Shown here: one piece after another, positions 1 to 64,000 of the stretch
Layout: every line of letters starts with the position of its first letter
How positions within the stretch are numbered: the stretch's first letter is position 1
From: Thalassomonas viridans
GTDB lineage: Bacteria > Pseudomonadota > Gammaproteobacteria > Enterobacterales > Alteromonadaceae
Length of the DNA stretch: 64,000 nucleotides
NCBI RefSeq assembly: GCF_000948985.2
Contig: NZ_CP059733.1
Location: 5,084,001-5,148,000, forward strand
Reading direction: 5' to 3'
Notes under the pieces: model-generated
Seen by the model: the letters and a program-made list of their open reading frames with translations, nothing else
What the model was told of the DNA's origin: nothing
Databases searched by the model: none
Translations under genes and position numbers: made by a program

Positions 1-161
1 TCGTTGATCAAAGAAAAAACCGGCGCAACCGACTGATGGTGAATACGGCTTTGCTCTACGACGATATGGCTGATAGCAAGATAGAAACCATAACCCAGGG
101 CAATCACAGCAATGGTAAATAACAAAAACATGCTGCGCTGAAAAGATTTAATAAGACGCAA
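1..161 (-). CDS. N-terminal fragment of a membrane-anchored signalling protein (partial)
   Basis: The reverse strand is open from a TTG at 161 to the window edge, so only about 53 residues are present and the rest lies outside. They read as a short basic stretch, one hydrophobic segment (MFLLFTIAVIALGYGFYLAI) and then a segment ending VAPVFSLIN. This resembles the start of the Cache/GGDEF protein at 44823, whose first transmembrane helix is followed by AVIPLFSLIT, so a periplasmic-sensing cyclase or kinase is likely. This is inference from a short N terminus. An internal ATG at 131 is an alternative start. No downstream domain can be seen, so no enzymatic role is claimed. Confidence 0.5.
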   Translation of the reverse strand, partial: MRLIKSFQRSMFLLFTIAVIALGYGFYLAISHIVVEQSRIHHQSVAPVFSLIN

Positions 162-569
162 GACGCCCCCGGTTAACTTTCAGCCGGTTCAGGTACAATA
201 TCGGCCCTGCGGCACAGTAACAGTGAAAAAAGTCTGATCTTGCCTTCATCTGTTCAATTCACCTTAAGTTGATAATAGCATGAAGTTTATTGCCGTCAGA
301 GTATTCCCTCTCAGTATCCGGGTCCAGTTTATATATTTTAAAGAAAATTGATAGGCTTATGACAAAAATGTTCAATAAAAACTCCCATTTTCCGGGGAAC
401 AAGCCCTAAGGAGAAACAAGCGCCGGCATAAGACAAGGAGACATAAAGTACGGGATTGAAAGAAAACCTGCCTGTCATTTTATCTCCGGGAAACAGTTAA
501 TTGCATAAGAGCTTGCCTAATATGGGGCTAGTGACTTAACATCTAGGCAACTTAACCAAGGAGGCAAAA
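162..569. other. Intergenic region between divergent genes, no gene seen
   Basis: This 408-base gap separates the leftward partial gene from the rightward DUF952 gene and must hold both promoters. No ORF with a credible ribosome binding site or protein-like composition was found. The only clear signal is the strong Shine-Dalgarno AAGGAGG at about 558-564, in front of the GTG at 570. Confidence 0.5.
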
Positions 570-1190
570 GTGGGTTTATCATTAACAATCAACTCAGTAC
601 TCAGATCCGATCATTATTCATCACTGGAAGTTGGCCAGATATACAACTTTGAAAAAACGGCCTGCAGCAGCTTTTTTACCAATACGCCCTTATGGTTAGC
701 CCACAATGACTGGACCGCCCGGGCGGAAATCAGCATAATTTCCCAAACCCTGGCCGGCAATACCCTGACCGGTCAATTCCGTGTTGACTATATCTACCGG
801 GACGATGAACAGGAAGCCGTTACCGCCCTGTTTATCCGCATGTATGCCGGTATCAGTGAAAACTATATTTATCTCTTGTCTTCCAAGGAAGAATACCAGC
901 AAGCCCAGCAAAACGGACAACTGGTACGGGATTCATTAGCCGAAGAAGGTTTTATCCATGGCGCTCCCAAACACCAGTTAACCCGGATAGCCAACAAGTA
1001 TTACACCCAGACCCCGGAGCCGCTGGTGATGGTAGTGGATAAGTCCCTGGTGACCAATGAAATAAAATGGGAGCCTGCCACGGGCGGTTTATATCCCCAC
1101 ATATACGGTCCACTAAACATGAATGCCGTTGTCAGAACCGTGCCTGTTGCCTTATCTGAAACCGGCTGCTTTGATATTAAAAATATTTAA
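570..1190 (+). CDS. DUF952-domain protein
   Basis: A 206-residue cytosolic protein with no signal peptide or membrane segment. The GTG start is chosen because AAGGAGG lies 6 bases upstream. Residues of about 95-200 match the DUF952 family pattern: an opening IYLLSSKEEYQQAQQ, the core SLAEEGFIHGAP, and the closing GGLYPHIYGPLNMNAVVR. DUF952 proteins are usually only about 110 residues, so this one carries an additional N-terminal half of roughly 90 residues that I do not recognise. The molecular role of DUF952 is unknown. The gene stands alone and is followed directly by a hairpin terminator. Confidence 0.75.
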   Translation: MGLSLTINSVLRSDHYSSLEVGQIYNFEKTACSSFFTNTPLWLAHNDWTARAEISIISQTLAGNTLTGQFRVDYIYRDDEQEAVTALFIRMYAGISENYIYLLSSKEEYQQAQQNGQLVRDSLAEEGFIHGAPKHQLTRIANKYYTQTPEPLVMVVDKSLVTNEIKWEPATGGLYPHIYGPLNMNAVVRTVPVALSETGCFDIKNI

Positions 1191-1196
1191 CTCCCT

Positions 1197-1231
1197 GAAC
1201 AGGAAGCCAATGCTTTATCTGGCTCCTGTTC
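1197..1231 (+). terminator. Intrinsic terminator after the DUF952 gene
   Basis: The arms 1197-1209 (GAACAGGAAGCCA) and 1220-1231 (TGGCTCCTGTTC) pair along their length with one bulged base. They enclose a 10-base loop and are followed by CTTTATTCC, starting 7 bases after the stop codon. Confidence 0.75.
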
Positions 1232-1428
1232 TTTATTCCTGCAATAACAGGTAAAACACTTATCCTGCTTTATCTGTTTTCCTCTTCCCCCGCCTTTATC
1301 TTCTGCCCCTGCCGGATAAATTTTTTAACGCTAAAGCCACATTGCCATGCAAGTTTGTTAATGATGATTAATACTAACGTTAAGTGATGTATATTTTTTA
1401 CGCTTTATTATCACAGAAGGACCGGGCT

Positions 1429-3525
1429 ATGGCTGAAACTGAGACTGAAGAAAAGCAATTAATCTCGTTTTTAAAAAGCGCACTTAATGCCAGCCCGGAT
1501 CTCATTTTTGCAAAAGACACCCATTTAAATTATCAGGCCGTTAATGATGCCTTTACCGGCTTGCTGCAACTTAGCGACCAGGACATCCTGGGGCTTAAAG
1601 ACGAAGAAGTGTTCCGGGATAGCGATATCCTGGAATGGCTCGGTACCGGCGACTATCAGGTTTTAGAGACCCTGAAACCCGCCAGGAGCACGCAATGGCT
1701 AAACCTGGCAGGAGAAAACCTCTTGCTCGAAACCCTCAAATCCCCGATTTATAATGACCGGGGCAAGGTTATCGGCCTGCTGGGGATTTGCCGCAATATC
1801 ACGGGAGAGGTAAAAGCCAAAGAATCCCTCCAGGCGGAAAAAGAAAAAGCCGAACAGGCGACAGCCGCCAAGTCTGAATTTCTCGCCCGTATGAGTCATG
1901 AAATCCGTACCCCTATGAATGCGGTACTGGGATTAACCCGGTTAACCCTGCAAACACAGCTGACCCCGGAGCAGCAGGATTATATGGAAAAGCTGCTCAG
2001 TTCGGGGGAAGGTCTGCTTAATTTGATTGATGATATTCTGGACTTCTCAAAAATCGAAGCCGGAAAACTGACCCTGGAACGTACGCCTTTTAGCCTGGAG
2101 AAACTGATCCGCCAATGCATTAATTTAACCGCCATCAATGCCCACCTAAAGGGCATAGAGCTGATCACGGATATTGCCAGCGACATTCCCGAGATGCTGA
2201 TCGGCGACCCTTTCCGCTTACAGCAAATTTTGGTTAACCTGCTCAACAATGCGGTAAAATTTACCGAAACCGGTACCGTCTGCCTGAAAGCACGTATTAA
2301 AACAAAAACCGATGACCACCTGGTACTGCATTGCACCGTCATTGATACCGGTATCGGCATCAGCAAGACGCAACAAAAAAACCTGTTTGACAGTTTTACC
2401 CAGGCAGATGTTTCCATGACCCGCAAACATGGCGGCACTGGGCTTGGACTGGCAATATCCAGGCAATTAACCGAATTGATGTCAGGCAATATCTGGCTCG
2501 ACAGCGAGCCCGGCCAGGGTTCCCGCTTTCATTTCACCGCCCGGCTCGGGCAAGCCAGAGAGCAGGTAAACCTTAAGCCCATCAAGAAACAACAGGTTGC
2601 CAACCTCAGGGTACTGGTGGTTGACGATATCAGGGTGGCAAGAATGGTATTGCTGGCCATGCTCAACTCCCTGGGAGTCAAGGCAGAGCAGGTTGATAAT
2701 GGCAAAGACGCCATAGCCAAGATCAAACAGGCACATATTGAAAACAGCCCCTATGATTTGATCCTGATGGACTGGCGTATGCCGGACATGGACGGCCTGG
2801 AAGCTTCCCGGGAAATTTACCGCCTGCATCAATCGGCCGCGCCGCCGATTTTAATGGTATCGGCCTTTGACAAAGATGAAGCCAAAAACAATGCCTTACA
2901 AAGCGGCACCTGTATCCATCAATTCATTGAAAAGCCTGTCAGCCAGTCAACCCTGGTAGACGCCATTTCCACTATCCTGGCCAGCCCGGCCCCGGCAACA
3001 ATCGCCAAGGCCCACATCAAACATGCCATGCAGACAGAGATACAATCCGGTCTGCCCCCGCAGGCTACCGGCTGTCATCAACAACAAACCGCTACGCCAG
3101 ATTTTTCCGGCTTTAATATCCTGATCGTCGACGATAACGAGTTAAACTGCCGGGTGGCCCAGGGGTTTCTAAAAGCAAGCCGCATCAATATAGAGCTGGC
3201 AGAAAACGGCCTGGTGGCCATTGAAAAGATACAGCAAAAGCACTACGACCTGATCCTGATGGATATCCAGATGCCGCAAATGGATGGCCTGAGCGCCACC
3301 TGCCACATACGTAAGATATTGAAACTGGAACACTTGCCGGTTATTGCCATGACGGCGCATGCCATGGAAGCGGATGTTATCCGCAGCCGCGAGGCCGGTA
3401 TGACAGCTCACCTGACCAAGCCCATTACCCCGGAAGTACTGTACCAGACCCTGAGCGCCTACTTGCCGGAACGCCCTTGCCTGGCAGAGAAAAAGCCGGA
3501 CAATCCGGTTCAGCTGCAGGATTAA
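1429..3525 (+). CDS. Hybrid sensor histidine kinase with two receiver domains
   Basis: A cytosolic hybrid kinase of about 698 residues. In order: a PAS domain (about 15-135), a short coiled coil, HisKA with the phosphoacceptor in MSHEIRTPMNAVLGL (about 155-220), an HATPase domain with N box NLLNNAVKFTE and G boxes DTGIGI and GGTGLGLAIS (up to about 380), a first receiver (VLVVDD...LMDWRMPDMDG, about 400-520) and a second receiver (ILIVDD...LMDIQMPQMDG, about 570-690). Both receivers keep the phosphoacceptor Asp. There is no C-terminal Hpt domain, so a separate phosphotransfer protein is presumably used. The ATG at 1429 is preferred over 1384/1387 because AGAAGGA lies just upstream. With no transmembrane segment, it probably senses a cytoplasmic or redox cue through PAS. 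No partner gene is adjacent. Confidence 0.88.
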   Translation: MAETETEEKQLISFLKSALNASPDLIFAKDTHLNYQAVNDAFTGLLQLSDQDILGLKDEEVFRDSDILEWLGTGDYQVLETLKPARSTQWLNLAGENLLLETLKSPIYNDRGKVIGLLGICRNITGEVKAKESLQAEKEKAEQATAAKSEFLARMSHEIRTPMNAVLGLTRLTLQTQLTPEQQDYMEKLLSSGEGLLNLIDDILDFSKIEAGKLTLERTPFSLEKLIRQCINLTAINAHLKGIELITDIASDIPEMLIGDPFRLQQILVNLLNNAVKFTETGTVCLKARIKTKTDDHLVLHCTVIDTGIGISKTQQKNLFDSFTQADVSMTRKHGGTGLGLAISRQLTELMSGNIWLDSEPGQGSRFHFTARLGQAREQVNLKPIKKQQVANLRVLVVDDIRVARMVLLAMLNSLGVKAEQVDNGKDAIAKIKQAHIENSPYDLILMDWRMPDMDGLEASREIYRLHQSAAPPILMVSAFDKDEAKNNALQSGTCIHQFIEKPVSQSTLVDAISTILASPAPATIAKAHIKHAMQTEIQSGLPPQATGCHQQQTATPDFSGFNILIVDDNELNCRVAQGFLKASRINIELAENGLVAIEKIQQKHYDLILMDIQMPQMDGLSATCHIRKILKLEHLPVIAMTAHAMEADVIRSREAGMTAHLTKPITPEVLYQTLSAYLPERPCLAEKKPDNPVQLQD

Positions 3526-3637
3526 TCCTGGCAGAAAACGGCGCTAAGCTTTATTATCTCCTGTCATTTAGCCAATCCCCGGCTAACAGAGATTAGCGAA
3601 GTTAGTGAAGTCAACCCAAATGGAACAAGATCAAACG

Positions 3638-4363
3638 ATGAAAAAGGTGTGTATCGTTACCGGCGGCAGCTCAGGCATAGGCCTTAGCATAGTACAGAAG
3701 TTTTTAGATGAAGGTTACCGGGTCTTTAACCTGGACTTAACCCCGGCCACAGCAGGCGAATTCCGCCAATGTGATATTACCCAGGTGCAGGAAGTCGAGC
3801 GCATCATCACAGAGATTGCCGATGAGCATGCCATAGATGTGCTGGTTTCCAATGCCGGTATCCATTATTCCGCCACCATAGAAGATACCCCGGAAGCAGA
3901 TCTGGACAGGGTCTTTAACATCAATGTCAAAGGCGCCTATGCGGCCATCAAAGCCGTACTGCCGGGCATGAAGGCCAGCAGGAGCGGCGCCATTATCGTC
4001 ATGTCTTCCGATCAGGCGCTGGTGGCAAAACAAAACTCTTTTGCCTATAACCTGAGTAAAGCCGCCCTGGCCTCTATCGCCAAAACCACGGCTTTAGATT
4101 ATGCCGGCTACAATATCCGCGCCAATGCCGTTTGCCCCGGCACCATAGAAACCCCCTTATACCACAAGGCAATCGATAACTACTGCCGGCGCTCGGGCGC
4201 CGATAAAAACCAGGTACACAGCGAAGAAGCCGGCATGCAGCCTTTAGGGCGCCTTGGCCAACCGGAAGAAGTGGCGGAACTGGTGCTGTTCCTCGCCTCA
4301 GACAAAGCCCGCTTTATTACCGGCAGTTTACAGGTGATCGACGGCGGTTATACCGCGCAATAA
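3638..4363 (+). CDS. SDR-family NAD(P)-dependent oxidoreductase
   Basis: A classical short-chain dehydrogenase. It has the glycine-rich cofactor motif TGGSSGIG near residue 8, an acidic D at the end of beta-2 (NLDLT) suggesting NAD rather than NADP, the NAG motif (VSNAGI), the catalytic YNLSK, and the C-terminal GSLQVIDGGYT. With the ATG at 3638 it has 241 residues. ATG 3620 and GTG 3605 are in-frame alternatives that only add residues before the first beta strand. The next gene, 68 bases downstream on the same strand, is an amidohydrolase of a family that includes sugar lactonases. The pair could therefore form the dehydrogenase and lactonase steps of an L-fucose- or rhamnose-like oxidative route. 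The substrate is inference only. Confidence 0.85.
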   Translation: MKKVCIVTGGSSGIGLSIVQKFLDEGYRVFNLDLTPATAGEFRQCDITQVQEVERIITEIADEHAIDVLVSNAGIHYSATIEDTPEADLDRVFNINVKGAYAAIKAVLPGMKASRSGAIIVMSSDQALVAKQNSFAYNLSKAALASIAKTTALDYAGYNIRANAVCPGTIETPLYHKAIDNYCRRSGADKNQVHSEEAGMQPLGRLGQPEEVAELVLFLASDKARFITGSLQVIDGGYTAQ

Positions 4364-4431
4364 CCATTATCAGGACAAGCCTTGCGATACCGGAAAAATC
4401 TCGCCAGGAACCAGCAAAGGAGCATTAAGCT

Positions 4432-5307
4432 ATGCCCATTGAAAACATCATAGATCCCCACCTGCACCTGTTTGACTTAAGCCGGGGAGATTATTTTTGG
4501 CTGGCGCCGCATAATCCTCCTTTCTGGCAGGATAAGGCAAAAATCCACCGCAGCTTCACCGAGTCGGATTTAACCCCGGCGCCACTGAAACTGGCGGGTT
4601 TTGTCCATATCGAAGCCGGCTTTGACAATGACTGTCCCTGGCGGGAAATCGCCTATCTGGAGCAAAGCTGCCGCCTTCCCTTTAAAAGCGTCGCTTTTAT
4701 TGATATCGCCCTTGAAGAAAAGTTATTTGACCAGCAGCTTAAGCGGCTGCTGACCTATCCTTCTGTGGCGGGATGCCGTTATATTCTTGATCAGGACCCG
4801 GCCGGGCTGTTGCGCCGGCCCCGGGTACAAAGCAATATCACCCGCCTGGCGGAAGCCGGATTAAGTTTTGACCTGCAAATGCCGCTTTCTGACAGTAAAG
4901 CCGTATCCGCCTTTGCCGGGATACTGGAGCAGACACCCGCTTTGAAAGTGATCATCAACCATGCCGGCTGGCCCCCTTACCACAGTCAGCCAGTGGCAAC
5001 AGACGAAGATAATGCCTGGCAGGCAGGTCTTGAACGCTTAAGCTGTTTTCCCTCGGTGGCGGTCAAATGCTCCGGCTGGGAAATGGCCAGGCGCCAATAT
5101 AAGATGTCATGGGCAAAGTCGGTAATCTCCAGGTGCCTGAGCGCCTTTGGCCATCAGCGTGTCATGCTGGCCAGCAATTTTCCCCTGTGCCTGTTCAGCG
5201 GATCTTACGCCGGCCTGTGGCAAGATTACCTGACACTGGCTTTAAGCGAAAAACAGCTTAACGCTGTGCTTTATGACAATGCCGCCAACTGGTACGGATT
5301 AAAATAG
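4432..5307 (+). CDS. Amidohydrolase-2 family metal-dependent hydrolase (sugar-lactonase-like)
   Basis: A 291-residue TIM-barrel hydrolase of the COG3618/Amidohydro_2 family. It opens with the metal-binding DPHLHLFDL, has a barrel histidine in IINHAGWPP, and ends with the family segment MLASNFPLCLF, where some relatives have GSDWP. The ribosome site AAGGAG precedes the ATG. Family members hydrolyse lactones such as L-fuconolactone or 2-pyrone-4,6-dicarboxylate. Which one applies here cannot be read from the sequence. It is probably co-transcribed with the upstream SDR gene. Its stop codon abuts the end of the convergent kinase gene with no spacer, so no separate terminator fits between them. 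Confidence 0.8.
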   Translation: MPIENIIDPHLHLFDLSRGDYFWLAPHNPPFWQDKAKIHRSFTESDLTPAPLKLAGFVHIEAGFDNDCPWREIAYLEQSCRLPFKSVAFIDIALEEKLFDQQLKRLLTYPSVAGCRYILDQDPAGLLRRPRVQSNITRLAEAGLSFDLQMPLSDSKAVSAFAGILEQTPALKVIINHAGWPPYHSQPVATDEDNAWQAGLERLSCFPSVAVKCSGWEMARRQYKMSWAKSVISRCLSAFGHQRVMLASNFPLCLFSGSYAGLWQDYLTLALSEKQLNAVLYDNAANWYGLK

Positions 5308-6579
5308 CTAAAAAGGCAAACTAATCCGGATCTCTGCGCCATTTTCCCCGTTTGCCGGGCTCAGCTCTCCGCCGTGCAAACGGGCAATTTGCGCACATAA
5401 AGCCAGCCCTATGCCTGAACCGCCGGATTTAGTGGTATAAAAAGGCGTCAGGACATTGTCCAGGTTGGCAAACCCCGGCCCGTTATCTTTAACGGTTAAG
5501 AACTGCCGGTTATTTTCATGGTAAAGGCTGACGTCTATTACCAGGGAGTCGCCCTTTTCCCCGGGCCCGGCCTCATTCCTGGCTTCAAAAGCATTTTTCA
5601 ACAAATTGATCAGCAACTGGCTCAGTTGCCCGGCGTCGCCATAGCATAAAGCTTCGCCGAGATAATTGACCTTAACCGCTTCCGGCAGCATGCCCCTGGC
5701 CTCATCCAGGATAAGGTGAAAATCAAACCAGTTGCAGCTCGGGGGCGGCAACTGGTTCAGCCGGGCATATTGCTGGATAAAGGCAAGCAAACGCTGGCTG
5801 CGCTGTAAGATGCGTTCCAGCACCATACGCACCTGGCCCGGTGAAAAAGGCTCGCTGCTGAGCAGGGTATCCGCCATCGAGGCCATAGGGGTCAGGGAGT
5901 TTCTCAATTCATGGCTGAGGACCCGGACGATATTTTTCTGGCTGGTGATTTCCGCCTGGCTAAGGCTGCTGCTGATATTAACCGCAGAAAACAGCCAATA
6001 GCTTTGCCCCTGCTGATGATATTCTATGGTATTCACTTCCCAGCCGCCGGCAAAGGCAGGATGGCAGATACCGTCTTTTTGCCAGCTAAAGCCCATATCC
6101 GCCGCCGCTTTGCCTCTGAGTACCGGCTGGCGGATCAGGGCATTGGCGGCATTATTGCTGTAAAGCAAAGATTTGTTGTCATTAAACAGGCAGACCGGTA
6201 CATCCCAGCTGTCCATCATCTGGCTCACCAGCTGCTCAACCGTTAGCAGCTGTTGCCGCTCCCGGGTTTTAACCCCGGCCAGCGCTTCAATTTCCGCCAC
6301 TAATTCACTAAAAAGCTCATCTTTCCCGGCCCTGACAAGTTGCTGGCGACTTCCGCCCTCTTTAAGCATCTGGGTATAGCTGGTTAACTGCATCCAGGGA
6401 TCACGCCAGAAACGCCATACCCGCCAGCAAAACCAGATCAAGGGATAAAGCACCACAAACAACAAGGTACTAACCCCGAGATGGCTCCAGCCAAGACTGT
6501 AAAGCAGCGCCGTTAACAGCGCCAACATAATAATACACACCAGGGCTAAGCCCGAGATCAGTTTAAACTCACGTGTCAT
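5308..6579 (-). CDS. Membrane sensor histidine kinase (NtrY/NtrB-like), partner of the adjacent NtrC-type regulator
   Basis: A 423-residue kinase read from the ATG at 6579, which overlaps the regulator's stop by 11 bases and so suggests translational coupling. The longer reading frame to 6657 lies wholly within the regulator gene. Two adjacent transmembrane segments (about residues 10-55) are followed by a PAS-like region, HisKA with VLSHELRNSLTPMASMADT, and an HATPase domain with NLLKNAFEARNEAG, DNGPGF and GSGIGLALC. The H box with N and P in RNSLTP is typical of NtrB/NtrY kinases that partner with sigma-54 activators. It is the last gene of the HlyD-ABC-regulator-kinase cluster. Confidence 0.87.
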   Translation of the reverse strand: MTREFKLISGLALVCIIMLALLTALLYSLGWSHLGVSTLLFVVLYPLIWFCWRVWRFWRDPWMQLTSYTQMLKEGGSRQQLVRAGKDELFSELVAEIEALAGVKTRERQQLLTVEQLVSQMMDSWDVPVCLFNDNKSLLYSNNAANALIRQPVLRGKAAADMGFSWQKDGICHPAFAGGWEVNTIEYHQQGQSYWLFSAVNISSSLSQAEITSQKNIVRVLSHELRNSLTPMASMADTLLSSEPFSPGQVRMVLERILQRSQRLLAFIQQYARLNQLPPPSCNWFDFHLILDEARGMLPEAVKVNYLGEALCYGDAGQLSQLLINLLKNAFEARNEAGPGEKGDSLVIDVSLYHENNRQFLTVKDNGPGFANLDNVLTPFYTTKSGGSGIGLALCAQIARLHGGELSPANGENGAEIRISLPF

Positions 6580-7948
6580 GGACAATGCCGAATTTTTCCA
6601 GGCGGCGATACATGGCATTGCGGGAAAGCCCCAGAAGCGGCGCCGCTTTAGCCACATGGCCGTTGGTTGCCGCCAAGGCTTTACGTATCAGTTGCTGCTC
6701 CAGCTCTTCCAGGGGTTGCAGCGGGACATCCGGCTCAGGGCTTTTCCCGGCGGACAGGGATAACCGGGAAGCAGGAATTACGCTGTTATCCGGCGCCAGC
6801 AATACCGCCCGCTCGATCACATGACTTAACTCACGGACATTTCCACACCAGGAGTGTTGCTTTAACGCCAGCTCGGCGCATTCCCCCAGCACCAGGCCCT
6901 TTTTCTGGTAGCGGCAGGAAAAACCCTCAAGAAAATGCCGCGACAAGGGCATGATATCGCCGGTACGCTCCCTTAGCGGCGGCAGGGTCAAAACCAGGGT
7001 ATTGAGGCGGAACAGGAGATCCTGGCGGAACGCCTTATCCGCCACCAGCTGCTCCAAGTCGGCGTTGGTGGCGCTGATCAGGCGCACATCGGCAGTTTGC
7101 GTTTTGCTCGACCCCAGAACTTCATAATGGCCGCTTTCCAGCACCCGTAAGAGTTTCGGCTGCAGGGCCAGCGGCAAGGTGCCTATCTCATCAAGGAATA
7201 AAGTGCCCCCGCCCGCCAGCTCAAAACGCCCGACCCGGCTCTGCTTGGCATCGGTAAAGGCGCCTTTGTGGTGGCCGAAAAGCTCGCTTTCAAACAGGCT
7301 ATCCGGGATGGCCGCCATATTCACGGCAATAAAAGCATGCCCGCTGCGGCTTGAAAGGCGGTGAATACGTTGCGCCAGCTGGGACTTGCCGGTGCCGTTT
7401 TCCCCCAAAATCAAAATATTGGCATCGGTTTTAGCCACCTGCGCCACCAGGGCGTCCAGGGCCTGCATCGGTTCGGACTCGCTGATCCAGACCTGCTGCT
7501 GCGCCCCTTCGCCGCTGAGCAGCTGCTCAAAACCGCTGTTTTTCTGCTGCAACTTGTTAAGCTGTAGCTGCTGCTCAATGCTTTGCAGCAAACGGTGTTT
7601 ATCCCAGGGTTTTTCGATAAAATCCCCCGCTCCCTGCTTTAAGCCCTGCACCGCCAGTTCGATACTGCCCCAGGCGGTCATCAGGATCACCGGCACTTGC
7701 TGCTGTTGTAAAAACGCCAGCTGCGCCAGGCCTTCGGCGCCGCTGGTGGTATCCCGGCTGAAATTCATATCCAACAGCACCAAATCCGGGTTATCCCGGC
7801 TTACCCTGACGGCAATTTCCTTCGGCGATGCCGCTTCCAGGGTCTGATACCCGTGGGCATTGAGCAATAAGGCCAGTGACAAACGGATATCCTCGTCATC
7901 ATCGGCGATCAATATACGGGCAGCGGCCGCGCTTGCATGATTTCCCAT
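6569..7948 (-). CDS. NtrC-family sigma-54-dependent response regulator
   Basis: A 459-residue activator. It has a receiver domain (about 10-130; acidic triad in IADDDED, phosphoacceptor in VLLDMNF), an AAA+ domain (about 150-375) with Walker A GENGTGKS and Walker [11 protein letters not shown], and a Fis-type helix-turn-helix at the end (about 415-455, [22 protein letters not shown]). The sigma-54-contacting loop reads GAFTDA instead of the usual GAFTGA, a variant known in some family members. It lies downstream of the HlyD/ABC genes and upstream of the kinase. A sigma-54-like promoter with an upstream inverted repeat lies before the HlyD gene, which suggests this regulator controls the transporter. 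Confidence 0.92.
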
Positions 7949-7985
7949 TTCTAAGCTCTTTATATATCACAAACAAAACAACAAA

Positions 7986-8015
7986 CAGGTAAAACCCCAA
8001 GCGGGGTTTTACCTG
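7986..8015 (-). terminator. Hairpin terminator/attenuator between permease and regulator genes
   Basis: A perfect 13-bp stem (7986-7998 with 8003-8015) with a four-base loop. On the minus strand it is followed by a T-rich stretch (TTTGTTGTTTTGTTTG). It lies in the 114-base gap after the permease stop, so transporter mRNA probably ends here in part and regulator/kinase expression is lower or separate. A second, shorter GC-rich hairpin lies at 8019-8037. Confidence 0.75.
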
Positions 8016-8062
8016 GCAGCCCGGATTCTACCCGGGCGCTTTAAGGCTGCGGCAATCCGGGA

Positions 8063-10537
8063 TCACAATTCCCGCAGCGCCTGCATAGGGTCGGCTTTGA
8101 TAATGCGCCAGGCCGGCAGGGCAACCGCCGCCAGTACCGTCATCACCAGAGCGAGATCAAGCACTAACATGGTCTGCCAGTCAAAACCTGGCATCATGCT
8201 AACCTGTTCTTTTACTTGTGTATAGCCAAAGACGGATAAGACAAAACCCAGACTCAGACCGATAACCAGCATCCACAGCGCTTCTTTGAAAATAATTTTC
8301 AGCAAACCCGCCTGTTTGGCGCCCGTTGCCATACGCACCGCCAGTTCATAACGTTTCTGGTTGGTGGTCAGCTGGGTCAGGCCGCCCACCCCTATCACCG
8401 CCAAAAACAGAGTTAATCCCGTCATGGTTAAGATCACCGCCAGGCTGAGCCTCTGCTCCAGGGTCTGCTCGTCCCAGCGATCCGCCAGCGACTGAACCCT
8501 GAGATCGATCAAGCGGGGAAACTGCTGTTTCAGGGCCTGTTCGATTGCCGCCGGCTCCAGGTTTTCCCCTTCCGGCATAAGTACGGTTAACCGCAAACGG
8601 CCGGTCACCATTCTCGGGCTGGTATAGATATTCGGGAAGATAAACTCGTCCAGGGAGCCGGCCCGGGCAAGGGTATTGCCCACGATTCCTATGATCACGC
8701 TCGGGACATCATCACTGTTGATGCTGGTCATCAGGGTTTTACCGATAATTTGCTGGTAATCCTGGCCGGGAAAAACTTTCTGCGCCATGCGCTCATCAAT
8801 AACTATCACCCGTTCATTGGCTTCGATTTGCTGCCGGCTCGGCTCCTTGCCCGCCAGGAATTCGATATCAAAAGCAGTGAAGTAATTCTCGCTGAACTCC
8901 CGGCTTAAAAACAAGATTTGCTCGGGATACTTAGGATCCATCATGACATTAATATTGATCTGGCTGCTCAGGGGGCTGGTGGCGGTAGTCACCACTTCAC
9001 TGCCGGGCAGCAATGAGGCAAGAGATGCCGCCAGCTCCTTTTGCAGCTGCTGGTATTCGCTGCCGGCATATTCCTCAAATTCCCCCAAAGATGCCGCCCA
9101 GGCCTCATCGGCAAATTCCCAGCTGAGCTCATAACTATTATTAAGCCGGTAACCCAGATCCTGGTAGACAATATCGTAACTTTGCTTGGCCAGCATCACG
9201 GAAGCGGTTAACAAGACCGTCGCCAGGGATAACTGGACTATCATCAACAGCCGGCTCAGCCCCTGGTTATTCTGGGCGGCAATGCCTTTACCGCTGCTGT
9301 TGAGGGTATCAGTGAGGGCATGCTTGTTGACATCAAGCAGCGCCACCAGGCTAAAAATAACCGCCAGGGCGGTCACGATTACAAAAGCCAGGATTATGGT
9401 CACCGGATTCAGGGCCAGCATATCCAGCAATGGCAGGGTTTCACCGGCAATCACAGGCAGGCCCCTTAGTGCCCAGCCGGCAACCAGCAAACCTAAAACC
9501 GCCGCCAGCATAAAGCTGGGCAGATTTTCCAGGATGATCATAGCGCGCAGCCGCGTCAGGCTGGCTCCCAGGCTGAGCTGGATGGCAAATTCCTTACTGC
9601 GCCCTTGGTAGTGGGCAATAAACAAATTCAATAAGTTCAGGCTGGCCATCACCAATAAGCCGATCACCGCGGCAAAAAGGATCAGCACTAAGCTTTTGCT
9701 GTCCTGCACCAGGCTGTCGCGGTACAGGCTGTTTTCCACCATCAAAGGCTTGGATTTGACAAAATCAAGCAACCTGGGATCATCAAAATTGGTCTTAAGG
9801 TAGTTGTCGAACCAGTTCAGGAGCAACGGCTTATCAGGCAGCCCTGCCCCATTGCTTCTGAGCAGCAGCTGGGTAACCGAGTCATCTATATTGCCCGTGT
9901 CTTCCTGCGCCAGCAATTTTTCCGGCTCGGTGATCAGCCAGATCTGTTGCGGCAATATTGCCTGCTCTGAATCGACCGCACTGATGTCCCGGATCACCCC
10001 GGCGAGAATATAAGACTTATCACCGGCGATTATGGTTTCCCCCAGGGCCGACTCCCGGCCGGAAAAAGCCTGCTGCCATAGTGAATGCGAGATCCAGATG
10101 CTTTTCTCCGGTGCGGTTTTATCCGTGCCCTGTCCGATTAACAGCGGCGTGCCCAACACATCCAGGATATTGCTGGAAGCATCATAGTAGGTCACGGGAT
10201 AGGCGACATCATTGATCGATACCTGGCCCTCGTCGGCCCGGATCGCTCCCCACAGCCCATGGTCGGCAAAACTCTGCTGAAAATCCGCCACACGCCGCCA
10301 GGTAAAATAAGACACCTGCAGGCTATCGGATATTTTCAGCCGCATCGAAAAGCTGTGGAGGTTTTCTTCATCCTTAATGCCCGGCAGCGGCTGGAACAGC
10401 AGCACAGAAACGATGGCGATAACGCTGAGCACGGCGGCCAGGGTCAGGCCTAAGGTGACGATAAGGGGTAAACTCAGGCGCGGCAGCGAAAAAACCCGGC
10501 CGATGCCATGTAACAATGAACGCTGGTAAATACTCAT
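8063..10537 (-). CDS. ABC transporter permease, MacB/FtsX type with duplicated core
   Basis: An 824-residue inner-membrane protein. An N-terminal transmembrane helix (about 20-45) is followed by a large periplasmic MacB-like core, then three helices with FtsX signatures (about 280-410), a central helix (about 435), a second periplasmic core, and three C-terminal helices (about 695-815) ending in ADPMQALREL. This duplicated plan is typical of large peptide- or lipoprotein-handling permeases. Its start overlaps the end of the ATPase gene by 4 bases, which indicates coupled translation. With the HlyD-type adaptor it should form a tripartite or mechanotransmitting pump. The substrate is unknown; antimicrobial peptides or envelope-stress molecules are plausible by family analogy. 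Confidence 0.88.
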   Translation of the reverse strand: MSIYQRSLLHGIGRVFSLPRLSLPLIVTLGLTLAAVLSVIAIVSVLLFQPLPGIKDEENLHSFSMRLKISDSLQVSYFTWRRVADFQQSFADHGLWGAIRADEGQVSINDVAYPVTYYDASSNILDVLGTPLLIGQGTDKTAPEKSIWISHSLWQQAFSGRESALGETIIAGDKSYILAGVIRDISAVDSEQAILPQQIWLITEPEKLLAQEDTGNIDDSVTQLLLRSNGAGLPDKPLLLNWFDNYLKTNFDDPRLLDFVKSKPLMVENSLYRDSLVQDSKSLVLILFAAVIGLLVMASLNLLNLFIAHYQGRSKEFAIQLSLGASLTRLRAMIILENLPSFMLAAVLGLLVAGWALRGLPVIAGETLPLLDMLALNPVTIILAFVIVTALAVIFSLVALLDVNKHALTDTLNSSGKGIAAQNNQGLSRLLMIVQLSLATVLLTASVMLAKQSYDIVYQDLGYRLNNSYELSWEFADEAWAASLGEFEEYAGSEYQQLQKELAASLASLLPGSEVVTTATSPLSSQININVMMDPKYPEQILFLSREFSENYFTAFDIEFLAGKEPSRQQIEANERVIVIDERMAQKVFPGQDYQQIIGKTLMTSINSDDVPSVIIGIVGNTLARAGSLDEFIFPNIYTSPRMVTGRLRLTVLMPEGENLEPAAIEQALKQQFPRLIDLRVQSLADRWDEQTLEQRLSLAVILTMTGLTLFLAVIGVGGLTQLTTNQKRYELAVRMATGAKQAGLLKIIFKEALWMLVIGLSLGFVLSVFGYTQVKEQVSMMPGFDWQTMLVLDLALVMTVLAAVALPAWRIIKADPMQALREL

Positions 10538-11292
10538 GCCGCCCCCTTAACCTTTTGCTCTGTCACTATCTGGCCGTCCAGCAGCTGAATCTGCCGGTTG
10601 GCGCAGCGGGTATAGCGGCTGTCATGGGTCACCATCACTATGGTGGCCCCCTGCTTATTAAGCTCCGCCAATAAATTCATCACCTGATCGCCGTTTTTGG
10701 TGTCCAGGTTGCCTGTGGGCTCATCCACCAGCAATAAATCCGGCTCTCCCACCAGGGCGCGGGCAATGGCGATACGCTGCTGCTGTCCCCCGGACAGCTG
10801 GTTAGGTTTGTAATGTTTCCTGTGCCCCATACCCACCTGCTCCAGGCTGGCTTCCACCCGGGTTTTAATTTCATCCTTGCGGCAATTCCTGTGTTCCAGC
10901 ACCAGGGCCACATTCTCAAAAACCGACAAGGTATCTATCAGGTTAAATGACTGGAACACATAACCTACATGGCGGTTACGTATCTGGCTGCGCTGATCTA
11001 CGGTTAAACCCGAGGTTTGGATATCCGTCAGCCGGTACTCTCCCTGACTGGCGCTGTCCATTAACCCCATGATGGACAGCAAGGTCGACTTGCCGCAGCC
11101 GGAAGGGCCGGTAATGGCAACAAATTCTCCCTGATAGATATCCAGGGAAACCCCCTGCAGGGCATGGGTTTGTATCTGCTGGCCGGTATAGGACTTATGG
11201 ATATCCCTCATGGTCACCACGGCTTTTTGCTTGTCCGAAACATTCTCTGATACTTTGTCTGATAGAGAGTTTGCTACATTAACAGGTTTCAT
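10534..11292 (-). CDS. ABC transporter ATP-binding protein (MacB/LolD type)
   Basis: A 252-residue nucleotide-binding subunit with Walker [11 protein letters not shown] loop YVFQSFNLI, signature [15 protein letters not shown], Walker [13 protein letters not shown] and H loop MVTHDSRY. The LDT/GNLD wording is the usual form of the LolD/MacB/FtsE branch. About 25 residues precede the usual start of the domain ([11 protein letters not shown]). An in-frame internal ATG there is possible, but the upstream ATG is preceded by AAAGGAAA. It overlaps the permease gene by 4 bases and lies 52 bases downstream of the HlyD gene. Confidence 0.92.
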
Positions 11293-11344
11293 GTTTTTTC
11301 CTTTAATTCTTTGCTATCTGTTGCTTTACGCTAATTTTGTTCTT

Positions 11345-12586
11345 TTATTGCACCAGTGAAACCTGGGCATACTGGCCGAAGGCTTCCATATTGCTGGTGA
11401 TGATTTCATCCTTATGTTCCAGGCCGCTTGTTACCAGAAGCTTGCCCCGGGAAAGTTCGCCGAAAGTCACCGCCTTTTGTCTGGCCTGACCGGATGTATC
11501 CCGCACAAACACTTGCTGTGTGCTGTGGGGGCGCATACCCGAAAACTGGTTGATATAAAGGGCATCCGGGGTTGTTTTCATAAAGATGCTGGCGGTAACC
11601 GGCAGCGCCGGACGGGCATTGCCGGTAAGCGCCGAGTCAAGTACGGCTTCCGCCAGCACCACGCCGTTATTGACTAAAGTTTCAATACGGCTGATATGGC
11701 CGCTGACCTCGCCTTTTTGCGTATCTATAGTTACCCGGGCATTGAGATCGATTTGATCCGCCAGCCGCTGCGGGATCCGCAAACGGGCAATCAGCTCCTT
11801 GTCGCTGCCCACTTTTGCCAGCGACTGGCCCAGCTGCACGCTTTGCCCCAGTTCCACTTCCAACTCCTGCACCGTGCCGCTGATCCCCGCCTTTACCTGC
11901 ATATTTTCATATTGCATCGCCAGCACCCGGATATTCGCCTGCTGCTGGGCGATTTCAATGTCCCGCTGCTTCAGCTGGAATAACTGCATCTCCTGCAGCT
12001 GCTGGTATTTTTCCCGTTCGAACACTAAACGTTTCTTTTGTTGTTTTACCGCTAATTTTGCCCTTTGCAGCTCAATTTTCGCGGCAACTCCCCGCGCCAT
12101 CAAATCCTGGTTAACACTAAGTTCCAGCTCAGCCTCTTCAATGCCAGCCTCGATATCGGCAATACGTCCCTGGTAATTAAGACGTTCGTTTTGCTGTTCG
12201 TATTCAAACGCCGCTTTTTGCGCCTGCTGCTGTGCCAGCAGGCCTTTTGCCTGATTCAATTCCTGCTCAAGCCTGGGGTTTGACAGGCGCAGAATCACAG
12301 TATCCAGCTCCACTTTGGCGCCCGGGCGGATCAGGACTTCGGCAACCTTGCCCTGTGCCGGCGCCGTTAACAGCCGCTCCTTGGCCGAATAGAACTCGCC
12401 ATAGGCTTCGGCATAAAGGGTCAGCTCCCCCTGCTGCACCCGGGTAAAATTTAACTCATTGATATTGATGTCGGGAACATCAGTGCCGGTCAGGCCATAG
12501 GCGGCACAGGCAACCCCGGTTGCCAGCGCGGCGGCGATTAACCATTTTCGTCTTTGATAACGATTTGTCGTCAGTTCTATTTTCAT
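11345..12586 (-). CDS. HlyD-family periplasmic adaptor subunit
   Basis: A 413-residue membrane-fusion protein. An N-terminal signal anchor (LIAAALATGVACAAYGLTG, about 15-35) is followed by a biotinyl-lipoyl half-motif (APAQGKVAEVLIRPGAKV), a long Q/E/L-rich alpha-helical hairpin (about 105-225), the second lipoyl half (VKAGISGTVQELEVELGQSV) and beta-barrel domains to the C terminus. It is the first gene of the minus-strand transporter cluster and bridges the ABC permease to an outer-membrane channel. No TolC homologue lies in this window. A sigma-54-like promoter lies 87-104 bases upstream of its ATG. Confidence 0.9.
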   Translation of the reverse strand: MKIELTTNRYQRRKWLIAAALATGVACAAYGLTGTDVPDININELNFTRVQQGELTLYAEAYGEFYSAKERLLTAPAQGKVAEVLIRPGAKVELDTVILRLSNPRLEQELNQAKGLLAQQQAQKAAFEYEQQNERLNYQGRIADIEAGIEEAELELSVNQDLMARGVAAKIELQRAKLAVKQQKKRLVFEREKYQQLQEMQLFQLKQRDIEIAQQQANIRVLAMQYENMQVKAGISGTVQELEVELGQSVQLGQSLAKVGSDKELIARLRIPQRLADQIDLNARVTIDTQKGEVSGHISRIETLVNNGVVLAEAVLDSALTGNARPALPVTASIFMKTTPDALYINQFSGMRPHSTQQVFVRDTSGQARQKAVTFGELSRGKLLVTSGLEHKDEIITSNMEAFGQYAQVSLVQ

Positions 12587-12672
12587 GGCAAAACTCCGTA
12601 TTTCTTCACTTTTTATCCCCTGTGGCTGGCCTGAGCGCTATATTCACCGGCCAGCGGGGCATGATACGGATA

Positions 12673-12690
12673 TAGAAATATTGTGCCAAA
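12673..12690 (-). promoter_or_regulatory. Sigma-54 (-24/-12) type promoter for the HlyD-ABC cluster
   Basis: On the minus strand the sequence TTTGGCACAATATTTCTA matches TTGGCAC-N5-TTGCW at all core positions except the -12 GC, which reads TC. The GG doublet and the 10-base spacing to -12 are correct. Transcription would start near 12661, about 75 bases before the HlyD ATG. The presence of an NtrC-type activator in the same cluster strengthens the call. The -12 mismatch weakens it. Confidence 0.5.
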
Positions 12691-12749
12691 AAGAACAACT
12701 GTTTAAAAACAATAACTTAAAAGACTCTTGCGGAGCCGGAACTATGGCC

Positions 12750-12790
12750 TTTGTTCGCCTTTGGGACCGGCATACCCGTTTTCGAACAAA
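12750..12790. promoter_or_regulatory. Inverted repeat, candidate activator binding site
   Basis: TTTGTTCG (12750-12757) and CGAACAAA (12783-12790) are perfect inverted copies with 25 bases between them. They lie about 75-115 bases upstream of the sigma-54-like promoter, the usual distance for an NtrC-type enhancer element. Binding by the regulator at 6569-7948 is inference. Confidence 0.4.
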
Positions 12791-12880
12791 CAGGCGAAAA
12801 TTAATTTGCGATAAACTCCCCCCCTTGCCGCCTTTATGATTAAAATAACAAATATAAAAAAGCAACAGGAGCTTTAAGCA

Positions 12881-13432
12881 ATGAAGCGAGCAATTCTTAA
12901 TGTCGTGGTCGGATCCCTCAATCCGGTTAAGATTAACGCGGTACACACGGCATTATCTGCCTTATTTCCCGAGCACCAGGTGGAATGCCATGGCCAGCAC
13001 GCCCCTTCACTGGTCGCCGACCAGCCCATGAGTGCGGATGAAACCCGGGAAGGGGCCATTAACCGGGTGCTCTACTGCCAGCAACAGGCAGAATCCCATG
13101 AAGCAGCAGATTTCTACATCGCCATCGAAGGCGGCGTAGACAACTTCGAATATGGCCCATCCACTTTTGCCTATGTTGTGGTCGACAACGGCGAAAGGCA
13201 AAGTGTTGGCCGCACCGCCATTTTGCCCCTGCCGAAAAGCGTTTACCAGGCCCTGCAGGAAGGTGAAGAATTAGGGGATGTTATGGATCAGCTGTTTAAC
13301 ACCCAAAATATCAAACAACAGGGAGGGGCCATAGGTTTGCTCACCAATCATCTGCAAACCCGGCAAAGTGTTTACAACCAGGCATTGATTTTAGCCATGG
13401 CGCCGTTTCTTCATCCGGATCTTTACCAATAA
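12881..13432 (+). CDS. yjjX: Inosine/xanthosine triphosphatase
   Basis: A 183-residue cytosolic protein of the YjjX family, which hydrolyses non-canonical ITP and XTP so that they are not built into nucleic acid. Family landmarks are VVVGSLNPVKINAV at the N terminus, MSADETREGAINR in the middle, AIEGGVDN, and the C-terminal segment KQQGGAIGLLTNHLQTR. Its length is slightly above the E. coli protein (about 170). The ATG follows CAGGAGC, a good ribosome site. The gene is transcribed away from the HlyD cluster. Confidence 0.92.
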   Translation: MKRAILNVVVGSLNPVKINAVHTALSALFPEHQVECHGQHAPSLVADQPMSADETREGAINRVLYCQQQAESHEAADFYIAIEGGVDNFEYGPSTFAYVVVDNGERQSVGRTAILPLPKSVYQALQEGEELGDVMDQLFNTQNIKQQGGAIGLLTNHLQTRQSVYNQALILAMAPFLHPDLYQ

Positions 13433-13472
13433 GGCCTATCCAGTGTCTAATCCTAAGGTAAATTGATGTTTT

Positions 13473-13843
13473 TTATGAAGCCAGTTGGTATTTCTGACTG
13501 ACTTCTTTATGCACTTCTCTTGGAGTTTCCATATCCAAGCTCATATGCAGTCTCATGTTGTTGTGAATATCTATTGATTCTTCGACTAACACTGATAGTT
13601 TTTTAATTGTATTGCATTCATACAGCAAAACTCTTGCTTAAGTATCCCGTTGACTCTTTCAATTTGAGCATTTTGATAATAATCATAAGCATCGTTCATG
13701 GGCGGCAGCATATCGTTCACCACCAATTTATCTTGAGACTTTACTGAACAATACAGTCCTCCTCGATCTGAGTGGGGAATAGTATGAGCATTCATCATAC
13801 GATTTTTTATCGTCAATAAGCTCTTCCCAGCGGTAATAACCAC
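13473..13843 (-). pseudogene. IS3-family transposase (orfB) C-terminal remnant, frameshifted
   Basis: The translated remnant contains the integrase-core pieces PHSDRGGLYCS and ENA-like QNAQIERVNGILKQEF, typical of IS3-family (IS150-like) orfB. The N-terminal two thirds, including the first catalytic Asp, are missing. The frame is lost in a run of six A near 13600. In the shifted frame the family C terminus continues (VEESIDIHNNMRLHMSLDMETP) to a stop at 13473. No terminal inverted repeats or orfA were found. It abuts the 3' end of the fibronectin-like gene. Confidence 0.8.
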
Positions 13844-13858
13844 TGGGGTTTTATCAAA

Positions 13859-16615
13859 TCAATTAGCCTGACTAATAACCGGAACCCCCAATAATTCGGT
13901 ATTAATCACTGTTCCCTGAATAACAGTCACAGTCAACGAGCTAGTAGCACCGCAGACATTATCCGACTCACACGCCTGAACAAAGAATTTATGCTCGCCT
14001 GCCATATTAATCAGACGCTCATGACTCTGTCCGTTAACATTCCCGGCAAAAAGATATCTGGGAGAACCATCCGGTTTTTCCACAAACAAGTTATAAGTAA
14101 CAGCTTGCGGAAAGTCAGCAGACATCTGCCAGTTCAGCTTGACAGTTTCACCAGTTTCTATTACAGCTCTGTCCACGGTAAAACTCTGCGGAGCCAAATT
14201 AAGCCTGATATCATAACCGGAGGCGCTTTGCATCAGGAATAAAACCTTAGTGCTGTCGCTATGAACCAACTTAATATCTTCGATGTCATCTCCTGAAAAC
14301 AGCCCGATTTCAAGCCGGTAATCACTTACACTTAAACCGGAAACTAATGAATCCCACAGAGTCGTCGCCAATTCAGTTAAAGACCAAACACCATCATTCA
14401 GGCTCAGTTTTAACAACTTCTGCCCTTGACTTTGTGGAGTGAAAAAGTACAAATCCCCATTACTATCACTAAAGACACTTAAGTCATCATAGATCCCTAC
14501 AGTTACAGGCTCACTTGCAGGGCCACAATCTTTCTCATCATCGCGTTTAGTTCCTGTCAAATTACAGGCCTGCACTGTATAAATATAATTGCCGGCACTG
14601 ACAAGTGTTTTTAAACGCCGGAATAAATCATCCGGATAGAGCCCGTTTAACCATGTGTCATTCGCATAATTATAGCTTTCAAGCTCTCCGTTAACGGAAG
14701 TTTTATAAAACCCCTTAGGAGGTGGGGAAATCTCATTTGAATGCTGAAAATGTAATACAAATTTTTTATTTTTTTCCAGCAAAATACTCTGGCTCAGACT
14801 ATAAATAGGAGCATCATAAGCAGAGACAGCAAGATTTTTCACCGGATTAACCGGCTGAACATTATTGTTGACCAAGACTTCAATTTCCGGACTCTGTGGT
14901 CCACATTCCCTGCCATACCCGGTATCATTACACCCGGCCACGGTATATACATATGTCCCCGGCGTATCTAGGGTAAACTGGCGATGAAACCAGCCATCCG
15001 GATATAGCCTTTCCAACGCACTCGTTGCCGTGCCATAAGCATGTAACCAGGACTCTCCATTTCTAAAAATATGATAAGAACCGGTAGGATTAGCCGCTAC
15101 TTCATCCGACGGTTGCCAATGTAAAACAAATTTTTCCCCGGTTTCCACAGAAATAGACAGACGTGCATTGTCAATTACCTCGCCGTAATGTGACACAGAG
15201 ACATTATCAGGGACTTTTTCAGGCGGCGGAACCAGAGGGATAGGCATATCAACATAAATATTTACACTTGCTTTAGCTCCGCAATCTGCTGCACTGTCTC
15301 TACGATCCCCCATTTGATTACAAGCCTGTATGCTGTATTTATATTTCCCCTGGGTATTCAGGTTCAGGAGTCTTTTAAACAAACCTTCAGGATAAATGCT
15401 GTTTAACCAGTTCTCATCACTAAAACTATACCGGTCAAGCTCCCCGTTACGTTCAAGTTTATAATACCCTATAGGTGAAGGTGCCAGTTCATTTGAAGGT
15501 TGCCAATGTAAAACAAATTTTTCCTCCGCAGGAGCACTATCTTCTGCTACCGGTACACTAAGCATTTTTACTTCTGTATCCAGCGGCGCCCCATACATAG
15601 TGGCAGTAAAAATCTCTGGCGCAGATTCCGGTTTAGTAAAAATTTGTATCTTAGTAACATCGCTATACTCGCTGCATGTATTTAGTACATCGCAGACCTT
15701 AACAAAAAGCCAGACATAACCGCTTTCATCAAAGTTGAGTTCAGTTTCCGCTGTTATTTCCACTGCCTGTTGGTAAATATCTTCATTAAGAGCTTCGGCC
15801 TCCTGTCCGGTACGATAAAAATATTGCGCAGTTAAGCCGGCATCTACCTGTGTCCAGAAAACTTCTAATGAGGTGTTAACAGGATAGGCAAGCGCCGAAG
15901 TTAACGGTGCTTGCGGCTTTATTGCCGGTACATAAACCATTACAGTCGTACTCGCCGATAACTCACTACAACCGGCATCATTACAGGCCCTTAAAGCATA
16001 CAGATAATCCCCGGCTGCAGCCTGTTGTTTATCCAGGCTCACCGGTGAACCATCCGCTGGCAGTGCTTCACTGTTAATTGTTTCAATTAACCGTTCATTT
16101 TCAAATAATTGGTAATACTCGGCTTGGGAAACCTGACCAAAGTTAATAACAAAACCAGTACTAATGGGGGTGACGTTTACCGATGAAGTTACCACTGGTA
16201 TCACAGGTATCGCGATCAAGGTGATATTATCCGAAATATATCCCTGGATCGGGCAAGTGGCGTCATTGCAACTTAAACGAATCTGGTAGTCGCCGCCAGC
16301 AAGGGCAACAGATGAGGTATTAAAACTGGTCTCTGTTCCCTGATACAAAGTATGCCAGTCAGTTTCTCCCGCTAACTGATACTCCAGCAAAAAGTTATAT
16401 TGCTGACCGTCATACATGGACCAGTTAATGGTAAAAGCACTGTCAACTACAGATTCAGGCACCTGGATCACAGGTTCACGCGGCTCTATTGCCGGTGAAT
16501 GGTTGATAAAATGGATCACATTCGGCACCCAGCCACTTGCTACAGCAGACAAGGGTAAAAATGTAATAAATGCCAGCATCCAAACCAAGCTTCGCTTATG
16601 CGTCAATCGAAACAT
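13859..16615 (-). CDS. Secreted fibronectin-type repeat protein, possibly 3'-truncated
   Basis: About 918 residues from the ATG at 16615, chosen because GAGGAAAG directly precedes it; the ATG at 16642 has no ribosome site. A signal peptide (LVWMLAFITFLPLSAVAS) is followed by a chain of beta-sandwich modules resembling fibronectin type III. Several modules share the pattern KFVLHWQPSNE ... LYPDGLFRR ... YTVQACN ... CG, with one Cys near the end of each sheet. I recognise no enzymatic domain. In related marine genomes such modules often precede RHS/SpvB-type toxin or adhesin regions. Here the frame stops at 13859 and an IS3 remnant starts at about 13843, so a longer ancestral gene may have been cut. 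That is inference. Location: exported, cell surface or medium. Confidence 0.75.
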   Translation of the reverse strand: MFRLTHKRSLVWMLAFITFLPLSAVASGWVPNVIHFINHSPAIEPREPVIQVPESVVDSAFTINWSMYDGQQYNFLLEYQLAGETDWHTLYQGTETSFNTSSVALAGGDYQIRLSCNDATCPIQGYISDNITLIAIPVIPVVTSSVNVTPISTGFVINFGQVSQAEYYQLFENERLIETINSEALPADGSPVSLDKQQAAAGDYLYALRACNDAGCSELSASTTVMVYVPAIKPQAPLTSALAYPVNTSLEVFWTQVDAGLTAQYFYRTGQEAEALNEDIYQQAVEITAETELNFDESGYVWLFVKVCDVLNTCSEYSDVTKIQIFTKPESAPEIFTATMYGAPLDTEVKMLSVPVAEDSAPAEEKFVLHWQPSNELAPSPIGYYKLERNGELDRYSFSDENWLNSIYPEGLFKRLLNLNTQGKYKYSIQACNQMGDRRDSAADCGAKASVNIYVDMPIPLVPPPEKVPDNVSVSHYGEVIDNARLSISVETGEKFVLHWQPSDEVAANPTGSYHIFRNGESWLHAYGTATSALERLYPDGWFHRQFTLDTPGTYVYTVAGCNDTGYGRECGPQSPEIEVLVNNNVQPVNPVKNLAVSAYDAPIYSLSQSILLEKNKKFVLHFQHSNEISPPPKGFYKTSVNGELESYNYANDTWLNGLYPDDLFRRLKTLVSAGNYIYTVQACNLTGTKRDDEKDCGPASEPVTVGIYDDLSVFSDSNGDLYFFTPQSQGQKLLKLSLNDGVWSLTELATTLWDSLVSGLSVSDYRLEIGLFSGDDIEDIKLVHSDSTKVLFLMQSASGYDIRLNLAPQSFTVDRAVIETGETVKLNWQMSADFPQAVTYNLFVEKPDGSPRYLFAGNVNGQSHERLINMAGEHKFFVQACESDNVCGATSSLTVTVIQGTVINTELLGVPVISQAN

Positions 16616-16719
16616 CTTTCCTCGATAGCAGTATTTCATCAACAGTAACTAAACACTGCATAGTTATTTTTTACAGTGGATTAAATAAAAACCACAACGT
16701 TTCAAAATTTCCTTCTGAA

Positions 16720-17043
16720 TTATTGCGACAAGGCTACGGATTGTGGCCGCTCGATTCCCTCTCGGACACTGCAGTCACCTGCACTAACCACAGCTACCTT
16801 CAAGTTATTGGCCAGCGCTGTCAGCAACATGTTGTAACTACTAATCCCCGCCTGTGTTGTCAAATCAAGGGCCCATTTTTCAGCATCACCGCTAAGCACA
16901 CAGCCAGGACTGGCAGCCGCTTTAGCCTCATAAGTGGAAAAAACTAAAATAGAACCGTCAACATTAATGTAACTAACTTTAGCTGCAGCTATACTTTTGT
17001 TTGAGAGCAAGAGTAAAACACTTGTTATTATTATGTTTTTCAT
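16720..17043 (-). CDS. Small secreted protein, paralog of the neighbouring upstream gene
   Basis: 107 residues from the ATG at 17043. A signal peptide (IIITSVLLLLSNKSIA) is followed by AAKVSYINVDGSILVFSTYEAK, two cysteines (PGCV and GDCS) and the closing IERPQSVALS. The mature part aligns along its full length with the N-terminal half of the 256-residue protein encoded at 17144-17914 (AAKVSYLNVDGDNVHFAT, PSCV, QDCA, LERAQSVSIS). The two are evidently duplicates, and this one lacks the C-terminal domain. The function is unknown; a periplasmic or secreted role with one disulfide is likely. The gap to the upstream paralog is 100 bases. Confidence 0.7.
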   Translation of the reverse strand: MKNIIITSVLLLLSNKSIAAAKVSYINVDGSILVFSTYEAKAAASPGCVLSGDAEKWALDLTTQAGISSYNMLLTALANNLKVAVVSAGDCSVREGIERPQSVALSQ

Positions 17044-17143
17044 AGTAATCAAATCCAGCATTGCCAGGACTTTATCCCGGCAATGTATCAATCAGGGCAA
17101 TGTAAAATTTAAATGGCTAAGCAAAGGCATTAGCCCAAAATGG

Positions 17144-17914
17144 CTATTCTTTGATAAGACAGGCACTCTCGCCGCAAAGCGCGTCTACATAAGGCACCCA
17201 TAAATAATGAGTCTGGCTTGATGTTGCTGACAGCGCTCTACAGCCATTTGAATTGGAAACAGATTGATACTGAAAATGCTTAGAGCCCGAATACCTATAC
17301 ATTTTTACACCATCAACACCATTATATTTCGCATAAGTTTGACCATTGGGGGATGAGCCATAACTGTCACCGGAACAATCCTGAGATTCAAAATATAAGC
17401 TGTAAAGAGTTTTTGTTGTTAAGAAAGGCTTATTGTAATAAGCCTTTATTTCTATTTCATTTTCCACTGGCAGATAATAAAGGGTATTAACATTAGCTCC
17501 CGGCCCGACAATGCGCCCCAGCTTTGTCACCCCGTCACCTTTATATAAAGACAAAGGCTTACCTGCACTACTTGAATCAGCAACTTCAGGCGAAATACTG
17601 ACACTTTGTGCCCGCTCCAGCCCGAAAACATCAGCACAATCCTGGCCACTAATCACTGTGACCGGTTGCCCACTGGACATGGCAGTAATAAGCAGAGAGT
17701 ACATAGCCCGCCCGGCTTCGGTTCTCAAAGACACTGCAAAACGCTCGCTAGTCTCAGCGGCAACACATGAAGGACTGGCAACGGCTTTAGCTTCTGCAGT
17801 AGCAAAGTGGACATTATCACCGTCAACATTAAGGTAGCTGACCTTGGCGGCGGCAAGAACATTAAAGCTGAACATAACAGCTGACAAAGATAAGCCTAAA
17901 AATACATTTTTCAC
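17144..17914 (-). CDS. Secreted protein of unknown function, two-domain paralog
   Basis: 256 residues with a signal peptide (VFLGLSLSAVMFSFNVLA). Residues 22-115 form the module shared with the smaller downstream gene, with paired cysteines PSCV and QDCA. Residues of about 125-256 form an additional beta-rich, Tyr/Ser/Asn-rich domain with four more cysteines (SQDCSGDS, NGCRAL, DALCGESACLI) and no family that I recognise. It is probably co-transcribed with the smaller paralog. The even number of cysteines suggests an oxidised extracytoplasmic protein. Confidence 0.7.
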   Translation of the reverse strand: MKNVFLGLSLSAVMFSFNVLAAAKVSYLNVDGDNVHFATAEAKAVASPSCVAAETSERFAVSLRTEAGRAMYSLLITAMSSGQPVTVISGQDCADVFGLERAQSVSISPEVADSSSAGKPLSLYKGDGVTKLGRIVGPGANVNTLYYLPVENEIEIKAYYNKPFLTTKTLYSLYFESQDCSGDSYGSSPNGQTYAKYNGVDGVKMYRYSGSKHFQYQSVSNSNGCRALSATSSQTHYLWVPYVDALCGESACLIKE

Positions 17915-18302
17915 TAAATTTCACCCGTTAATTGCTGTTTAAAAATCTGGACAAGATATTGCTGTCAAAGCAGCTATTGATGGAAAATAGCGGCCCGAGG
18001 GCACGACACAGACCCAAAAGAAGTACACGGGAGGAATAAAAAATCAGGGGGATTAACCTAACAGCTCACCGGCAAGTGCAAATCTTCCACATAATTTAAG
18101 CTTCCCTGCCTGTAACGCGGCTGAGAAACCAAATGCAACCGGTTTTTCAGTCGCGCAGATGTTACACAATTGACAACAAGAAATAAACAAAAAGAACCAT
18201 TAACAACATTAACTGTCTGCAATAGATCACTTCCATTTAGCAATTGCGCACTATGCTATATACTAAATGCAGGCTCTGCCCCTGCTTGGTTTTATTTTAA
18301 AC
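17915..18302. other. Intergenic region between divergent genes
   Basis: 388 bases separate the leftward secreted-protein gene from the rightward solute-binding protein gene. They must contain both promoters. No convincing small gene, RNA or symmetric operator was found. Confidence 0.4.
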
Positions 18303-19058
18303 ATGAAACATCTATTCAGTACTTGCCTTTATTTTTTCTGGCTCACCTGGGTTCTAACGGCCTCAGGCACAAGCAAAGCAGATGAAATATTAATGGCCTT
18401 TAGTCTGGATATCCCTCCCTATATTTTCGAACAATATAATAAAGGCATAGAAATAGACATCATTGCCGCCGCCCTCAGCCATAAAGGCCATACGCTGCGC
18501 CCGCTGTATTTCCCCCTGGGGCGTATTCCCATCGCCTTTCAGAATAATCTCGTCGATGCCGCCATGAGTGATGTCGGCACCGACCTTATGTCCTATGGCG
18601 GTTTTTATGCCGAACCTGCGGTTGTTTATGACAATGTTTTTATTACCTTAAAGAAAAGAAACCTGGTAATTAACAGCCCGGCAGATCTCGACAACCTGAC
18701 CATTATTTCTTTCCAGGGAGCAGAAAAACGCTATCCCCAATGGTTAAGCAAGCCTTTTGAGGAAAAGCGCTTTTACGGTATCAGCGATCAGCTCACCCAG
18801 GTAAAACTGCTGAACCTGGAGCGTTATGACGTGGTATTAAGCGACCGCTATATTTTTAAGTATTTTGCCAAACAGCTTAAATACGAAGACAATATTCAGG
18901 TGAGCCGTGTTGACGAGCATCAGTTTGCTGAAATAGAGCCCCAGGATTACCGGCCAGTATTTAAAAGTGAAAAAATAAGGGATGACTTCAATTTCGGCCT
19001 GAAAAAACTTAAAGAGAGCGGAAAATTCCAGGCCATCTATGATCATTACATAGAATAA
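18303..19058 (+). CDS. Periplasmic solute-binding protein (SBP_bac_3-like)
   Basis: About 251 residues from the ATG at 18303, which gives a normal signal peptide (MKHLFSTCLYFFWLTWVLTA). The first beta strand of the mature protein reads EILMAFSLDIPPYIF, followed by GIEIDIIAAALSHKGH, the usual start of amino-acid-type binding domains. Later parts (NLVDAAMSDVGT, LTQVKLLNLERYDVVLSDRY, LKKLKESGKFQAIYDHY) complete the two-lobe fold. No permease or ATPase gene is adjacent. Like many such genes in Alteromonadales, it is an orphan binding protein that may be used for sensing or may share a transporter encoded elsewhere. Confidence 0.8.
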   Translation: MKHLFSTCLYFFWLTWVLTASGTSKADEILMAFSLDIPPYIFEQYNKGIEIDIIAAALSHKGHTLRPLYFPLGRIPIAFQNNLVDAAMSDVGTDLMSYGGFYAEPAVVYDNVFITLKKRNLVINSPADLDNLTIISFQGAEKRYPQWLSKPFEEKRFYGISDQLTQVKLLNLERYDVVLSDRYIFKYFAKQLKYEDNIQVSRVDEHQFAEIEPQDYRPVFKSEKIRDDFNFGLKKLKESGKFQAIYDHYIE

Positions 19059-19133
19059 TTCCACTTCTAAAAGGCCCCCTCATACAGGGGCGCCTAAAGC
19101 AAAGCACAAACTGCGCTTATGCCAAAAAGCCGG

Positions 19134-19781
19134 TTAACTTTTCAGCAAATCAATAAACTGCTGTGACTGTTGTATCGCCTGGTTCATTTCCTTGATCAGG
19201 ATTTCGATATCCTGCTTGATACTCAGGTATTCCCCCTGCAGCGCCCCTATGGCTTTGGCATTCAGGTTGTGTTTCAGATACAGGGTATTGTCCTTTAACG
19301 CCACTAAAACCGGTTGCATGCGCTCTTCAGCCCTGCGCATCGCCTTGATCAAACTGTTATAACGCCTTTGGGTTTCCTTATATTTTTGCTCGCTTTGCCG
19401 CCTTAACTTTACGCTGGCATACTGGCCAAGCTCCTCATGCCATTCGTCAAACAGGGCATCGGCAACATTTTCCACCGCGGCAATACGCGCCGCCACTTCC
19501 CCGGCAGCACTTTTGCTGTTTTCATATTGTTCGTTGGTTAATTCATACTGGGTCTGCAGATCGCCGCCGTCAAAAGCAATCAAGGCCGACAGTTGCTCCA
19601 GGGCGCTGGCAAACTGCTGCTGGGCCTCCTGTTGCGAGTCCTTGGCTTCTTCCACCCGGTCCACCATAATGTCCCGCTTATGGATACCGACCTTTTCCAT
19701 CGCAGAATAATAAGCGCTGGAGCAGGCGGATAAACAGACAGATAGGATCAATAAGACAAAATAATTTTTAAGTTCTCTCAT
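19134..19781 (-). CDS. DUF2959 lipoprotein
   Basis: 215 residues from the ATG at 19781. A lipoprotein signal (LLILSVCLSAC, lipobox LSAC) is followed by SSAYYSAMEKVGIHKRDIMVDRVEEA, the hallmark start of DUF2959. The rest is almost wholly alpha-helical and rich in Q, E and A, with a probable long coiled coil. Its location is the inner leaflet of the outer membrane or the periplasm. The biological role is not established. The gene is monocistronic. Confidence 0.85.
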   Translation of the reverse strand: MRELKNYFVLLILSVCLSACSSAYYSAMEKVGIHKRDIMVDRVEEAKDSQQEAQQQFASALEQLSALIAFDGGDLQTQYELTNEQYENSKSAAGEVAARIAAVENVADALFDEWHEELGQYASVKLRRQSEQKYKETQRRYNSLIKAMRRAEERMQPVLVALKDNTLYLKHNLNAKAIGALQGEYLSIKQDIEILIKEMNQAIQQSQQFIDLLKS

Positions 19782-19983
19782 GGTCAAGCTTTCGTTTTAT
19801 AAGGCGTTTTATTCATGATCCCTTATTCTGAAACAATACGCCAATAAAATTTTTCCCCCGCCACCAGGCGGACAAAAACGGTAACAATAAAACCCGCCCG
19901 GGTTCCCGCCCGAGCTTGAACTTATGCCAAAAGATGTAACATAATTGCCGTCAACTTGTGCCTAGCTTATGTAAACTCAGCAA

Positions 19984-20568
19984 ATGATAAAAAAACACTT
20001 AGGTTTTGTCCTGAACATCGCCGCACTTGCCCTCTTTATACCCGGCATCATTTTACCTATGTTTTCCATGTCGATGGAAATGACCGCCCGGCTCAGCGCC
20101 TCGACCTTGTCTTCGGATCTGTTGAATAAAGAGCTGTCCCTACTGGCCACCATAGAAGAGTTATGGCAGGACCAGCGCTTGCTGGTTGCCGCCCTGATCT
20201 TTTTATTTTCCATCTGCATCCCGCTGTTAAAAACCCTCCTGGTCAGCCTGGCCTACTTTAAAAAGAATACCGCTCTCGAAGCGAAAACCTTAAATTTCGT
20301 CGCCAGTATCGGCAAGTGGTCGATGGCAGATGTCTTTGTCGTTGCAGTCTTTTTAGCGGTTTTATCCACCAATCATGCAGAAACCGCCAACAACCAGCAA
20401 TTTTCCATTCTGGGTTTTAAGCTGGATTTATTGATCAGCAGTGAAACCTTTTCCGCCGCCGGCCTGGGTTTTTATTATTTTACCGGTTACTGCCTGCTGT
20501 CGTTACTCGGCACGCATTTTAGCCACAGCAGCCTTAAACAAGGCCATCACGTCGGGGCACCGGGTTAA
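19984..20568 (+). CDS. PqiA-domain membrane protein (single domain)
   Basis: A 194-residue inner-membrane protein with four predicted helices (about 8-28, 60-82, 105-125, 150-175). It shows PqiA-type features, such as LPMFSMSMEMT after helix 1 and SIGKWSMADVFVVAVFLAVL in the middle. E. coli PqiA has two such domains plus zinc-ribbon motifs and works with the MCE proteins PqiB/PqiC in lipid transport across the envelope. Here there is only one domain, no CxxC ribbon and no adjacent pqiB, so the role is uncertain. The last four bases overlap the convergent binding-protein gene. Confidence 0.75.
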   Translation: MIKKHLGFVLNIAALALFIPGIILPMFSMSMEMTARLSASTLSSDLLNKELSLLATIEELWQDQRLLVAALIFLFSICIPLLKTLLVSLAYFKKNTALEAKTLNFVASIGKWSMADVFVVAVFLAVLSTNHAETANNQQFSILGFKLDLLISSETFSAAGLGFYYFTGYCLLSLLGTHFSHSSLKQGHHVGAPG

Positions 20569-21458
20569 TCTTTGTCTTGTTTTTGGCGAGGAAGCTGATA
20601 CCAGAGGCTGGCATTATCCAGCGGGGTTTTTTCCGGCAATAAAGGGTTTTCCAGACGAAAAATTCTTCTCTGGGCCAGGCGGGTTTTGTCGAACATTTCC
20701 CGGTTTGACGGATGGTTAAGAAATAGCTGCTCAAAGGAACCATCACCGATGGCCAGCCTTAACCCGGTTTCAATTCTTTTTGCCAGCGCCGGTTTGTTTT
20801 TTGCGACAAAAAAATAAATGGGCGCCGGATAGTACATCACTATGCTGGGTTCGACAATCAAGTCTAAACCGGCATAAAAAGGCGCCTCCTGCCAAATCTC
20901 ATTCATGCCGCGGGGAAAATAATCGAACCTGTGATCCGCCAGCATTTTAAACAGGCCCGCATATTGGTAGCCGGTCACAACCTTAAAGCCGTTGCTTCTT
21001 AAAATCCTGGTATCCGGCCAGGCGTACTCCTGGCCGGCAGCTAAAGCCCGTAACTCTTCGATACTGGAAATATTGGCAAACTTATCCAGATCCCCCCTGT
21101 TGATCAGAAAAATCCTGTGCCCCAAAAGTCCCTTGAGCAGAGGAATACGAATCGGCAGATAATTCAATTCCCGCTCACTTGAGGTCATGGTCCAGACAAC
21201 ATCCACCCCATAATCTTCATTTAACGTGCTCAGGGCACGGCTTTGGTTCATGGGGGCTGAGTAACTGATAAGCTCAAACGGACCGGCAGCAGGCTCAGTT
21301 TTTTTTAGCGCCAGGGTAAGCAGATCGATAAAATAGTCTCTACGGGCATCCTGCCGACTTTCAGGAGGAATATGGTACAGCACCAGAAGCTCGGCGCCCT
21401 GTCCCCGGATAGAAAACAAACAGAGAAACAGCAATAACAACCTAAATGGCAATATCAT
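20565..21458 (-). CDS. Periplasmic solute-binding-like protein
   Basis: 297 residues with a signal peptide (LLLLFLCLFSIRGQGA) and a two-lobe binding-protein layout: an opening ELLVLYHIPPESRQDARRDY, a middle VDVVWTMTSSERE and HRIFLINRGD, and the late pattern MYYPAPIYFFVAKNKPALAKRI with GDGSFEQLFLNHPSN. This matches a transporter-substrate-binding-like family that is common, and mostly orphan, in marine gammaproteobacteria. No transport genes are linked. It converges with the PqiA-domain gene, with a four-base overlap. Confidence 0.75.
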   Translation of the reverse strand: MILPFRLLLLFLCLFSIRGQGAELLVLYHIPPESRQDARRDYFIDLLTLALKKTEPAAGPFELISYSAPMNQSRALSTLNEDYGVDVVWTMTSSERELNYLPIRIPLLKGLLGHRIFLINRGDLDKFANISSIEELRALAAGQEYAWPDTRILRSNGFKVVTGYQYAGLFKMLADHRFDYFPRGMNEIWQEAPFYAGLDLIVEPSIVMYYPAPIYFFVAKNKPALAKRIETGLRLAIGDGSFEQLFLNHPSNREMFDKTRLAQRRIFRLENPLLPEKTPLDNASLWYQLPRQKQDKD

Positions 21459-21755
21459 CAGCCTCTTAACATTCGCATCATCATACTATACCCCAGTTAA
21501 TCACAAACACACGGGGATATCACCTGATAGTTACATAATAGCTTATCCCTTTTCCAGCCAGGACATCTGCCTGAGATAAAAAGAAAAGTCAGTCAGCCGT
21601 TTTCCCCAAAGCCCGGTAAGTTAACTCCATATTCCCGCGTTCCTTGATCAACAGTTGAAGGAAGATTACACTGACGGCGCTTACAAACCAGCCTGGTATA
21701 AAGTTTAACCTTGTACGGGACTGGTACTTTCAATGATTCAAACAGGAACAATCCG
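21459..21755. other. Intergenic region upstream of arfA
   Basis: 297 bases separate the leftward binding-protein gene from rightward arfA. They must hold both promoters. No other feature could be supported. Confidence 0.4.
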
Positions 21756-21968
21756 ATGAAAGCAAAGAAAAAATCATTACAACAGCCCGACAGGGCACTG
21801 ACAATAGCCGTCGAAACCGGCAGAGGCGTGATCCAGGATAACTTTCTTGCAGCCCTGGTAACTTCTAAAGTTTACCGCCAACAAGTAGTAAAAGCCAAAA
21901 AGGGCAAAGGCGCCTATCAGCGCAAGGAAAAACATAAAGGACGAGAGTCCTATTTAATGGCCGCCTGA
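21756..21968 (+). CDS. arfA: Alternative ribosome-rescue factor A
   Basis: A 70-residue basic protein. The core GRGVIQDNFLAALVTSKVYRQ followed by KKGKGAYQRKEKHKGR matches ArfA, which frees ribosomes stalled on non-stop mRNA by recruiting RF2. The ATG at 21756 follows AGGAACAATCCG, a good ribosome site. ArfA mRNA normally carries a hairpin near its 3' end that makes the transcript itself non-stop, so that the protein is made only when tmRNA is limiting. A 13-bp hairpin here encloses the last codons and the stop, which fits. The tail after the basic core is only about eight residues, shorter than the hydrophobic tail of E. coli ArfA. Confidence 0.88.
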   Translation: MKAKKKSLQQPDRALTIAVETGRGVIQDNFLAALVTSKVYRQQVVKAKKGKGAYQRKEKHKGRESYLMAA

Positions 21969-21989
21969 GAGCCGCTATTAAATAGGACT
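21946..21989 (+). promoter_or_regulatory. Hairpin spanning the arfA stop codon (non-stop control element)
   Basis: The arms AGTCCTATTTAAT (21946-21958) and ATTAAATAGGACT (21977-21989) pair perfectly for 13 bp. The 18-base loop contains the TGA stop at 21966-21968. In E. coli the equivalent structure is an RNase III target/terminator that removes the stop codon. A similar role here is inference from position. Confidence 0.75.
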
Positions 21990-22124
21990 TTCCCTACCCT
22001 ACGGCTAAATAATTCTCCATTACAAGAGGTAAAAAGCACCATAAGCCGGGCGGCAACATTGCTTTGGTCAAACCGCCACTTCTGTTCATCCATGAACCCG
22101 TGACATACATTACCTCCTGTAAAT

Positions 22125-22156
22125 AAAAAATGGCTACCCGTGGCAGCCATTTTTTT
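22125..22156 (-). terminator. Intrinsic terminator of the porin gene
   Basis: AAAAAATGGCT (22125-22135) pairs with AGCCATTTTTT (22145-22155) around a nine-base loop. The minus strand then has a T tract. It starts about 50 bases after the porin stop and could also act on arfA mRNA from the other side. Confidence 0.8.
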
Positions 22157-22207
22157 CCGTATCAGGATAAGAAGAGGTTTTCTATATCCAGTTATCATTA
22201 ACCGGGG

Positions 22208-23131
22208 TTAGAACTTGTATTCAATCCCTACGGCCAGGTAATCTTTGTCTTCGGCACTGTCCATATCAAACGAGGTGTAAAAACCGTATAACTTAGTGCT
22301 CTTGGCCAGACGATAATCTACACCTATGCTGGCTGCGCTTAAATCATCACCGCCGTCATGGTCTGCCGCCTGGAACTGGCCCTTAAGCACAACGTTTTTG
22401 TTAACCGCGTACTTGGCCGACAGCAGGTAACCGTCCATTTCTGCGCTGCCGTCATCGCTTTCCTGGTTCTGGTACATGGCACCTAAGGTAAAACCGGCCA
22501 CCTTACCATGTACCGTGGCACGGGTAACATCATAACCTTTCACATCGCTGTCTACCGCGATTGAGGCAAAAACCTTAGATTTTTTCAGGCCTTTGTCCCC
22601 ATAGAAAAGTCCTACCGAGTATCCGTCTTCGGCATCGGCATCATCTTCAGCAATATAGGTGCCGGCAAACTGGAAGCCGTTAACTTTAGGCGACTTATAG
22701 GTAAGGGTGTCACTCATACGGTTTTCCCCTTTAAATAAGTTTTTAATGTCGGCGTTTAAATCATTAAATAAATCGATTTTACCCTGGGACTGTTTCAAAA
22801 TAGTGTCATTTTTGCCCAGTAATACTTCACCGAAATTACCCTTTAAGCCCACATACTGGTTACGGTCGGTGATGTTGTCATCACTATCGCCATCCATATC
22901 CACCTGGAATTCAGCTTTATAAACTACGGATAAGCCATCATTTAAGGCATGGGTCCCCTTTAAACCAATGCGGGAGGCATTACTTTTAATTTCGGTAAAC
23001 TGACCGTCGCCGTCATCAGAAGATTGTAAAGACAGGTTCGCTTTACCATAAATATCTACGTTGGCAGCCATGGCCGGTAAAGTGAATGCAGAACAAATAG
23101 CCAGAGTGAGAACACGGTTTGAAAGTTTCAT
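22208..23131 (-). CDS. Outer-membrane general porin (Gram-negative type)
   Basis: 307 residues with a signal peptide cut after LPAMA. The mature start ANVDIYGKANLSLQ, the central RNQYVGLKGNFGEVLLGKNDT and the C-terminal YLAVGIEYKF ending in Phe are standard for trimeric 16-strand beta-barrel porins that let small solutes through the outer membrane. Many Asp-rich loops (DDGDGQ, DGDSDDN, DDADAED) suggest cation preference. A perfect 9-bp palindrome lies about 95-116 bases upstream of the start, and a strong terminator follows the gene. Confidence 0.92.
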   Translation of the reverse strand: MKLSNRVLTLAICSAFTLPAMAANVDIYGKANLSLQSSDDGDGQFTEIKSNASRIGLKGTHALNDGLSVVYKAEFQVDMDGDSDDNITDRNQYVGLKGNFGEVLLGKNDTILKQSQGKIDLFNDLNADIKNLFKGENRMSDTLTYKSPKVNGFQFAGTYIAEDDADAEDGYSVGLFYGDKGLKKSKVFASIAVDSDVKGYDVTRATVHGKVAGFTLGAMYQNQESDDGSAEMDGYLLSAKYAVNKNVVLKGQFQAADHDGGDDLSAASIGVDYRLAKSTKLYGFYTSFDMDSAEDKDYLAVGIEYKF

Positions 23132-23225
23132 TGTAACCCTTAATCAGTTAGTAGCTAAATTAAATTGCGCACATAGTGCCATCGAGTTATGACACTTTTG
23201 TGACAATGTGACTTTTATTTTAAAT

Positions 23226-23247
23226 ATTTATGACTTATGTCATAAAT
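23226..23247. promoter_or_regulatory. Perfect palindrome between porin and kinase genes
   Basis: ATTTATGAC-TTAT-GTCATAAAT, two perfect nine-base arms with a four-base spacer, lies in the 258-base divergent region between the porin (start 23131) and the kinase (start 23390). It is the only clear operator-like site there. The cognate regulator is unknown. Confidence 0.45.
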
Positions 23248-23389
23248 CTGCCAAAAAGCAAAAAAACAACTGAGTAAAATTAACAATAGTCCAAGATTAT
23301 GTTAAAACACTAGGCATTAGCGAATAAAAGCTGTTATCGGTAAGTAAAATAGCTAAAATTTACTATCAGGGTAACAATAGAGTGAGTAG

Positions 23390-25135
23390 ATGAAAGTAAC
23401 CAGTATTTCACGCAAGTTGCTTGCACGGGTGTTATCATTTTATTTTGTATTAACCTTTATTGTTACCTGCGGCCAGATAGTCGCGGAATATTTCAATACC
23501 AAAAGCCATATCAACAGTGAACTGCTGACCCTGGAAAAAACCTTCAGCGGCAGTTTGACCCGGGCGGTATGGGAGCTTAATACCCAGCAGGCAATAGATA
23601 TTTCCGACGGCCTGGTGGCCATTCCCATGATCAAGGGCATCACGGTTACCGATGAAAACAACCAGATCATTGCCCAGCTCGGGGAAACCGCCCATAACGC
23701 CAGTTTTGAGTTCGACTCGGAAGATGGCGGCCAAAGCGAGTACCGCAACCTCAATTCCCTGTCGGAAGGCCTGTTCGGCCACACTTTTCCGCTGATCTTC
23801 GAATTTTCAGGACGCACCACCCGGGTCGGCACAGTTACCCTGCTGTCGAGCAATGAAGTTATTTTCAACCGCATAGAAGTCGGCATTTATTTTCTCATCG
23901 GCAATGCCATAGTCAAAACCGCCGCCCTGGTCTTTTTGTTTTCCCTGGCTTTTTCCCAGCTTTTAACCAACCCCCTCAATGAACTGACCGAGCAAATCAA
24001 GCAGCTGGATTTAGACGATCCCGAAGCGTCAAAACTGCATTCCATGAGTTACGAGCATAACGAACTCAATATCCTCGAAGACGCCTATAATAACCTGATT
24101 GATGAGCTGGTGCTTTTTAAGGAACGGCTGGCGGAAGTGCAAAACGAACTGATTTCCGCCAACCATAAACTCGATGAACAAAACCTGCAGCTGGAGCAGG
24201 AAGTGGCGCGGAAAACCTCTTCCCTGAGCACTACCATGCTAAAAATGGAGATTCAGCAACGGGAGATGCTGCAACAGCAAAACCAGTTGCAGGAAGAAAA
24301 TAACCGGCGCAGGAAAACCGAGCTTACCCTCACCAACACCAACAATGATTTAAAAAGTTCGATCATCGAATTGAAAAAGGCCCAGGAACGCTTGCTCGAA
24401 GCCGAAAAAATGGCAACCCTGGGCAACCTATCGGCGGAAGTTTCCCATGAAATCAATACCCCCATAGGGGTCAGCATCACCTCCACCAGCTATTTGTCGG
24501 ACTTAATCGCCCAGATAGACGAAGATATCCAGAATCAAAAACTGACCAAACGCACGATTGATGACTTTATCCGCAATGCCAAACAGAGCATTGAACTGCT
24601 GATGAATAACCTGACCCGGGCCTCAGAATTGAATACCAGCTATAAGCAGGTGGCGGTAGATCAGATCAGCGATAAAATCCGCTCCATCAATATGTCCAAA
24701 TACCTGCATGAAATCATTCAGTCTTTGAACCCGAAACTGAAGAAAACCCGCCATAATATTGAAGTCAATTGCTCGGAAGACATCAGCATTTACAGCCATG
24801 CCGGCGCTATCGCCCAGATCTTTACCAATTTGATCATGAACTCCATCGTCCACGGCTTCGAAGACATGGAGCAGGGAAAGATCACCATAGATATCAGCAA
24901 ACATGAGCAGATACTGCGGATACACTACAGCGATAACGGCAGGGGCATAGAAGCGGAAAACCTGCCGAAGCTCTTTAATATGTTTTACACCACCAAGGCA
25001 ACCCAGGGGGGATCCGGCCTGGGCACCCATATTATCTACAACCTGGTCACCGATACCTTAAACGGCACCATCAACGCCCGTTGCCAGCCAAACCAGGGAT
25101 TGCACTTTGATATTGAGTTTGCCGATATGCGCTAG
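23390..25135 (+). CDS. Orphan membrane sensor histidine kinase
   Basis: A 581-residue inner-membrane kinase. Transmembrane helix 1 (about 10-32) and a periplasmic sensor domain of about 130 residues are followed by helix 2 (about 165-190, IVKTAALVFLFSLAFSQLL), a HAMP-like region, and a long coiled coil (about 230-330, rich in Q/L/E). The kinase core has LGNLSAEVSHEINTPIGV, N box QIFTNLIMNSIVHGF, and DNGRGI and GGSGLGTHIIYNLV. The NTP after the H box is typical of kinases related to the RsbT/DctB branch. No response regulator is adjacent, so it must act on a distant partner. It is divergent from the porin gene and shares that intergenic region. Confidence 0.88.
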   Translation: MKVTSISRKLLARVLSFYFVLTFIVTCGQIVAEYFNTKSHINSELLTLEKTFSGSLTRAVWELNTQQAIDISDGLVAIPMIKGITVTDENNQIIAQLGETAHNASFEFDSEDGGQSEYRNLNSLSEGLFGHTFPLIFEFSGRTTRVGTVTLLSSNEVIFNRIEVGIYFLIGNAIVKTAALVFLFSLAFSQLLTNPLNELTEQIKQLDLDDPEASKLHSMSYEHNELNILEDAYNNLIDELVLFKERLAEVQNELISANHKLDEQNLQLEQEVARKTSSLSTTMLKMEIQQREMLQQQNQLQEENNRRRKTELTLTNTNNDLKSSIIELKKAQERLLEAEKMATLGNLSAEVSHEINTPIGVSITSTSYLSDLIAQIDEDIQNQKLTKRTIDDFIRNAKQSIELLMNNLTRASELNTSYKQVAVDQISDKIRSINMSKYLHEIIQSLNPKLKKTRHNIEVNCSEDISIYSHAGAIAQIFTNLIMNSIVHGFEDMEQGKITIDISKHEQILRIHYSDNGRGIEAENLPKLFNMFYTTKATQGGSGLGTHIIYNLVTDTLNGTINARCQPNQGLHFDIEFADMR

Positions 25136-25255
25136 GGCACAGATAACAGCCGGCAATCACAAGAAGCAGATGCTTCGTCCGCTGATTTGCGCTATCATGC
25201 GCTATTCGTATTTTCAGTAAACCGCCCTCACTATTCGGGCCCAGGAATCATGCCA

Positions 25256-26185
25256 ATGTGGTTTAAAAACCTTTACTTTTTTGCCTTCACCCGCCCTTTT
25301 CAATGGTCAGAAGAAGAGCTGGAAAAACATTTATCGGAACATTTATTTACTCCCTGTGCCTCTACCGAAGTCTCGCATTTTGGCTGGGTAAACGCCCTCG
25401 GCAAGCACGGCAACTCAGTGGTGCATACCGCTAACGGCAACCACTTGCTTTGCGCCCGCAAAGAAGAAAAGATACTGCCGGCCCCGGTGGTAAAAGAGAT
25501 GCTCGAAGAAAAAGTTGCCCAACTGGAAAACGAGCAAAGCCGTAAGGCAACCAAAAAAGAAAAAGAACAATTTAAAGAAGACATTATTTTTGAATTATTG
25601 CCCAGGGCGTTTTCCCGGGTCACGGATACCCATGCCTATATCAGCCCGGCAAGCAACCTGATAGTGATCAACACCAGCAGCCGGGGCAAGGCGGAGGACT
25701 TCCTTGCCCTGCTGCGCAAAGTCCTGGGCACTCTGCCCGTCACCAGTTTCTCGCCGGAAACGGCCCCGGATGAAACCATGACCGACTGGCTCACCGAGCA
25801 TAACCTGGGCGGCCAGTTTAACCTGGGCATGGAAGCCGAATTGCATGCTTTGGGCGATGACGGCGCCGTCGTTAGGGTGAAAAACCAGGATCTGACCAGC
25901 GAAGAAATCAAAATGCACCTGGATGCGGAGAAATATGCCGTTAAAATAGCCCTGGAATGGGACGAATGCCTGTCGTTTGTCTTATGCGATGACCTGGCCG
26001 TCAAACGCCTGAAGTTCTATGACGTCCTGCAAGAGCAAAATGACGATATCGACAGTGACGACGTGGTGGCCCGGCTGGATGCCGATTTTGCCCTGATGGC
26101 GGGGGAAATCAACCGCTTTATCAGCGATTTGCTGGCGGAATTCTCCATGAAAACCACAGATCCGTTAGAAGATAACCAGGACTGA
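25256..26185 (+). CDS. rdgC: Recombination-associated protein RdgC
   Basis: 309 residues from the ATG at 25256, chosen because AGGA lies 9 bases upstream and because E. coli RdgC also starts M-WFKNL. Shared landmarks: WFKNLYFFAFTR, FTPC near residue 35, LLCARKEEKILPAPVVKE, LLPRAFSRVTDT and the C-terminal ELLAEF. RdgC forms a ring around double-stranded DNA and restrains RecA. It is monocistronic, with a hairpin between it and the convergent HDOD gene. Confidence 0.95.
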   Translation: MWFKNLYFFAFTRPFQWSEEELEKHLSEHLFTPCASTEVSHFGWVNALGKHGNSVVHTANGNHLLCARKEEKILPAPVVKEMLEEKVAQLENEQSRKATKKEKEQFKEDIIFELLPRAFSRVTDTHAYISPASNLIVINTSSRGKAEDFLALLRKVLGTLPVTSFSPETAPDETMTDWLTEHNLGGQFNLGMEAELHALGDDGAVVRVKNQDLTSEEIKMHLDAEKYAVKIALEWDECLSFVLCDDLAVKRLKFYDVLQEQNDDIDSDDVVARLDADFALMAGEINRFISDLLAEFSMKTTDPLEDNQD

Positions 26186-26242
26186 TACCCGCGCAGGATC
26201 CAACCCTGATATGCTTTCTTAAGCAAATGACTTAACCAAAAC

Positions 26243-26268
26243 GGCCAGGAGAGCCTTCTCTCCTGGCC
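26243..26268. terminator. Hairpin between convergent rdgC and HDOD genes
   Basis: GGCCAGGAGA (26243-26252) pairs perfectly with TCTCCTGGCC (26259-26268). The minus-strand side continues GTTTTGGTT. The plus-strand side lacks a T run, so the hairpin is a better terminator for the leftward HDOD gene. Confidence 0.6.
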
Positions 26269-26276
26269 GGCCCGCA

Positions 26277-27119
26277 TTAACTGAACATGCCCTTAACGTT
26301 TTCATACATTTCCTTGAATTCATCCGTCAGCATAAAACCGACGTCCGGAATAATGCCTTTGCGCACATAACTGGTTAACAGGGCTTCCTTCGTTGACTCC
26401 ACTTTAAAAAGGTTATGATAAACAGCCCCCGCCCGGATAAAATCAAGGTAATGGGGTTCATCCGGCAGCAGGGTCAAATCGCTCCAGCGCTCCACCAGTA
26501 AGGTAAATTCCTCGGACAGGCCCCAGGCCCGGGTGATTTCAGCGCCGATACGGCTGGAAAGCTTGCTGATCGCCTGTTGCAGGAAAGTCGGATTGGCAAA
26601 AATATCCGGATGATGCTCGGCTTCCGTCAATATCGGCAGCACCCCCAGGTTATGCACCAGGGCCGCCAGGGTGATAGTATCCAGAGTTAACGCGCTGTGC
26701 TTATTCTCCTGCAGATAAAAAGTCATCAAACTTATGGCGACCGATGCCACCCCGACGGTAGACAGCCAGGATTTTTTCATATACATGGCGACAATATCGT
26801 TGTCTGAAATAAAAACCTGCTCTATCGCCATCGCCGTGGCTATGCTTTTTATCTGCCTTAAGCCTATACGCGTCACCGCCTGGGAGACGGTTTCCACCTT
26901 GACTTTGCGTCCGAGTATGGCGCTGTTGGCCACTTTAACTATACCTAAGGCCAGCGCAGGGTCATGACCTATGATTTCACTCATTTTCGCTAAATTAACA
27001 TCAGGATCGTCCGCAGCCTTGCGTACCTTTAACGCGATTTCGGGTAAGGTTGGTAAAACCAGCTCCTCATGCTTTATTTTTTCCAGCAAAATGGTGTATA
27101 GCGCATTTTCTGTTGCCAT
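26277..27119 (-). CDS. HDOD-domain protein
   Basis: 280 residues, cytosolic. The N-terminal two thirds form an HDOD domain: LPTLPEIALKVRKAADDPDVNLAKMSEIIGHDPALALGIVK is recognisable in parts (PTLPEIA, IIGHDPAL, VKVANSA), followed by TRIGLRQIKSIATAMAI and ALVHNLGVLPIL. HDOD proteins are catalytically degenerate relatives of HD phosphohydrolases that act in signalling, motility and stress. The divergent region shared with trhP holds a perfect FNR-type site. Confidence 0.85.
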   Translation of the reverse strand: MATENALYTILLEKIKHEELVLPTLPEIALKVRKAADDPDVNLAKMSEIIGHDPALALGIVKVANSAILGRKVKVETVSQAVTRIGLRQIKSIATAMAIEQVFISDNDIVAMYMKKSWLSTVGVASVAISLMTFYLQENKHSALTLDTITLAALVHNLGVLPILTEAEHHPDIFANPTFLQQAISKLSSRIGAEITRAWGLSEEFTLLVERWSDLTLLPDEPHYLDFIRAGAVYHNLFKVESTKEALLTSYVRKGIIPDVGFMLTDEFKEMYENVKGMFS

Positions 27120-27245
27120 TTTATCCCTTAATTATTTTTAACTGTTTAACTCTTCTATAAAAACTAGCACATTATTTTATTTTTAAGAGATTCGACAGCA
27201 TCTATCAGCCAAAAACCTTTTGCGGCGGGCATAAAGCAGCAGATT

Positions 27246-27259
27246 TTGATATGTATCAA
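27246..27259. promoter_or_regulatory. Perfect FNR-type binding site
   Basis: TTGATATGTATCAA is an exact match to TTGAT-N4-ATCAA. It is centred about 110 bases upstream of the trhP start codon and about 133 bases from the HDOD start, in their shared promoter region. FNR or a paralog would act here under low oxygen. Which promoter responds is not visible. Confidence 0.6.
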
Positions 27260-27362
27260 CAAAGCCTCAGAAAAAACCGGCCGGGGAGTTTAATGAATTG
27301 CCTGCTCACCGGGGGCTTTTTTACAATGACAGTAATATTTCAAACTGAGCAAATCCCCTAAA

Positions 27363-28724
27363 ATGTTTAAACCTGAGCTGCTATCCCCCGCAGGTAGCCT
27401 AAAAAATATGCGTTATGCCTTTGCCTACGGCGCCGATGCCGTCTATGCGGGACAACCCAGATACTCCCTTAGGGTACGCAATAACGAATTCTCTCTCGAC
27501 ACCATACAGCAAGGCATAACGGAAGCTCACCACCTGGGGAAAAAATTCTACCTGGTGAATAATATTGCTCCCCATAACGGCAAGTTAAAAACTTTCCTCA
27601 GGGATATTGCCCCGGTTATCGCCATGAAGCCCGACGCCCTGATCATGTCCGATCCCGGGCTGATCATGATGGTCAGGGAAAACTTCCCCGATATGCCCAT
27701 CCACCTGTCGGTACAGGCCAATGCCGTCAACTGGGCCAGTGTCCAGTTCTGGCAAAAACAGGGCATTTCCCGGGTGATCTTATCGCGGGAGTTGTCCCTG
27801 GATGAAATCGAGGACATCCGCTACCATTGCCCGGATATCGAACTGGAAGTTTTTGTACACGGCGCCTTGTGCATGGCCTATTCCGGTCGCTGCCTGCTGT
27901 CCGGTTATATCAATAAGAGAGATCCCAACCAGGGCACCTGTACCAACTCCTGTCGCTGGAAATATGACGCCCATCCGGCGGAAGAAACCGAAAGCGGTGA
28001 TGTGATCGCCAGCAACCCGGTGCATATCGTCCAGCCGGAGCAGAAACCCACCGACGAGATCTTTTTATTGCAGGAGCAGGGACGTCCCGGGGAATACATG
28101 CCGGCCTTTGAGGACGAGCACGGCACCTACATCATGAATTCCAAGGATTTGCGCGCGGTTGAGCATATCGAACGCCTGGTGAAAATAGGCGTACATTCGC
28201 TGAAAATAGAAGGACGCACCAAATCCTACTATTATTGCGCCCGCACCGCACAAATTTACCACCAGGCGATACTCGATGCCGTGAACAACCGCCCCTTTAA
28301 CCCTCAGCTGAATTCCGACCTGGAACACCTTGCCCACAGGGGTTATACCTCAGGTTTCCTCCAGCGCCACAAGCCGGGGGATACCCAGAATTACGATTAC
28401 GGTTATTCCAAAAGCGATACCCAGCAGTTTGTCGGCGAAGTGATCGGCCGCAACGATACCAACGGCCTGATTGAAATCGACGTTAAAAACAAATTCCTGG
28501 TAGGGGATGATTTTGAACTGATGACGCCGTCCGGCAACCAGAAATTTACCCTGATGCATATGGAAAGCCTCAACGGCGAGGTGATCCTCGATGCCAAAGG
28601 CTCGGGACATAAGGTCGCCATTTCCCTGGAAACCGATCTCGACTTATCCTTTGGCATCATAATGCGTGTCCTGGAGCAGGATGAAACCACGCGCCAGCCG
28701 TTCAGCCAGAACCAAAGGGCTTAA
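27363..28724 (+). CDS. trhP: tRNA 5-hydroxyuridine synthase TrhP (U32 peptidase family)
   Basis: A 453-residue U32-family protein orthologous to E. coli YegQ/TrhP, which introduces the oxygen of 5-hydroxyuridine at position 34 of several tRNAs using prephenate rather than molecular oxygen. It has the U32 start PELLSPAGSLKNMRYAFAYGADAVY and the cysteine set CMAYSGRCLLSGY and GTCTNSCRW expected to hold an iron-sulfur cluster, with KIEGRTKSYYY following. The next gene, 2 bases after the stop, is the ferredoxin yfhL, which fits a need for electrons or cluster supply. The FNR-type site upstream is consistent with use in low oxygen. Confidence 0.93.
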   Translation: MFKPELLSPAGSLKNMRYAFAYGADAVYAGQPRYSLRVRNNEFSLDTIQQGITEAHHLGKKFYLVNNIAPHNGKLKTFLRDIAPVIAMKPDALIMSDPGLIMMVRENFPDMPIHLSVQANAVNWASVQFWQKQGISRVILSRELSLDEIEDIRYHCPDIELEVFVHGALCMAYSGRCLLSGYINKRDPNQGTCTNSCRWKYDAHPAEETESGDVIASNPVHIVQPEQKPTDEIFLLQEQGRPGEYMPAFEDEHGTYIMNSKDLRAVEHIERLVKIGVHSLKIEGRTKSYYYCARTAQIYHQAILDAVNNRPFNPQLNSDLEHLAHRGYTSGFLQRHKPGDTQNYDYGYSKSDTQQFVGEVIGRNDTNGLIEIDVKNKFLVGDDFELMTPSGNQKFTLMHMESLNGEVILDAKGSGHKVAISLETDLDLSFGIIMRVLEQDETTRQPFSQNQRA

Positions 28725-28726
28725 CC

Positions 28727-28978
28727 ATGGCGCTGAGAATCGATGAAACCTGCATCAACTGCGACATGTGTGAGCCGGAATGCCCGAACGAAGCCATCAC
28801 GTTCGGCGCCGAAATCTATGAGATTGCCGCGGAAAAATGTACCGAGTGCGTCGGCCATTATGACGAGCCGCAATGTACTAAGGTTTGCCCGATTGACTGT
28901 ATCGAGCCGGATCCCGAATGGGTGGAGGACGAGCAGACATTGCAGGAAAAATTCAACCGCCTGTATCAGCTGAATTAA
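28727..28978 (+). CDS. yfhL: YfhL-type 4Fe-4S dicluster ferredoxin
   Basis: An 83-residue ferredoxin. Two cluster-binding runs are present: CINCDMCEPECP near the start and CTECVGHYDEPQCTKVCP, the second with the long insertion between its second and third Cys that is typical of YfhL/Allochromatium-type ferredoxins. A helical tail follows (LQEKFNRLYQLN). It starts 2 bases after trhP, so the two are translated together, and it is likely the redox partner for TrhP or for its cluster assembly. Its terminator, about 60 bases downstream, has been split by an IS4-type element. Confidence 0.92.
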   Translation: MALRIDETCINCDMCEPECPNEAITFGAEIYEIAAEKCTECVGHYDEPQCTKVCPIDCIEPDPEWVEDEQTLQEKFNRLYQLN

Positions 28979-29037
28979 GCTTTTTACGCAATGAAAAGCT
29001 GCCGACGGTTCGTCTGTGAATCCATAAGGTAATCTAT

Positions 29038-29056
29038 AAAAAAGGAGCCGGTGGCT
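29038..29056 (+). terminator. Left part of the yfhL terminator, broken by the IS
   Basis: A6-GGAGCC-GGT-GGCT stops at the IS junction. Joined to the copy on the other side of the element, it restores AAAAAGGAGCC-GGT-GGCTCCTTTTT, a perfect intrinsic terminator. In the present state only four base pairs and no T tract remain on this side, so trhP-yfhL transcripts probably read into the IS. Confidence 0.7.
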
Positions 29057-30484
29057 AATGCCGATCAGTTAAGAATTTGATCGGTTGACCGATCCAAACG
29101 ATCATGCAAAATCCGTAGTTAGGAAACTGACTGCGGATTTTTTTATGAACATCGAACAAGCATTACAAACCACCCTTGAAGAGAGCACCCGATACCATAC
29201 GTTTGAAAAACTGTCTGAAATTCTAACCCCTCAAATTATTGAGCAAGGTTTTCAACAAGCAGGAATAGCTACCGTTCGCAAAAGAAGATTGCCATTAGAA
29301 GCTGTTTTGTGGTCGGTTATTGGTATGGCAATGTTTAGAAAGGAATCTGTCTGGAATATCGCTAATAAGCTCGACATCATGCTACCTGGTAAAAATCAAC
29401 TAGTCGCACCAAGCGCTATGGTACAAGCCAGACAACGTTTAGGTGATGAATCCGTTAAGCAAGTTTTCAATAAATCAGCTGAATCTATGTATGAACAACA
29501 AGCGTTTGAAACATGGAGTGGTTTAAATCTATTAGCTGTTGACGGTGTGGTTTGGCGAACAGCTGATACTCCCGATAACCGTAAAGCGTTTACTTCAGGC
29601 AGTAACCAATATGGCGAAACGGGATTCCCTCAAATCCGTATGGTATGTCATATGGAATTGACCAGCCATCAATTAATCAGCAGTGAATTTGATAACTATA
29701 AAACCAATGAAATGAAGTTGGCTGAACGTTTAATTGAGCGTACCCCAGACAATTCACTGACTATGTTTGATAAAGGTTATTACTCTCTAGGTTTGTTAAA
29801 TCGCTGGCATCAGAGCGGAAAGGAGCGGAATTGGTTAATCCCTGCAAGACCTGATTTACAATATGAAATCATCTCTTCTGTGGGTAAGAATGATCACATC
29901 ATCGAACTAAAAACGACTATGCACGCACAGAAGAACTTCCCTGATGTTCCTAAAACAATCAATGCGAGATTAATCAGCAAAACGATAAAAGGTAAAAGTT
30001 ATCACATATTAACGTCGATGACGGACAGGTTGCGCTTTCCTGGAAGTGAGATTGTTGAGCTATATTGTCATCGCTGGGAGATAGAACTGGGTTATAGAGA
30101 AATAAAGCAGACAATGCTTGATAGTTCATATCACTTGAGAAGTAAGCGGCCAGATATGGTTAGGCAAGAGCTATGGGGGGTATTACTCGCGTATAACCTG
30201 ATCAGGCGTATCATGACTATGGCTGCAAGTAAAGCAGGTGGCATATGGGCTAACCAGCTTAGTTTCTCAAGTTGTTCAATGGCGGTCATTCAATATTTCT
30301 CATCGGTATCAATCATGAGTCCTGGAAATATCCCTATGCACTGGGAACACCTGTTAAATACCTTGAGCTTATTTAAATTACCAATAAGACGTGAAGATAG
30401 GAAATATCCGAGGTGCATTAAACCGAAACCTTCAAAGTATCCCCATAAAAAGAAAAATGCCAGTCAGCTTAACTGACCGGCATT
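29057..30484 (+). mobile_element. IS4-family (IS4 subgroup) insertion sequence, complete
   Basis: 1,428 bp, close to the length of IS4 itself. The ends are inverted repeats: left AATGCCGATCAGTTAAG, right (reverse) AATGCCGGTCAGTTAAG, one mismatch in 17. It is flanked by a perfect 12-bp target duplication GAGCCGGTGGCT at 29045-29056 and 30485-30496, in the size range of this family (11-13 bp). One intact transposase fills it. The target is the stem of a transcription terminator. Confidence 0.92.
29145..30476 (+). CDS. IS4-family transposase (InsG-like)
   Basis: 443 residues from the ATG at 29145, giving MNIEQALQ as in related enzymes. Catalytic motifs: first Asp in [11 protein letters not shown], second Asp in [13 protein letters not shown], and Glu in [16 protein letters not shown], which carries the YREK-type signature of the IS4 family. 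Central blocks such as [16 protein letters not shown] and [14 protein letters not shown] match IS4 InsG closely. No frameshift or premature stop was found, so the element may be active. Confidence 0.93.
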
Positions 30485-30503
30485 GAGCCGGTGGCTCCTT
30501 TTT
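30485..30503 (+). terminator. Right copy of the duplicated terminator
   Basis: GAGCC-GGT-GGCTC followed by CTTTTT. It is the right-hand target-duplication copy plus the original T tract. It can still fold as a five-pair stem and should end transcription leaving the IS. Confidence 0.6.
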
Positions 30504-30653
30504 AATGTGTGTTAATCTATAATAAATCAAAAATTTATCGCATTATTTTCTATCTGTTGTCCTTAAAATGTCCTTGCAGCTTTTTGATCGCATAGTTTTT
30601 ACTATTAAACTTTAAAGTTAATAAATAAATTGATATAAAACCATTGAGTCTTT

Positions 30654-30696
30654 CCCCTCTCAAGGAAACTATAAAGTAGTATTTTAGAGGGGTTTT
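30654..30696 (+). promoter_or_regulatory. Leader hairpin upstream of the receiver-like gene
   Basis: CCCCTCT (30654-30660) is the exact inverse of AGAGGGG (30686-30692), followed by TTTT, 29 bases before the start codon of the next gene. It could be a leftover terminator or an attenuator. The long loop makes either reading tentative. Confidence 0.4.
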
Positions 30697-30721
30697 AATA
30701 TAAATATGTCAAGGAAGAAAA

Positions 30722-31096
30722 ATGTATAAAATTATGGTTGTTGATGACTCCAATTCAATAATTCCACTAATAAAGTATATATTAAATCAAGAGATTGACT
30801 TAGACATTAACTACGTACAGTGCAGTAGTAATATCGAAGATATGGAGAAACTAAATAATCTTACTTTTGACCTGATTATGGCCAATATTTGCATGGATAA
30901 TATAAACGGACAAGATTTAATCACCTTAATAACAAAGACAACAGAAGCCCCATTAATTGCTATATCCCCTTTTCCAGAGAGTAAATACACCCTTGAAGCT
31001 CTTAAAATTGCCTTGGAAAATGGAGCTGAATATGCTTTGCATGAGGGTAATGTTTACGGAGAACTTCTCTCTATTATAAAAAAATATTTAAAGTAA
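30722..31096 (+). CDS. Stand-alone receiver-like protein without the phosphoacceptor Asp
   Basis: 124 residues with the receiver-domain layout. The start MYKIMVVDDSNS keeps the acidic pair, but the usual LILMDIxMPxMDG reads LIMANICMDNINGQ, so the phosphorylated Asp is Asn and the following MP is lost. The Ser/Thr position is present (LIAISPFP) and the conserved Lys is replaced (ALHEGN). By analogy with other pseudo-receivers it is probably locked in one state or used for protein binding. AAGGAAG precedes the ATG. The gene is AT-rich and has no kinase neighbour. Confidence 0.75.
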   Translation: MYKIMVVDDSNSIIPLIKYILNQEIDLDINYVQCSSNIEDMEKLNNLTFDLIMANICMDNINGQDLITLITKTTEAPLIAISPFPESKYTLEALKIALENGAEYALHEGNVYGELLSIIKKYLK

Positions 31097-31362
31097 GCCT
31101 GAACATTATTTTATAAATTGCTATCTTACCTCTTTTTCATCTGCCTGTTAATTTGCCTAATCTTCTCATAATATACACTGGGCCGATATGGCTGTCTTCA
31201 ACTAAATGAACTAATAAAAGCTAATCAGCCTAGACCTTACAGTTTATGCATAAAGGGAAGACCTCTCTATGCTTTCTACTTCGCGTGAAATTTTCATGAC
31301 AGATAAAGCCCACTCAAAAGCGGGCTCGTAATTACATTAATATCTAGTCAAAAGATAAAACG

Positions 31363-32280
31363 TTAGTTTAGATAACATGCTACAACTTGCTTACCTCTGA
31401 TAATTTCAATGCGGCAATCAAGAACTTCAACACTACCTTCGCGAACAAGTCCTTCACCAAAACCAATGTACTGTACGTTACCCTCAAAAACGAGATTGAT
31501 ATGCTGTTTGATAGCATCATTATCCCCTTTCTCTTCCAGGTTACCGCCGTTGTTGATATAGTCGGTAAGTGTGGTTTTTGTCATGGGGATTCTTTTCCCC
31601 TTACTGTCAAAAAACTCAGGCTCTTTGAATTTAAGCGAGTATTTACCTGTATTAACATTTCTTAATACTTCAAACTTCATCTGAACACCGGTTCCATCCG
31701 GAAAGCTGTATTCAATAATATTTGTACTGGCAAAAGTTAAACTGGCACTGAACACCTTAATGTTCACGCCAATAGTAAGAGAAGCCGCCGCGTTAGCCAT
31801 TTCAGCGTCTAATAGATCAAAGTTTTGTTGTTTCTTGGCGTAATGATGATCAGTAAACCACGAAGCAAAGTCACTAACATCAGTGGCTTTAAAGGCAGAA
31901 GGAAAAGCTGATGAATCAATAGTAAATGGCTGTGTGATAGCATGAGCTAAATATGTGATCGTAGCATCATGGCGAGCAAAATCTTGACTCAAGTCACTAC
32001 CAGGAACGTGTTGGGTCATTAACCGCATATTAGCATTAGCTATACCCATTTGTCCGGCATCAACAGAATCGACATAATATTCATTAATATAAAACTGCCC
32101 ATTTCTATTATCTACTACGTAAATGGTTTGTCCCGACGTTGTTGCAGCATTTAACGCCTCAAGCTCCTTCTTGTACTCGCTGCAACCATGGCAGGGCAAC
32201 ATTACATCAAAATCCGATGTTACTGCATATAAGTTAGTAGATATAAAGGTAAATAGGGTTATCAATAATATTCTTAACAT
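31363..32280 (-). CDS. Secreted protein of unknown function
   Basis: 305 residues with a signal peptide (LRILLITLFTFISTNLYA). The mature protein begins with an Asp-rich stretch and PCHGCSEYKKELEALN, a CxxC that could be a disulfide or metal site, and then has a mixed alpha/beta body. The C-terminal part is beta-rich with two more cysteines (VLDCRIEI and VVACYLN). I recognise no family. It lies alone on the minus strand inside the accessory island. Confidence 0.65.
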   Translation of the reverse strand: MLRILLITLFTFISTNLYAVTSDFDVMLPCHGCSEYKKELEALNAATTSGQTIYVVDNRNGQFYINEYYVDSVDAGQMGIANANMRLMTQHVPGSDLSQDFARHDATITYLAHAITQPFTIDSSAFPSAFKATDVSDFASWFTDHHYAKKQQNFDLLDAEMANAAASLTIGVNIKVFSASLTFASTNIIEYSFPDGTGVQMKFEVLRNVNTGKYSLKFKEPEFFDSKGKRIPMTKTTLTDYINNGGNLEEKGDNDAIKQHINLVFEGNVQYIGFGEGLVREGSVEVLDCRIEIIRGKQVVACYLN

Positions 32281-32419
32281 GTAAATACATTCCTTGTTGT
32301 GTAGAGCGGTACATAATGTACCCCTTACTTATATTTAATATTTAAAATTCATACAACATAAATTCATATAGTTACTACTAAAGATCTACTGAGTTCGTCA
32401 CCTCCCTATGTTGATTTTG

Positions 32420-32728
32420 CTATAAAAGTTTTAATGGTTCGCATGTAAGGCCGTCTGTGATGGCATTCTTCAAAGCAACTCTTTCTATTAAGGTATCGCC
32501 AGCGAGTTTTTTATTTATCAATTGATTAGCTATGACCTCTGTTAATTCATCACTTCTGTACGGATCTAACTGTTCGCCCTCTATCAGGCACATTTGCACA
32601 GACACTAGTCTTGCCGTGTTTAAATGCTTTGAGTACAGATACCAGTACCAGGCAACTGCTCCGCTGAGCACTAATCCTAATGTCCATTTGCGCCAGTGGT
32701 GTTTGAACCACCGAGCCCGGTATTTCAT
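32420..32728 (-). CDS. Small single-pass membrane protein, unknown
   Basis: 102 residues from the ATG at 32728, which overlaps the previous gene's TGA (TGATG). A basic N terminus (MKYRARWFKHHWRKW) precedes one transmembrane helix (LGLVLSGAVAWYWYLY). A periplasmic tail of about 65 residues follows, with two cysteines. It is third in a compact minus-strand operon with the 70- and 159-residue unknown proteins. No family is recognised. Confidence 0.65.
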   Translation of the reverse strand: MKYRARWFKHHWRKWTLGLVLSGAVAWYWYLYSKHLNTARLVSVQMCLIEGEQLDPYRSDELTEVIANQLINKKLAGDTLIERVALKNAITDGLTCEPLKLL

Positions 32729-32940
32729 CAAGTTTCTACCTTTATAACTTTTAATACCTGCTCTTGGTCGTCTACGGAAAGCTCTCCTAAAAGATCCAGA
32801 AAGCAGCACATAATTTTTGCTTCCTGCCTTTGAAGGTAGGCTTTCTTTTCTTGGCTACTGGCTTTAGCTATTTGCAAAACAGCCGAATCCTGACAAGCCG
32901 ACAATGCAATTAATGCTGATGCAACAGGGCTATAACTCAT
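32728..32940 (-). CDS. Small unknown protein
   Basis: A 70-residue, mostly helical protein with two adjacent cysteines (IMCCFLD) and one near the start. AGGAGGT lies upstream of the ATG, partly inside the last codons of the preceding gene, which ends 4 bases away. The downstream gene starts on its stop codon. The tight packing supports it as a real gene. Function unknown. Confidence 0.6.
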   Translation of the reverse strand: MSYSPVASALIALSACQDSAVLQIAKASSQEKKAYLQRQEAKIMCCFLDLLGELSVDDQEQVLKVIKVET

Positions 32941-32944
32941 ATGT

Positions 32945-33424
32945 TTAATTACCTCCTGGTTTGTAATTTAAATATTTAAAGAAAGCCGGGTTACCTATTC
33001 GAGCCCGGGTTGCCAATGTTTTCCTGATAGTGCGCACGGACACCCACCTGGAAGACCACACATATTCCTGCTCTCCGTCAATCTCAATTACCCGGCCTAT
33101 ATACTTAAGTTCATGCAATATTGCCTCTATGGCCTGCTCCGGGTCACTACATCCATATCGAAGTTCTGACCAGCGGAATACAGGGGCTGCCGCTATGAAG
33201 TAAATCAGGGCTTCCCGTAGTTGTGCACCGTAGCGATCAATGCCAAGTGCATACAAGACCAGCGCCCGAACTTCTACCATGTCATAAATGGTTATTACCG
33301 GCGGGCGGGTGACGCCTGCTTCATTGAGGATTTGCTCTATAGGGATATTCTCGTCCTTTCTGTTGTTTACAATCCTAACTAGGGCGGTGGTTAATTCCTT
33401 TTCCTTGTATCCTTGCGAGTGCAT
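32945..33424 (-). CDS. Unknown protein, paralog of the divergent gene (copy A)
   Basis: 159 residues from the ATG at 33424 (GGAA upstream; an in-frame GTG at 33442 is possible). It aligns with the protein of the divergent gene at 33605 along most of its length: IPIEQILNEAGV against LTIEQILNNAGV, VFRWSELRYG against VFRPSELRYY, EAILHELKYIG against KQNLNELGYVL, and RARIGNPAFFKYLNYKP against RPRIGDRKYFAYLSYKP. Many basic residues near the C terminus suggest nucleic-acid binding, which is only a guess. It heads a three-gene operon with two small proteins. Confidence 0.65.
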   Translation of the reverse strand: MHSQGYKEKELTTALVRIVNNRKDENIPIEQILNEAGVTRPPVITIYDMVEVRALVLYALGIDRYGAQLREALIYFIAAAPVFRWSELRYGCSDPEQAIEAILHELKYIGRVIEIDGEQEYVWSSRWVSVRTIRKTLATRARIGNPAFFKYLNYKPGGN

Positions 33425-33496
33425 TGATTTCCGTTGCTTCACTTAGTTACTCATGACGCCATTGTATTCCTTGAATTCAGATCAAACTGATCAAGG

Positions 33497-33532
33497 ATTT
33501 AGCATTAGTTGCTTTTAGGGTTAATGCTAAAT
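33497..33532. promoter_or_regulatory. Perfect 11-bp inverted repeat between the divergent paralogs
   Basis: ATTTAGCATTA (33497-33507) and TAATGCTAAAT (33522-33532) are exact inverted copies with a 14-base spacer. They sit midway between the divergent start codons at 33424 and 33605, so this is a likely shared operator. Nearby GATCAA is directly repeated at about 33480-33494. Confidence 0.5.
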
Positions 33533-33604
33533 ATCTGTAAAGATTGAAATTGATATCAGCACTAAGATGTAGTCACTTTTCAGTAACAAGGAACATATAG
33601 GAAT

Positions 33605-34114
33605 TTGGACGATAATATTTTGCTAATAGAACGATTAGCTGCGCTAGTACGTCAAAAGCTGAAAGAGCAGGAACAACAGCCGGAAGAAAAGCATTTAACC
33701 ATTGAACAAATCTTAAACAATGCTGGTGTTCATGCGCTAATAATAGGTACTCAAGCCTTAGCTGAAATTAGAGCGTGTATCTATAACAAGCTCGGTCTTG
33801 GTATCTGTACGCCCGGTACACTTAGAAAAACACTACAGGGTTTCGTTTTTGATTATGATGTATTCCGCCCAAGTGAACTTAGGTACTATTTCCCCGGAGA
33901 TTTAGAAGAAGATATCAAACAAAACCTTAATGAACTGGGTTATGTACTTAAACCTCTTGTAGGAGAGCAGGAACCAATCTGGCGACCTAAAAGAATGCTG
34001 AGAACCACTGTAAGGCGCAAACTAGATGCCCGTCCCAGAATAGGGGATCGGAAATATTTTGCTTATTTATCGTATAAGCCCCCGCAACGCAATAATACGA
34101 TAACTAAGCATTAA
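33605..34114 (+). CDS. Unknown protein, paralog of the divergent gene (copy B)
   Basis: 169 residues from a TTG at 33605. No ATG is available before the conserved region, and AAGGAA/AGGA motifs lie just upstream. It shares the blocks listed for copy A, ending RPRIGDRKYFAYLSYKP plus a short polar tail. The N-terminal 30 residues are helical and charged (LIERLAALVRQKLKEQEQQ). The layout suggests an N-terminal helix, a winged-helix-like middle and a basic C-terminal block, with no named family. Unlike copy A it has no co-directional partner genes and is followed by a terminator. Confidence 0.65.
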   Translation: MDDNILLIERLAALVRQKLKEQEQQPEEKHLTIEQILNNAGVHALIIGTQALAEIRACIYNKLGLGICTPGTLRKTLQGFVFDYDVFRPSELRYYFPGDLEEDIKQNLNELGYVLKPLVGEQEPIWRPKRMLRTTVRRKLDARPRIGDRKYFAYLSYKPPQRNNTITKH

Positions 34115-34265
34115 TGGCGGCTAGTTTCCCGCCAAGGAATGGAGGCATATAGAATCTAGTTTTTCCACATTTCCTTATCTGGATTCTATGGGGCTAGTCA
34201 TCAAGGAAGATGGCGTTTGCCCTTTTATGTTTATTTAAAACCCTTATACCATCCATACACCTACA

Positions 34266-34296
34266 AAAAAGGGGAACTGCCAAAACTCCCCTTTTT
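34266..34296. terminator. Bidirectional intrinsic terminator
   Basis: AAAAAGGGGA (34266-34275) pairs with TCCCCTTTTT (34287-34296) around an 11-base loop, with A and T runs on both sides. It lies between the convergent copy-B gene and the membrane-protein gene and can serve both. Confidence 0.8.
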
Positions 34297-34339
34297 ACTC
34301 TGATATAGCCTAGAGTTGCCTATTATTCATGATAATATT

Positions 34340-34858
34340 TTACACTGTATCTGGATCTTGATACTCGCTTTGACCGTATCCAGTCGCCATAAGCCAAACC
34401 AGCAAAAAGGTTAATCCCAATAATACAAATTTGATTGTTTTGTATTGGTAAAAGACCCAATTCAAGCCAGAACAGAAATCTACTATCGCTCCGGATAATC
34501 CAAAATAAGAAAGATGCCTTAAGAAATTCTCAACCAGTGCCAGCAAGTCAAATACCATAAATACTGTTATCAAACTGATAAGAGCTAATTCAGCATTGTA
34601 CTTATATATGTGATCAAATGGCTTTCCCTGTGCCTGCAATATGGCTCTGGTGAATCCCGCCCGGAATATCAATAAAAAGAACAACAGCAAATCTATAAAC
34701 AGGTGTGTGGCGAATATTATTGCATTCACCCACATTGGTCCGAGTGTTTTACTTTCGGTTACAATGAAGAATTCAAATAATATAAATTCAATTAAATAAA
34801 CAATTAATAGCGCCCCACATAGATGAACAACGTTAACATTGTCCCGGTTCATCCACAT
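34340..34858 (-). CDS. Four-helix membrane protein next to the double-glycine peptide gene
   Basis: 172 residues from the ATG at 34858 (a TTG 6 bases upstream is also in frame). About four hydrophobic helices: near residues 10-33 (GALLIVYLIEFILFEFFIV), 42-65, 90-112 and 145-165. A cytosolic loop carries RAGFTRAILQAQGKP. No family is recognised. It follows the double-glycine peptide gene by 136 bases on the same strand and precedes a terminator, so it could be an immunity or export-related membrane protein. That is inference from position only. Confidence 0.6.
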   Translation of the reverse strand: MWMNRDNVNVVHLCGALLIVYLIEFILFEFFIVTESKTLGPMWVNAIIFATHLFIDLLLFFLLIFRAGFTRAILQAQGKPFDHIYKYNAELALISLITVFMVFDLLALVENFLRHLSYFGLSGAIVDFCSGLNWVFYQYKTIKFVLLGLTFLLVWLMATGYGQSEYQDPDTV

Positions 34859-34994
34859 AATCAATACTAATGAAATATTTATCAGTCATGATACGGGTTT
34901 TGACTGGCAATCCCATATGTTACGCCAGCAAATATAAAAGCTAGCTGGAACAACTTACCCATGTATATTTATTCCTTAATTCGACAAACTCCGG

Positions 34995-35204
34995 TTAAGG
35001 ATTTTTGTCTTCTTCTGTATTTGATGGGATAAGGGTATCTGCCACCGGTAATACAAGAGCTACAGCATTAGGTTTTATTCCAGTATGCCCGCCACTGCCG
35101 CCAGTAACAGATTTAAGATCAGCCTTTGTTAGGTTCAATAATTCCTGCTTGTCTGAGATGATTTTTCTTTGAACTTGCCCGTTGAGTGTTAGGTTTAGTT
35201 TCAT
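34995..35204 (-). CDS. Double-glycine leader peptide (bacteriocin/RiPP-like precursor)
   Basis: 69 residues. LNLTKADLKSVTGG fits the double-glycine leader consensus at each key position (L-12, T-11, D-8, L-7, V-4, G-2, G-1). Cleavage would give a 33-residue core starting SGGHTGIKPN, without Cys but with Thr, Ser and a hydrophobic VALVLPVADTLIP. AAGGA lies 8 bases before the ATG. The first 86 bases overlap the 3' end of the XRE regulator gene in another frame. No peptidase-C39 transporter or modification enzyme is within the window, so processing would need genes elsewhere. Confidence 0.65.
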   Translation of the reverse strand: MKLNLTLNGQVQRKIISDKQELLNLTKADLKSVTGGSGGHTGIKPNAVALVLPVADTLIPSNTEEDKNP

Positions 35205-35454
35205 CTTTTTGATCCTTATACTGTGAAAATTCTTGCTTAAGACTTTCCATTTGTTTTAGAAATACCGAGATATCATAGCCGCACCAGATTGTCAGGTTTA
35301 ACCCTGCATTCCATGAAATACGTGATTGACCAGATTCGTAGCGCTCATATGTGATACGACTAACACCTAGCATTTCCGCCATTTCTTCTGTGGTATAATT
35401 GCGAGATAACCGCATGCGCTTTAAATCAGCGCCGGTAACGAGTAGGTTTAACAT
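35119..35454 (-). CDS. XRE-family helix-turn-helix regulator
   Basis: 111 residues from the ATG at 35454; the longer frame begins with a hydrophobic stretch unlike a regulator. The HTH is residues of about 8-65: LKRMRLSRNYTTEEMAEMLGVSRITYERYESG, a Cro/CI-type fold. It is followed by a Gln/Lys-rich tail (about 75-111). Its C-terminal coding part overlaps the start of the double-glycine peptide gene, so the two are probably transcribed together and it may regulate its own operon. Confidence 0.7.
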   Translation of the reverse strand: MLNLLVTGADLKRMRLSRNYTTEEMAEMLGVSRITYERYESGQSRISWNAGLNLTIWCGYDISVFLKQMESLKQEFSQYKDQKDETKPNTQRASSKKNHLRQAGIIEPNKG

Positions 35455-35659
35455 TGAATGGATTCCCTTACTTATTATTCTTCCATATTTGTGCAAAGCG
35501 GATATTAAAAGAAACCAAATAAAAAGTGAAGAAAAACCACACAAGGAGAGCTGATTTAAAAATATTTTCCAATTGTCATTTCTGAACTAAACATTAATTA
35601 GACTAACTTATCCCCGTAATACAATCCGAGGGAATTCTAGCTGGGGTATTTGAGTCTTG

Positions 35660-35764
35660 GCATACCCATACTTTTTCCCTGTTAGGGGATACTTTGCACC
35701 TGACTTCCTACCAGCGTTCCTGTGATGTGCCTTTGGGGCTGAATTTCAACCAAATCCAGGTGTT
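35660..35764 (+). repeat. thyA fragment, inverted relative to intact thyA
   Basis: 105 bases match the complement of 38228-38332 in intact thyA at 101 positions. They encode [15 protein letters not shown]...GLNFNQIQV in frame, on the opposite strand to thyA. Nothing of thyA flanks it on either side. It is a fragment and cannot make an enzyme. Confidence 0.9.
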
Positions 35765-35988
35765 GAACAGTGTGATTCGTAAAGCCATTAATAAACGAAA
35801 GCTGTTTCCCACTGATGGTTCAGCGAAAAAAGTTGTTTATCTGGCTATACGGGAGGCCTCAAAAAAATGGACGATGCCCATAAGAGATTGGAAAACGGCC
35901 CTGAACCGATTTATATTCGAGTTCGAAGACCGTTTGAAAGGCTTTATATAAAACCGGCAGTTACACAAAATGCGGAACAGTATCATTA
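35765..35988 (+). pseudogene. IS256-family transposase C-terminal remnant
   Basis: Directly joined to the thyA fragment in the same frame is [20 protein letters not shown] ... [25 protein letters not shown], the usual C terminus of IS256 (mutator-type) transposases, ending at 35951. The following CGGCAGTTACACAAAATGCG and GGAACAGT resemble the right end of such elements. The catalytic DDE region and the left end are gone. Confidence 0.75.
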
Positions 35989-36029
35989 TTTTTTGTAGAT
36001 CTAATTAAATTCCCGATAAAATAATAAAC

Positions 36030-37679
36030 TTATCTAGTATCAATGGCTAAAGTTCTCCATAACATTTTATGTATATAAATTACAGAAGAGTTTTCTATTT
36101 TTTGATAAGTAATATCTTGGGTCTTATCATGAATCCATTTTACTGAACTTGTACCTGTTGTTTTTATACCAATAATTCCTACTTTGTATAGCGTGAAAAG
36201 CAGTTTTTGCTTTAACATGCGAAGATATGTGTCATTTTGAGGATATTCGCTATTTAGATAAAGTTGACTTGTAGTTATCACATCATCCGCATAGGCGGAT
36301 TTGTCTTCAGAAATTTGAAGAATTATTTGCTCTAACTCCTCCTTTTTTATTTCACTTACTTTGAAATTCTTTTTTCTATCATGAAGTATATCTATATAAA
36401 CTTTTAGGTGTTTATGCTCGACAAACCATTCATATTCTAGAGATTCCTTTCTTTCCAGAGAATAAGATTTTTCAGCGCTTTTAATTATAGAGCTAGTAAT
36501 TTCAGTTTTATTTTGAGCTTCAGATAAACATTCATTTATGAACATTACTGCATCCCTTGGGCGTAGAAGTGTTCTGTCCAAAATATAGTCTAATGCTGAT
36601 ACCTTATCCATTCTACTGGGAAAGACATCTTCAAAGCTAACCTCACTACTAATATATTTATATTTCAAAAGCTTATTTATTCTTTTATCTATAAGTTGAT
36701 AGAGTTGGCTCTTATCCCATCCGATATTTAGAAAAAGAGTTTTATACTTTTCTAATTGAAATCCTGAATCTCTTGTTTTTTCAATTACCCTACCTAGCAG
36801 ATCTTTTCGAAGAGTTATTATTATCTTTACAGTTTCTATCTTTCTAAACTTTTTAATAGACTCAATAAGAGCTCTTATTAATTTGTATCTTAAATCGTCT
36901 TCGACCCATTTTTCATCTAATCGATCTATTACTATAAAGTATTTTCTCTGCGGATCATTAAATATATCATCAGCAAGTAAGTTTATAATTTTAGATAATT
37001 TTTTTATCTGTACATCATTTACTACTTTTTTGCCATAGTGAATGATTTCTGACTTTTGCTCTTCGGTTAATTTATTTGTACTATCCGAGGATAAATCAAT
37101 ATTTCCAAGTTTTGTTTTCAATCCTGCTTTTAAACTTGACTCTAACTTCTCAGTAAACTCTTTAATTCTGAGTTCCGTACTAACCCAAAAACTTTCTCCC
37201 CAATTTTCTAGGTAGTCTAAGGCTTCCTTTTTTCTGATATTACCTGAAATTAATTGTTCTATTTTTGTGAAAAAAGTTCTTTTCTGACTTTCATCAGTTA
37301 TTGAGTATCGAGACTTTATTAGTTCTACAGCAAATGTGTGCTGCCACAAAAGGTTATAAAAGATATCTAGGTTTACTCCTAGACTTTCAAAAAAGGTTAA
37401 TATAGTTGAGTTAGATATGTGTTTTAAAGCAAGTTCTTCGGGTTCTATTTCAATAATTTTATGCTGGCTGTTATTAATTAAGTGAGATATTAAAGCGCTT
37501 TTACCTACACCTGTTCTTCCAACAATAATTGATTGCGGGCTTTCAGTATCTTCTAATACTTCGTAATCACCATTATCAACGAAGCAGTTTTTTAAAAATT
37601 TTTGATCATTTTCAGCATCTACTTCACCTATAGACATATGCTTTTTGAAAATAAAATCCTTTTTTGCCTTTTGAGACAT
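36030..37679 (-). CDS. P-loop ATPase (Sll1717/STAND-like), defence-type
   Basis: 549 residues, strongly AT-rich. Walker A VGRTGVGKSALI is near residue 55 and a Walker B-like YFIVIDRLDEKW near residue 250, followed by a sensor-like IIITLRKDLLGRV and LRPRDAVMFINECL, the pattern of the P-loop ATPase family named after Sll1717. Residues 85-215 are helical, and the C-terminal 120 residues may form a winged helix. Such ATPases occur in anti-phage islands, some with no associated effector. No nuclease or transmembrane partner gene lies beside it. It sits between a thyA/IS256 fragment and intact thyA, consistent with recent acquisition. A defence role is inference. Confidence 0.75.
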   Translation of the reverse strand: MSQKAKKDFIFKKHMSIGEVDAENDQKFLKNCFVDNGDYEVLEDTESPQSIIVGRTGVGKSALISHLINNSQHKIIEIEPEELALKHISNSTILTFFESLGVNLDIFYNLLWQHTFAVELIKSRYSITDESQKRTFFTKIEQLISGNIRKKEALDYLENWGESFWVSTELRIKEFTEKLESSLKAGLKTKLGNIDLSSDSTNKLTEEQKSEIIHYGKKVVNDVQIKKLSKIINLLADDIFNDPQRKYFIVIDRLDEKWVEDDLRYKLIRALIESIKKFRKIETVKIIITLRKDLLGRVIEKTRDSGFQLEKYKTLFLNIGWDKSQLYQLIDKRINKLLKYKYISSEVSFEDVFPSRMDKVSALDYILDRTLLRPRDAVMFINECLSEAQNKTEITSSIIKSAEKSYSLERKESLEYEWFVEHKHLKVYIDILHDRKKNFKVSEIKKEELEQIILQISEDKSAYADDVITTSQLYLNSEYPQNDTYLRMLKQKLLFTLYKVGIIGIKTTGTSSVKWIHDKTQDITYQKIENSSVIYIHKMLWRTLAIDTR

Positions 37680-37921
37680 TTATTTAATACCAAAGAAAAT
37701 AAATTTTTAATGATATATAAGAACATTGTTAAAATAAATGTATTTAACACTTGTATTTTGAAAACTTAATTAGTATCAAACTTATTGCTAATAATGAATT
37801 TTTGTTTTGAAACTTTTCTATTGTAAAAAACCTTAAAAAAGTTAAAAACAAGGACATTTTTAGGACAACTTATTTCAATTTACAACCCAACATCTTGAAT
37901 TAAACAAAATTAAGTTCAATT

Positions 37922-37946
37922 AAAAAGGAGCAGACGGCTCCTTTTT
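37922..37946 (-). terminator. Intrinsic terminator of thyA
   Basis: AAAAAGGAGC (37922-37931) pairs with GCTCCTTTTT (37937-37946) around a five-base loop, 17 bases after the thyA stop. The stretch 37680-37921 between it and the ATPase gene is very AT-rich and holds the ATPase promoter. No gene was seen there. Confidence 0.8.
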
Positions 37947-37962
37947 CAGTTAGCACTTGCCG

Positions 37963-38814
37963 TTAAACAGAAAACGGATAGGCGATTGCCTCATGGTGGC
38001 GGTAGCCCTCTATTTCAAAATCATCCAGGGTCACCCAGGTTTCCAGATCCTCCAGGGTTTTGATCTCCGGGTTGATATGCAGCTTAGGTGACGAATACGG
38101 CTCACGCTTAAGCTGTACTTCCTTCATCAGCTCCAGCTGATCTTCATAGATGTGGGCGTTCACTATTTTGTGGTACGCCTTACCCGCCTTGTGCCCTGTT
38201 ACCTGGGCAATCAGCGCCAGCAGGGTAAACACCTGGATTTGGTTGAAATTCAGGCCTAAAGGCACATCACAGGAACGCTGGTAGGAAGTCAGGTGCAAAG
38301 TATCCCCAAGCAGGGAAAAAGTATGGGTATGCATGCAGGGACGCAAACAGCCGAGATCGAATTCCCCCGGGTTGTAAAACGTCAGGATCTCGCCGCGGTC
38401 GTCAAGCCCCCGGCCGAGGTTGTCGACGATTTTACGCAGCTGATCTATGCCGGTGCCGTCAGGCTTTTGCCATGCACGCCCCTGTACCCCGTACACGCGC
38501 CCCATATCGTCCTCCCCCTTGCGGGCGGGATTAGCGAGCCAGGCCTGGTTATCGTTGGCATTGGCGTTCCAGGTATTGCAGCCGATAGCCCGGAACTGGG
38601 CGGCGCTGCTGTAGCCGCGCAGGTAACCCAGCAACTCGGCAATCGCCGCTCTCCAGTAGCTTTTCCTGGTGGTGATCAGGGGAAAGGCATTGCCGCCGAC
38701 GTCGTATTCCAGATCGGCATTGATCACGGTCAGGCAACGTTTGCCCGTCCTTTCATTTTCCACCCAGGTGCCTTCATCAACAAGGCGGCGGCATAAGTCT
38801 AAATAAGTTTTCAT
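37963..38814 (-). CDS. thyA: Thymidylate synthase
   Basis: 283 residues, the longer Vibrio/Shewanella form (E. coli has 264). It methylates dUMP to dTMP with methylene-tetrahydrofolate. The nucleophile Cys is in [11 protein letters not shown], the dUMP-binding segment is [18 protein letters not shown], and the late landmarks are [15 protein letters not shown] and the closing AIAYPFSV. The start overlaps the end of lgt by 4 bases, the conserved lgt-thyA arrangement. A part of its sequence recurs inverted at 35660-35764. Confidence 0.96.
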
Positions 38815-39632
38815 GATTTTTGCCCCTTAATGGCTAACTGCGCCTGCTGAACCCAGCCCCAGTAAATCAGGGCGATACCGGCAATCACCATAGGCAGACT
38901 TAAGATTTGTCCCATGGAAATAAACGAGAAGTAAAAGCCCAGGTGGGCGTCCGGCTCGCGGAACAGTTCCACTATCATACGGAACACACCATAGCCGATC
39001 AGGAAAGTGCCCGAGGCCAAACCGGCGGTTCTTGGCTTGCGGGTAACAAAATATAAAATAATAAACAGGGCAACGCCTTCCAGGGCAAACTCATAAAGCT
39101 GGGAAGGATGGCGGGGAAGCTGCTTGTCGTCTGTGGGGAATACCATGGCCCAGGGCACATCGGTTTGCCGTCCCCAGAGTTCGGCATTGATAAAGTTACC
39201 TATGCGCCCCATGCCTAAGCCGATCGGCACCAGGGGGGCGACAAAGTCGCCGACGGACAGGAAGGATTTATTGGTTTTGCGGGCAAAAAGATAAATCGCG
39301 GCAACCACCCCGAGCAAACCGCCGTGGAATGACATGCCCCCCTGCCATATTTTGACCAGGTATAGAGGGTCTGCCAGGAAATAGTCGAACTGATAGAAGA
39401 GCACATAACCTAAGCGCCCCCCTAAAATCACCCCGAGAAAACCGTAGAACAGCAAGTCGCTGACCTGCTCCCGGGTCCATACGCCGTCACTCTTGTCGGC
39501 GGCTTTATTGGCAATAAAAATGGCGGCAAGAAAGCCGATCAGATACATCATACCGTACCAGCGTAGCGCTATCGGGCCGATACTGAAAATAATGGGATCT
39601 ATCTGAGGAAATTGTAGAAAATTCTCGGTCAT
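38811..39632 (-). CDS. lgt: Prolipoprotein diacylglyceryl transferase
   Basis: 273 residues with seven transmembrane segments. It transfers diacylglycerol from phosphatidylglycerol to the lipobox Cys of prolipoproteins. The signature [14 protein letters not shown] and the essential [12 protein letters not shown] are present, as is the N-terminal [11 protein letters not shown]. It overlaps thyA by 4 bases, so the two are translationally coupled. The DUF2959 protein and the amidohydrolase at 48913 in this window would be substrates. Confidence 0.96.
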
Positions 39633-39791
39633 GTATTATCCATAAAGGTCTTAGCCAACAAGGCTTTTTAAAATCATCTTGCCTTACCACCTAAGCTGTA
39701 GCCAGGCGCCAACGGCAAAATATAAATGCCGGCAAATTATGCCTAATTTCCGGTTAAATTACTAATCGAATATTAACGGCTGAAACGGGCC

Positions 39792-40586
39792 CTAAGGCCA
39801 GAGCATTTTTGCCGCCACCAGCATCAGGAACAGGGCAAAACACTTTTTCAGGGTCGCTACAGGCAAGCGGGCAGCATACTTGACACCTAAGGGGGCAAAC
39901 ACGGAAGAAGTCGCCACTAAACCCAGCAGTGCCGGCAGGTAAACATACCCCAGGCTCCAGGCAGGCAAACCGGGCCGGCCTATGCCGGTGACCACATAAC
40001 CAAAGGAGCCGAAAACCGCCACCATCACGCCGCAGGCGCTGGCGATTCCTATGGTACGGCGCAAGTTGACGCCAAAATAGCTGAGCACAGGCACTAAAAC
40101 GGCGCCGCCGGCAATGCCCATCAGGCTTGACAATATCCCGGCGGCAAACCCCGTCAGCTGCACCAGCCTGATGTCCGGCATAGCGCTCACCTTATGGGAA
40201 TTGAGGGAAAACAGCATATAACAGGCCAGGAAGAGCACCGCCAGGGCAAAGATCTGCATCAGGGCTTTTGCCGGCAGGATGTCGGCAATAAAAGCCCCGC
40301 ACAACGCCCCCAGGGCCATCACCACCATTAACCGCCGGGTCAGCGGCCAGGGAATGTTGCGGTTTTTATGATGCGCCAGCATCGCCATCGAGGAGGTGAC
40401 CACTATCGACGCCAGCGAAGTGGCCAATGCCAGCGGCATCACTACCTCAGTTGAAATGCTTAACTTAGGCAACAGGTACGCCAAAGCCGGTACTATGATC
40501 AGGCCGCCGCCTATGCCCAGCAAACCGGAGAAAAAGCCAACAAAGGCGCCGATAAACAGGCAAAGGATAACAACGGTGAGAAACAT
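39792..40586 (-). CDS. TauE/SafE-family sulfite/organosulfur exporter-like permease
   Basis: 264 residues with about eight helices. The family start GAFVGFFSGLLGIGGGLIIVPAL and the repeated inner motif LSSLMGIAGGAVLVPVLSYFGV mark the two halves of the TauE/SafE fold. The anion or sulfonate carried is unknown. It is inserted between ptsP and lgt on the same strand, 159 bases from lgt, and may belong to the ptsP-lgt-thyA transcription unit. Confidence 0.88.
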   Translation of the reverse strand: MFLTVVILCLFIGAFVGFFSGLLGIGGGLIIVPALAYLLPKLSISTEVVMPLALATSLASIVVTSSMAMLAHHKNRNIPWPLTRRLMVVMALGALCGAFIADILPAKALMQIFALAVLFLACYMLFSLNSHKVSAMPDIRLVQLTGFAAGILSSLMGIAGGAVLVPVLSYFGVNLRRTIGIASACGVMVAVFGSFGYVVTGIGRPGLPAWSLGYVYLPALLGLVATSSVFAPLGVKYAARLPVATLKKCFALFLMLVAAKMLWP

Positions 40587-40644
40587 CAGGGTGCACTTAA
40601 CTTAGTAAGGGCAAGGCACAGGAAAACGCCGCTAGCACTCAAAG

Positions 40645-42918
40645 TCACATACCGGCCCGGACAAAACCGCCAAGCCCGACTTGTTCCAGCTGCCCGTTCA
40701 GATAACCGTGAACCTGTTTGGCGGTTTCTAACGACAGGGCATGGGCCAGTATCACCTTGGCCCGCTGAAAATCAATATGGCGGATCACCCATTTGATGCG
40801 GGCAACATTATGGGGGTTCATGCTCAGCTTGTCATACCCCATGGCCAGCAGCAGTATGGCGCCGGCCGGATCACTGGCCAGTTCGCCGCATAAACTCAAA
40901 GGCACCATGTATTTACCCGACTCATCGGCAATGGTTTTTAATGCCCTGAGCACCGCCGGATGATAAGCGTCATATAAGCTGGCCACCCTGGCATTGTTCC
41001 TGTCGACCGCCAGTAAATACTGGGTGAGATCATTGCTGCCCACCGAAAAGAAGTCCACCCTGCGGGCCAGCTCCTGCAACTGGAAAATCACCCCGGGAAC
41101 TTCGATCATAATCCCTATCCTGGGACGCGGCAATTTACCGTCCTGCTGGCAAAGCTCAGATGACAGCTCGTAATAGGCCTGGTTGATCAAACGGATGGCA
41201 TCGTCCACCTCGGAAACGCTGGAAATCATAGGCAGCATGATCTCCAGGTTGTTCTGCCCATGGTTTGCTTTGATCATCGCCCTGACCTGCAGCAAAAAGA
41301 TTTCCGGATGATCCAGGGTGATGCGTATGCCGCGCCAGCCTAAAAACGGGTTTTCCTCGACTATGGGAAAATAAGGCAGAGACTTGTCGCCGCCGACATC
41401 CAGGGTCCGCATGGTCACCGTCTGTTTGGGAAAGGCCGACAGCACATGCTGGTACCACAAGGTCTGCTCCTGCTCCGAAGGAAAACAGCTGCGGTTCATA
41501 AAGGGAATTTCTGTACGGTATAGGCCTATACCCACAGCGCCCGAATGCCGGGAATGTTCGAACCCGGTCGACAAACCGGCATTGAGCAATAATTCTATCG
41601 CCTTGCCGTCCTGGGTAATGGCCGGCAAGTCCACCACTTGCTGCACCTTCACCGTCAGGGCATCTTCTTCGGCAATCAGGTGCTGGTATTCCCGCTTGAG
41701 CGTCTCATCCGGGGCAATAAACAGATCGCCGCTATAGCCGTCCACTATCGCCAGCTGCTGGTGCAACTGCGCCAGGGGCACGGACTCGACTCCCATAATG
41801 GCCGGCAGCCCCAGGGCCCGGGAAAGAATGGCGGCATGGGAGTTATTCGAGCCGGACAGGGAAATAATGCCCTTAAGACCCAGATGCTGGTATTCCGCCA
41901 GCATGGAAGCGGTGACATCCTGGGCCGCCAGGATAAACTCCTGCGGCAGGGCTTCATCTTCCCGGGTCTGCTGCTGCAGGTTAAACAACACCCGGTTGCC
42001 TAAATCGCGGATATCGCTGGCCCGCTCCCTCAGGTAGCTGTCTTCGATACTTTCAAACTTGACGATATAACCGTCAATCACCAGCTTAAGGGCGCTTTCG
42101 GCGCTCCAGCCGCTGTTGATTTTAGAGGTAATGTCTTTCCCTAAATTGGCGGTATCGAGTAACTGCTTATACACCTCGAAAATATCCAAACTGGCATCGC
42201 TGATAATATTGCCGAGCTTGACGCTCATATCGGCAAAATCGGTGCGTGTCCTGGAGACCGCCTCGTTATAACGTTTTAACTGTTCGGCGCTGGCATAAAC
42301 TTTCTGCAGGGAAACCGAATCGAGATCCGCCTTGGGCTGGCTAACGACAATATTGCCCATGGCAACCCCGGGCGCCCCCGGCACGCCTTTAAGCTGTTTC
42401 AGCCATTTGCCGTTGTCCTGGTTCTGCCCCAGAATGCCGCGGGCTTCGGCATTCACCAGCACCATGGCGAGCTGGGCGGACAGAGTCACCAAAAATGCTT
42501 CTTCGTTTTCGGTAAAATTGCGCGCCTCTTTTTGCTGGATGATCAGAATTCCCAGCACCTTACGCCTGTGTATAATCGGCGTACCGAGAAACGCGTTTAA
42601 CTCGTCTTCCTGGACTTCCGGGATATGCTTGAAATGCGGGTGATACCTGGCATTGGCGATATTGAGCGGCTCTTCCCGCTGCCCCACCAGGCCTACCAGG
42701 CCTTCGGAGAAACCTATAGTGGTGTGTCCTAAAGAATCTTCAGCCAAACCGTCTGAAGCCATAAGGATAAAATTTTGTTTTTCATAATCCGCCAGGTAAA
42801 CCGAACAACAATCCGTGTTCATGGCTTTTTTAACCTGGCTTACCATACGCAAAAGCGCACTTTGCAGCTTAGGATCCTGACTAAATTCCAGCACAATACG
42901 ACGTAGTGTTGTTAACAT
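40645..42918 (-). CDS. ptsP: Phosphoenolpyruvate-protein phosphotransferase PtsP (EI-Ntr)
   Basis: A 757-residue, three-part protein. It has an N-terminal GAF domain (about 15-160), a phosphohistidine domain with LSGSNNSHAAILSRALG carrying the active His, and a C-terminal PEP-binding TIM barrel (RTEIPFMNR, TLDVGGDK, GSNDLTQYLLAVDRNN). It starts the nitrogen-related phosphorelay to NPr and EIIA-Ntr, which adjusts potassium and nitrogen physiology, and the GAF domain senses glutamine/2-oxoglutarate in enterics. It follows rppH, as in E. coli. Confidence 0.95.
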   Translation of the reverse strand: MLTTLRRIVLEFSQDPKLQSALLRMVSQVKKAMNTDCCSVYLADYEKQNFILMASDGLAEDSLGHTTIGFSEGLVGLVGQREEPLNIANARYHPHFKHIPEVQEDELNAFLGTPIIHRRKVLGILIIQQKEARNFTENEEAFLVTLSAQLAMVLVNAEARGILGQNQDNGKWLKQLKGVPGAPGVAMGNIVVSQPKADLDSVSLQKVYASAEQLKRYNEAVSRTRTDFADMSVKLGNIISDASLDIFEVYKQLLDTANLGKDITSKINSGWSAESALKLVIDGYIVKFESIEDSYLRERASDIRDLGNRVLFNLQQQTREDEALPQEFILAAQDVTASMLAEYQHLGLKGIISLSGSNNSHAAILSRALGLPAIMGVESVPLAQLHQQLAIVDGYSGDLFIAPDETLKREYQHLIAEEDALTVKVQQVVDLPAITQDGKAIELLLNAGLSTGFEHSRHSGAVGIGLYRTEIPFMNRSCFPSEQEQTLWYQHVLSAFPKQTVTMRTLDVGGDKSLPYFPIVEENPFLGWRGIRITLDHPEIFLLQVRAMIKANHGQNNLEIMLPMISSVSEVDDAIRLINQAYYELSSELCQQDGKLPRPRIGIMIEVPGVIFQLQELARRVDFFSVGSNDLTQYLLAVDRNNARVASLYDAYHPAVLRALKTIADESGKYMVPLSLCGELASDPAGAILLLAMGYDKLSMNPHNVARIKWVIRHIDFQRAKVILAHALSLETAKQVHGYLNGQLEQVGLGGFVRAGM

Positions 42919-43082
42919 GCAATTTCCTATTACAAAACTAACTTAAAAAATATTGATAAACAGGAACTATCAAAAAACCAACTGTTTTAACTGTTAAAGC
43001 TATGATTTGCGGTACATCTCTCCCTGACGCCTTAATAAACGGCTTGCCAAAAGCAAGCCGTAACGGATAAATCAACTAAGTA

Positions 43083-43404
43083 GCATAATAACAATCAGGC
43101 TCTGCGTTTTCTTCGCTCCTGACAACTAAACGGCAAACCAGTCAAGGAGAGTGCTGCGAATGCTTATCCCGCAGCAGCCACCACAAACGTCATTGACCTG
43201 GCAAACGGTAAACAGCATAGTAACAATCAGGCTCTGCGTTTTCTTCGCTCCTGGTGATTAAACGGCAAACCAGTCAAGGAGAGTGCCGCGAATACTTATC
43301 TCGTAGCAGCCGCCACAAACTTTATCTGCCTGGCAAACGGTAAACAGCATAGTAACAATCAGGCTCTGCGTTTTCTTCGCTCCTGGCGATTAAACGGCAA
43401 ACCA
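43083..43404 (-). repeat. Three copies of the rppH 3' end at 132-bp spacing
   Basis: Units starting at 43083, 43215 and 43347 share GCATARTAACAATCAGGCTC and the following 40 bases, with exact 132-base spacing. The third unit is the real end of rppH ([16 protein letters not shown] in reverse translation). The two distal units still encode GLPF...QERRKRRA and a stop, although no gene leads into them. Between the shared blocks the two distal units also match each other (CAGTCAAGGAGAGTGC, AGCAGCC, TGGCAAACGGTAAACA). Nothing else is seen in the 440-base gap. Confidence 0.85.
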
Positions 43405-43910
43405 ACAGGTGCGAATTCTTTCATGACTTTCCGGTAAACATCCCGCTTAAATGACACCACCTGGCGCACCGGATACCAGTAACTCACCCACCGCCAGTCG
43501 TCAAACTCGGGATGGGGCGAGTGCAACAGATCAACAGCGGATTCTTCACTGGTTAGCTTAAGTAAAAACCACTTCTGCTTTTGTCCGATACAAACAGGTT
43601 TACTATCATGTCTGATGAAACGTTTCGGTAATTTATATCTCAGCCAATGCTTGGTTGTGGCAACAATTTTCACATGTTCAGGTTTTAAGCCAACTTCTTC
43701 GTGCAATTCACGATAAAGCGTTTGCTCGGCTGTTTCACCTTCATCAACCCCGCCTTGCGGAAATTGCCATGAGTGCTGCCCAAAACGTCTTGCCCAAAAT
43801 ACTTGTCCCCTGTCATTTATTATTACTATGCCGACATTGGCGCGATAGCCATCGGCATCTATCACAGGAACTCCTGACAACTTTTTCTTTAGATGATCTG
43901 ATTCTTCCAT
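43359..43910 (-). CDS. rppH: RNA pyrophosphohydrolase
   Basis: A 183-residue Nudix hydrolase that removes pyrophosphate from the 5' end of mRNA and so starts RNase E-dependent decay. The Nudix box [23 protein letters not shown] is complete (positions of about 50-72), preceded by [16 protein letters not shown]. The C-terminal part has KQKWFLLKL and the basic tail RQERRKRRA. It is divergent from mutH and upstream of ptsP, as in relatives. Its last 45 bases are triplicated downstream. Confidence 0.95.
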
Positions 43911-44060
43911 AATCTTGCTTAGCTAGCAAATAAATACTTTTATTATTTCTCTTGCCTGTTAACTCTCTGATGGCAATAATATAAAAAAACCCCGAGAAAA
44001 CTTTTAATTATCAATATTAACATCCCCTCATCGGAAGCAGAATTACTCCGGCGCGCGCAA

Positions 44061-44684
44061 ATGTTAGCAGGTCTTAGTTTAGGCGAAATAGCTTATCAGG
44101 CCAATATTGCCGTGCCAACCAGCCTCAACAAAGAAAAGGGCTGGATCGGCCTGCTGTTGGAACATGTGTTAGGCGCCAGCGCCGGTTCCCGCCCCGAGCC
44201 GGACTTTCCCGGCCTGGGCATCGAGTTAAAATCCCTGCCGATCGACAGGAACGGCAAGCCGCTGGAAACCACTTTTGTTTGTGTCGCCCCGTTAACCGGG
44301 CTGGTGGGGGCAACCTGGGAAAACAGCCATGTCAGGAAAAAAATGACCCGGGTATTATGGGTGCCGGTGATCTCGGAAAGGAGTATCGCCATCGTCGACC
44401 GCATCGTAGGCACTCCCTTTATCTGGTCCCCTTCCCCGGAAGAAGAAGCCTTGCTGGCGATGGACTGGCAGGAGCTGACCGACATGATAGTGCTGGGCCA
44501 GGTAGAGCAGATCAGCGGCAGGCACGGACAAGTGCTGCAACTCAGGCCCAAAGCCGCGAATAGCAAGGCCAGAACCCAGGCGTTTGACAAAAACGGTAAA
44601 CCTTTTAAAACCCTGCCCCGGGGCTTTTACCTGAAAATCGCCTTTACGCAAATGCTGTTGCATAAACATCTGCGTATCGGTTAG
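44061..44684 (+). CDS. mutH: DNA mismatch repair endonuclease MutH
   Basis: 207 residues from the first ATG. The catalytic [11 protein letters not shown] (D-x6-E-x-K), the SASAG-like [25 protein letters not shown] and [15 protein letters not shown] are all as in E. coli MutH, which nicks unmethylated GATC strands when called by MutL. The reading frame stays open upstream without ATG, GTG or TTG, and the codons at 44025-44060 encode [12 protein letters not shown], matching the N-terminal helix of E. coli MutH (TEEQLLAQAQ). Translation therefore probably starts earlier, perhaps at ATT 44007 or 44016, or the start is otherwise unusual. It is divergent from rppH. Confidence 0.92.
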
Positions 44685-44822
44685 CCGCGATTACAGCCGA
44701 ACTTTTAATGTTAACGGCAAAATGTTGTACACTGAAAAAACAGATAAATATTGGCCGCTATTGAAAAAGGAAGCTCAACCAGCAGATAAAAGTTAAGATG
44801 TTGTAAGAAGTATATTATTGCG

Positions 44823-46268
44823 ATGAGTCTAGTCCATAAGTTTGATCATTTTATTACCGCACTTTTCTTTTTTATCATCATTACGGTAGCCGCCACCTCA
44901 TATTTTACCTTCAAAGAATTCTTCGCCATTCACAATAAACGCCAGCAGGAAGCGGTTATTCCGCTGTTTTCGCTGATCACCAGTGAAGTGATCAGCCCGC
45001 TGTCCATTTCCCAATATATGGCAAAAGATCCCTTTGTTATCGATTACATCGAACAGGAAGAAATCGACACCCAAACCATACTCACTTATTTACGGGCAAT
45101 CGCAACCCAATATCAGATGGTCAGTTTTATCGCCATAGAAAAGCATAACCTGATGATAGACTCCAACAACAAACGCACCGAACTTAGCAGCGATGAAGCC
45201 GAGTGGTATCACAGGCTCAAAGAAATAGACCAGGAGCAGTTTACCGATATCGGCAATGCCGACGATCCCCATTTATATTTCGACGTAAAAATCTTCAATA
45301 ACAAGCAAGAATTTATCGGTTTTATCGGGGTGGCCATCGACCTGAACTACTTCGCCGACAGATTCCGCGAATTCCAGCAAAGATTCGGCTTCGAGCTGTT
45401 TTTTGTCGATGCCGGGAACATTATTACCCTGTCTTCAAACAGCATAATGAAAACCGAAAGCCATCACAGGAAAAACGAACTGGTTAATATCAGCAGCTTT
45501 CCCTGGTACCAAAGCTTTGTCGACGATAGGGAACAGGGCAAAAATCCCCCTGTGGCCGCCACCGACAACAATGAACTCATAGTTTCACAAATGCCGATCA
45601 AGGAGCTTGGCTGGCGCTTGTTTATCGTCGCACCGCCGGCATCGAAACAAGGGGAATACTGGCAGCTCTTTTTCAGCAAATTACTGATCTTTGTGCTGGT
45701 ATCCGGCATCCTCTATTTCGCCTTTGCCTCCACCATAGGCTATTTCAAGTCCAGCCTGGTCAAAAACTCACAAATCGACTTCCTCACCCAGCTGCCGAAC
45801 CGCAGCTATATCCACAGACAATACCAGCAACTTGCCAAAACACATGACAACGCCAGCATCATAATGGCAGACGTTGACCTGTTTAAAGAGGTGAATGATA
45901 AATATGGCCATAACACAGGTGATGAAGTCTTAAAGGTTATCGGGCAGAAACTCACCTCCAGCCTGCGCAAGATAGACTTAAGCGGCCGCTGGGGCGGTGA
46001 AGAGTTTATTGTTATCCTGCCGGAGACAAATGCCGGACAGGCGCAAAAAATCGTCGAACGCATTCGCCTGGATATTGCCGGGCATCAGTTTCCCCTGTCC
46101 GGGGAAAAGAGCGGCTTTTTTACCAGTGTCAGCTTTGGCCTGGTGCATGGCCCGTTGACGAAAAACAATTTGCAGACGCAAATAGATAAAGCCGATAAGG
46201 CCCTGTACCGGGCGAAACTCAACGGCAGAAACCGGGTGCAGGTTTATGCCGAAAACGACAAGGTTTGA
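44823..46268 (+). CDS. Membrane diguanylate cyclase with Cache-type sensor
   Basis: 481 residues. Transmembrane helix 1 (about 12-35) is followed by a periplasmic dCACHE-like domain (about 40-275, with FIGFIGVAIDLNYF and LGWRLFIVAPP), helix 2 (about 285-307) and a GGDEF domain. The active site is GGEEF. The substrate-binding ADVDLFKEVNDKYGHNTGD is complete, and the product-inhibition site RKID lies five residues before GGEEF, so feedback control by c-di-GMP is expected. It is probably catalytic. The partial protein at the start of the window has a similar N terminus. Confidence 0.9.
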   Translation: MSLVHKFDHFITALFFFIIITVAATSYFTFKEFFAIHNKRQQEAVIPLFSLITSEVISPLSISQYMAKDPFVIDYIEQEEIDTQTILTYLRAIATQYQMVSFIAIEKHNLMIDSNNKRTELSSDEAEWYHRLKEIDQEQFTDIGNADDPHLYFDVKIFNNKQEFIGFIGVAIDLNYFADRFREFQQRFGFELFFVDAGNIITLSSNSIMKTESHHRKNELVNISSFPWYQSFVDDREQGKNPPVAATDNNELIVSQMPIKELGWRLFIVAPPASKQGEYWQLFFSKLLIFVLVSGILYFAFASTIGYFKSSLVKNSQIDFLTQLPNRSYIHRQYQQLAKTHDNASIIMADVDLFKEVNDKYGHNTGDEVLKVIGQKLTSSLRKIDLSGRWGGEEFIVILPETNAGQAQKIVERIRLDIAGHQFPLSGEKSGFFTSVSFGLVHGPLTKNNLQTQIDKADKALYRAKLNGRNRVQVYAENDKV

Positions 46269-46274
46269 TAAGGC

Positions 46275-47144
46275 TTAGAGCGCGCTTACCCTGATGGTTT
46301 GCCCCATAGTCACCCAACATCCCGGGGGCAGTTTTTGCCATTGGCTGTTGACGGCTTCAAGACAGACAAACTCATGTTCGCCCCCCCTGTGTATATCCGG
46401 CATTTTTTCGGCTGTGGCGGTGCCGGGGTTCCAGACAACCCATTGGCGGGTATTGTCCGGCACAACCTCTATGATGCGCTGCCATTGGCGGTCAACAAGC
46501 TTCACGGCTTTATCATAATGATAGATGCGGTCCAGCGGCCCCCGGCAATGGGCCAGTGTCTCTTTTTGTCCCTTTTCACCGGTTAACTTGTCATCAAAAC
46601 TGACCTGGTTCAACGCCCGAATATCAACATGTTCCGGGGCACTGACGGCAAAATAGCTATGCAGGGCGCCGCTGTATTCAAGCTCGCTGTCCGTGGCATT
46701 TTTCATATACAGGGTTTGCCTGAATTCTTTACCGAAAACCAGCTCCTGCCTGAGCTCACATGCCGACGGCCATAAAGGGTGAATATCTTCCCCGTGCCAG
46801 CTGAGCACCACAGTGACCGCTTCCTTATCGACATCTATGCTGTCCAGCTGCCATATCTGCTGACGGACAAAACCGTGATTGCCGCCGTCCTTATAACCGC
46901 CAAACCAGGGCCAGCACAAAGGAATGCCGCCGCGGATCGCCTTGCCGGGAGCAAAGCCGCTATCGTCGCTTAACCATAACACCGCCTCATGTCCCTCAGG
47001 TTGCCAGGTTAAGACCTGCCCGCCATACAGGCTGACCCTGGCATGACAAAACTGATGTTTAATCAACAAACCGCGGATCGCCTCACCGAAAGTGGTTTTA
47101 TCAACCTGGCCAAACTGGTTGGCAAACAGGATAGAGCTGGACAT
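46275..47144 (-). CDS. yeaD: D-hexose-6-phosphate mutarotase
   Basis: 289 residues of the aldose-1-epimerase-like YeaD family, which interconverts anomers of glucose-6-phosphate and related sugars. Recognisable parts are ARVSLYGGQVLTWQP, AIRGGIPLCWPWFG, GNHGFVRQQIW, the catalytic-region ALHSYFAV, VVWNPGTA and FVCLEAV. It converges with the cyclase gene, 6 bases away. It is monocistronic with its own promoter region to the right. Confidence 0.92.
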   Translation of the reverse strand: MSSSILFANQFGQVDKTTFGEAIRGLLIKHQFCHARVSLYGGQVLTWQPEGHEAVLWLSDDSGFAPGKAIRGGIPLCWPWFGGYKDGGNHGFVRQQIWQLDSIDVDKEAVTVVLSWHGEDIHPLWPSACELRQELVFGKEFRQTLYMKNATDSELEYSGALHSYFAVSAPEHVDIRALNQVSFDDKLTGEKGQKETLAHCRGPLDRIYHYDKAVKLVDRQWQRIIEVVPDNTRQWVVWNPGTATAEKMPDIHRGGEHEFVCLEAVNSQWQKLPPGCWVTMGQTIRVSAL

Positions 47145-47298
47145 TTTGTACTCCGTATTTCAAATAATGCTATTACAACAAGCAATACAGCAACGATAAA
47201 TCAGGTGTTTTATTAGGGTCTGCCAGGCCCCGGCGATATCACCGGCCCTGAACAAGATTAAATTATATTCATCCTGTGCCATTATGCACTTAAATACT

Positions 47299-47326
47299 AA
47301 AAAAAAGCCACGATTATCCGTGGCTT
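47299..47326 (-). terminator. Intrinsic terminator of the amidohydrolase operon
   Basis: On the minus strand AAGCCACG-GATAAT-CGTGGCTT is followed by eight T. It lies about 280 bases beyond the stop of the leftward amidohydrolase gene, separated from it by the small inverted-repeat element. No other leftward gene could use it. Confidence 0.75.
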
Positions 47327-47332
47327 ATTCTT

Positions 47333-47541
47333 ATACCAAACGAAATAAAGAATCGATCACCTTCGATGGTCTAAACAGTCAACTTCGTCGTTGCGTTCAA
47401 TCCCAATAGCCGGGCTATTGCTCAATCACGCGCCTCGCCTACATGGATGTAGGTGCTTAGTTTTAGTCTGGAACCATAAAGCTGTGAATTTGAATGTTTA
47501 CCCTCATCGAATCTTGGTCAATTCTTTATTACATTTGGTAT
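47333..47541. mobile_element. Small non-coding inverted-repeat element (MITE-like)
   Basis: 209 bases with imperfect terminal repeats of about 38 bases. The left end ATACCAAACGAAATAAAGAA matches the reversed right end ATACCAAATGTAATAAAGAA with 2 differences, and both continue to TTCGATG. Inside are two further perfect stems: CAATAGC-CGG-GCTATTG and CCTACAT-GG-ATGTAGG. It has no coding capacity. The ends and length suggest a miniature transposable or other dispersed element. No clear target duplication was seen. Confidence 0.7.
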
Positions 47542-47602
47542 TATATCCAAGGCAGGGAAATACATTCCCCGCCAGCAGGGCTTATCCGCCTTAACGGCGA
47601 GC

Positions 47603-48901
47603 TTATTTCACATAAGCCTTAGGCAGCTCGCTTTTTGTGAGGTAGCGGTCCCTGAGGGCGTCCTGACGGCTGCTGGTGCCCACTTCCTCACCCGAGATCC
47701 ACATCTTCTCGACCTGGGTGCTGAGCTCAAACGGGTCGCCGCTCCAAAGCACAAGATCTGCCGCCTGCCCGACGGCGATACGTCCGGCGTCAAGACCGAA
47801 GGCATCGGCGGCATTGGCGGTAACGCTGGCCAGCGCCTGTGCTGGCGATAAACCGTTGGCTACGGCATTCCCCGCCTGGTAGCGTAGCTGATAGAGGTTA
47901 TGGGTGTCGCCGCTGGTACTTAAGATCACTTTCACGCCGGCAGCCGCCAAAGCCGCCGGAGTGGCCAGGGAAGCATGCAGGGAGTCAAAACTTTCCGGCA
48001 GGTTACGCAGGGCATTGATAACAACAGGCACTTCGGCCTGTGCCAGCTGCTTGGCTACCAAAGGCGCATCGGCGGCTCCCACCAGCACCAGGTCAAGCTT
48101 AAAGGTCTGCTTTAACTTCACCAGCTGCAACAAGTCGCTGGCACGGTTGGCATAGACAAACAAGGGCTGCTCACCCGCCAATAAGGCATCTAAGATAAGC
48201 TCATCGCGTTTGGGCTCTTTATCGTCGTTTTTCTCTTTTTTCGACTTTTCCGCTTTCTTGGCTTTTTGCTTAGCCACGGCTTTTTGCCTGTCTTCAAGCT
48301 TATGCCACAGGGTTTGTAAATCGAATGCCCTGGAGCCCTTGGCCTTACCCCCTATGGTGACAAAAACCCCGAGGGAACTTTTCACCACAGAGTCGAATTC
48401 ACCGGATAAATCAACGGCAAAAGGCTGTCCCTTAAAGATGCTGTCGCCGCCGCTCGGCGCCACCAGGCTACGGGTAATACCGCCCTTGCGGCTATAGGGG
48501 ATCAAGCTGGATCTGGGATTAAAGGCCAGGCTGGGGTCAAAAGTCATATCGGCTTTTTTCTCGCCGCTGTCACGGCTTTCGCCCACCGCAGAAACTTCCA
48601 CCAGTCCCAGCTGGTTGAAGCTGGCGATAAAGCCCGGGGTCAGGGTTTTGCCGCCGGCATCGATAATCCTGTCCGCCGACAGGTTCTCCGGCAGTGCTTG
48701 CGGGTTAATCGCCAGGATTTTACCGTCTTCGATAATCACAGTGGCATCGGCTAACACCCCCTGCTCAGTCACAGTGTGCAGGTTCGCATGGGTGATAGCC
48801 AGCGGCTTGGCAGATACCGGGGCGATAGCCAGGGTCGCGGCGCCGATACCGGCACTAAGGAATAAGGCCACACGGCTTAATGGTGTTTTAAATAATCTCA
48901 T
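47603..48901 (-). CDS. Amidohydrolase-family protein lacking the metal-binding HxH
   Basis: 432 residues with a signal peptide (LSAGIGAATLAIAPVSA). The imidazolonepropionase-like fold is visible at both ends: LAITHANLHTVTEQGVLADATVIIEDGKI at the start, and AVANGLSPAQALASVTANAAD followed by VGQAADLVLWSGDPFE at the end. After TPGFI, however, the usual D-x-H-x-H is replaced by ASFNQLG. A Lys/Glu-rich insert (KKAEKSKKEKNDDK) interrupts the middle. It is probably not a metal hydrolase on its own and may pair with the complete homologue encoded 11 bases upstream. Confidence 0.82.
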   Translation of the reverse strand: MRLFKTPLSRVALFLSAGIGAATLAIAPVSAKPLAITHANLHTVTEQGVLADATVIIEDGKILAINPQALPENLSADRIIDAGGKTLTPGFIASFNQLGLVEVSAVGESRDSGEKKADMTFDPSLAFNPRSSLIPYSRKGGITRSLVAPSGGDSIFKGQPFAVDLSGEFDSVVKSSLGVFVTIGGKAKGSRAFDLQTLWHKLEDRQKAVAKQKAKKAEKSKKEKNDDKEPKRDELILDALLAGEQPLFVYANRASDLLQLVKLKQTFKLDLVLVGAADAPLVAKQLAQAEVPVVINALRNLPESFDSLHASLATPAALAAAGVKVILSTSGDTHNLYQLRYQAGNAVANGLSPAQALASVTANAADAFGLDAGRIAVGQAADLVLWSGDPFELSTQVEKMWISGEEVGTSSRQDALRDRYLTKSELPKAYVK

Positions 48902-48912
48902 GTTCGCTTTCC

Positions 48913-50295
48913 TTATTTTTGTCCCAGTAAAAAGTCGCTTTTCGCCTGATATTTGTCATCAAAACGATCGTAAACTTTTGCGCCATCAACAAATACTTGC
49001 TCTGCCTGGGCGTAGACACTGAAAGGATTGCGGTTCCACAACACCACATCGGCATTTTTTCCCACTTCCACCGAGCCGGTTTTATCGCTGATCCCCAAAG
49101 ACTTAGCCGGATTCAGGGTGATCCAGCCAACGGCATCCGCTTCGCTCAGGTCAAAGCCGTTTTCTTTGGCCCGGTATAAGATCTTACCGGCTTCCTGGTT
49201 TAATCTCTGGATAGTGCTGTCTGAGTCCGAGTGCACTATGGCACAGGAGTTTTTCGCGGCATCAACGATGGCAACATTTTCCTGGACCATATCATAGGCT
49301 TCCATTTTAAAGCCCCACCAGTCCGGCCACATGGCGGCGCAATTGCCGTTATCTCCCAGCAGATCGGAAATCTTATAGGCTTCAACCGCGTGGTGGAAAG
49401 TCCCGGAGTGATAATTAAATTCCTTACCCAAATCTATCATCATCGCCATTTCTTCGGCTTTATAACAATGGTTATGGATCAGGATCTCGCCGTCCAGCAC
49501 CCCTTTAAGGGTATCCAAAGTCAAATCGCGCTCAGGCGCCTGTGGATTTTTCCCCGCGGCATAATCGCGTTCATATTTCTCCCAGGCACGCTTATATTCG
49601 GTGGCTTTTGCCCAGGCAGAGCGGTATCCCGCCATATTGCCCATACGAGTGGAAGGCAGCTCTTTACGTTCGCCGTAAACCCGTTTCGGGTTTTCACCAC
49701 AGGCCATTTTCAAGCCGTAGGGAGCATCCGGGAATTTCATGCCCTGCATGGTTATGCTGGGCACATTGCGTAAGGTCACCCCCCGGCCGCCAAACAGGTT
49801 CGCCGAGCCCGGTAAAATCTGCAGGGTAGTCACACCGCCGATCCGCGCCGCTTCAAAACCCGGGTCCTGCGGCCAGACGCTGTGCTCGGCCCAGACCTCT
49901 GAAGTATTGGGGGCCGTCATCTCATTGCCGTCCTGGTGCGAACCCACCGAAGGGCTGGGGTAAACGCCAAGATGCGAGTGGACATCGATGATGCCCGGCG
50001 TCAGCCATTTGCCGGCGCCGTCAAGCTCAAGCGCACCGGCTGCGCTGATCCCTTTGCCTAAGCGGGCTATTTTACCGTCCTGGAGTAAAACATCGGTATT
50101 CTCAAGTTTTTCACCCGTGCCGGTTAATACAGTGGCATTTTTGATCAGGGTTGTTTGCTGCGGTAAAGGCTGATAAGAACTCGGATATGGATTTTTATTT
50201 ATGGTGACTTTCATATCCTGCTGCTGTGCATCCAGGCAGGCAGTTAAAGTCACGGACACACCAACCGCCAGCAAAGGCAAGGTTATTTTGCGCAT
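48913..50295 (-). CDS. Periplasmic amidohydrolase lipoprotein (imidazolonepropionase-like)
   Basis: 460 residues with a lipoprotein signal (LLAVGVSVTLTAC). The metal site is complete: IIDVHSHLG, the later IHNHCYKAEE and YHSGTFHHAVEAY, and the Asp in IVHSDSDS. The C-terminal WITLNPAKSLGI and GKNADVVLWNRNPFS are typical of the family. The substrate is unknown; periplasmic relatives include dipeptidase-like and cyclic-imide hydrolases. It is translated just before the metal-less homologue, with an 11-base gap, forming a two-gene operon. Confidence 0.87.
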   Translation of the reverse strand: MRKITLPLLAVGVSVTLTACLDAQQQDMKVTINKNPYPSSYQPLPQQTTLIKNATVLTGTGEKLENTDVLLQDGKIARLGKGISAAGALELDGAGKWLTPGIIDVHSHLGVYPSPSVGSHQDGNEMTAPNTSEVWAEHSVWPQDPGFEAARIGGVTTLQILPGSANLFGGRGVTLRNVPSITMQGMKFPDAPYGLKMACGENPKRVYGERKELPSTRMGNMAGYRSAWAKATEYKRAWEKYERDYAAGKNPQAPERDLTLDTLKGVLDGEILIHNHCYKAEEMAMMIDLGKEFNYHSGTFHHAVEAYKISDLLGDNGNCAAMWPDWWGFKMEAYDMVQENVAIVDAAKNSCAIVHSDSDSTIQRLNQEAGKILYRAKENGFDLSEADAVGWITLNPAKSLGISDKTGSVEVGKNADVVLWNRNPFSVYAQAEQVFVDGAKVYDRFDDKYQAKSDFLLGQK

Positions 50296-50465
50296 GTTAA
50301 TTCCCGTTTTAGTATTTTATTTTAGGTAAAAAGCCGCCGGACAAAGCGGCGCTGCTGATACCATATTATGAATAGGCATCAACAACAAGCCCGGAGGTTA
50401 AATCTTAACCATCAATGCGTTAAGCACACAAATAAATGCGATTAACCACAGGCAAAGGAGTAATA

Positions 50466-51122
50466 TCAGCGCTTAAACCAGCGGCGAAACTTATCGCGGC
50501 GCAGGGACAACAGGACCAGGATAAGCACCAGGTATATGCCGGGTTCAATAATCTCGGACTTTACCGACCAGTAAAAATGTATGCCCGCCAGGGGCACGGC
50601 CAGGTAGGTTAAGTTATGCAGTTTTTGCCAGCTTTTGCCCATACGGCGTTTCACCTTGTCAAAAGACGTCAGCGCCAGCGACAGCAAAATAATAAAGGCC
50701 GCCATGCCTACGGTAATATAGGGGCGCTTGAAGATTTCACCGACAAACAGGGCGATATCAAACTGCACCTCAAAAAACAGGAAATTAAGCAAATGCAGCA
50801 GGGCATAGGCAAAGGCATATAAGCCGAGCAGGCGCCTGGTTTTCATTAAAAAGCTCTGGCGGGTATATTTCGACAGCGGCGAAACCAGCAAGGTAATCAT
50901 CAGCAAATTCAGCGCCCCTATGCCGGTAAAGTGGATCACGGCTTCCACCGGATCCGCAGACAATCGATCCGTCAGCGCCAGGTAATAAAGGTTTACCAGC
51001 GGCAGCAGCGCCCCCAGGTGAATCAAGACCTTAAGCCAGAACACTTTCGTTGTCAGCACCTTATTCAGCCTTATCTTAAACGGGGCATCGAATGCCGTAC
51101 CTGCTTTTGCCTTGCTCGCCAT
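50466..51122 (-). CDS. msrQ: Heme-binding membrane subunit MsrQ
   Basis: 218 residues with about six helices of the ferric-reductase-like fold (LGALLPLVNLYYLAL, LLGLYAFAYALLHLL, LTYLAVPLAGIHFYW), including the His residues that hold heme b. MsrQ passes electrons from the quinone pool to the periplasmic methionine sulfoxide reductase MsrP. Its ATG overlaps the msrP stop by one base (TAATG), as expected for the pair. Confidence 0.93.
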   Translation of the reverse strand: MASKAKAGTAFDAPFKIRLNKVLTTKVFWLKVLIHLGALLPLVNLYYLALTDRLSADPVEAVIHFTGIGALNLLMITLLVSPLSKYTRQSFLMKTRRLLGLYAFAYALLHLLNFLFFEVQFDIALFVGEIFKRPYITVGMAAFIILLSLALTSFDKVKRRMGKSWQKLHNLTYLAVPLAGIHFYWSVKSEIIEPGIYLVLILVLLSLRRDKFRRWFKR

Positions 51123-52147
51123 TAATAATACTTCCTCAGGTCCATGCCCTTATACATGTCTGCCACTTCCTCGCCGTAACCGTTAAACGGCAGGGTCGGG
51201 ATACGGTTTCTCGCCAGCAGGCCTCCCGTGGTAATGCGCCTTTCGCTGGCCTGGCTCCACCTGGGGTGGGCAACCTCGGGATTGACGTTGGCGTAGAAGC
51301 CGTATTCATGCGGCGCCAGCATGTTCCAGGTGGTCGGCGGCTCTTTCTCTACCAGCTTGATGCCGACAATAGATTTAATGCTCTTAAAGCCGTACTTCCA
51401 GGGCACAACCAGACGTATCGGCGCACCGTTTTGCGGCGGCAGGGTTTTACCGTAAAGCCCCACCGCCATCAGGGTCAGGGGGTGCATGGCCTCGTCGATA
51501 CGCAAACCTTCGACATAAGGGTAATCTATACCGCCCCCCAGGCGCCGGCTGCGTTGTCCCGGCATCTGCTCGGGATCATGCAGGGTCTGAAAGGCAACAT
51601 ATTTGGCCCTGGAATTAGGCTGCGCCTTTTTCAGCAATTTAGCCAGGGGAAAGCCCACCCAGGGGATCACCATGGACCAGGCCTCGACACAGCGCAACCT
51701 GTAGATGCGCTCTTCCAGATCTATACCGGCAAACAACTGGTCGTAATCCAGGGTGATCTCTTTATCCACTTCTCCCGAGATCCTGAGCTGCCAGGGATTC
51801 ACCTTAAATCCCTGGGCAAGCTCTGCCGGCTGGTGTTTTTGCGCGCCAAATTCATAAAAATTATTATGGCTGATCACCTTGGCCTCGGGCGTCAGGGTTT
51901 CATCATAATCTTCAGCCCCCGCCTCAATGCTATAGGTTAAATCCTTGCGGGTAAAAACGGGCTTTTCCTTCTCCTTGAAGAAATCAAATACGCTGCCGTG
52001 TGCCGCCGACGACATGGCCGAAGAAAGCAGGGTCCCGGCGCCGATATAGCCCATGCCCTTAAGCAATTGCCTTCTTTGCAGGTAAACACTTTCTTCTGTC
52101 ACCTGATTTTCTGATAGCTCTGATTTTTTCGGTGTCCTGATCAACAT
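51122..52147 (-). CDS. msrP: Periplasmic methionine-sulfoxide reductase catalytic subunit MsrP
   Basis: 341 residues from the ATG at 52147 (GGGAAGAG upstream; the longer frame to 52312 is not supported). The twin-arginine signal is [20 protein letters not shown]. The molybdopterin site is around [19 protein letters not shown], with the metal-binding Cys. The late segment [17 protein letters not shown] is diagnostic. It repairs oxidised methionine in envelope proteins with electrons from MsrQ. It is exported folded by Tat. Confidence 0.94.
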
Positions 52148-52412
52148 ATACTCTTCCCGGCTAAAATGATTACCTTCTACTAATGCTATAGATAGCCCTG
52201 AGCTTGATAATATTTCATCTGTGATACTTTTGTTAACTTTAGCCGCCGTTAACCATGAATTAGCGTCAATGCCCGGCGAAAAAACAGACCCGGCTGACAA
52301 AAACAGCAGCAAATCAACAGAAATTTAAAGAAAAGGAAAGTTTAACGGCTTTAACGGCAAAGGAAGGGAAAGCTAACCTGCGCCCTGGGCGCAAGTCAGC
52401 TTTAAGAAATCA

Positions 52413-52775
52413 TTAACTGGCGATTTTTTCCAGGTAAGTGACAATTTCGCAGGATTCATACAACCAGTGCACCGACTTGTCCTGATTGACAATGCGCAGG
52501 CAAGGCACGGTACGCTTGCCGCCTTCGCTGATCAGTTCCTGTTTGTATTTTTCATCCTTATTGATATTACGCAGCTCAACCGGCAGGCCGTTGCGTTTCA
52601 TGGCGCGTCGGACCTTGACGCAAAACGGACAGGCCGGCAGCTGATACAAGCTCAGGTTGGCAATGCGCTGATTGATTTCCTGCTGCTCGGCGGCGGCTCT
52701 TTTCGGGCTGCGCGGGGTAAAAATAAAATCAAAAAACAGGATAATCCGGCCCAGGATCCAACGAATAATAAACAT
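52413..52775 (-). CDS. Membrane-anchored glutaredoxin-like protein
   Basis: 120 residues from the ATG at 52775. An N-terminal helix (MFIIRWILGRIILFFDFIF) is followed by a basic linker and a glutaredoxin/GST-N domain with the redox motif LPACPFCVKVRRAM, the cis-Pro in KRTVPCLRI and the C-terminal YESCEIVTYLEKIA. By charge the thiol domain should be cytosolic. Its family reduces disulfides or glutathione adducts. It lies downstream of the CPYC oxidoreductase gene on the same strand, after a 123-base gap. Confidence 0.85.
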   Translation of the reverse strand: MFIIRWILGRIILFFDFIFTPRSPKRAAAEQQEINQRIANLSLYQLPACPFCVKVRRAMKRNGLPVELRNINKDEKYKQELISEGGKRTVPCLRIVNQDKSVHWLYESCEIVTYLEKIAS

Positions 52776-52897
52776 AGCACTCACTTTTAACGACTTAAAA
52801 ACGGCGGCGAGTTTAGCATAATTTTTTTAACACAGGCAAAAAACGTTTAAATCTTGACCCGATCTGCCAACCCTGGTTAACGACATAGCTACCGGCT

Positions 52898-53827
52898 TTA
52901 GTTGCCAACCCCGACAGCCGGCATAGATGCCAGGCTGATGATTTCCTCAGAGAGAAACCCCGGGTAACGCTCCGGCTGCAGCACCATGCCGTTGATGGCA
53001 AAAGCGGTTTGCTTGCGGCCGTCCGCCGCCAGCAGCAGGCGTAATTCCGCCGACAGCCTGGCCTGTTCACTGTCTTTGCATGCCCGGCCTTCACAGCTGA
53101 GATCGGCAACAAACCAGTTATAGCGGTAATCCGCTTTCAAGGCATCGAGAAAAGCCTGCTGCTGCCTCAGGTGCCCGGGGGCAAACACTAGCATATTGGC
53201 CAGGCCGGTATGGGGCTGCTGCGGCAACTTTAAACTCAGGTAGCGCTGCCAGTTAAGCTGCACGGGTTTAACCGCCGTGCTCAGCCGGCGTTTAAACCTG
53301 TCCAGGGCGCCGATATGCACTTTCTGCCCGCCGAAATAATAGGAAGGCACCGACTGGGGATCATAACTGGCCACCACCTGTTCATTAAGCTGTTTTAAAC
53401 GGTTTTCCCCCTTGTCCTGCAGGGCCTTGTCACAGCTTACCTGCCTGCGGTTGATTACCGCGGCAAATACCGACAGGCTCACCGGATCTGCACAACCGAA
53501 GATTTCATCCACCTTAGTCTGGCTTGCCTGCCCCAGTATCGGCGACCAGAACATAAAAACATTGTAGCCCTTTAACTTATCAAGTTTTGTTAATGCCTTA
53601 ATACAATAAGGACAATAGGGATCTTTAAAGGCGATGATGCTGGGGGCATCCGGCTGCCAGGGTTCCAATAAAAATGCGCCATGGGTTTGTGGCGAGGGGA
53701 TAAGCCGGCTGTCGGCGCTTCCCGCCAGGGCAGCAACCGGGAAAACAAGCAAACCCAGGCATAAGTTCAGGCACAAACCCAGGCATAAATTCAGGAAAAA
53801 GTGCCGGAACCTGTTAAACAGCTTCAT
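52898..53827 (-). CDS. Periplasmic thioredoxin-fold (DsbC/DsbG-like) oxidoreductase
   Basis: 309 residues. A signal peptide with a repeated LNLCLG core precedes mature SADSRLIPSPQ. The redox site is FKDPYCPYCIKALTKL, CPYC being typical of DsbC-type isomerases, followed by a helical insert with two Cys (FGCADP and VSCDKAL) and the cis-Pro loop SVPSYYFGGQ. The last 100 residues form an unassigned extension (LNWQRYLSLKLPQQPHTG onward) with a further Cys pair around LSCEGRACKD. The gene overlaps the preceding one by 4 bases, which in turn follows the giant Cys-bearing protein gene by 9-15 bases. A role in disulfide formation for that product is the simplest reading, but it is inference. Confidence 0.8.
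   Translation of the reverse strand: MKLFNRFRHFFLNLCLGLCLNLCLGLLVFPVAALAGSADSRLIPSPQTHGAFLLEPWQPDAPSIIAFKDPYCPYCIKALTKLDKLKGYNVFMFWSPILGQASQTKVDEIFGCADPVSLSVFAAVINRRQVSCDKALQDKGENRLKQLNEQVVASYDPQSVPSYYFGGQKVHIGALDRFKRRLSTAVKPVQLNWQRYLSLKLPQQPHTGLANMLVFAPGHLRQQQAFLDALKADYRYNWFVADLSCEGRACKDSEQARLSAELRLLLAADGRKQTAFAINGMVLQPERYPGFLSEEIISLASMPAVGVGN
53751..53798 (-). repeat. Tandem 24-bp repeat inside a signal-peptide coding region
   Basis: AAACCCAGGCATAAGTTCAGG recurs 24 bases later with one change. It encodes repeated LCLNLCLG in the hydrophobic core of the oxidoreductase signal peptide, so gain or loss of one copy would lengthen or shorten the core by eight residues in frame. Confidence 0.8.
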
Positions 53828-54255
53828 ATTTCACCCTTGTTGACTTTCGCCAGCACGGCTTTTTTATAGGCCTGCGCCGCTTCCTTCATCCGCTGCTCCA
53901 GCGCTTTTCTCGCCCCGGGATCATCCAGCACCTGGTTATATTCCTGAATGATCACATCCAGCTGCTGCTCCGACTGCGCCAGCACCTCATCGGCATTAAA
54001 ACTTGCATCAACAGCCACCAACTCCTTTGCCGCTTCCCGGACTTTGGCCAGTTTTCGCTGGTCAAAGTCCGGCAAAGTGTTTACCGGCTTATTGCCTAAC
54101 GGGTTAGTAACCGGCTTTAATTGCTCCTGATTCGCCGCCTGGCCCGGCCCCGATTCCAGCCCCTGTTGCCAGGAGTTAACCAGCATAAAATAAGCGGCCA
54201 GGCAGATCAGCGCCAACAACAAGATCACGGCTTTTATATTCACTGTTCGTTTCAT
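53824..54255 (-). CDS. Membrane-anchored helical protein, unknown
   Basis: 143 residues from the ATG at 54255, chosen for AGGGAG five bases upstream. One N-terminal transmembrane helix (AVILLLALICLAAYFMLV) is followed by a Pro/Gln-rich linker and a C-terminal helical region (about 65-140) with coiled-coil character (VREAAKELVAVDAS, LAQSEQQLDVIIQEYNQVL, EQRMKEAAQAYKKAVLAK). No family is recognised. It sits between the giant protein gene and the thiol oxidoreductase gene, with a 4-base overlap to the latter, so it is probably a member of that operon. Confidence 0.75.
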   Translation of the reverse strand: MKRTVNIKAVILLLALICLAAYFMLVNSWQQGLESGPGQAANQEQLKPVTNPLGNKPVNTLPDFDQRKLAKVREAAKELVAVDASFNADEVLAQSEQQLDVIIQEYNQVLDDPGARKALEQRMKEAAQAYKKAVLAKVNKGEI

Positions 54256-54270
54256 AAACACTCCCTGCCC

Positions 54271-55229
54271 TTACTCCAGGTTTTGGGTATCGAAATAATA
54301 AGACCAGCAGCACTGGCTGTTGCCTGTCCTGTCCGGCACATGACGCAAATAAACATATATCCGGGTATTTTCCGGGAAAGGATTCAGCGGGGTAAAGGTT
54401 ACCTTATTGCCGTCAAAAGAGAAATTGCCCGGATAATAGGTGGAGCCGGAATAAATACGTATCGGGGCGCTGGAATGATTCTCCCCCAGATTCCGGGGAT
54501 CCAGGATATCGTCAAAGGTCAGTTCGACCGCCGTATTCACCGCCTGGTCGCTGCTGCCGTGTTCCGGCAGCATAGTACTCAACACAGGACCGCTGGTATC
54601 TAAGGCATCCGAGCTGGCGGTGCTGAAGTTCAACTGATAGCCGACAAGAAGGTTATTCGCCAGATCACAGATGCCGTCCAGTTGCAGGCTAAAGTCGGTG
54701 GCAATCGCCAGAGGCTGCGCCGGGGTAAAGCTAATGGTTTTACGGTCCGAGCTTAACGCCACAGTGCCGTCAACCTGGCTGCCACCCCCTGAAAGGCTGA
54801 CGGTAGCGCTATTGACGCAATGGTGCGCCAGCACTTCGTTGACAACCAGGCGCAGCGGGGTATTAACCGGCACCTGGGATAAGCCCAAATCCAGGTTGGT
54901 TACCGCAACTTGCGGCGCGCCGTTATCGTCGCTCTGGCCTGTGGTGAAATAATAGCTGTTATACCAACCGATATTATTGCTGGCCAGATCCTTAAGCGGC
55001 GTGCCGTAACTGATATACACATAATACCTGTGGCCGGCTTCCAGCAGCTCAGGGGTAAAGGTCACCCGGCGGCCGTCTGCGCTTAAGCTTATCTCCCCTT
55101 CGATATAAACGCCGTCGGTCTGGTCATAAAGCCTGAAACTCTGGCTGTTTAACGAGGTAGGATCGATACGCTCGTTAAAATCGGCGGTGACCAGCGTATT
55201 CAGCGGCACCTCCTGGCTATTATTGCCTG
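54271..55229 (-). repeat. Super-repeat unit 3 of the giant protein, cut after three modules
   Basis: 959 bp, corresponding to the first three modules of units 1 and 2 (YSPGNNSQEVPLN to CCWSYYFDT). The protein ends directly after the CCW module. Confidence 0.88.
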
Positions 55230-58200
55230 GGCTGTACGAACGTAAGCCGCCGGTTAACACGTCCACCCCGGCCGAGGTTTTAAAGCTGATTTGTGTAGCC
55301 GTTGCCAGCACATTGCCGCTGATATCCTGCAAACCGGATACCTGCAGGCTAATCCAGCTATCCGCAGGCAGCAGGGTTTTCGGCGTCAGGGTCAGCACAG
55401 TGCCCGAGCTGTCCAGGCTGTAACCCGTATTCAGCACCTGATTGCCGGCAGACAGGGTGGCGCCGCCGAGGTACAACTTATTGACCGGCTCGTTAAAGAC
55501 CAGCCTGATGCGGGCATTGGTAGGCACGGCTTCAAGTCCTTCGCTAACAGAGGTCTGCAGCAAGACAGGCGCACTGGTATCCGCCTCGGCGCCGCTATAA
55601 AAATAGAAGGCATCGGCGGAATTGCTATTGCCGCTGAGATCGCTGACATTGCCCAGGTAGGCATAATACCTGTGCTCCGGCACCAGGGCTTCATCCGGCA
55701 CCCAGGTCAGGGTCTTGCCGTCGCTGTCTATGCCGATAGTCCCCGGTACCTTGTTCCAGCCGTCATTGGTATCCTGGACATAGAAGTTGCCCGAACTCAG
55801 GCTAACCGGGTCCACCACCTCGTTCATCAGCCAGGTCACCGACGTATTGGTGGCCACGGTACTGTTGGCCGTGGGCACATAGCTGGTGTAGTTAGGGGCG
55901 CTGACATCCAGGTTGCTGCCCGTGGTAAAGCTTTCGCTGTGCTCCACCACCAGGTTACCGGAATAGTCCCGGACACCGCTGACCGTCTCGGTATGGCCGC
56001 TGTTCACAGGCAAGGGCGAATACCTGTGATAGAGCACTTCCCTGTTGCCGGACGCAAAAGACAGGCTGAGGTTATTCTGATCCGGGAAGCTCAGGGTATT
56101 GATGCCCTCGTCAAACCTCAGGTGGTACCTGGGATTAATACTGACATTTTCCATGCCGCTGGCCGGGCTCATTTCCAGCACCACAGGACGCTGCAGATCC
56201 GCCACCGCATCCGCCCCTGTGGTAAAGCCGAAGGAGCGGTTGTAATACTGGTTATCGCCGTCGGTATCCTGAATGCGATAATCCAGGCTGACATAATAAT
56301 AACTGTCCGCAGCCAGCAGGCCGGCGGGCACCACTTCCACGGTACGGCCGTCGCCGTTCAAGCTTACCTGAGCCGGAATCACAGTGCCGCTGTTATCCCT
56401 GAGCACCACCCGGGTGTCATCGATATAGTCGCTGTCCATCTGCTGGTTGTAGGCGATCTGGATACTGGGGTTGAGCATCACCCCGGTGCTGCCATTGCTG
56501 GGCACATAGGTTTGCGGCGTCGGCCTGATGCCCGCGGTATCCTGGGTATTGGCCACCCGGAAACTGCCCTGGTACTGGTTGATGGCATTGCCTGAGTCGT
56601 CTCTGGCGCTTGAGTCCAGATAGACATGAACCAGGGCATTGCTGGCCAAAGGCGTCTCCGGAATAAATTCGATCGCCTGCCCGGAGGCGGTCAGGTTGAG
56701 CTGGCCTTCAATCAGCACGCCGTTTTCGGCAACGCGGAAGGCGCCTGCCAGGCTGCTTTCGTCCATGGCCTCGGAAGTGTAAACAACAATCCTGGTATCG
56801 GCAGGCACATTGGTGGCGCCGTTGTTGGGATATAAACGGGCCACGCTGGGACGGGAGTTATCGTTATCCACCACGGCCGTGGTAAAGACGCGCACCTCAT
56901 CCACCAGGGCATTGTTGCTTAAGTCCTGCACGCCGCCGGTCACCAGCACGGAAACGGCTTTGCCCCCGGGCCAGGTACCCCTTAAGGTTACAGTTTGCGC
57001 ATCGGCGGAGCGGTACACGCTCGGGGTAATGATATTGCCGTCGCTGTAGAGCTTAAAGTTATTGCTGTTCACCGTCGCCGCATTCAGCGATTCGCTGAAG
57101 GTCAGGACCACGGGAATATTAACCCCGATATCCATAGCGCCGTCATTAGGCGTGACCGACACCAGCACCGGCGGCTCGGTATCGAACTCCGGCGCCGTGG
57201 TAAAGCTGTAGTACCAGCAGCAACTGGAATTGCCCACCAGATCCTTCACATAGCGGGCCTGCACTTCTATCCTGCTGCCGCCGGGCAAGGAAGTCGCCGG
57301 GGTAAAGGTCATGACGTTATCATTAATCTCATAACTGCCGGCGAGATCGCCGCTTTGGCCGTTTTTAAATATCCGCACCTGGGCGGCACTGGTTACCGGA
57401 TCTATAGTTTCATCAAAGGTCAGGACGATCTGGCTGTTAACGTCTACTTCCGTAGCATTATGAGCCGGGGAAATAGCCGTAACCCTGGGATAGGCGGTAT
57501 CGGCATTGCCCTGGCTGTCGCTGGTAAAGTTCAGGCTGTAGTCTTCCAGGGTATTACCGGCCAGGTCGCACAATCCCTGTATGCTCAGGCTATAGGCCGT
57601 CCCGGCGGCCAGGTGCTCATCCGGGGTAAAGGTCAGGGTTTTCCTGTCGCTACTCAGGGCCAGGACACCGGCTACTGTGCCCGTACCGCCGGATAAGACC
57701 ACGGTTTCATCGCTGAGACAATGGGGAACCAGGGGTTCATCAAACAGCAGGCGCAGCGGCGCATTCACCGGCACCTCAAGCAGGCCTTCGCCGATATTGG
57801 CAACCCTGACCACAGGCGCGCTGTTATCCGCCTGATCTGAGGTGGTAAAGTAGAAGCTGTTATACCAGCCGATATTGTTACCGGCAAAGTCCTTAAGGGG
57901 CGTGCCGTAACTGACATAAACATAATACCTGTGGCCGGCTTCAAGGGTCTCAGGGGTAAAGATAATGCGGCGGCCGTCTTCGCTTAATTGCCGCTGGCCG
58001 CTGATATCACGTCCCCTGGTCTGGTTATAAAGCCTGAAACTCTGGCTGTTTAACGTTGCCGGATCGATGCGCTCGCTAAAGTCCGCCGAGATCTGGGCAT
58101 TAAGCGGCACATCCAGGGCGTTGTTAAGCGGGCTGTAACCGGTCAGGCTGCCGTTTAGCACGTCCACGCCGGCACGGGTCTTAAAGTTCACCTCCACCGG

Positions 58201-61200
58201 ACTGGCCTGGGCATTGCCGCTGAGATCCGCCAGGCCTGTCACCGACAGGGTCAGCCAGCTGTCGCCGGGCAGCAGGGTCAGCGGCGTCAGGGTCAGCACG
58301 GTTCCCGAGCTGTCCAGGCTGGCGCTGACATTCTGCCTGACCCCCGAGGCGCTTATGCTGACGCCGTCAAGCAGCAGTTTGTTCACCGGCTCGTCCAGTA
58401 CCACACGCAACCTGGCATTGGTGGCAATATCCTGCTGGCCTTCAAAAACTGAGGTCTGGCTCACCTGTGGCGAGCGGGTATCCTGCTCCGTGCCCGTATA
58501 GAAGTAGAAGGCATCGGCAGAATTGCTGTTGCCGCTGTGATCTGTGATATTGCCGATATAAGCATAATAACGCCGTCCCACCGCCAGGGCCTGGTTTGGC
58601 ACCCAGGTCAGGGTTTTGCCGTCGGCGGCAATACCGATAGTGCCGGGCACATGCTGCCAGCCGTCATAGGTATCCTGGACATAGAAGTTGCTGCTGTTGA
58701 CGCTTAAGGGATCGATCACCTCGTTCATCACCCAGGTCACCCGGGCATTGGTGGCAACCGTGCTGTTGGCAACCGGCACATAAGTCTGGTAGTTAGGTCT
58801 GGTAACATCCGGACTTTCCCCTGTGGTAAAGGTTTCACTGTGCTCCATCACCAGGTTGCCGGCATAGTCGCGAATGCCGCTGACGGTTTCGGTATGCTCG
58901 CTGCTGACCGCCAGGGGCGAATACCTGTGGTAGAACACTTCCTTATTGCCGGAAGCAAAAGCCACGCTCATTTGGCTACTGCCCGGGAAAGTCAGGGGAT
59001 TTATCTTTTCATCGAAGCGCACATGGTACCTGGGGTTGATACCGACATTATCCATGCCGGTGGCAGGATTCATGGCCAGCACCATAGGCCGCTGCTGATC
59101 TTCCACCGCCTGCGCCCCTGTGGTAAAGCCGAAGGAGCGGTTGTAATACTGGCGGTCGCCGTCGGTATCTTCGATGCGGTAGTCCAGGTTGACAGTATAA
59201 TAGGTATCCGGCGTCAATAACTCTGCCGGCACCACTTCCACGGTATAACCGTCTTCACTCAGGTTCACCTGGGCCGACAGCACTGTACTGCCGCTTTGCC
59301 TGAGCACCACATAGCTATCATTGATAAAATCAGGGTTAAGCTGCTGGTTATAGGCTATCTGGATACTGGGGTTAAGCATGATCTCGGTAGCACTGTTGCC
59401 CGGCATATAAGTCACCGGCGTCGGCCGGGTGCCGGCAGTATTGCCGCTGTTGGCCACCCTGAAGCTTGCCTGGTACTGGTTGATGGCATTGCCTGAGTCA
59501 TCCCGGGCGCTGCTGCTGAGATAGACATGCACCAGGGCATTGTTGCTAAAGGGCACATCCGGGGTAAATTCTATCGCCTGGCCGGAAGCCGACAGGCTCA
59601 GGGTGCCGTCGATCAGCACGCCGTTTTCCGCCACGCGGAAGGCACCGGGTAAACTGCTTTCATCCATGACCTCAGAGGTATAGAGCACGATCACGCTATC
59701 GGCAGGCACGTTGGTGGCGCCGTTACTGGGGTACAAACGGGAAACACCGGGACGGGAATTGTCGTTATCCACCACGGCTGTGGTAAAGACGCTGGCATAA
59801 TCCGTCAGGGCATTGCCGCTGAGGTCGGTAACATCCTTGGTGACTATCACGGAAACGGCTTTACCTGCCGGCCAGGTGCCGCGCAGGGTCACGGTTTGCG
59901 CATCGCCGGAGCGGTACACGCTCGGGGTGATAATACTGCCGTCGCTGTACAGCTTAAAATTATTGTTGTTGACGGTAGAGGCATTTAGCGACTCGTTAAA
60001 GGTCAGCACGATAGGGATATTCACCCCTATGTCCATGGCGCCGTCGTCCGGGCTGATGGCGGCAACCACAGGGGCCTGGAGATCGGCTTCCGGCATGGTA
60101 GTGAAAGAATAGTACCAGCAGCAACTGGCGTTGCCCGCCAGATCCTGGACATACCTGGCCTGTACCTCAATTTTACTGCCGCCGGGCAAAGGCGTTGCCG
60201 GGGTAAAGGTCAGCACATTGTCGTTGACCTCGTAATGACCGGCGAGATCGCCGCTTTGCCCGGTTTTAAAAATCCGCACCTTGCCGGCGGCGGTCACAGG
60301 ATCTATCGCCTCGTCAAAGGTCACTATTATCTGGCTGTTAACATCGACATCGACACTGTTATGGACCGGGGACATGCCGGATACCCGCGGATAGCTGGTA
60401 TCCGTTAACCCGTCGGCATGCGAGGTAAAGTTCAGTTCGTAACCGGCCAGGACATTGCCGGATAAATCGCACAAGCCGTCCAGGGCCAGGGTATAACCGG
60501 TATTGGCGGCCAGGTGCTCACTCGGGGTAATGGTGAGCTCCTGCCGGTCGTTGCTTAAGCTGACATTAAAGGCAACCTCGCCGCTCCCGTTGCTGAAGCT
60601 GATGCTGTTCTCATTGACACACTGGGGCGACAGCTCCTCGCTGAAACGCAGTTTGATCGGCGCATTAACCGGCACCCCGGTCAAGCCGTCGCTGATATTA
60701 GTGACGCTGACTTGTGGTCCGGTATTATCCGCCGTGCCGGAAGTGGTGAAATAAAAGCTGTTATACCAGCCGATATTGTTGCCCGCCAAGTCTTTTAGCG
60801 GCGTACCGTAGCTGATATAAACATAATACCTGTGGCCGGGGTTTAAGCTATCCGGGGTAAAGTCCACCCTCAGGCCGTCGTCGCTTAAGCTTAACTGACC
60901 GGGCACATTGCGTCCTGTCGTCTGGTTATACAAACGGTAGCTGTTGCTGTTTAACGAAGTCGGGTCGATGCGCTCGTTAAACTCTGTGCTGATCCCGGTA
61001 TTTAGCGGCACATCCAGGGCATTGTTGGCGGGGCTGTAGCTGAGCCAGCTGCCTCCCTGGCTATCGGCCCCCGCGCCTGTGGTAAAGGCGAATTCCTGGC
61101 TTTGCGCCAGCAGGTTGCCGCTCAGATCCGCCAGGCCGTCAACCACCAGGCTATATTGGCTGTCGGCGTCCAGGCTGACCTTGGGCTTGATGGTCAAGAG

Positions 61201-64000
61201 GCGCAGATCATTGCTGGAACTCCTGTCCGACGGCACTTCGACGCCGTTTGCCATGATTTTGATGTTTTTGATGGAGTAGCCGTTAATGGCCTCGTTCATT
61301 AAAATATTGAACCTGGCATTGGTGGGCACCTCACTCTGGCCGTCACGAATGCTGACGCTTGCCACCAGGGGGGCAACCCCGTCGGCATCAAAGGCGGTGG
61401 TGAAATAATAATTGCTGGTGCCCGACTTATTGTTGCCGAACAAATCCTTGATATCCGAGGTCAGCACTACCCTGTGGCGTCTGCCCACCAAAAAGGCGGC
61501 ATTGGGGGTAAAAGTCAGGGTCTGGCTGTCGTCTTTAACATCCACCAGGCCGTCAATCCTGAGGTTGGTGGAGGTATCGAGCACATAAAAAGAATCCGGG
61601 GTCACGGTTTGCGGGTCGATACGCTCGCTCATGATCAACGTCAGGGAGGCATTCACCGGCACATCGGCGGCGTTATTCACCGGGTTAATAGCGGCAACCG
61701 TCGGCCTGACGGTATCTACGGTATTGCCGGTAACAAAGCTGAAACTGTACTCCTGCGCCAGCAGGTTGCCGGCGGCATCCTTGAGCCCCTGCACCTTCAC
61801 CGTGTAGGAAGTGTAATCCTTTAACAGCGCCGAAGGGGTAAAGAGCAGCTGCTGGTCGCCGCCGATCAGCTGGCGCGTGCCTGCAATTTCCACCACGCCG
61901 TCTTCGAGCAACAGCAGCGAGTCCGCCCTGAGGGATTTTTTCGAAATCAGCTCGGAAAAGTCGATAATAATCGCGGTGTTTTCCGGAACCTCAGTGGCAT
62001 CCACCGCCGGCTCTGTGGTCAGGATAGTCGGGGCCACGGTATCCGGGTTGGTGGGATCTGTGCCGTTAGCCACTTCGTCGCCGTCAGACAGGCCGTCGTC
62101 ATCGGTATCTTCTTTATTGGCGTTGGTGCCGCGGGCAACTTCCTCGCCGTCTCCCAGGCCATCGCCGTCGGTATCGAATTTCGCCGGGTCGGTAAACCAG
62201 ATCTCAGCTTCCTCCTGATCGCCGAGGCCGTCGTTATCTTCATCGTTTTGTACTTCCAGGGTAACCCGGGAAGAGCTGGTGGTGTTGCCCCCCAGGTCCA
62301 TGGCCCTGGCTTCCACCGCCAGTGCGGAAATGCCCTCGGGTACTGTATAGGGCGTCTGGTAGGGGAAAGTGGTGTCTTCCGCCACCTTGTCGCCGTTAAC
62401 AATGAACTCGATTTTCGCCACGGCAATATCGTCTTCGGCATCGGCGGATAAGATCAGGCGCTTGCCTTCCACCGTCACCCCGTTCACCCCGGGACTGGTC
62501 AGGGCAACCGTCGGGAAGATGCCGTTGACATCATTTAACATACGGTACTGGGCAACAAAAAGCTTAGAATCCCCCGAGGCCTTATAGTCGCTGCTCACCA
62601 CAAAGCGCTCTTCGGTGATAAAGGCATGGGTGGCGTCCACGGCGATGCCGGTGCCGGCATAATCTCCCAGCGGCGACAGGTTGATGGTATCCTGGAAAAA
62701 AGGATTGTCGGCATCCTTGATATTGACGTAGGCGGCAACGTTGGGGAACAGCTGCTCGGCAAAGAAAGCAAAGCCGTTTGTGATGGCGACGTCCCGGGGC
62801 ACGAAACTGCCGTCTCCCCCTTTCAGCTCCAGGGTGTTGGCCTCGGTGATCTTATACACCCGGTAACCCGAGCTGTAGGCGGCCACGTAAACATAACCGT
62901 TATCCAGGGCGACATCCTTCACCGGCCCGATATTGATGGTGGTCAGCCTTAAGGGGTTGGTAATATCGCTGATGTCAAACAGCGCCAGCGAGCTGCCGCC
63001 GACGGCCACCAGCTTGTCCCCCTCAACGGCTATGCCTTTGACATCACCGAGCTGGTCGGTATAGGCCACGGAGAAAATATTGTCCGGGTCGCCGACATCG
63101 ACAATTTCAATGCCTGCGCTGCCGTCGGCGATAAAGACATAATCCCCCAACAGCGCCAGATCCTGGGCTATGCCTGCGGTATCAAGCGTTGACCTCAGCA
63201 CCGGATTTTCCGCCTCGGAAATATCTATCACCTGCAGCCCGGACTCGCCGTCCGCCACATAGGCAAGGTTGCCGGCAGCCTTGACGTCGATCGCCGTACC
63301 CGGGGTGTCCAGCTCGCCGATAATTTCCGGGTTATCCCGCTGGATCACCGACAACACCTGCAAACCGGCGTTGCCCGAAGCGACATAGGCCTGGTTGCCC
63401 TGGATATCGACATTATTGCCGTACCCGGGCAGGACGACGGCCTTTTGCGCCACCGGGGTAAACTCGGTCACGGTTACATCGACGACAAAGCTTTTACCGC
63501 CGTTGGTTACCGTCAGCTGGGTTTGCCCCGACTGGCCGGCAAAAATCTGCCCGTCGGTGAGGCCGAAATTGGCAATGGAAATATCTGCGGTCTGGTAACG
63601 GGTGCCTGTACTTTGATCCGTTAAGTCCACCGAAGTGCCGTCGAGCATATAGCCGGTAATGCTGAGCTGGCCGCTGGCCTCGCCGTCGATGGCGTTATAG
63701 GTCAGCAGCAGGTCTTCCGGGGTGGCGACGATAAAGTTCAGGTAATCGCTTAATTCACCGCTGGCGGCATCATTGGGATCCGAGCCGCCGAGGATTTCCA
63801 GGCCGTCGGTGATACCGTCGCCGTCGCTGTCTTCCAGCAGGGCGTTGGTGACAAAGCCGTCGCTGCCGGGTTCAAGCTCTTCCTTGTCCTCGATGCCGTC
63901 GCCGTCGGTATCCTTACTGCGGATATCTGTGCCCGCCTGGTATTCCTGTAGGGCATTGAGGCCGTCATTGTCGAGATCTTCCAGGGCATCTATGGGATCA
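54271..64000 (-). CDS. Giant Ig-like repeat surface/secreted protein (partial, 5' end outside the window)
   Basis: The frame is open from the window edge to 54271, 3,242 residues, and the upstream codons are coding, so the ATG at 63648 is not the start. From the N-terminal side: calcium-binding thrombospondin-3-like DxDxDG repeats (63750-64000), LVIVD-type beta-propeller repeats (about 62560-63440; GLQVLSVIQ, GLQVIDISE, GIEIVDVGD), a vertebrate-Ig-like module, a second DxDxDG cluster (about 62060-62250), then 24 Big_5/SbsA-type Ig-like modules of about 107 residues. Many modules share V-P-x-N at the first strand, F-x-E-x-I, LTFTP and DLAGN. Cys pairs recur (QCVNEN with GLCDLSG; SCCWYYSF). The last module ends the protein without a sorting tail that I recognise. 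Likely an adhesin or biofilm matrix protein. Confidence 0.9.
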   Translation of the reverse strand, partial: DPIDALEDLDNDGLNALQEYQAGTDIRSKDTDGDGIEDKEELEPGSDGFVTNALLEDSDGDGITDGLEILGGSDPNDAASGELSDYLNFIVATPEDLLLTYNAIDGEASGQLSITGYMLDGTSVDLTDQSTGTRYQTADISIANFGLTDGQIFAGQSGQTQLTVTNGGKSFVVDVTVTEFTPVAQKAVVLPGYGNNVDIQGNQAYVASGNAGLQVLSVIQRDNPEIIGELDTPGTAIDVKAAGNLAYVADGESGLQVIDISEAENPVLRSTLDTAGIAQDLALLGDYVFIADGSAGIEIVDVGDPDNIFSVAYTDQLGDVKGIAVEGDKLVAVGGSSLALFDISDITNPLRLTTINIGPVKDVALDNGYVYVAAYSSGYRVYKITEANTLELKGGDGSFVPRDVAITNGFAFFAEQLFPNVAAYVNIKDADNPFFQDTINLSPLGDYAGTGIAVDATHAFITEERFVVSSDYKASGDSKLFVAQYRMLNDVNGIFPTVALTSPGVNGVTVEGKRLILSADAEDDIAVAKIEFIVNGDKVAEDTTFPYQTPYTVPEGISALAVEARAMDLGGNTTSSSRVTLEVQNDEDNDGLGDQEEAEIWFTDPAKFDTDGDGLGDGEEVARGTNANKEDTDDDGLSDGDEVANGTDPTNPDTVAPTILTTEPAVDATEVPENTAIIIDFSELISKKSLRADSLLLLEDGVVEIAGTRQLIGGDQQLLFTPSALLKDYTSYTVKVQGLKDAAGNLLAQEYSFSFVTGNTVDTVRPTVAAINPVNNAADVPVNASLTLIMSERIDPQTVTPDSFYVLDTSTNLRIDGLVDVKDDSQTLTFTPNAAFLVGRRHRVVLTSDIKDLFGNNKSGTSNYYFTTAFDADGVAPLVASVSIRDGQSEVPTNARFNILMNEAINGYSIKNIKIMANGVEVPSDRSSSNDLRLLTIKPKVSLDADSQYSLVVDGLADLSGNLLAQSQEFAFTTGAGADSQGGSWLSYSPANNALDVPLNTGISTEFNERIDPTSLNSNSYRLYNQTTGRNVPGQLSLSDDGLRVDFTPDSLNPGHRYYVYISYGTPLKDLAGNNIGWYNSFYFTTSGTADNTGPQVSVTNISDGLTGVPVNAPIKLRFSEELSPQCVNENSISFSNGSGEVAFNVSLSNDRQELTITPSEHLAANTGYTLALDGLCDLSGNVLAGYELNFTSHADGLTDTSYPRVSGMSPVHNSVDVDVNSQIIVTFDEAIDPVTAAGKVRIFKTGQSGDLAGHYEVNDNVLTFTPATPLPGGSKIEVQARYVQDLAGNASCCWYYSFTTMPEADLQAPVVAAISPDDGAMDIGVNIPIVLTFNESLNASTVNNNNFKLYSDGSIITPSVYRSGDAQTVTLRGTWPAGKAVSVIVTKDVTDLSGNALTDYASVFTTAVVDNDNSRPGVSRLYPSNGATNVPADSVIVLYTSEVMDESSLPGAFRVAENGVLIDGTLSLSASGQAIEFTPDVPFSNNALVHVYLSSSARDDSGNAINQYQASFRVANSGNTAGTRPTPVTYMPGNSATEIMLNPSIQIAYNQQLNPDFINDSYVVLRQSGSTVLSAQVNLSEDGYTVEVVPAELLTPDTYYTVNLDYRIEDTDGDRQYYNRSFGFTTGAQAVEDQQRPMVLAMNPATGMDNVGINPRYHVRFDEKINPLTFPGSSQMSVAFASGNKEVFYHRYSPLAVSSEHTETVSGIRDYAGNLVMEHSETFTTGESPDVTRPNYQTYVPVANSTVATNARVTWVMNEVIDPLSVNSSNFYVQDTYDGWQHVPGTIGIAADGKTLTWVPNQALAVGRRYYAYIGNITDHSGNSNSADAFYFYTGTEQDTRSPQVSQTSVFEGQQDIATNARLRVVLDEPVNKLLLDGVSISASGVRQNVSASLDSSGTVLTLTPLTLLPGDSWLTLSVTGLADLSGNAQASPVEVNFKTRAGVDVLNGSLTGYSPLNNALDVPLNAQISADFSERIDPATLNSQSFRLYNQTRGRDISGQRQLSEDGRRIIFTPETLEAGHRYYVYVSYGTPLKDFAGNNIGWYNSFYFTTSDQADNSAPVVRVANIGEGLLEVPVNAPLRLLFDEPLVPHCLSDETVVLSGGTGTVAGVLALSSDRKTLTFTPDEHLAAGTAYSLSIQGLCDLAGNTLEDYSLNFTSDSQGNADTAYPRVTAISPAHNATEVDVNSQIVLTFDETIDPVTSAAQVRIFKNGQSGDLAGSYEINDNVMTFTPATSLPGGSRIEVQARYVKDLVGNSSCCWYYSFTTAPEFDTEPPVLVSVTPNDGAMDIGVNIPVVLTFSESLNAATVNSNNFKLYSDGNIITPSVYRSADAQTVTLRGTWPGGKAVSVLVTGGVQDLSNNALVDEVRVFTTAVVDNDNSRPSVARLYPNNGATNVPADTRIVVYTSEAMDESSLAGAFRVAENGVLIEGQLNLTASGQAIEFIPETPLASNALVHVYLDSSARDDSGNAINQYQGSFRVANTQDTAGIRPTPQTYVPSNGSTGVMLNPSIQIAYNQQMDSDYIDDTRVVLRDNSGTVIPAQVSLNGDGRTVEVVPAGLLAADSYYYVSLDYRIQDTDGDNQYYNRSFGFTTGADAVADLQRPVVLEMSPASGMENVSINPRYHLRFDEGINTLSFPDQNNLSLSFASGNREVLYHRYSPLPVNSGHTETVSGVRDYSGNLVVEHSESFTTGSNLDVSAPNYTSYVPTANSTVATNTSVTWLMNEVVDPVSLSSGNFYVQDTNDGWNKVPGTIGIDSDGKTLTWVPDEALVPEHRYYAYLGNVSDLSGNSNSADAFYFYSGAEADTSAPVLLQTSVSEGLEAVPTNARIRLVFNEPVNKLYLGGATLSAGNQVLNTGYSLDSSGTVLTLTPKTLLPADSWISLQVSGLQDISGNVLATATQISFKTSAGVDVLTGGLRSYSPGNNSQEVPLNTLVTADFNERIDPTSLNSQSFRLYDQTDGVYIEGEISLSADGRRVTFTPELLEAGHRYYVYISYGTPLKDLASNNIGWYNSYYFTTGQSDDNGAPQVAVTNLDLGLSQVPVNTPLRLVVNEVLAHHCVNSATVSLSGGGSQVDGTVALSSDRKTISFTPAQPLAIATDFSLQLDGICDLANNLLVGYQLNFSTASSDALDTSGPVLSTMLPEHGSSDQAVNTAVELTFDDILDPRNLGENHSSAPIRIYSGSTYYPGNFSFDGNKVTFTPLNPFPENTRIYVYLRHVPDRTGNSQCCWSYYFDTQNLE
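55230..58130 (-). repeat. Super-repeat unit 2 of the giant protein (nine Ig-like modules)
   Basis: 2,901 bp, the same nine modules in the same order as unit 1, with many substitutions but no net length change. It starts at YSPLNNALDVPLN. Confidence 0.9.
58131..61031 (-). repeat. Super-repeat unit 1 of the giant protein (nine Ig-like modules)
   Basis: 2,901 bp, 967 residues, starting at the module YSPANNALDVPLN. It contains nine successive modules, with the third closing on ASCCWYYSFTT. The anchor GGGCTGTA lies at 61031, 58130 and 55229, exactly 2,901 bases apart each time. Confidence 0.9.

Follow-up and report, generated by a model that had tools for sequence, protein, structure and literature searches.

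The window analysed here is the whole 64,000-nucleotide stretch G000:C1:5084001-5148000 of Thalassomonas viridans, whose 7.95 Mb genome is held in two contigs. Four minus-strand genes lie in its last part. The first encodes a giant protein of the Big_5 / LVIVD / TSP3 kind that fills 54271..64000 and runs on to an ATG at 64641. The initial annotation was right to call this a large modular protein, but the ORF extends beyond the window, with a start 641 bases past the edge and a full length of 3456 aa. Its N-terminus is signal-peptide-like (Sec-type) when judged by eye, in agreement with the secreted type described before. Sec-type N-termini, again by eye, are the sole secretion signal noted. 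Next comes a helical protein with a single predicted TM segment and no Pfam family (53824..54261), which has 143 aa from the ATG at 54255 or 145 aa from the GTG at 54261. The gap from the giant is 15 bases for the first start and 9 for the second. Its gene overlaps by 4 bases that of a CPYC thiol oxidoreductase of 309 aa (52898..53827) with a thioredoxin fold and a signal-peptide-like N-terminus. The fourth gene, 113 bases downstream, encodes a CPFC glutaredoxin with a hydrophobic N-terminus (52413..52784). The order giant, helical, CPYC, CPFC had been described correctly, as had the gap and the overlap, and the ORF coordinates bear this out. Upstream of the giant on the same strand, outside the window, is a Cys-rich protein of 1155 aa (L002:6448-9915) that we treat as an effector candidate. 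GC content falls to 0.29-0.41 at window positions 30001-38000, against 0.43-0.58 elsewhere in the window, a sign that this part may be of foreign origin.

The giant is highly repetitive. Pfam matches within the 3242 aa that lie inside the window comprise 22 Big_5 stretches along with LVIVD repeats, TSP3_bac and Big_7. A super-repeat of 967 residues (2901 bases) covers approximately 54274..61551 on the minus strand; ungapped identity is 52.6% at offset 967 and 10.8% at the next best offset. Eight related giants have their best repeat offsets at 967-1001, with 14-53% identity. Of the giant's 14 Cys, two make the N-terminal pair, six make up three C-(49)-C pairs, and the last six are the vicinal CC of three CCW motifs. 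There is one C-C pair per super-repeat: C1341/C1391 (60469..60621), C2308/C2358 (57568..57720) and C3275/C3325 (54667..54819), all on the minus strand. The N-terminal pair is present in all eight related giants, and so is the super-repeat pair, of which the short giant of G050 has two copies and every other giant three. The CCW motif is a genus feature, found in 2 of the 8. A search with the giant's N-terminal domain, covering proteins of 0.55-1.75 times the query length, gave 72 proteins, many with lengths bunched near 2490, 3110-3255, 3430-3490 and 4420-4440. The domain is in 11 of 147 genomes, our own counted.

The tie between the giant and a thiol oxidoreductase, proposed in the initial annotation, is real. 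We call the CPYC family type A and define a strong match as E < 1e-20 with the motif CPYC or CGYC. Strong matches occur in 8 of the 147 relatives (own genome counted) and in 16 of 38 genomes picked for having the giant, and every one of the 8 and of the 16 is beside a giant. Six genomes are common to both sets (same contig and coordinates), which leaves 18 distinct loci, and 18/18 adjoin a giant. Weak matches in G037 and G113 of the larger set and G169, G170 and G175 of the smaller are outside these counts. At eight of the 18 loci one stretch covers the entire giant, and in L059 and L075 the giant directly adjoins the CPYC-family gene. At seven loci the giant's end adjoins in the continuing contig. 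At L116, which is a separate contig, the adjoining 1491-aa ORF has 38% identity to our giant over 1510 columns. The enzyme gene is 3' of the giant at 17 of the 18 loci and 5' of it in Microbulbifer harenosus (L075). A protein search with the helical protein gave 3 matches, the query among them, so this family was traced through synteny and a custom profile; it is present at 16 of the 18. Spacing between the helical and CPYC genes is -29 to +9 bases in eight measured loci, and -4 in three of them including the window.

The predicted structure of the CPYC protein matches thioredoxin folds. Helix 3-35, the signal-peptide-like part, leads straight into the thioredoxin domain. Four Cys are invariant across the 18 sequences, C72/C75 among them, and V160-P161 is invariant too. 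We take the V160-P161 loop to be in the cis state, as is usual for the thioredoxin fold. A CxxC thioredoxin domain with a conserved Pro loop is what this enzyme shares with DsbC and DsbG. Identity to DsbC, DsbG, ScsC and BdbD is 10-18%, and unlike them it has a predicted extra C-terminal alpha/beta region (a second domain, about 205-300), two further invariant Cys and, in the structure model, no DsbC-type N-terminal dimerisation domain. The helical protein is predicted to be the anchor or partner of this enzyme.

The CPFC protein had been included in the set, and we have dropped it. It has a glutaredoxin domain (PF00462, E 7.5e-16) and is matched in 41 of 59 genomes (own counted; 33 at E <= 1.1e-25), two of which, G001 and G002, do not have the block from the FG-GAP protein to the CPYC enzyme. 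Their order is cytochrome, CPFC, then two genes like our own MsrP/MsrQ. Among the type A genomes of the 59-genome set, G012 has no CPFC match and G103 carries it on another contig. It is thus a flanking gene outside the system. MsrP and MsrQ (methionine sulfoxide reductase) come after the glutaredoxin here at window positions 50466-52312, and genes with similar starts are likewise found in G001, G002 and G003.

The initial annotation did not consider what lies upstream. Glucodextran_B and CarboxypepD_reg-type domains are found in the 1155-aa protein, which has 25 Cys. Relatives are found at 42 of the 53 named giant loci, in Alteromonas, Catenovulum, Grimontia, Pseudomaricurvus, Methylomonas, SAR324 and other hosts; in SAR324 the relative comes after the giant. 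Strong effector matches (E < 1e-70) are in 12 of the 147 genomes, namely the 11 with the giant's N-terminal domain plus G110, and eight genomes with weak matches are left outside this count. The constant part of the effectors leads to a motif around KAGWHC, which is followed by a Cys-rich linker and, at the end, by a tail differing from species to species. The constant parts were compared in the 31 proteins with at least 450 residues before KAGWH, paralogue effectors without the motif being left out. All 465 of 465 pairs are similar, at a median identity of 62.5%. The tails are similar in 244 of 465 pairs, with the linker counted in. When tails below 150 residues are set aside, the last 170 residues of the 36 that are kept fall into 20 BLAST clusters. 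These clusters may split distant relatives, some of the beta-rich ones being concerned, and 18 tails from several clusters can still be aligned with the linker included. This is the polymorphic-toxin architecture, in which a conserved N-terminal part is joined to unrelated C-terminal tails.

Some of the tails may be toxins. The L090 tail ends in RHS repeats (E 8e-69). An M15-like domain in the L082 tail (E 3e-4) and phospholipase-A2-like (PLA2-like) tails in L066, L079 and L080 (E 0.001-0.006) are weak matches under the curated cut-offs. An HExxH motif is found in the tails of L064, L073, L074, L101 and the paralogue in our own genome, which we take to be a toxin-like tail type; one tail of the beta-rich type, in L050, carries the motif as well. 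Directly after the effector of SAR324 (L055/L128) comes a 3180-aa protein (L128:5636-15178) with transglutaminase-type, SpvB, FG-GAP, RHS_repeat and TcdB_toxin_midN matches. We count this RHS/SpvB neighbour in favour of a toxin system. There is one candidate for a stand-alone tail cassette, L127:9527-11173 in another genome, which could also be a remnant. Our own tail has no Pfam match, YD/RHS repeats included. Its AlphaFold model is poor (pLDDT 68.1, pTM 0.38) and Foldseek against the PDB gives no match at E <= 0.001. Weaker Foldseek rows (lipid-transfer proteins, pores and porins) are scattered and we read them as meaningless.

The genes that follow the effector for the most part track its tail. 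Out of six tail clusters with at least two members, five share a follower family throughout and the sixth does so in 2 of 3, L079 being the one that differs. Two follower families are each shared by several tail clusters. In tail cluster 0 seven loci share two paired proteins of 178-216 aa, and the hosts are close kin. The PLA2-like tails of Halioglobus and Pseudomaricurvus have a common follower of 388-404 aa, and one of the three followers in this cluster (L079) has no detectable relation to the others. The HExxH tails of two methanotrophs have a common pair of followers of about 100 aa. Pseudomaricurvus has three effectors with three tails and three followers. None of the 10 follower genes tested has a Pfam family above cut-off. 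Most followers start with a hydrophobic stretch, so any protection they give would act outside the cytoplasm. These small proteins, presumably secreted, are predicted to be immunity proteins.

The sharpest comparison is with a sister species of the same genus. The constant part of the effector is 87% identical over 780 residues, and the giant (84%), the PEP-CTERM protein (87%), the CPYC enzyme (78%) and the helical protein (54%) all align. The linker is 52% alike. The last 230 residues of the tail have no detectable similarity (E 0.064), and our two followers (168 and 357 aa) match the sister's single follower at E 0.21 and 2.9.

Other genes recur around this core. A small protein with a PEP-CTERM-like end (L002:9989-10615) is directly upstream of the effector, and is in the same place in several relatives. 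An FG-GAP protein of about 1200 aa (L002:10963-14565) and a multihaem c554-like cytochrome with a hydrophobic N-terminal part (L002:16814-18889) are also found here. FG-GAP-type proteins are at 26 and the cytochrome at 16 of 59 loci, many of which are cut. A terminator-like 10-bp hairpin, followed by a T-rich stretch, separates the 357-aa gene from the giant at about L002 4715-4740, so the effector and the giant may not share one transcript. A promoter scan gave 6 sites against 9.0 expected and a terminator scan 17 against 13.0.

Type A is not the only oxidoreductase in these clusters. A DsbA-like family (Thioredoxin_4/DSBA-type, type B) is in 13 other clusters. A giant is present in 12 of them, and in the thirteenth (G110) the ORF of the large protein reads mostly as N, so G110 does not serve as a case of effector and type B enzyme next to a large protein free of Cys. 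The type B contig at L065 is too short to show an effector. In two type B examples the N-terminus is lipoprotein-like or hydrophobic and the thioredoxin domain is preceded by a heptad helix; no helical gene was detected in type B clusters within the parts covered. Our inference is that the role of the N-terminal anchor and helix of type B is filled in type A by the helical protein, acting in trans. Our own genome has a paralogous cluster at about G000:C1 2310000-2333000 (L042, L043) with a PEP-CTERM-like gene, a 1415-aa Cys-rich protein with a HELVH tail, a 3248-aa giant and a DsbA-like CPYC lipoprotein. A further type B gene, L113 in G161, is away from the giant. It lies between proteins of 456 aa and 767 aa (22 Cys) at L113 flipped 2903-7973, possibly another dedicated pair.

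It must also be said that nine clusters have neither a type A nor a type B gene within the stretch covered: L051, L054, L055, L077, L082, L095, L096, L099/L112 and G001:C2. L054 and L077 end at contig ends. Other loci at contig ends were kept out of this count (e.g. L050, L052, L056, L069, L078, L079, L086, L088, L089, L090, L093, L100-L102), as were short or broken giant ORFs (L058, L072, L087, L091, L097), and the clusters examined leave out the G002 and G003 paralogue clusters. Three of the enzyme-free effectors are Cys-rich (L051 27, L095 23, L096 30); the others have 14 (L082), 12 (L055), 11 (L077), 8 (G001:C2) and 5 Cys (L099/L112), and L054 is cut. The enzyme is present beside effectors with as few as 10 (L059) and 12 Cys (L070). 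Either the enzyme is not obligatory or a source outside the cluster supplies it, and the giant too may be among its clients. Giants that regularly lack the CPYC and helical genes were to count against a dedicated set. The outcome is mixed, since nine clusters have no enzyme and 12 giant clusters have type B.

We argue that the cluster is probably a polymorphic-toxin system, made up of a Cys-rich effector, candidate immunity proteins, the giant, and the helical protein with its CPYC enzyme. The effector and giant would enter the periplasm by Sec. There the helical protein would hold the CPYC enzyme at the inner membrane, and the enzyme would form or shuffle disulfides in the effector's 25 Cys and the giant's Cys pairs. 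The giant, as an Ig/beta-propeller protein, would display or deliver the effector, which would act on the target cell outside its cytoplasm. Secreted small proteins would protect kin, also outside the cytoplasm.

One can read the same genes as a folding and display system for one very large adhesin, as the initial annotation did. The dedicated thiol oxidoreductase by the giant agrees with this, but the reading is too narrow since it leaves out the 25-Cys upstream partner. With 25 Cys the partner, which is a third as long as the giant and whose tail is swapped, exceeds the giant's 14, so it is at least as likely to be a client. On the adhesin reading the CPYC enzyme would mainly serve the giant's Cys pairs, and the Cys-rich protein would be a second adhesin that has a variable ligand-binding tip. 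The position of the enzyme gene 3' of the giant at all but one type A locus fits this, as do the N-terminal and super-repeat Cys pairs kept in 8/8 giants. So do the L051 effector, which carries a pAdhesive_15 domain, and our own tail, which is beta-rich and has no known enzyme domain by Pfam and a low-confidence model. At L089 the helical gene is present beside a nearly Cys-free effector (2 Cys) and a giant with 13, and this points to the giant as client. What makes the adhesin scenario unlikely is the tails. RHS, PLA2-like, HExxH and M15-like tails, together with secreted genes that track them, resemble toxins and immunity proteins rather than adhesin tips.

It is improbable that the oxidoreductase mainly keeps the haem-binding CxxC of the cytochrome reduced, in the manner of ResA or CcmG, in a locus for extracellular electron transfer or surface matrix. 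The recurrence of the cytochrome and the FG-GAP protein given above is in line with such a role. Against it, G001 and G002 have the cytochrome without the whole block, CPYC included, and the oxidoreductase adjoins the giant or the effector, not the cytochrome. In the 32 kb of our paralogous cluster that were covered, effector, giant and oxidoreductase are present and no cytochrome is matched. It is more improbable still that a general periplasmic thiol oxidoreductase stands next to the giant by coincidence, for in spite of the stray type B gene L113 and the nine clusters without an oxidoreductase, all strong type A matches (8 in 147 genomes, 16 in 38 giant-bearing ones) are beside giants and two different oxidoreductase families recur in the same cluster.

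Some known systems come close to this one. The available part of Zhang et al. 2012 (PMC3482391) covers polymorphic toxin systems and mentions bacterial Ig domains beside RHS toxins. The likeness to those systems lies in the constant N-terminal part, the swapped tail, the follower that mostly tracks it and the RHS and PLA2-like tails. The differences from what that part describes are the 3456-aa partner with Ig super-repeats and a beta-propeller, the Cys-rich linker, the secreted candidate immunity and the oxidoreductase within the cluster. In its first 300,000 characters thioredoxin, disulfide, PEP-CTERM and DsbA have 0 occurrences. The VARTIG modules of Thermococcales (Makarova et al. 2021, PMC8416519, as far as the available text goes) are hypervariable Ig-domain modules with a polymorphic-toxin-like organisation, so they too put a large Ig-domain protein in such a cluster. 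They are archaeal, however, and it is their Ig protein that is hypervariable; in our cluster the variation is in the Cys-rich neighbour, next to a conserved giant. Additional DsbA-type enzymes, the possibly dedicated DsbL/DsbI and the plasmid-borne SrgA, are described in the accessible part of PMC6067686, and like our enzyme they are extra periplasmic thiol oxidoreductases with supposedly restricted clients. In the portions of the MafA/MafB literature covered, DsbA appears as a fractionation marker or a cited title. No description of this cluster was found in the open-licence literature at the level of titles and abstract openings.

We put forward tentatively that this could be a new class of polymorphic toxin. 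Its disulfide-stapled effectors would swap warheads behind a constant Ig/carboxypeptidase-regulatory head. A 3456-residue giant, in which each 967-residue super-repeat has one Cys pair, would display or deliver them, and they would work outside the cytoplasm, where secreted proteins would give immunity. The enzyme for their oxidative folding would be the system's own, drawn from two thioredoxin-fold families. If this is true, a weapon whose effectors need their own disulfide machinery is common to marine and methanotrophic Gammaproteobacteria, SAR324, Mariprofundus and an Acidobacteria MAG. It would give a function to proteins filed just as "Ig-like domain-containing" or "large repetitive protein", and would add new candidate families of toxins and immunity proteins that work in oxidising compartments. 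How one oxidoreductase is matched to swappable clients could also be tested cleanly in such a system.
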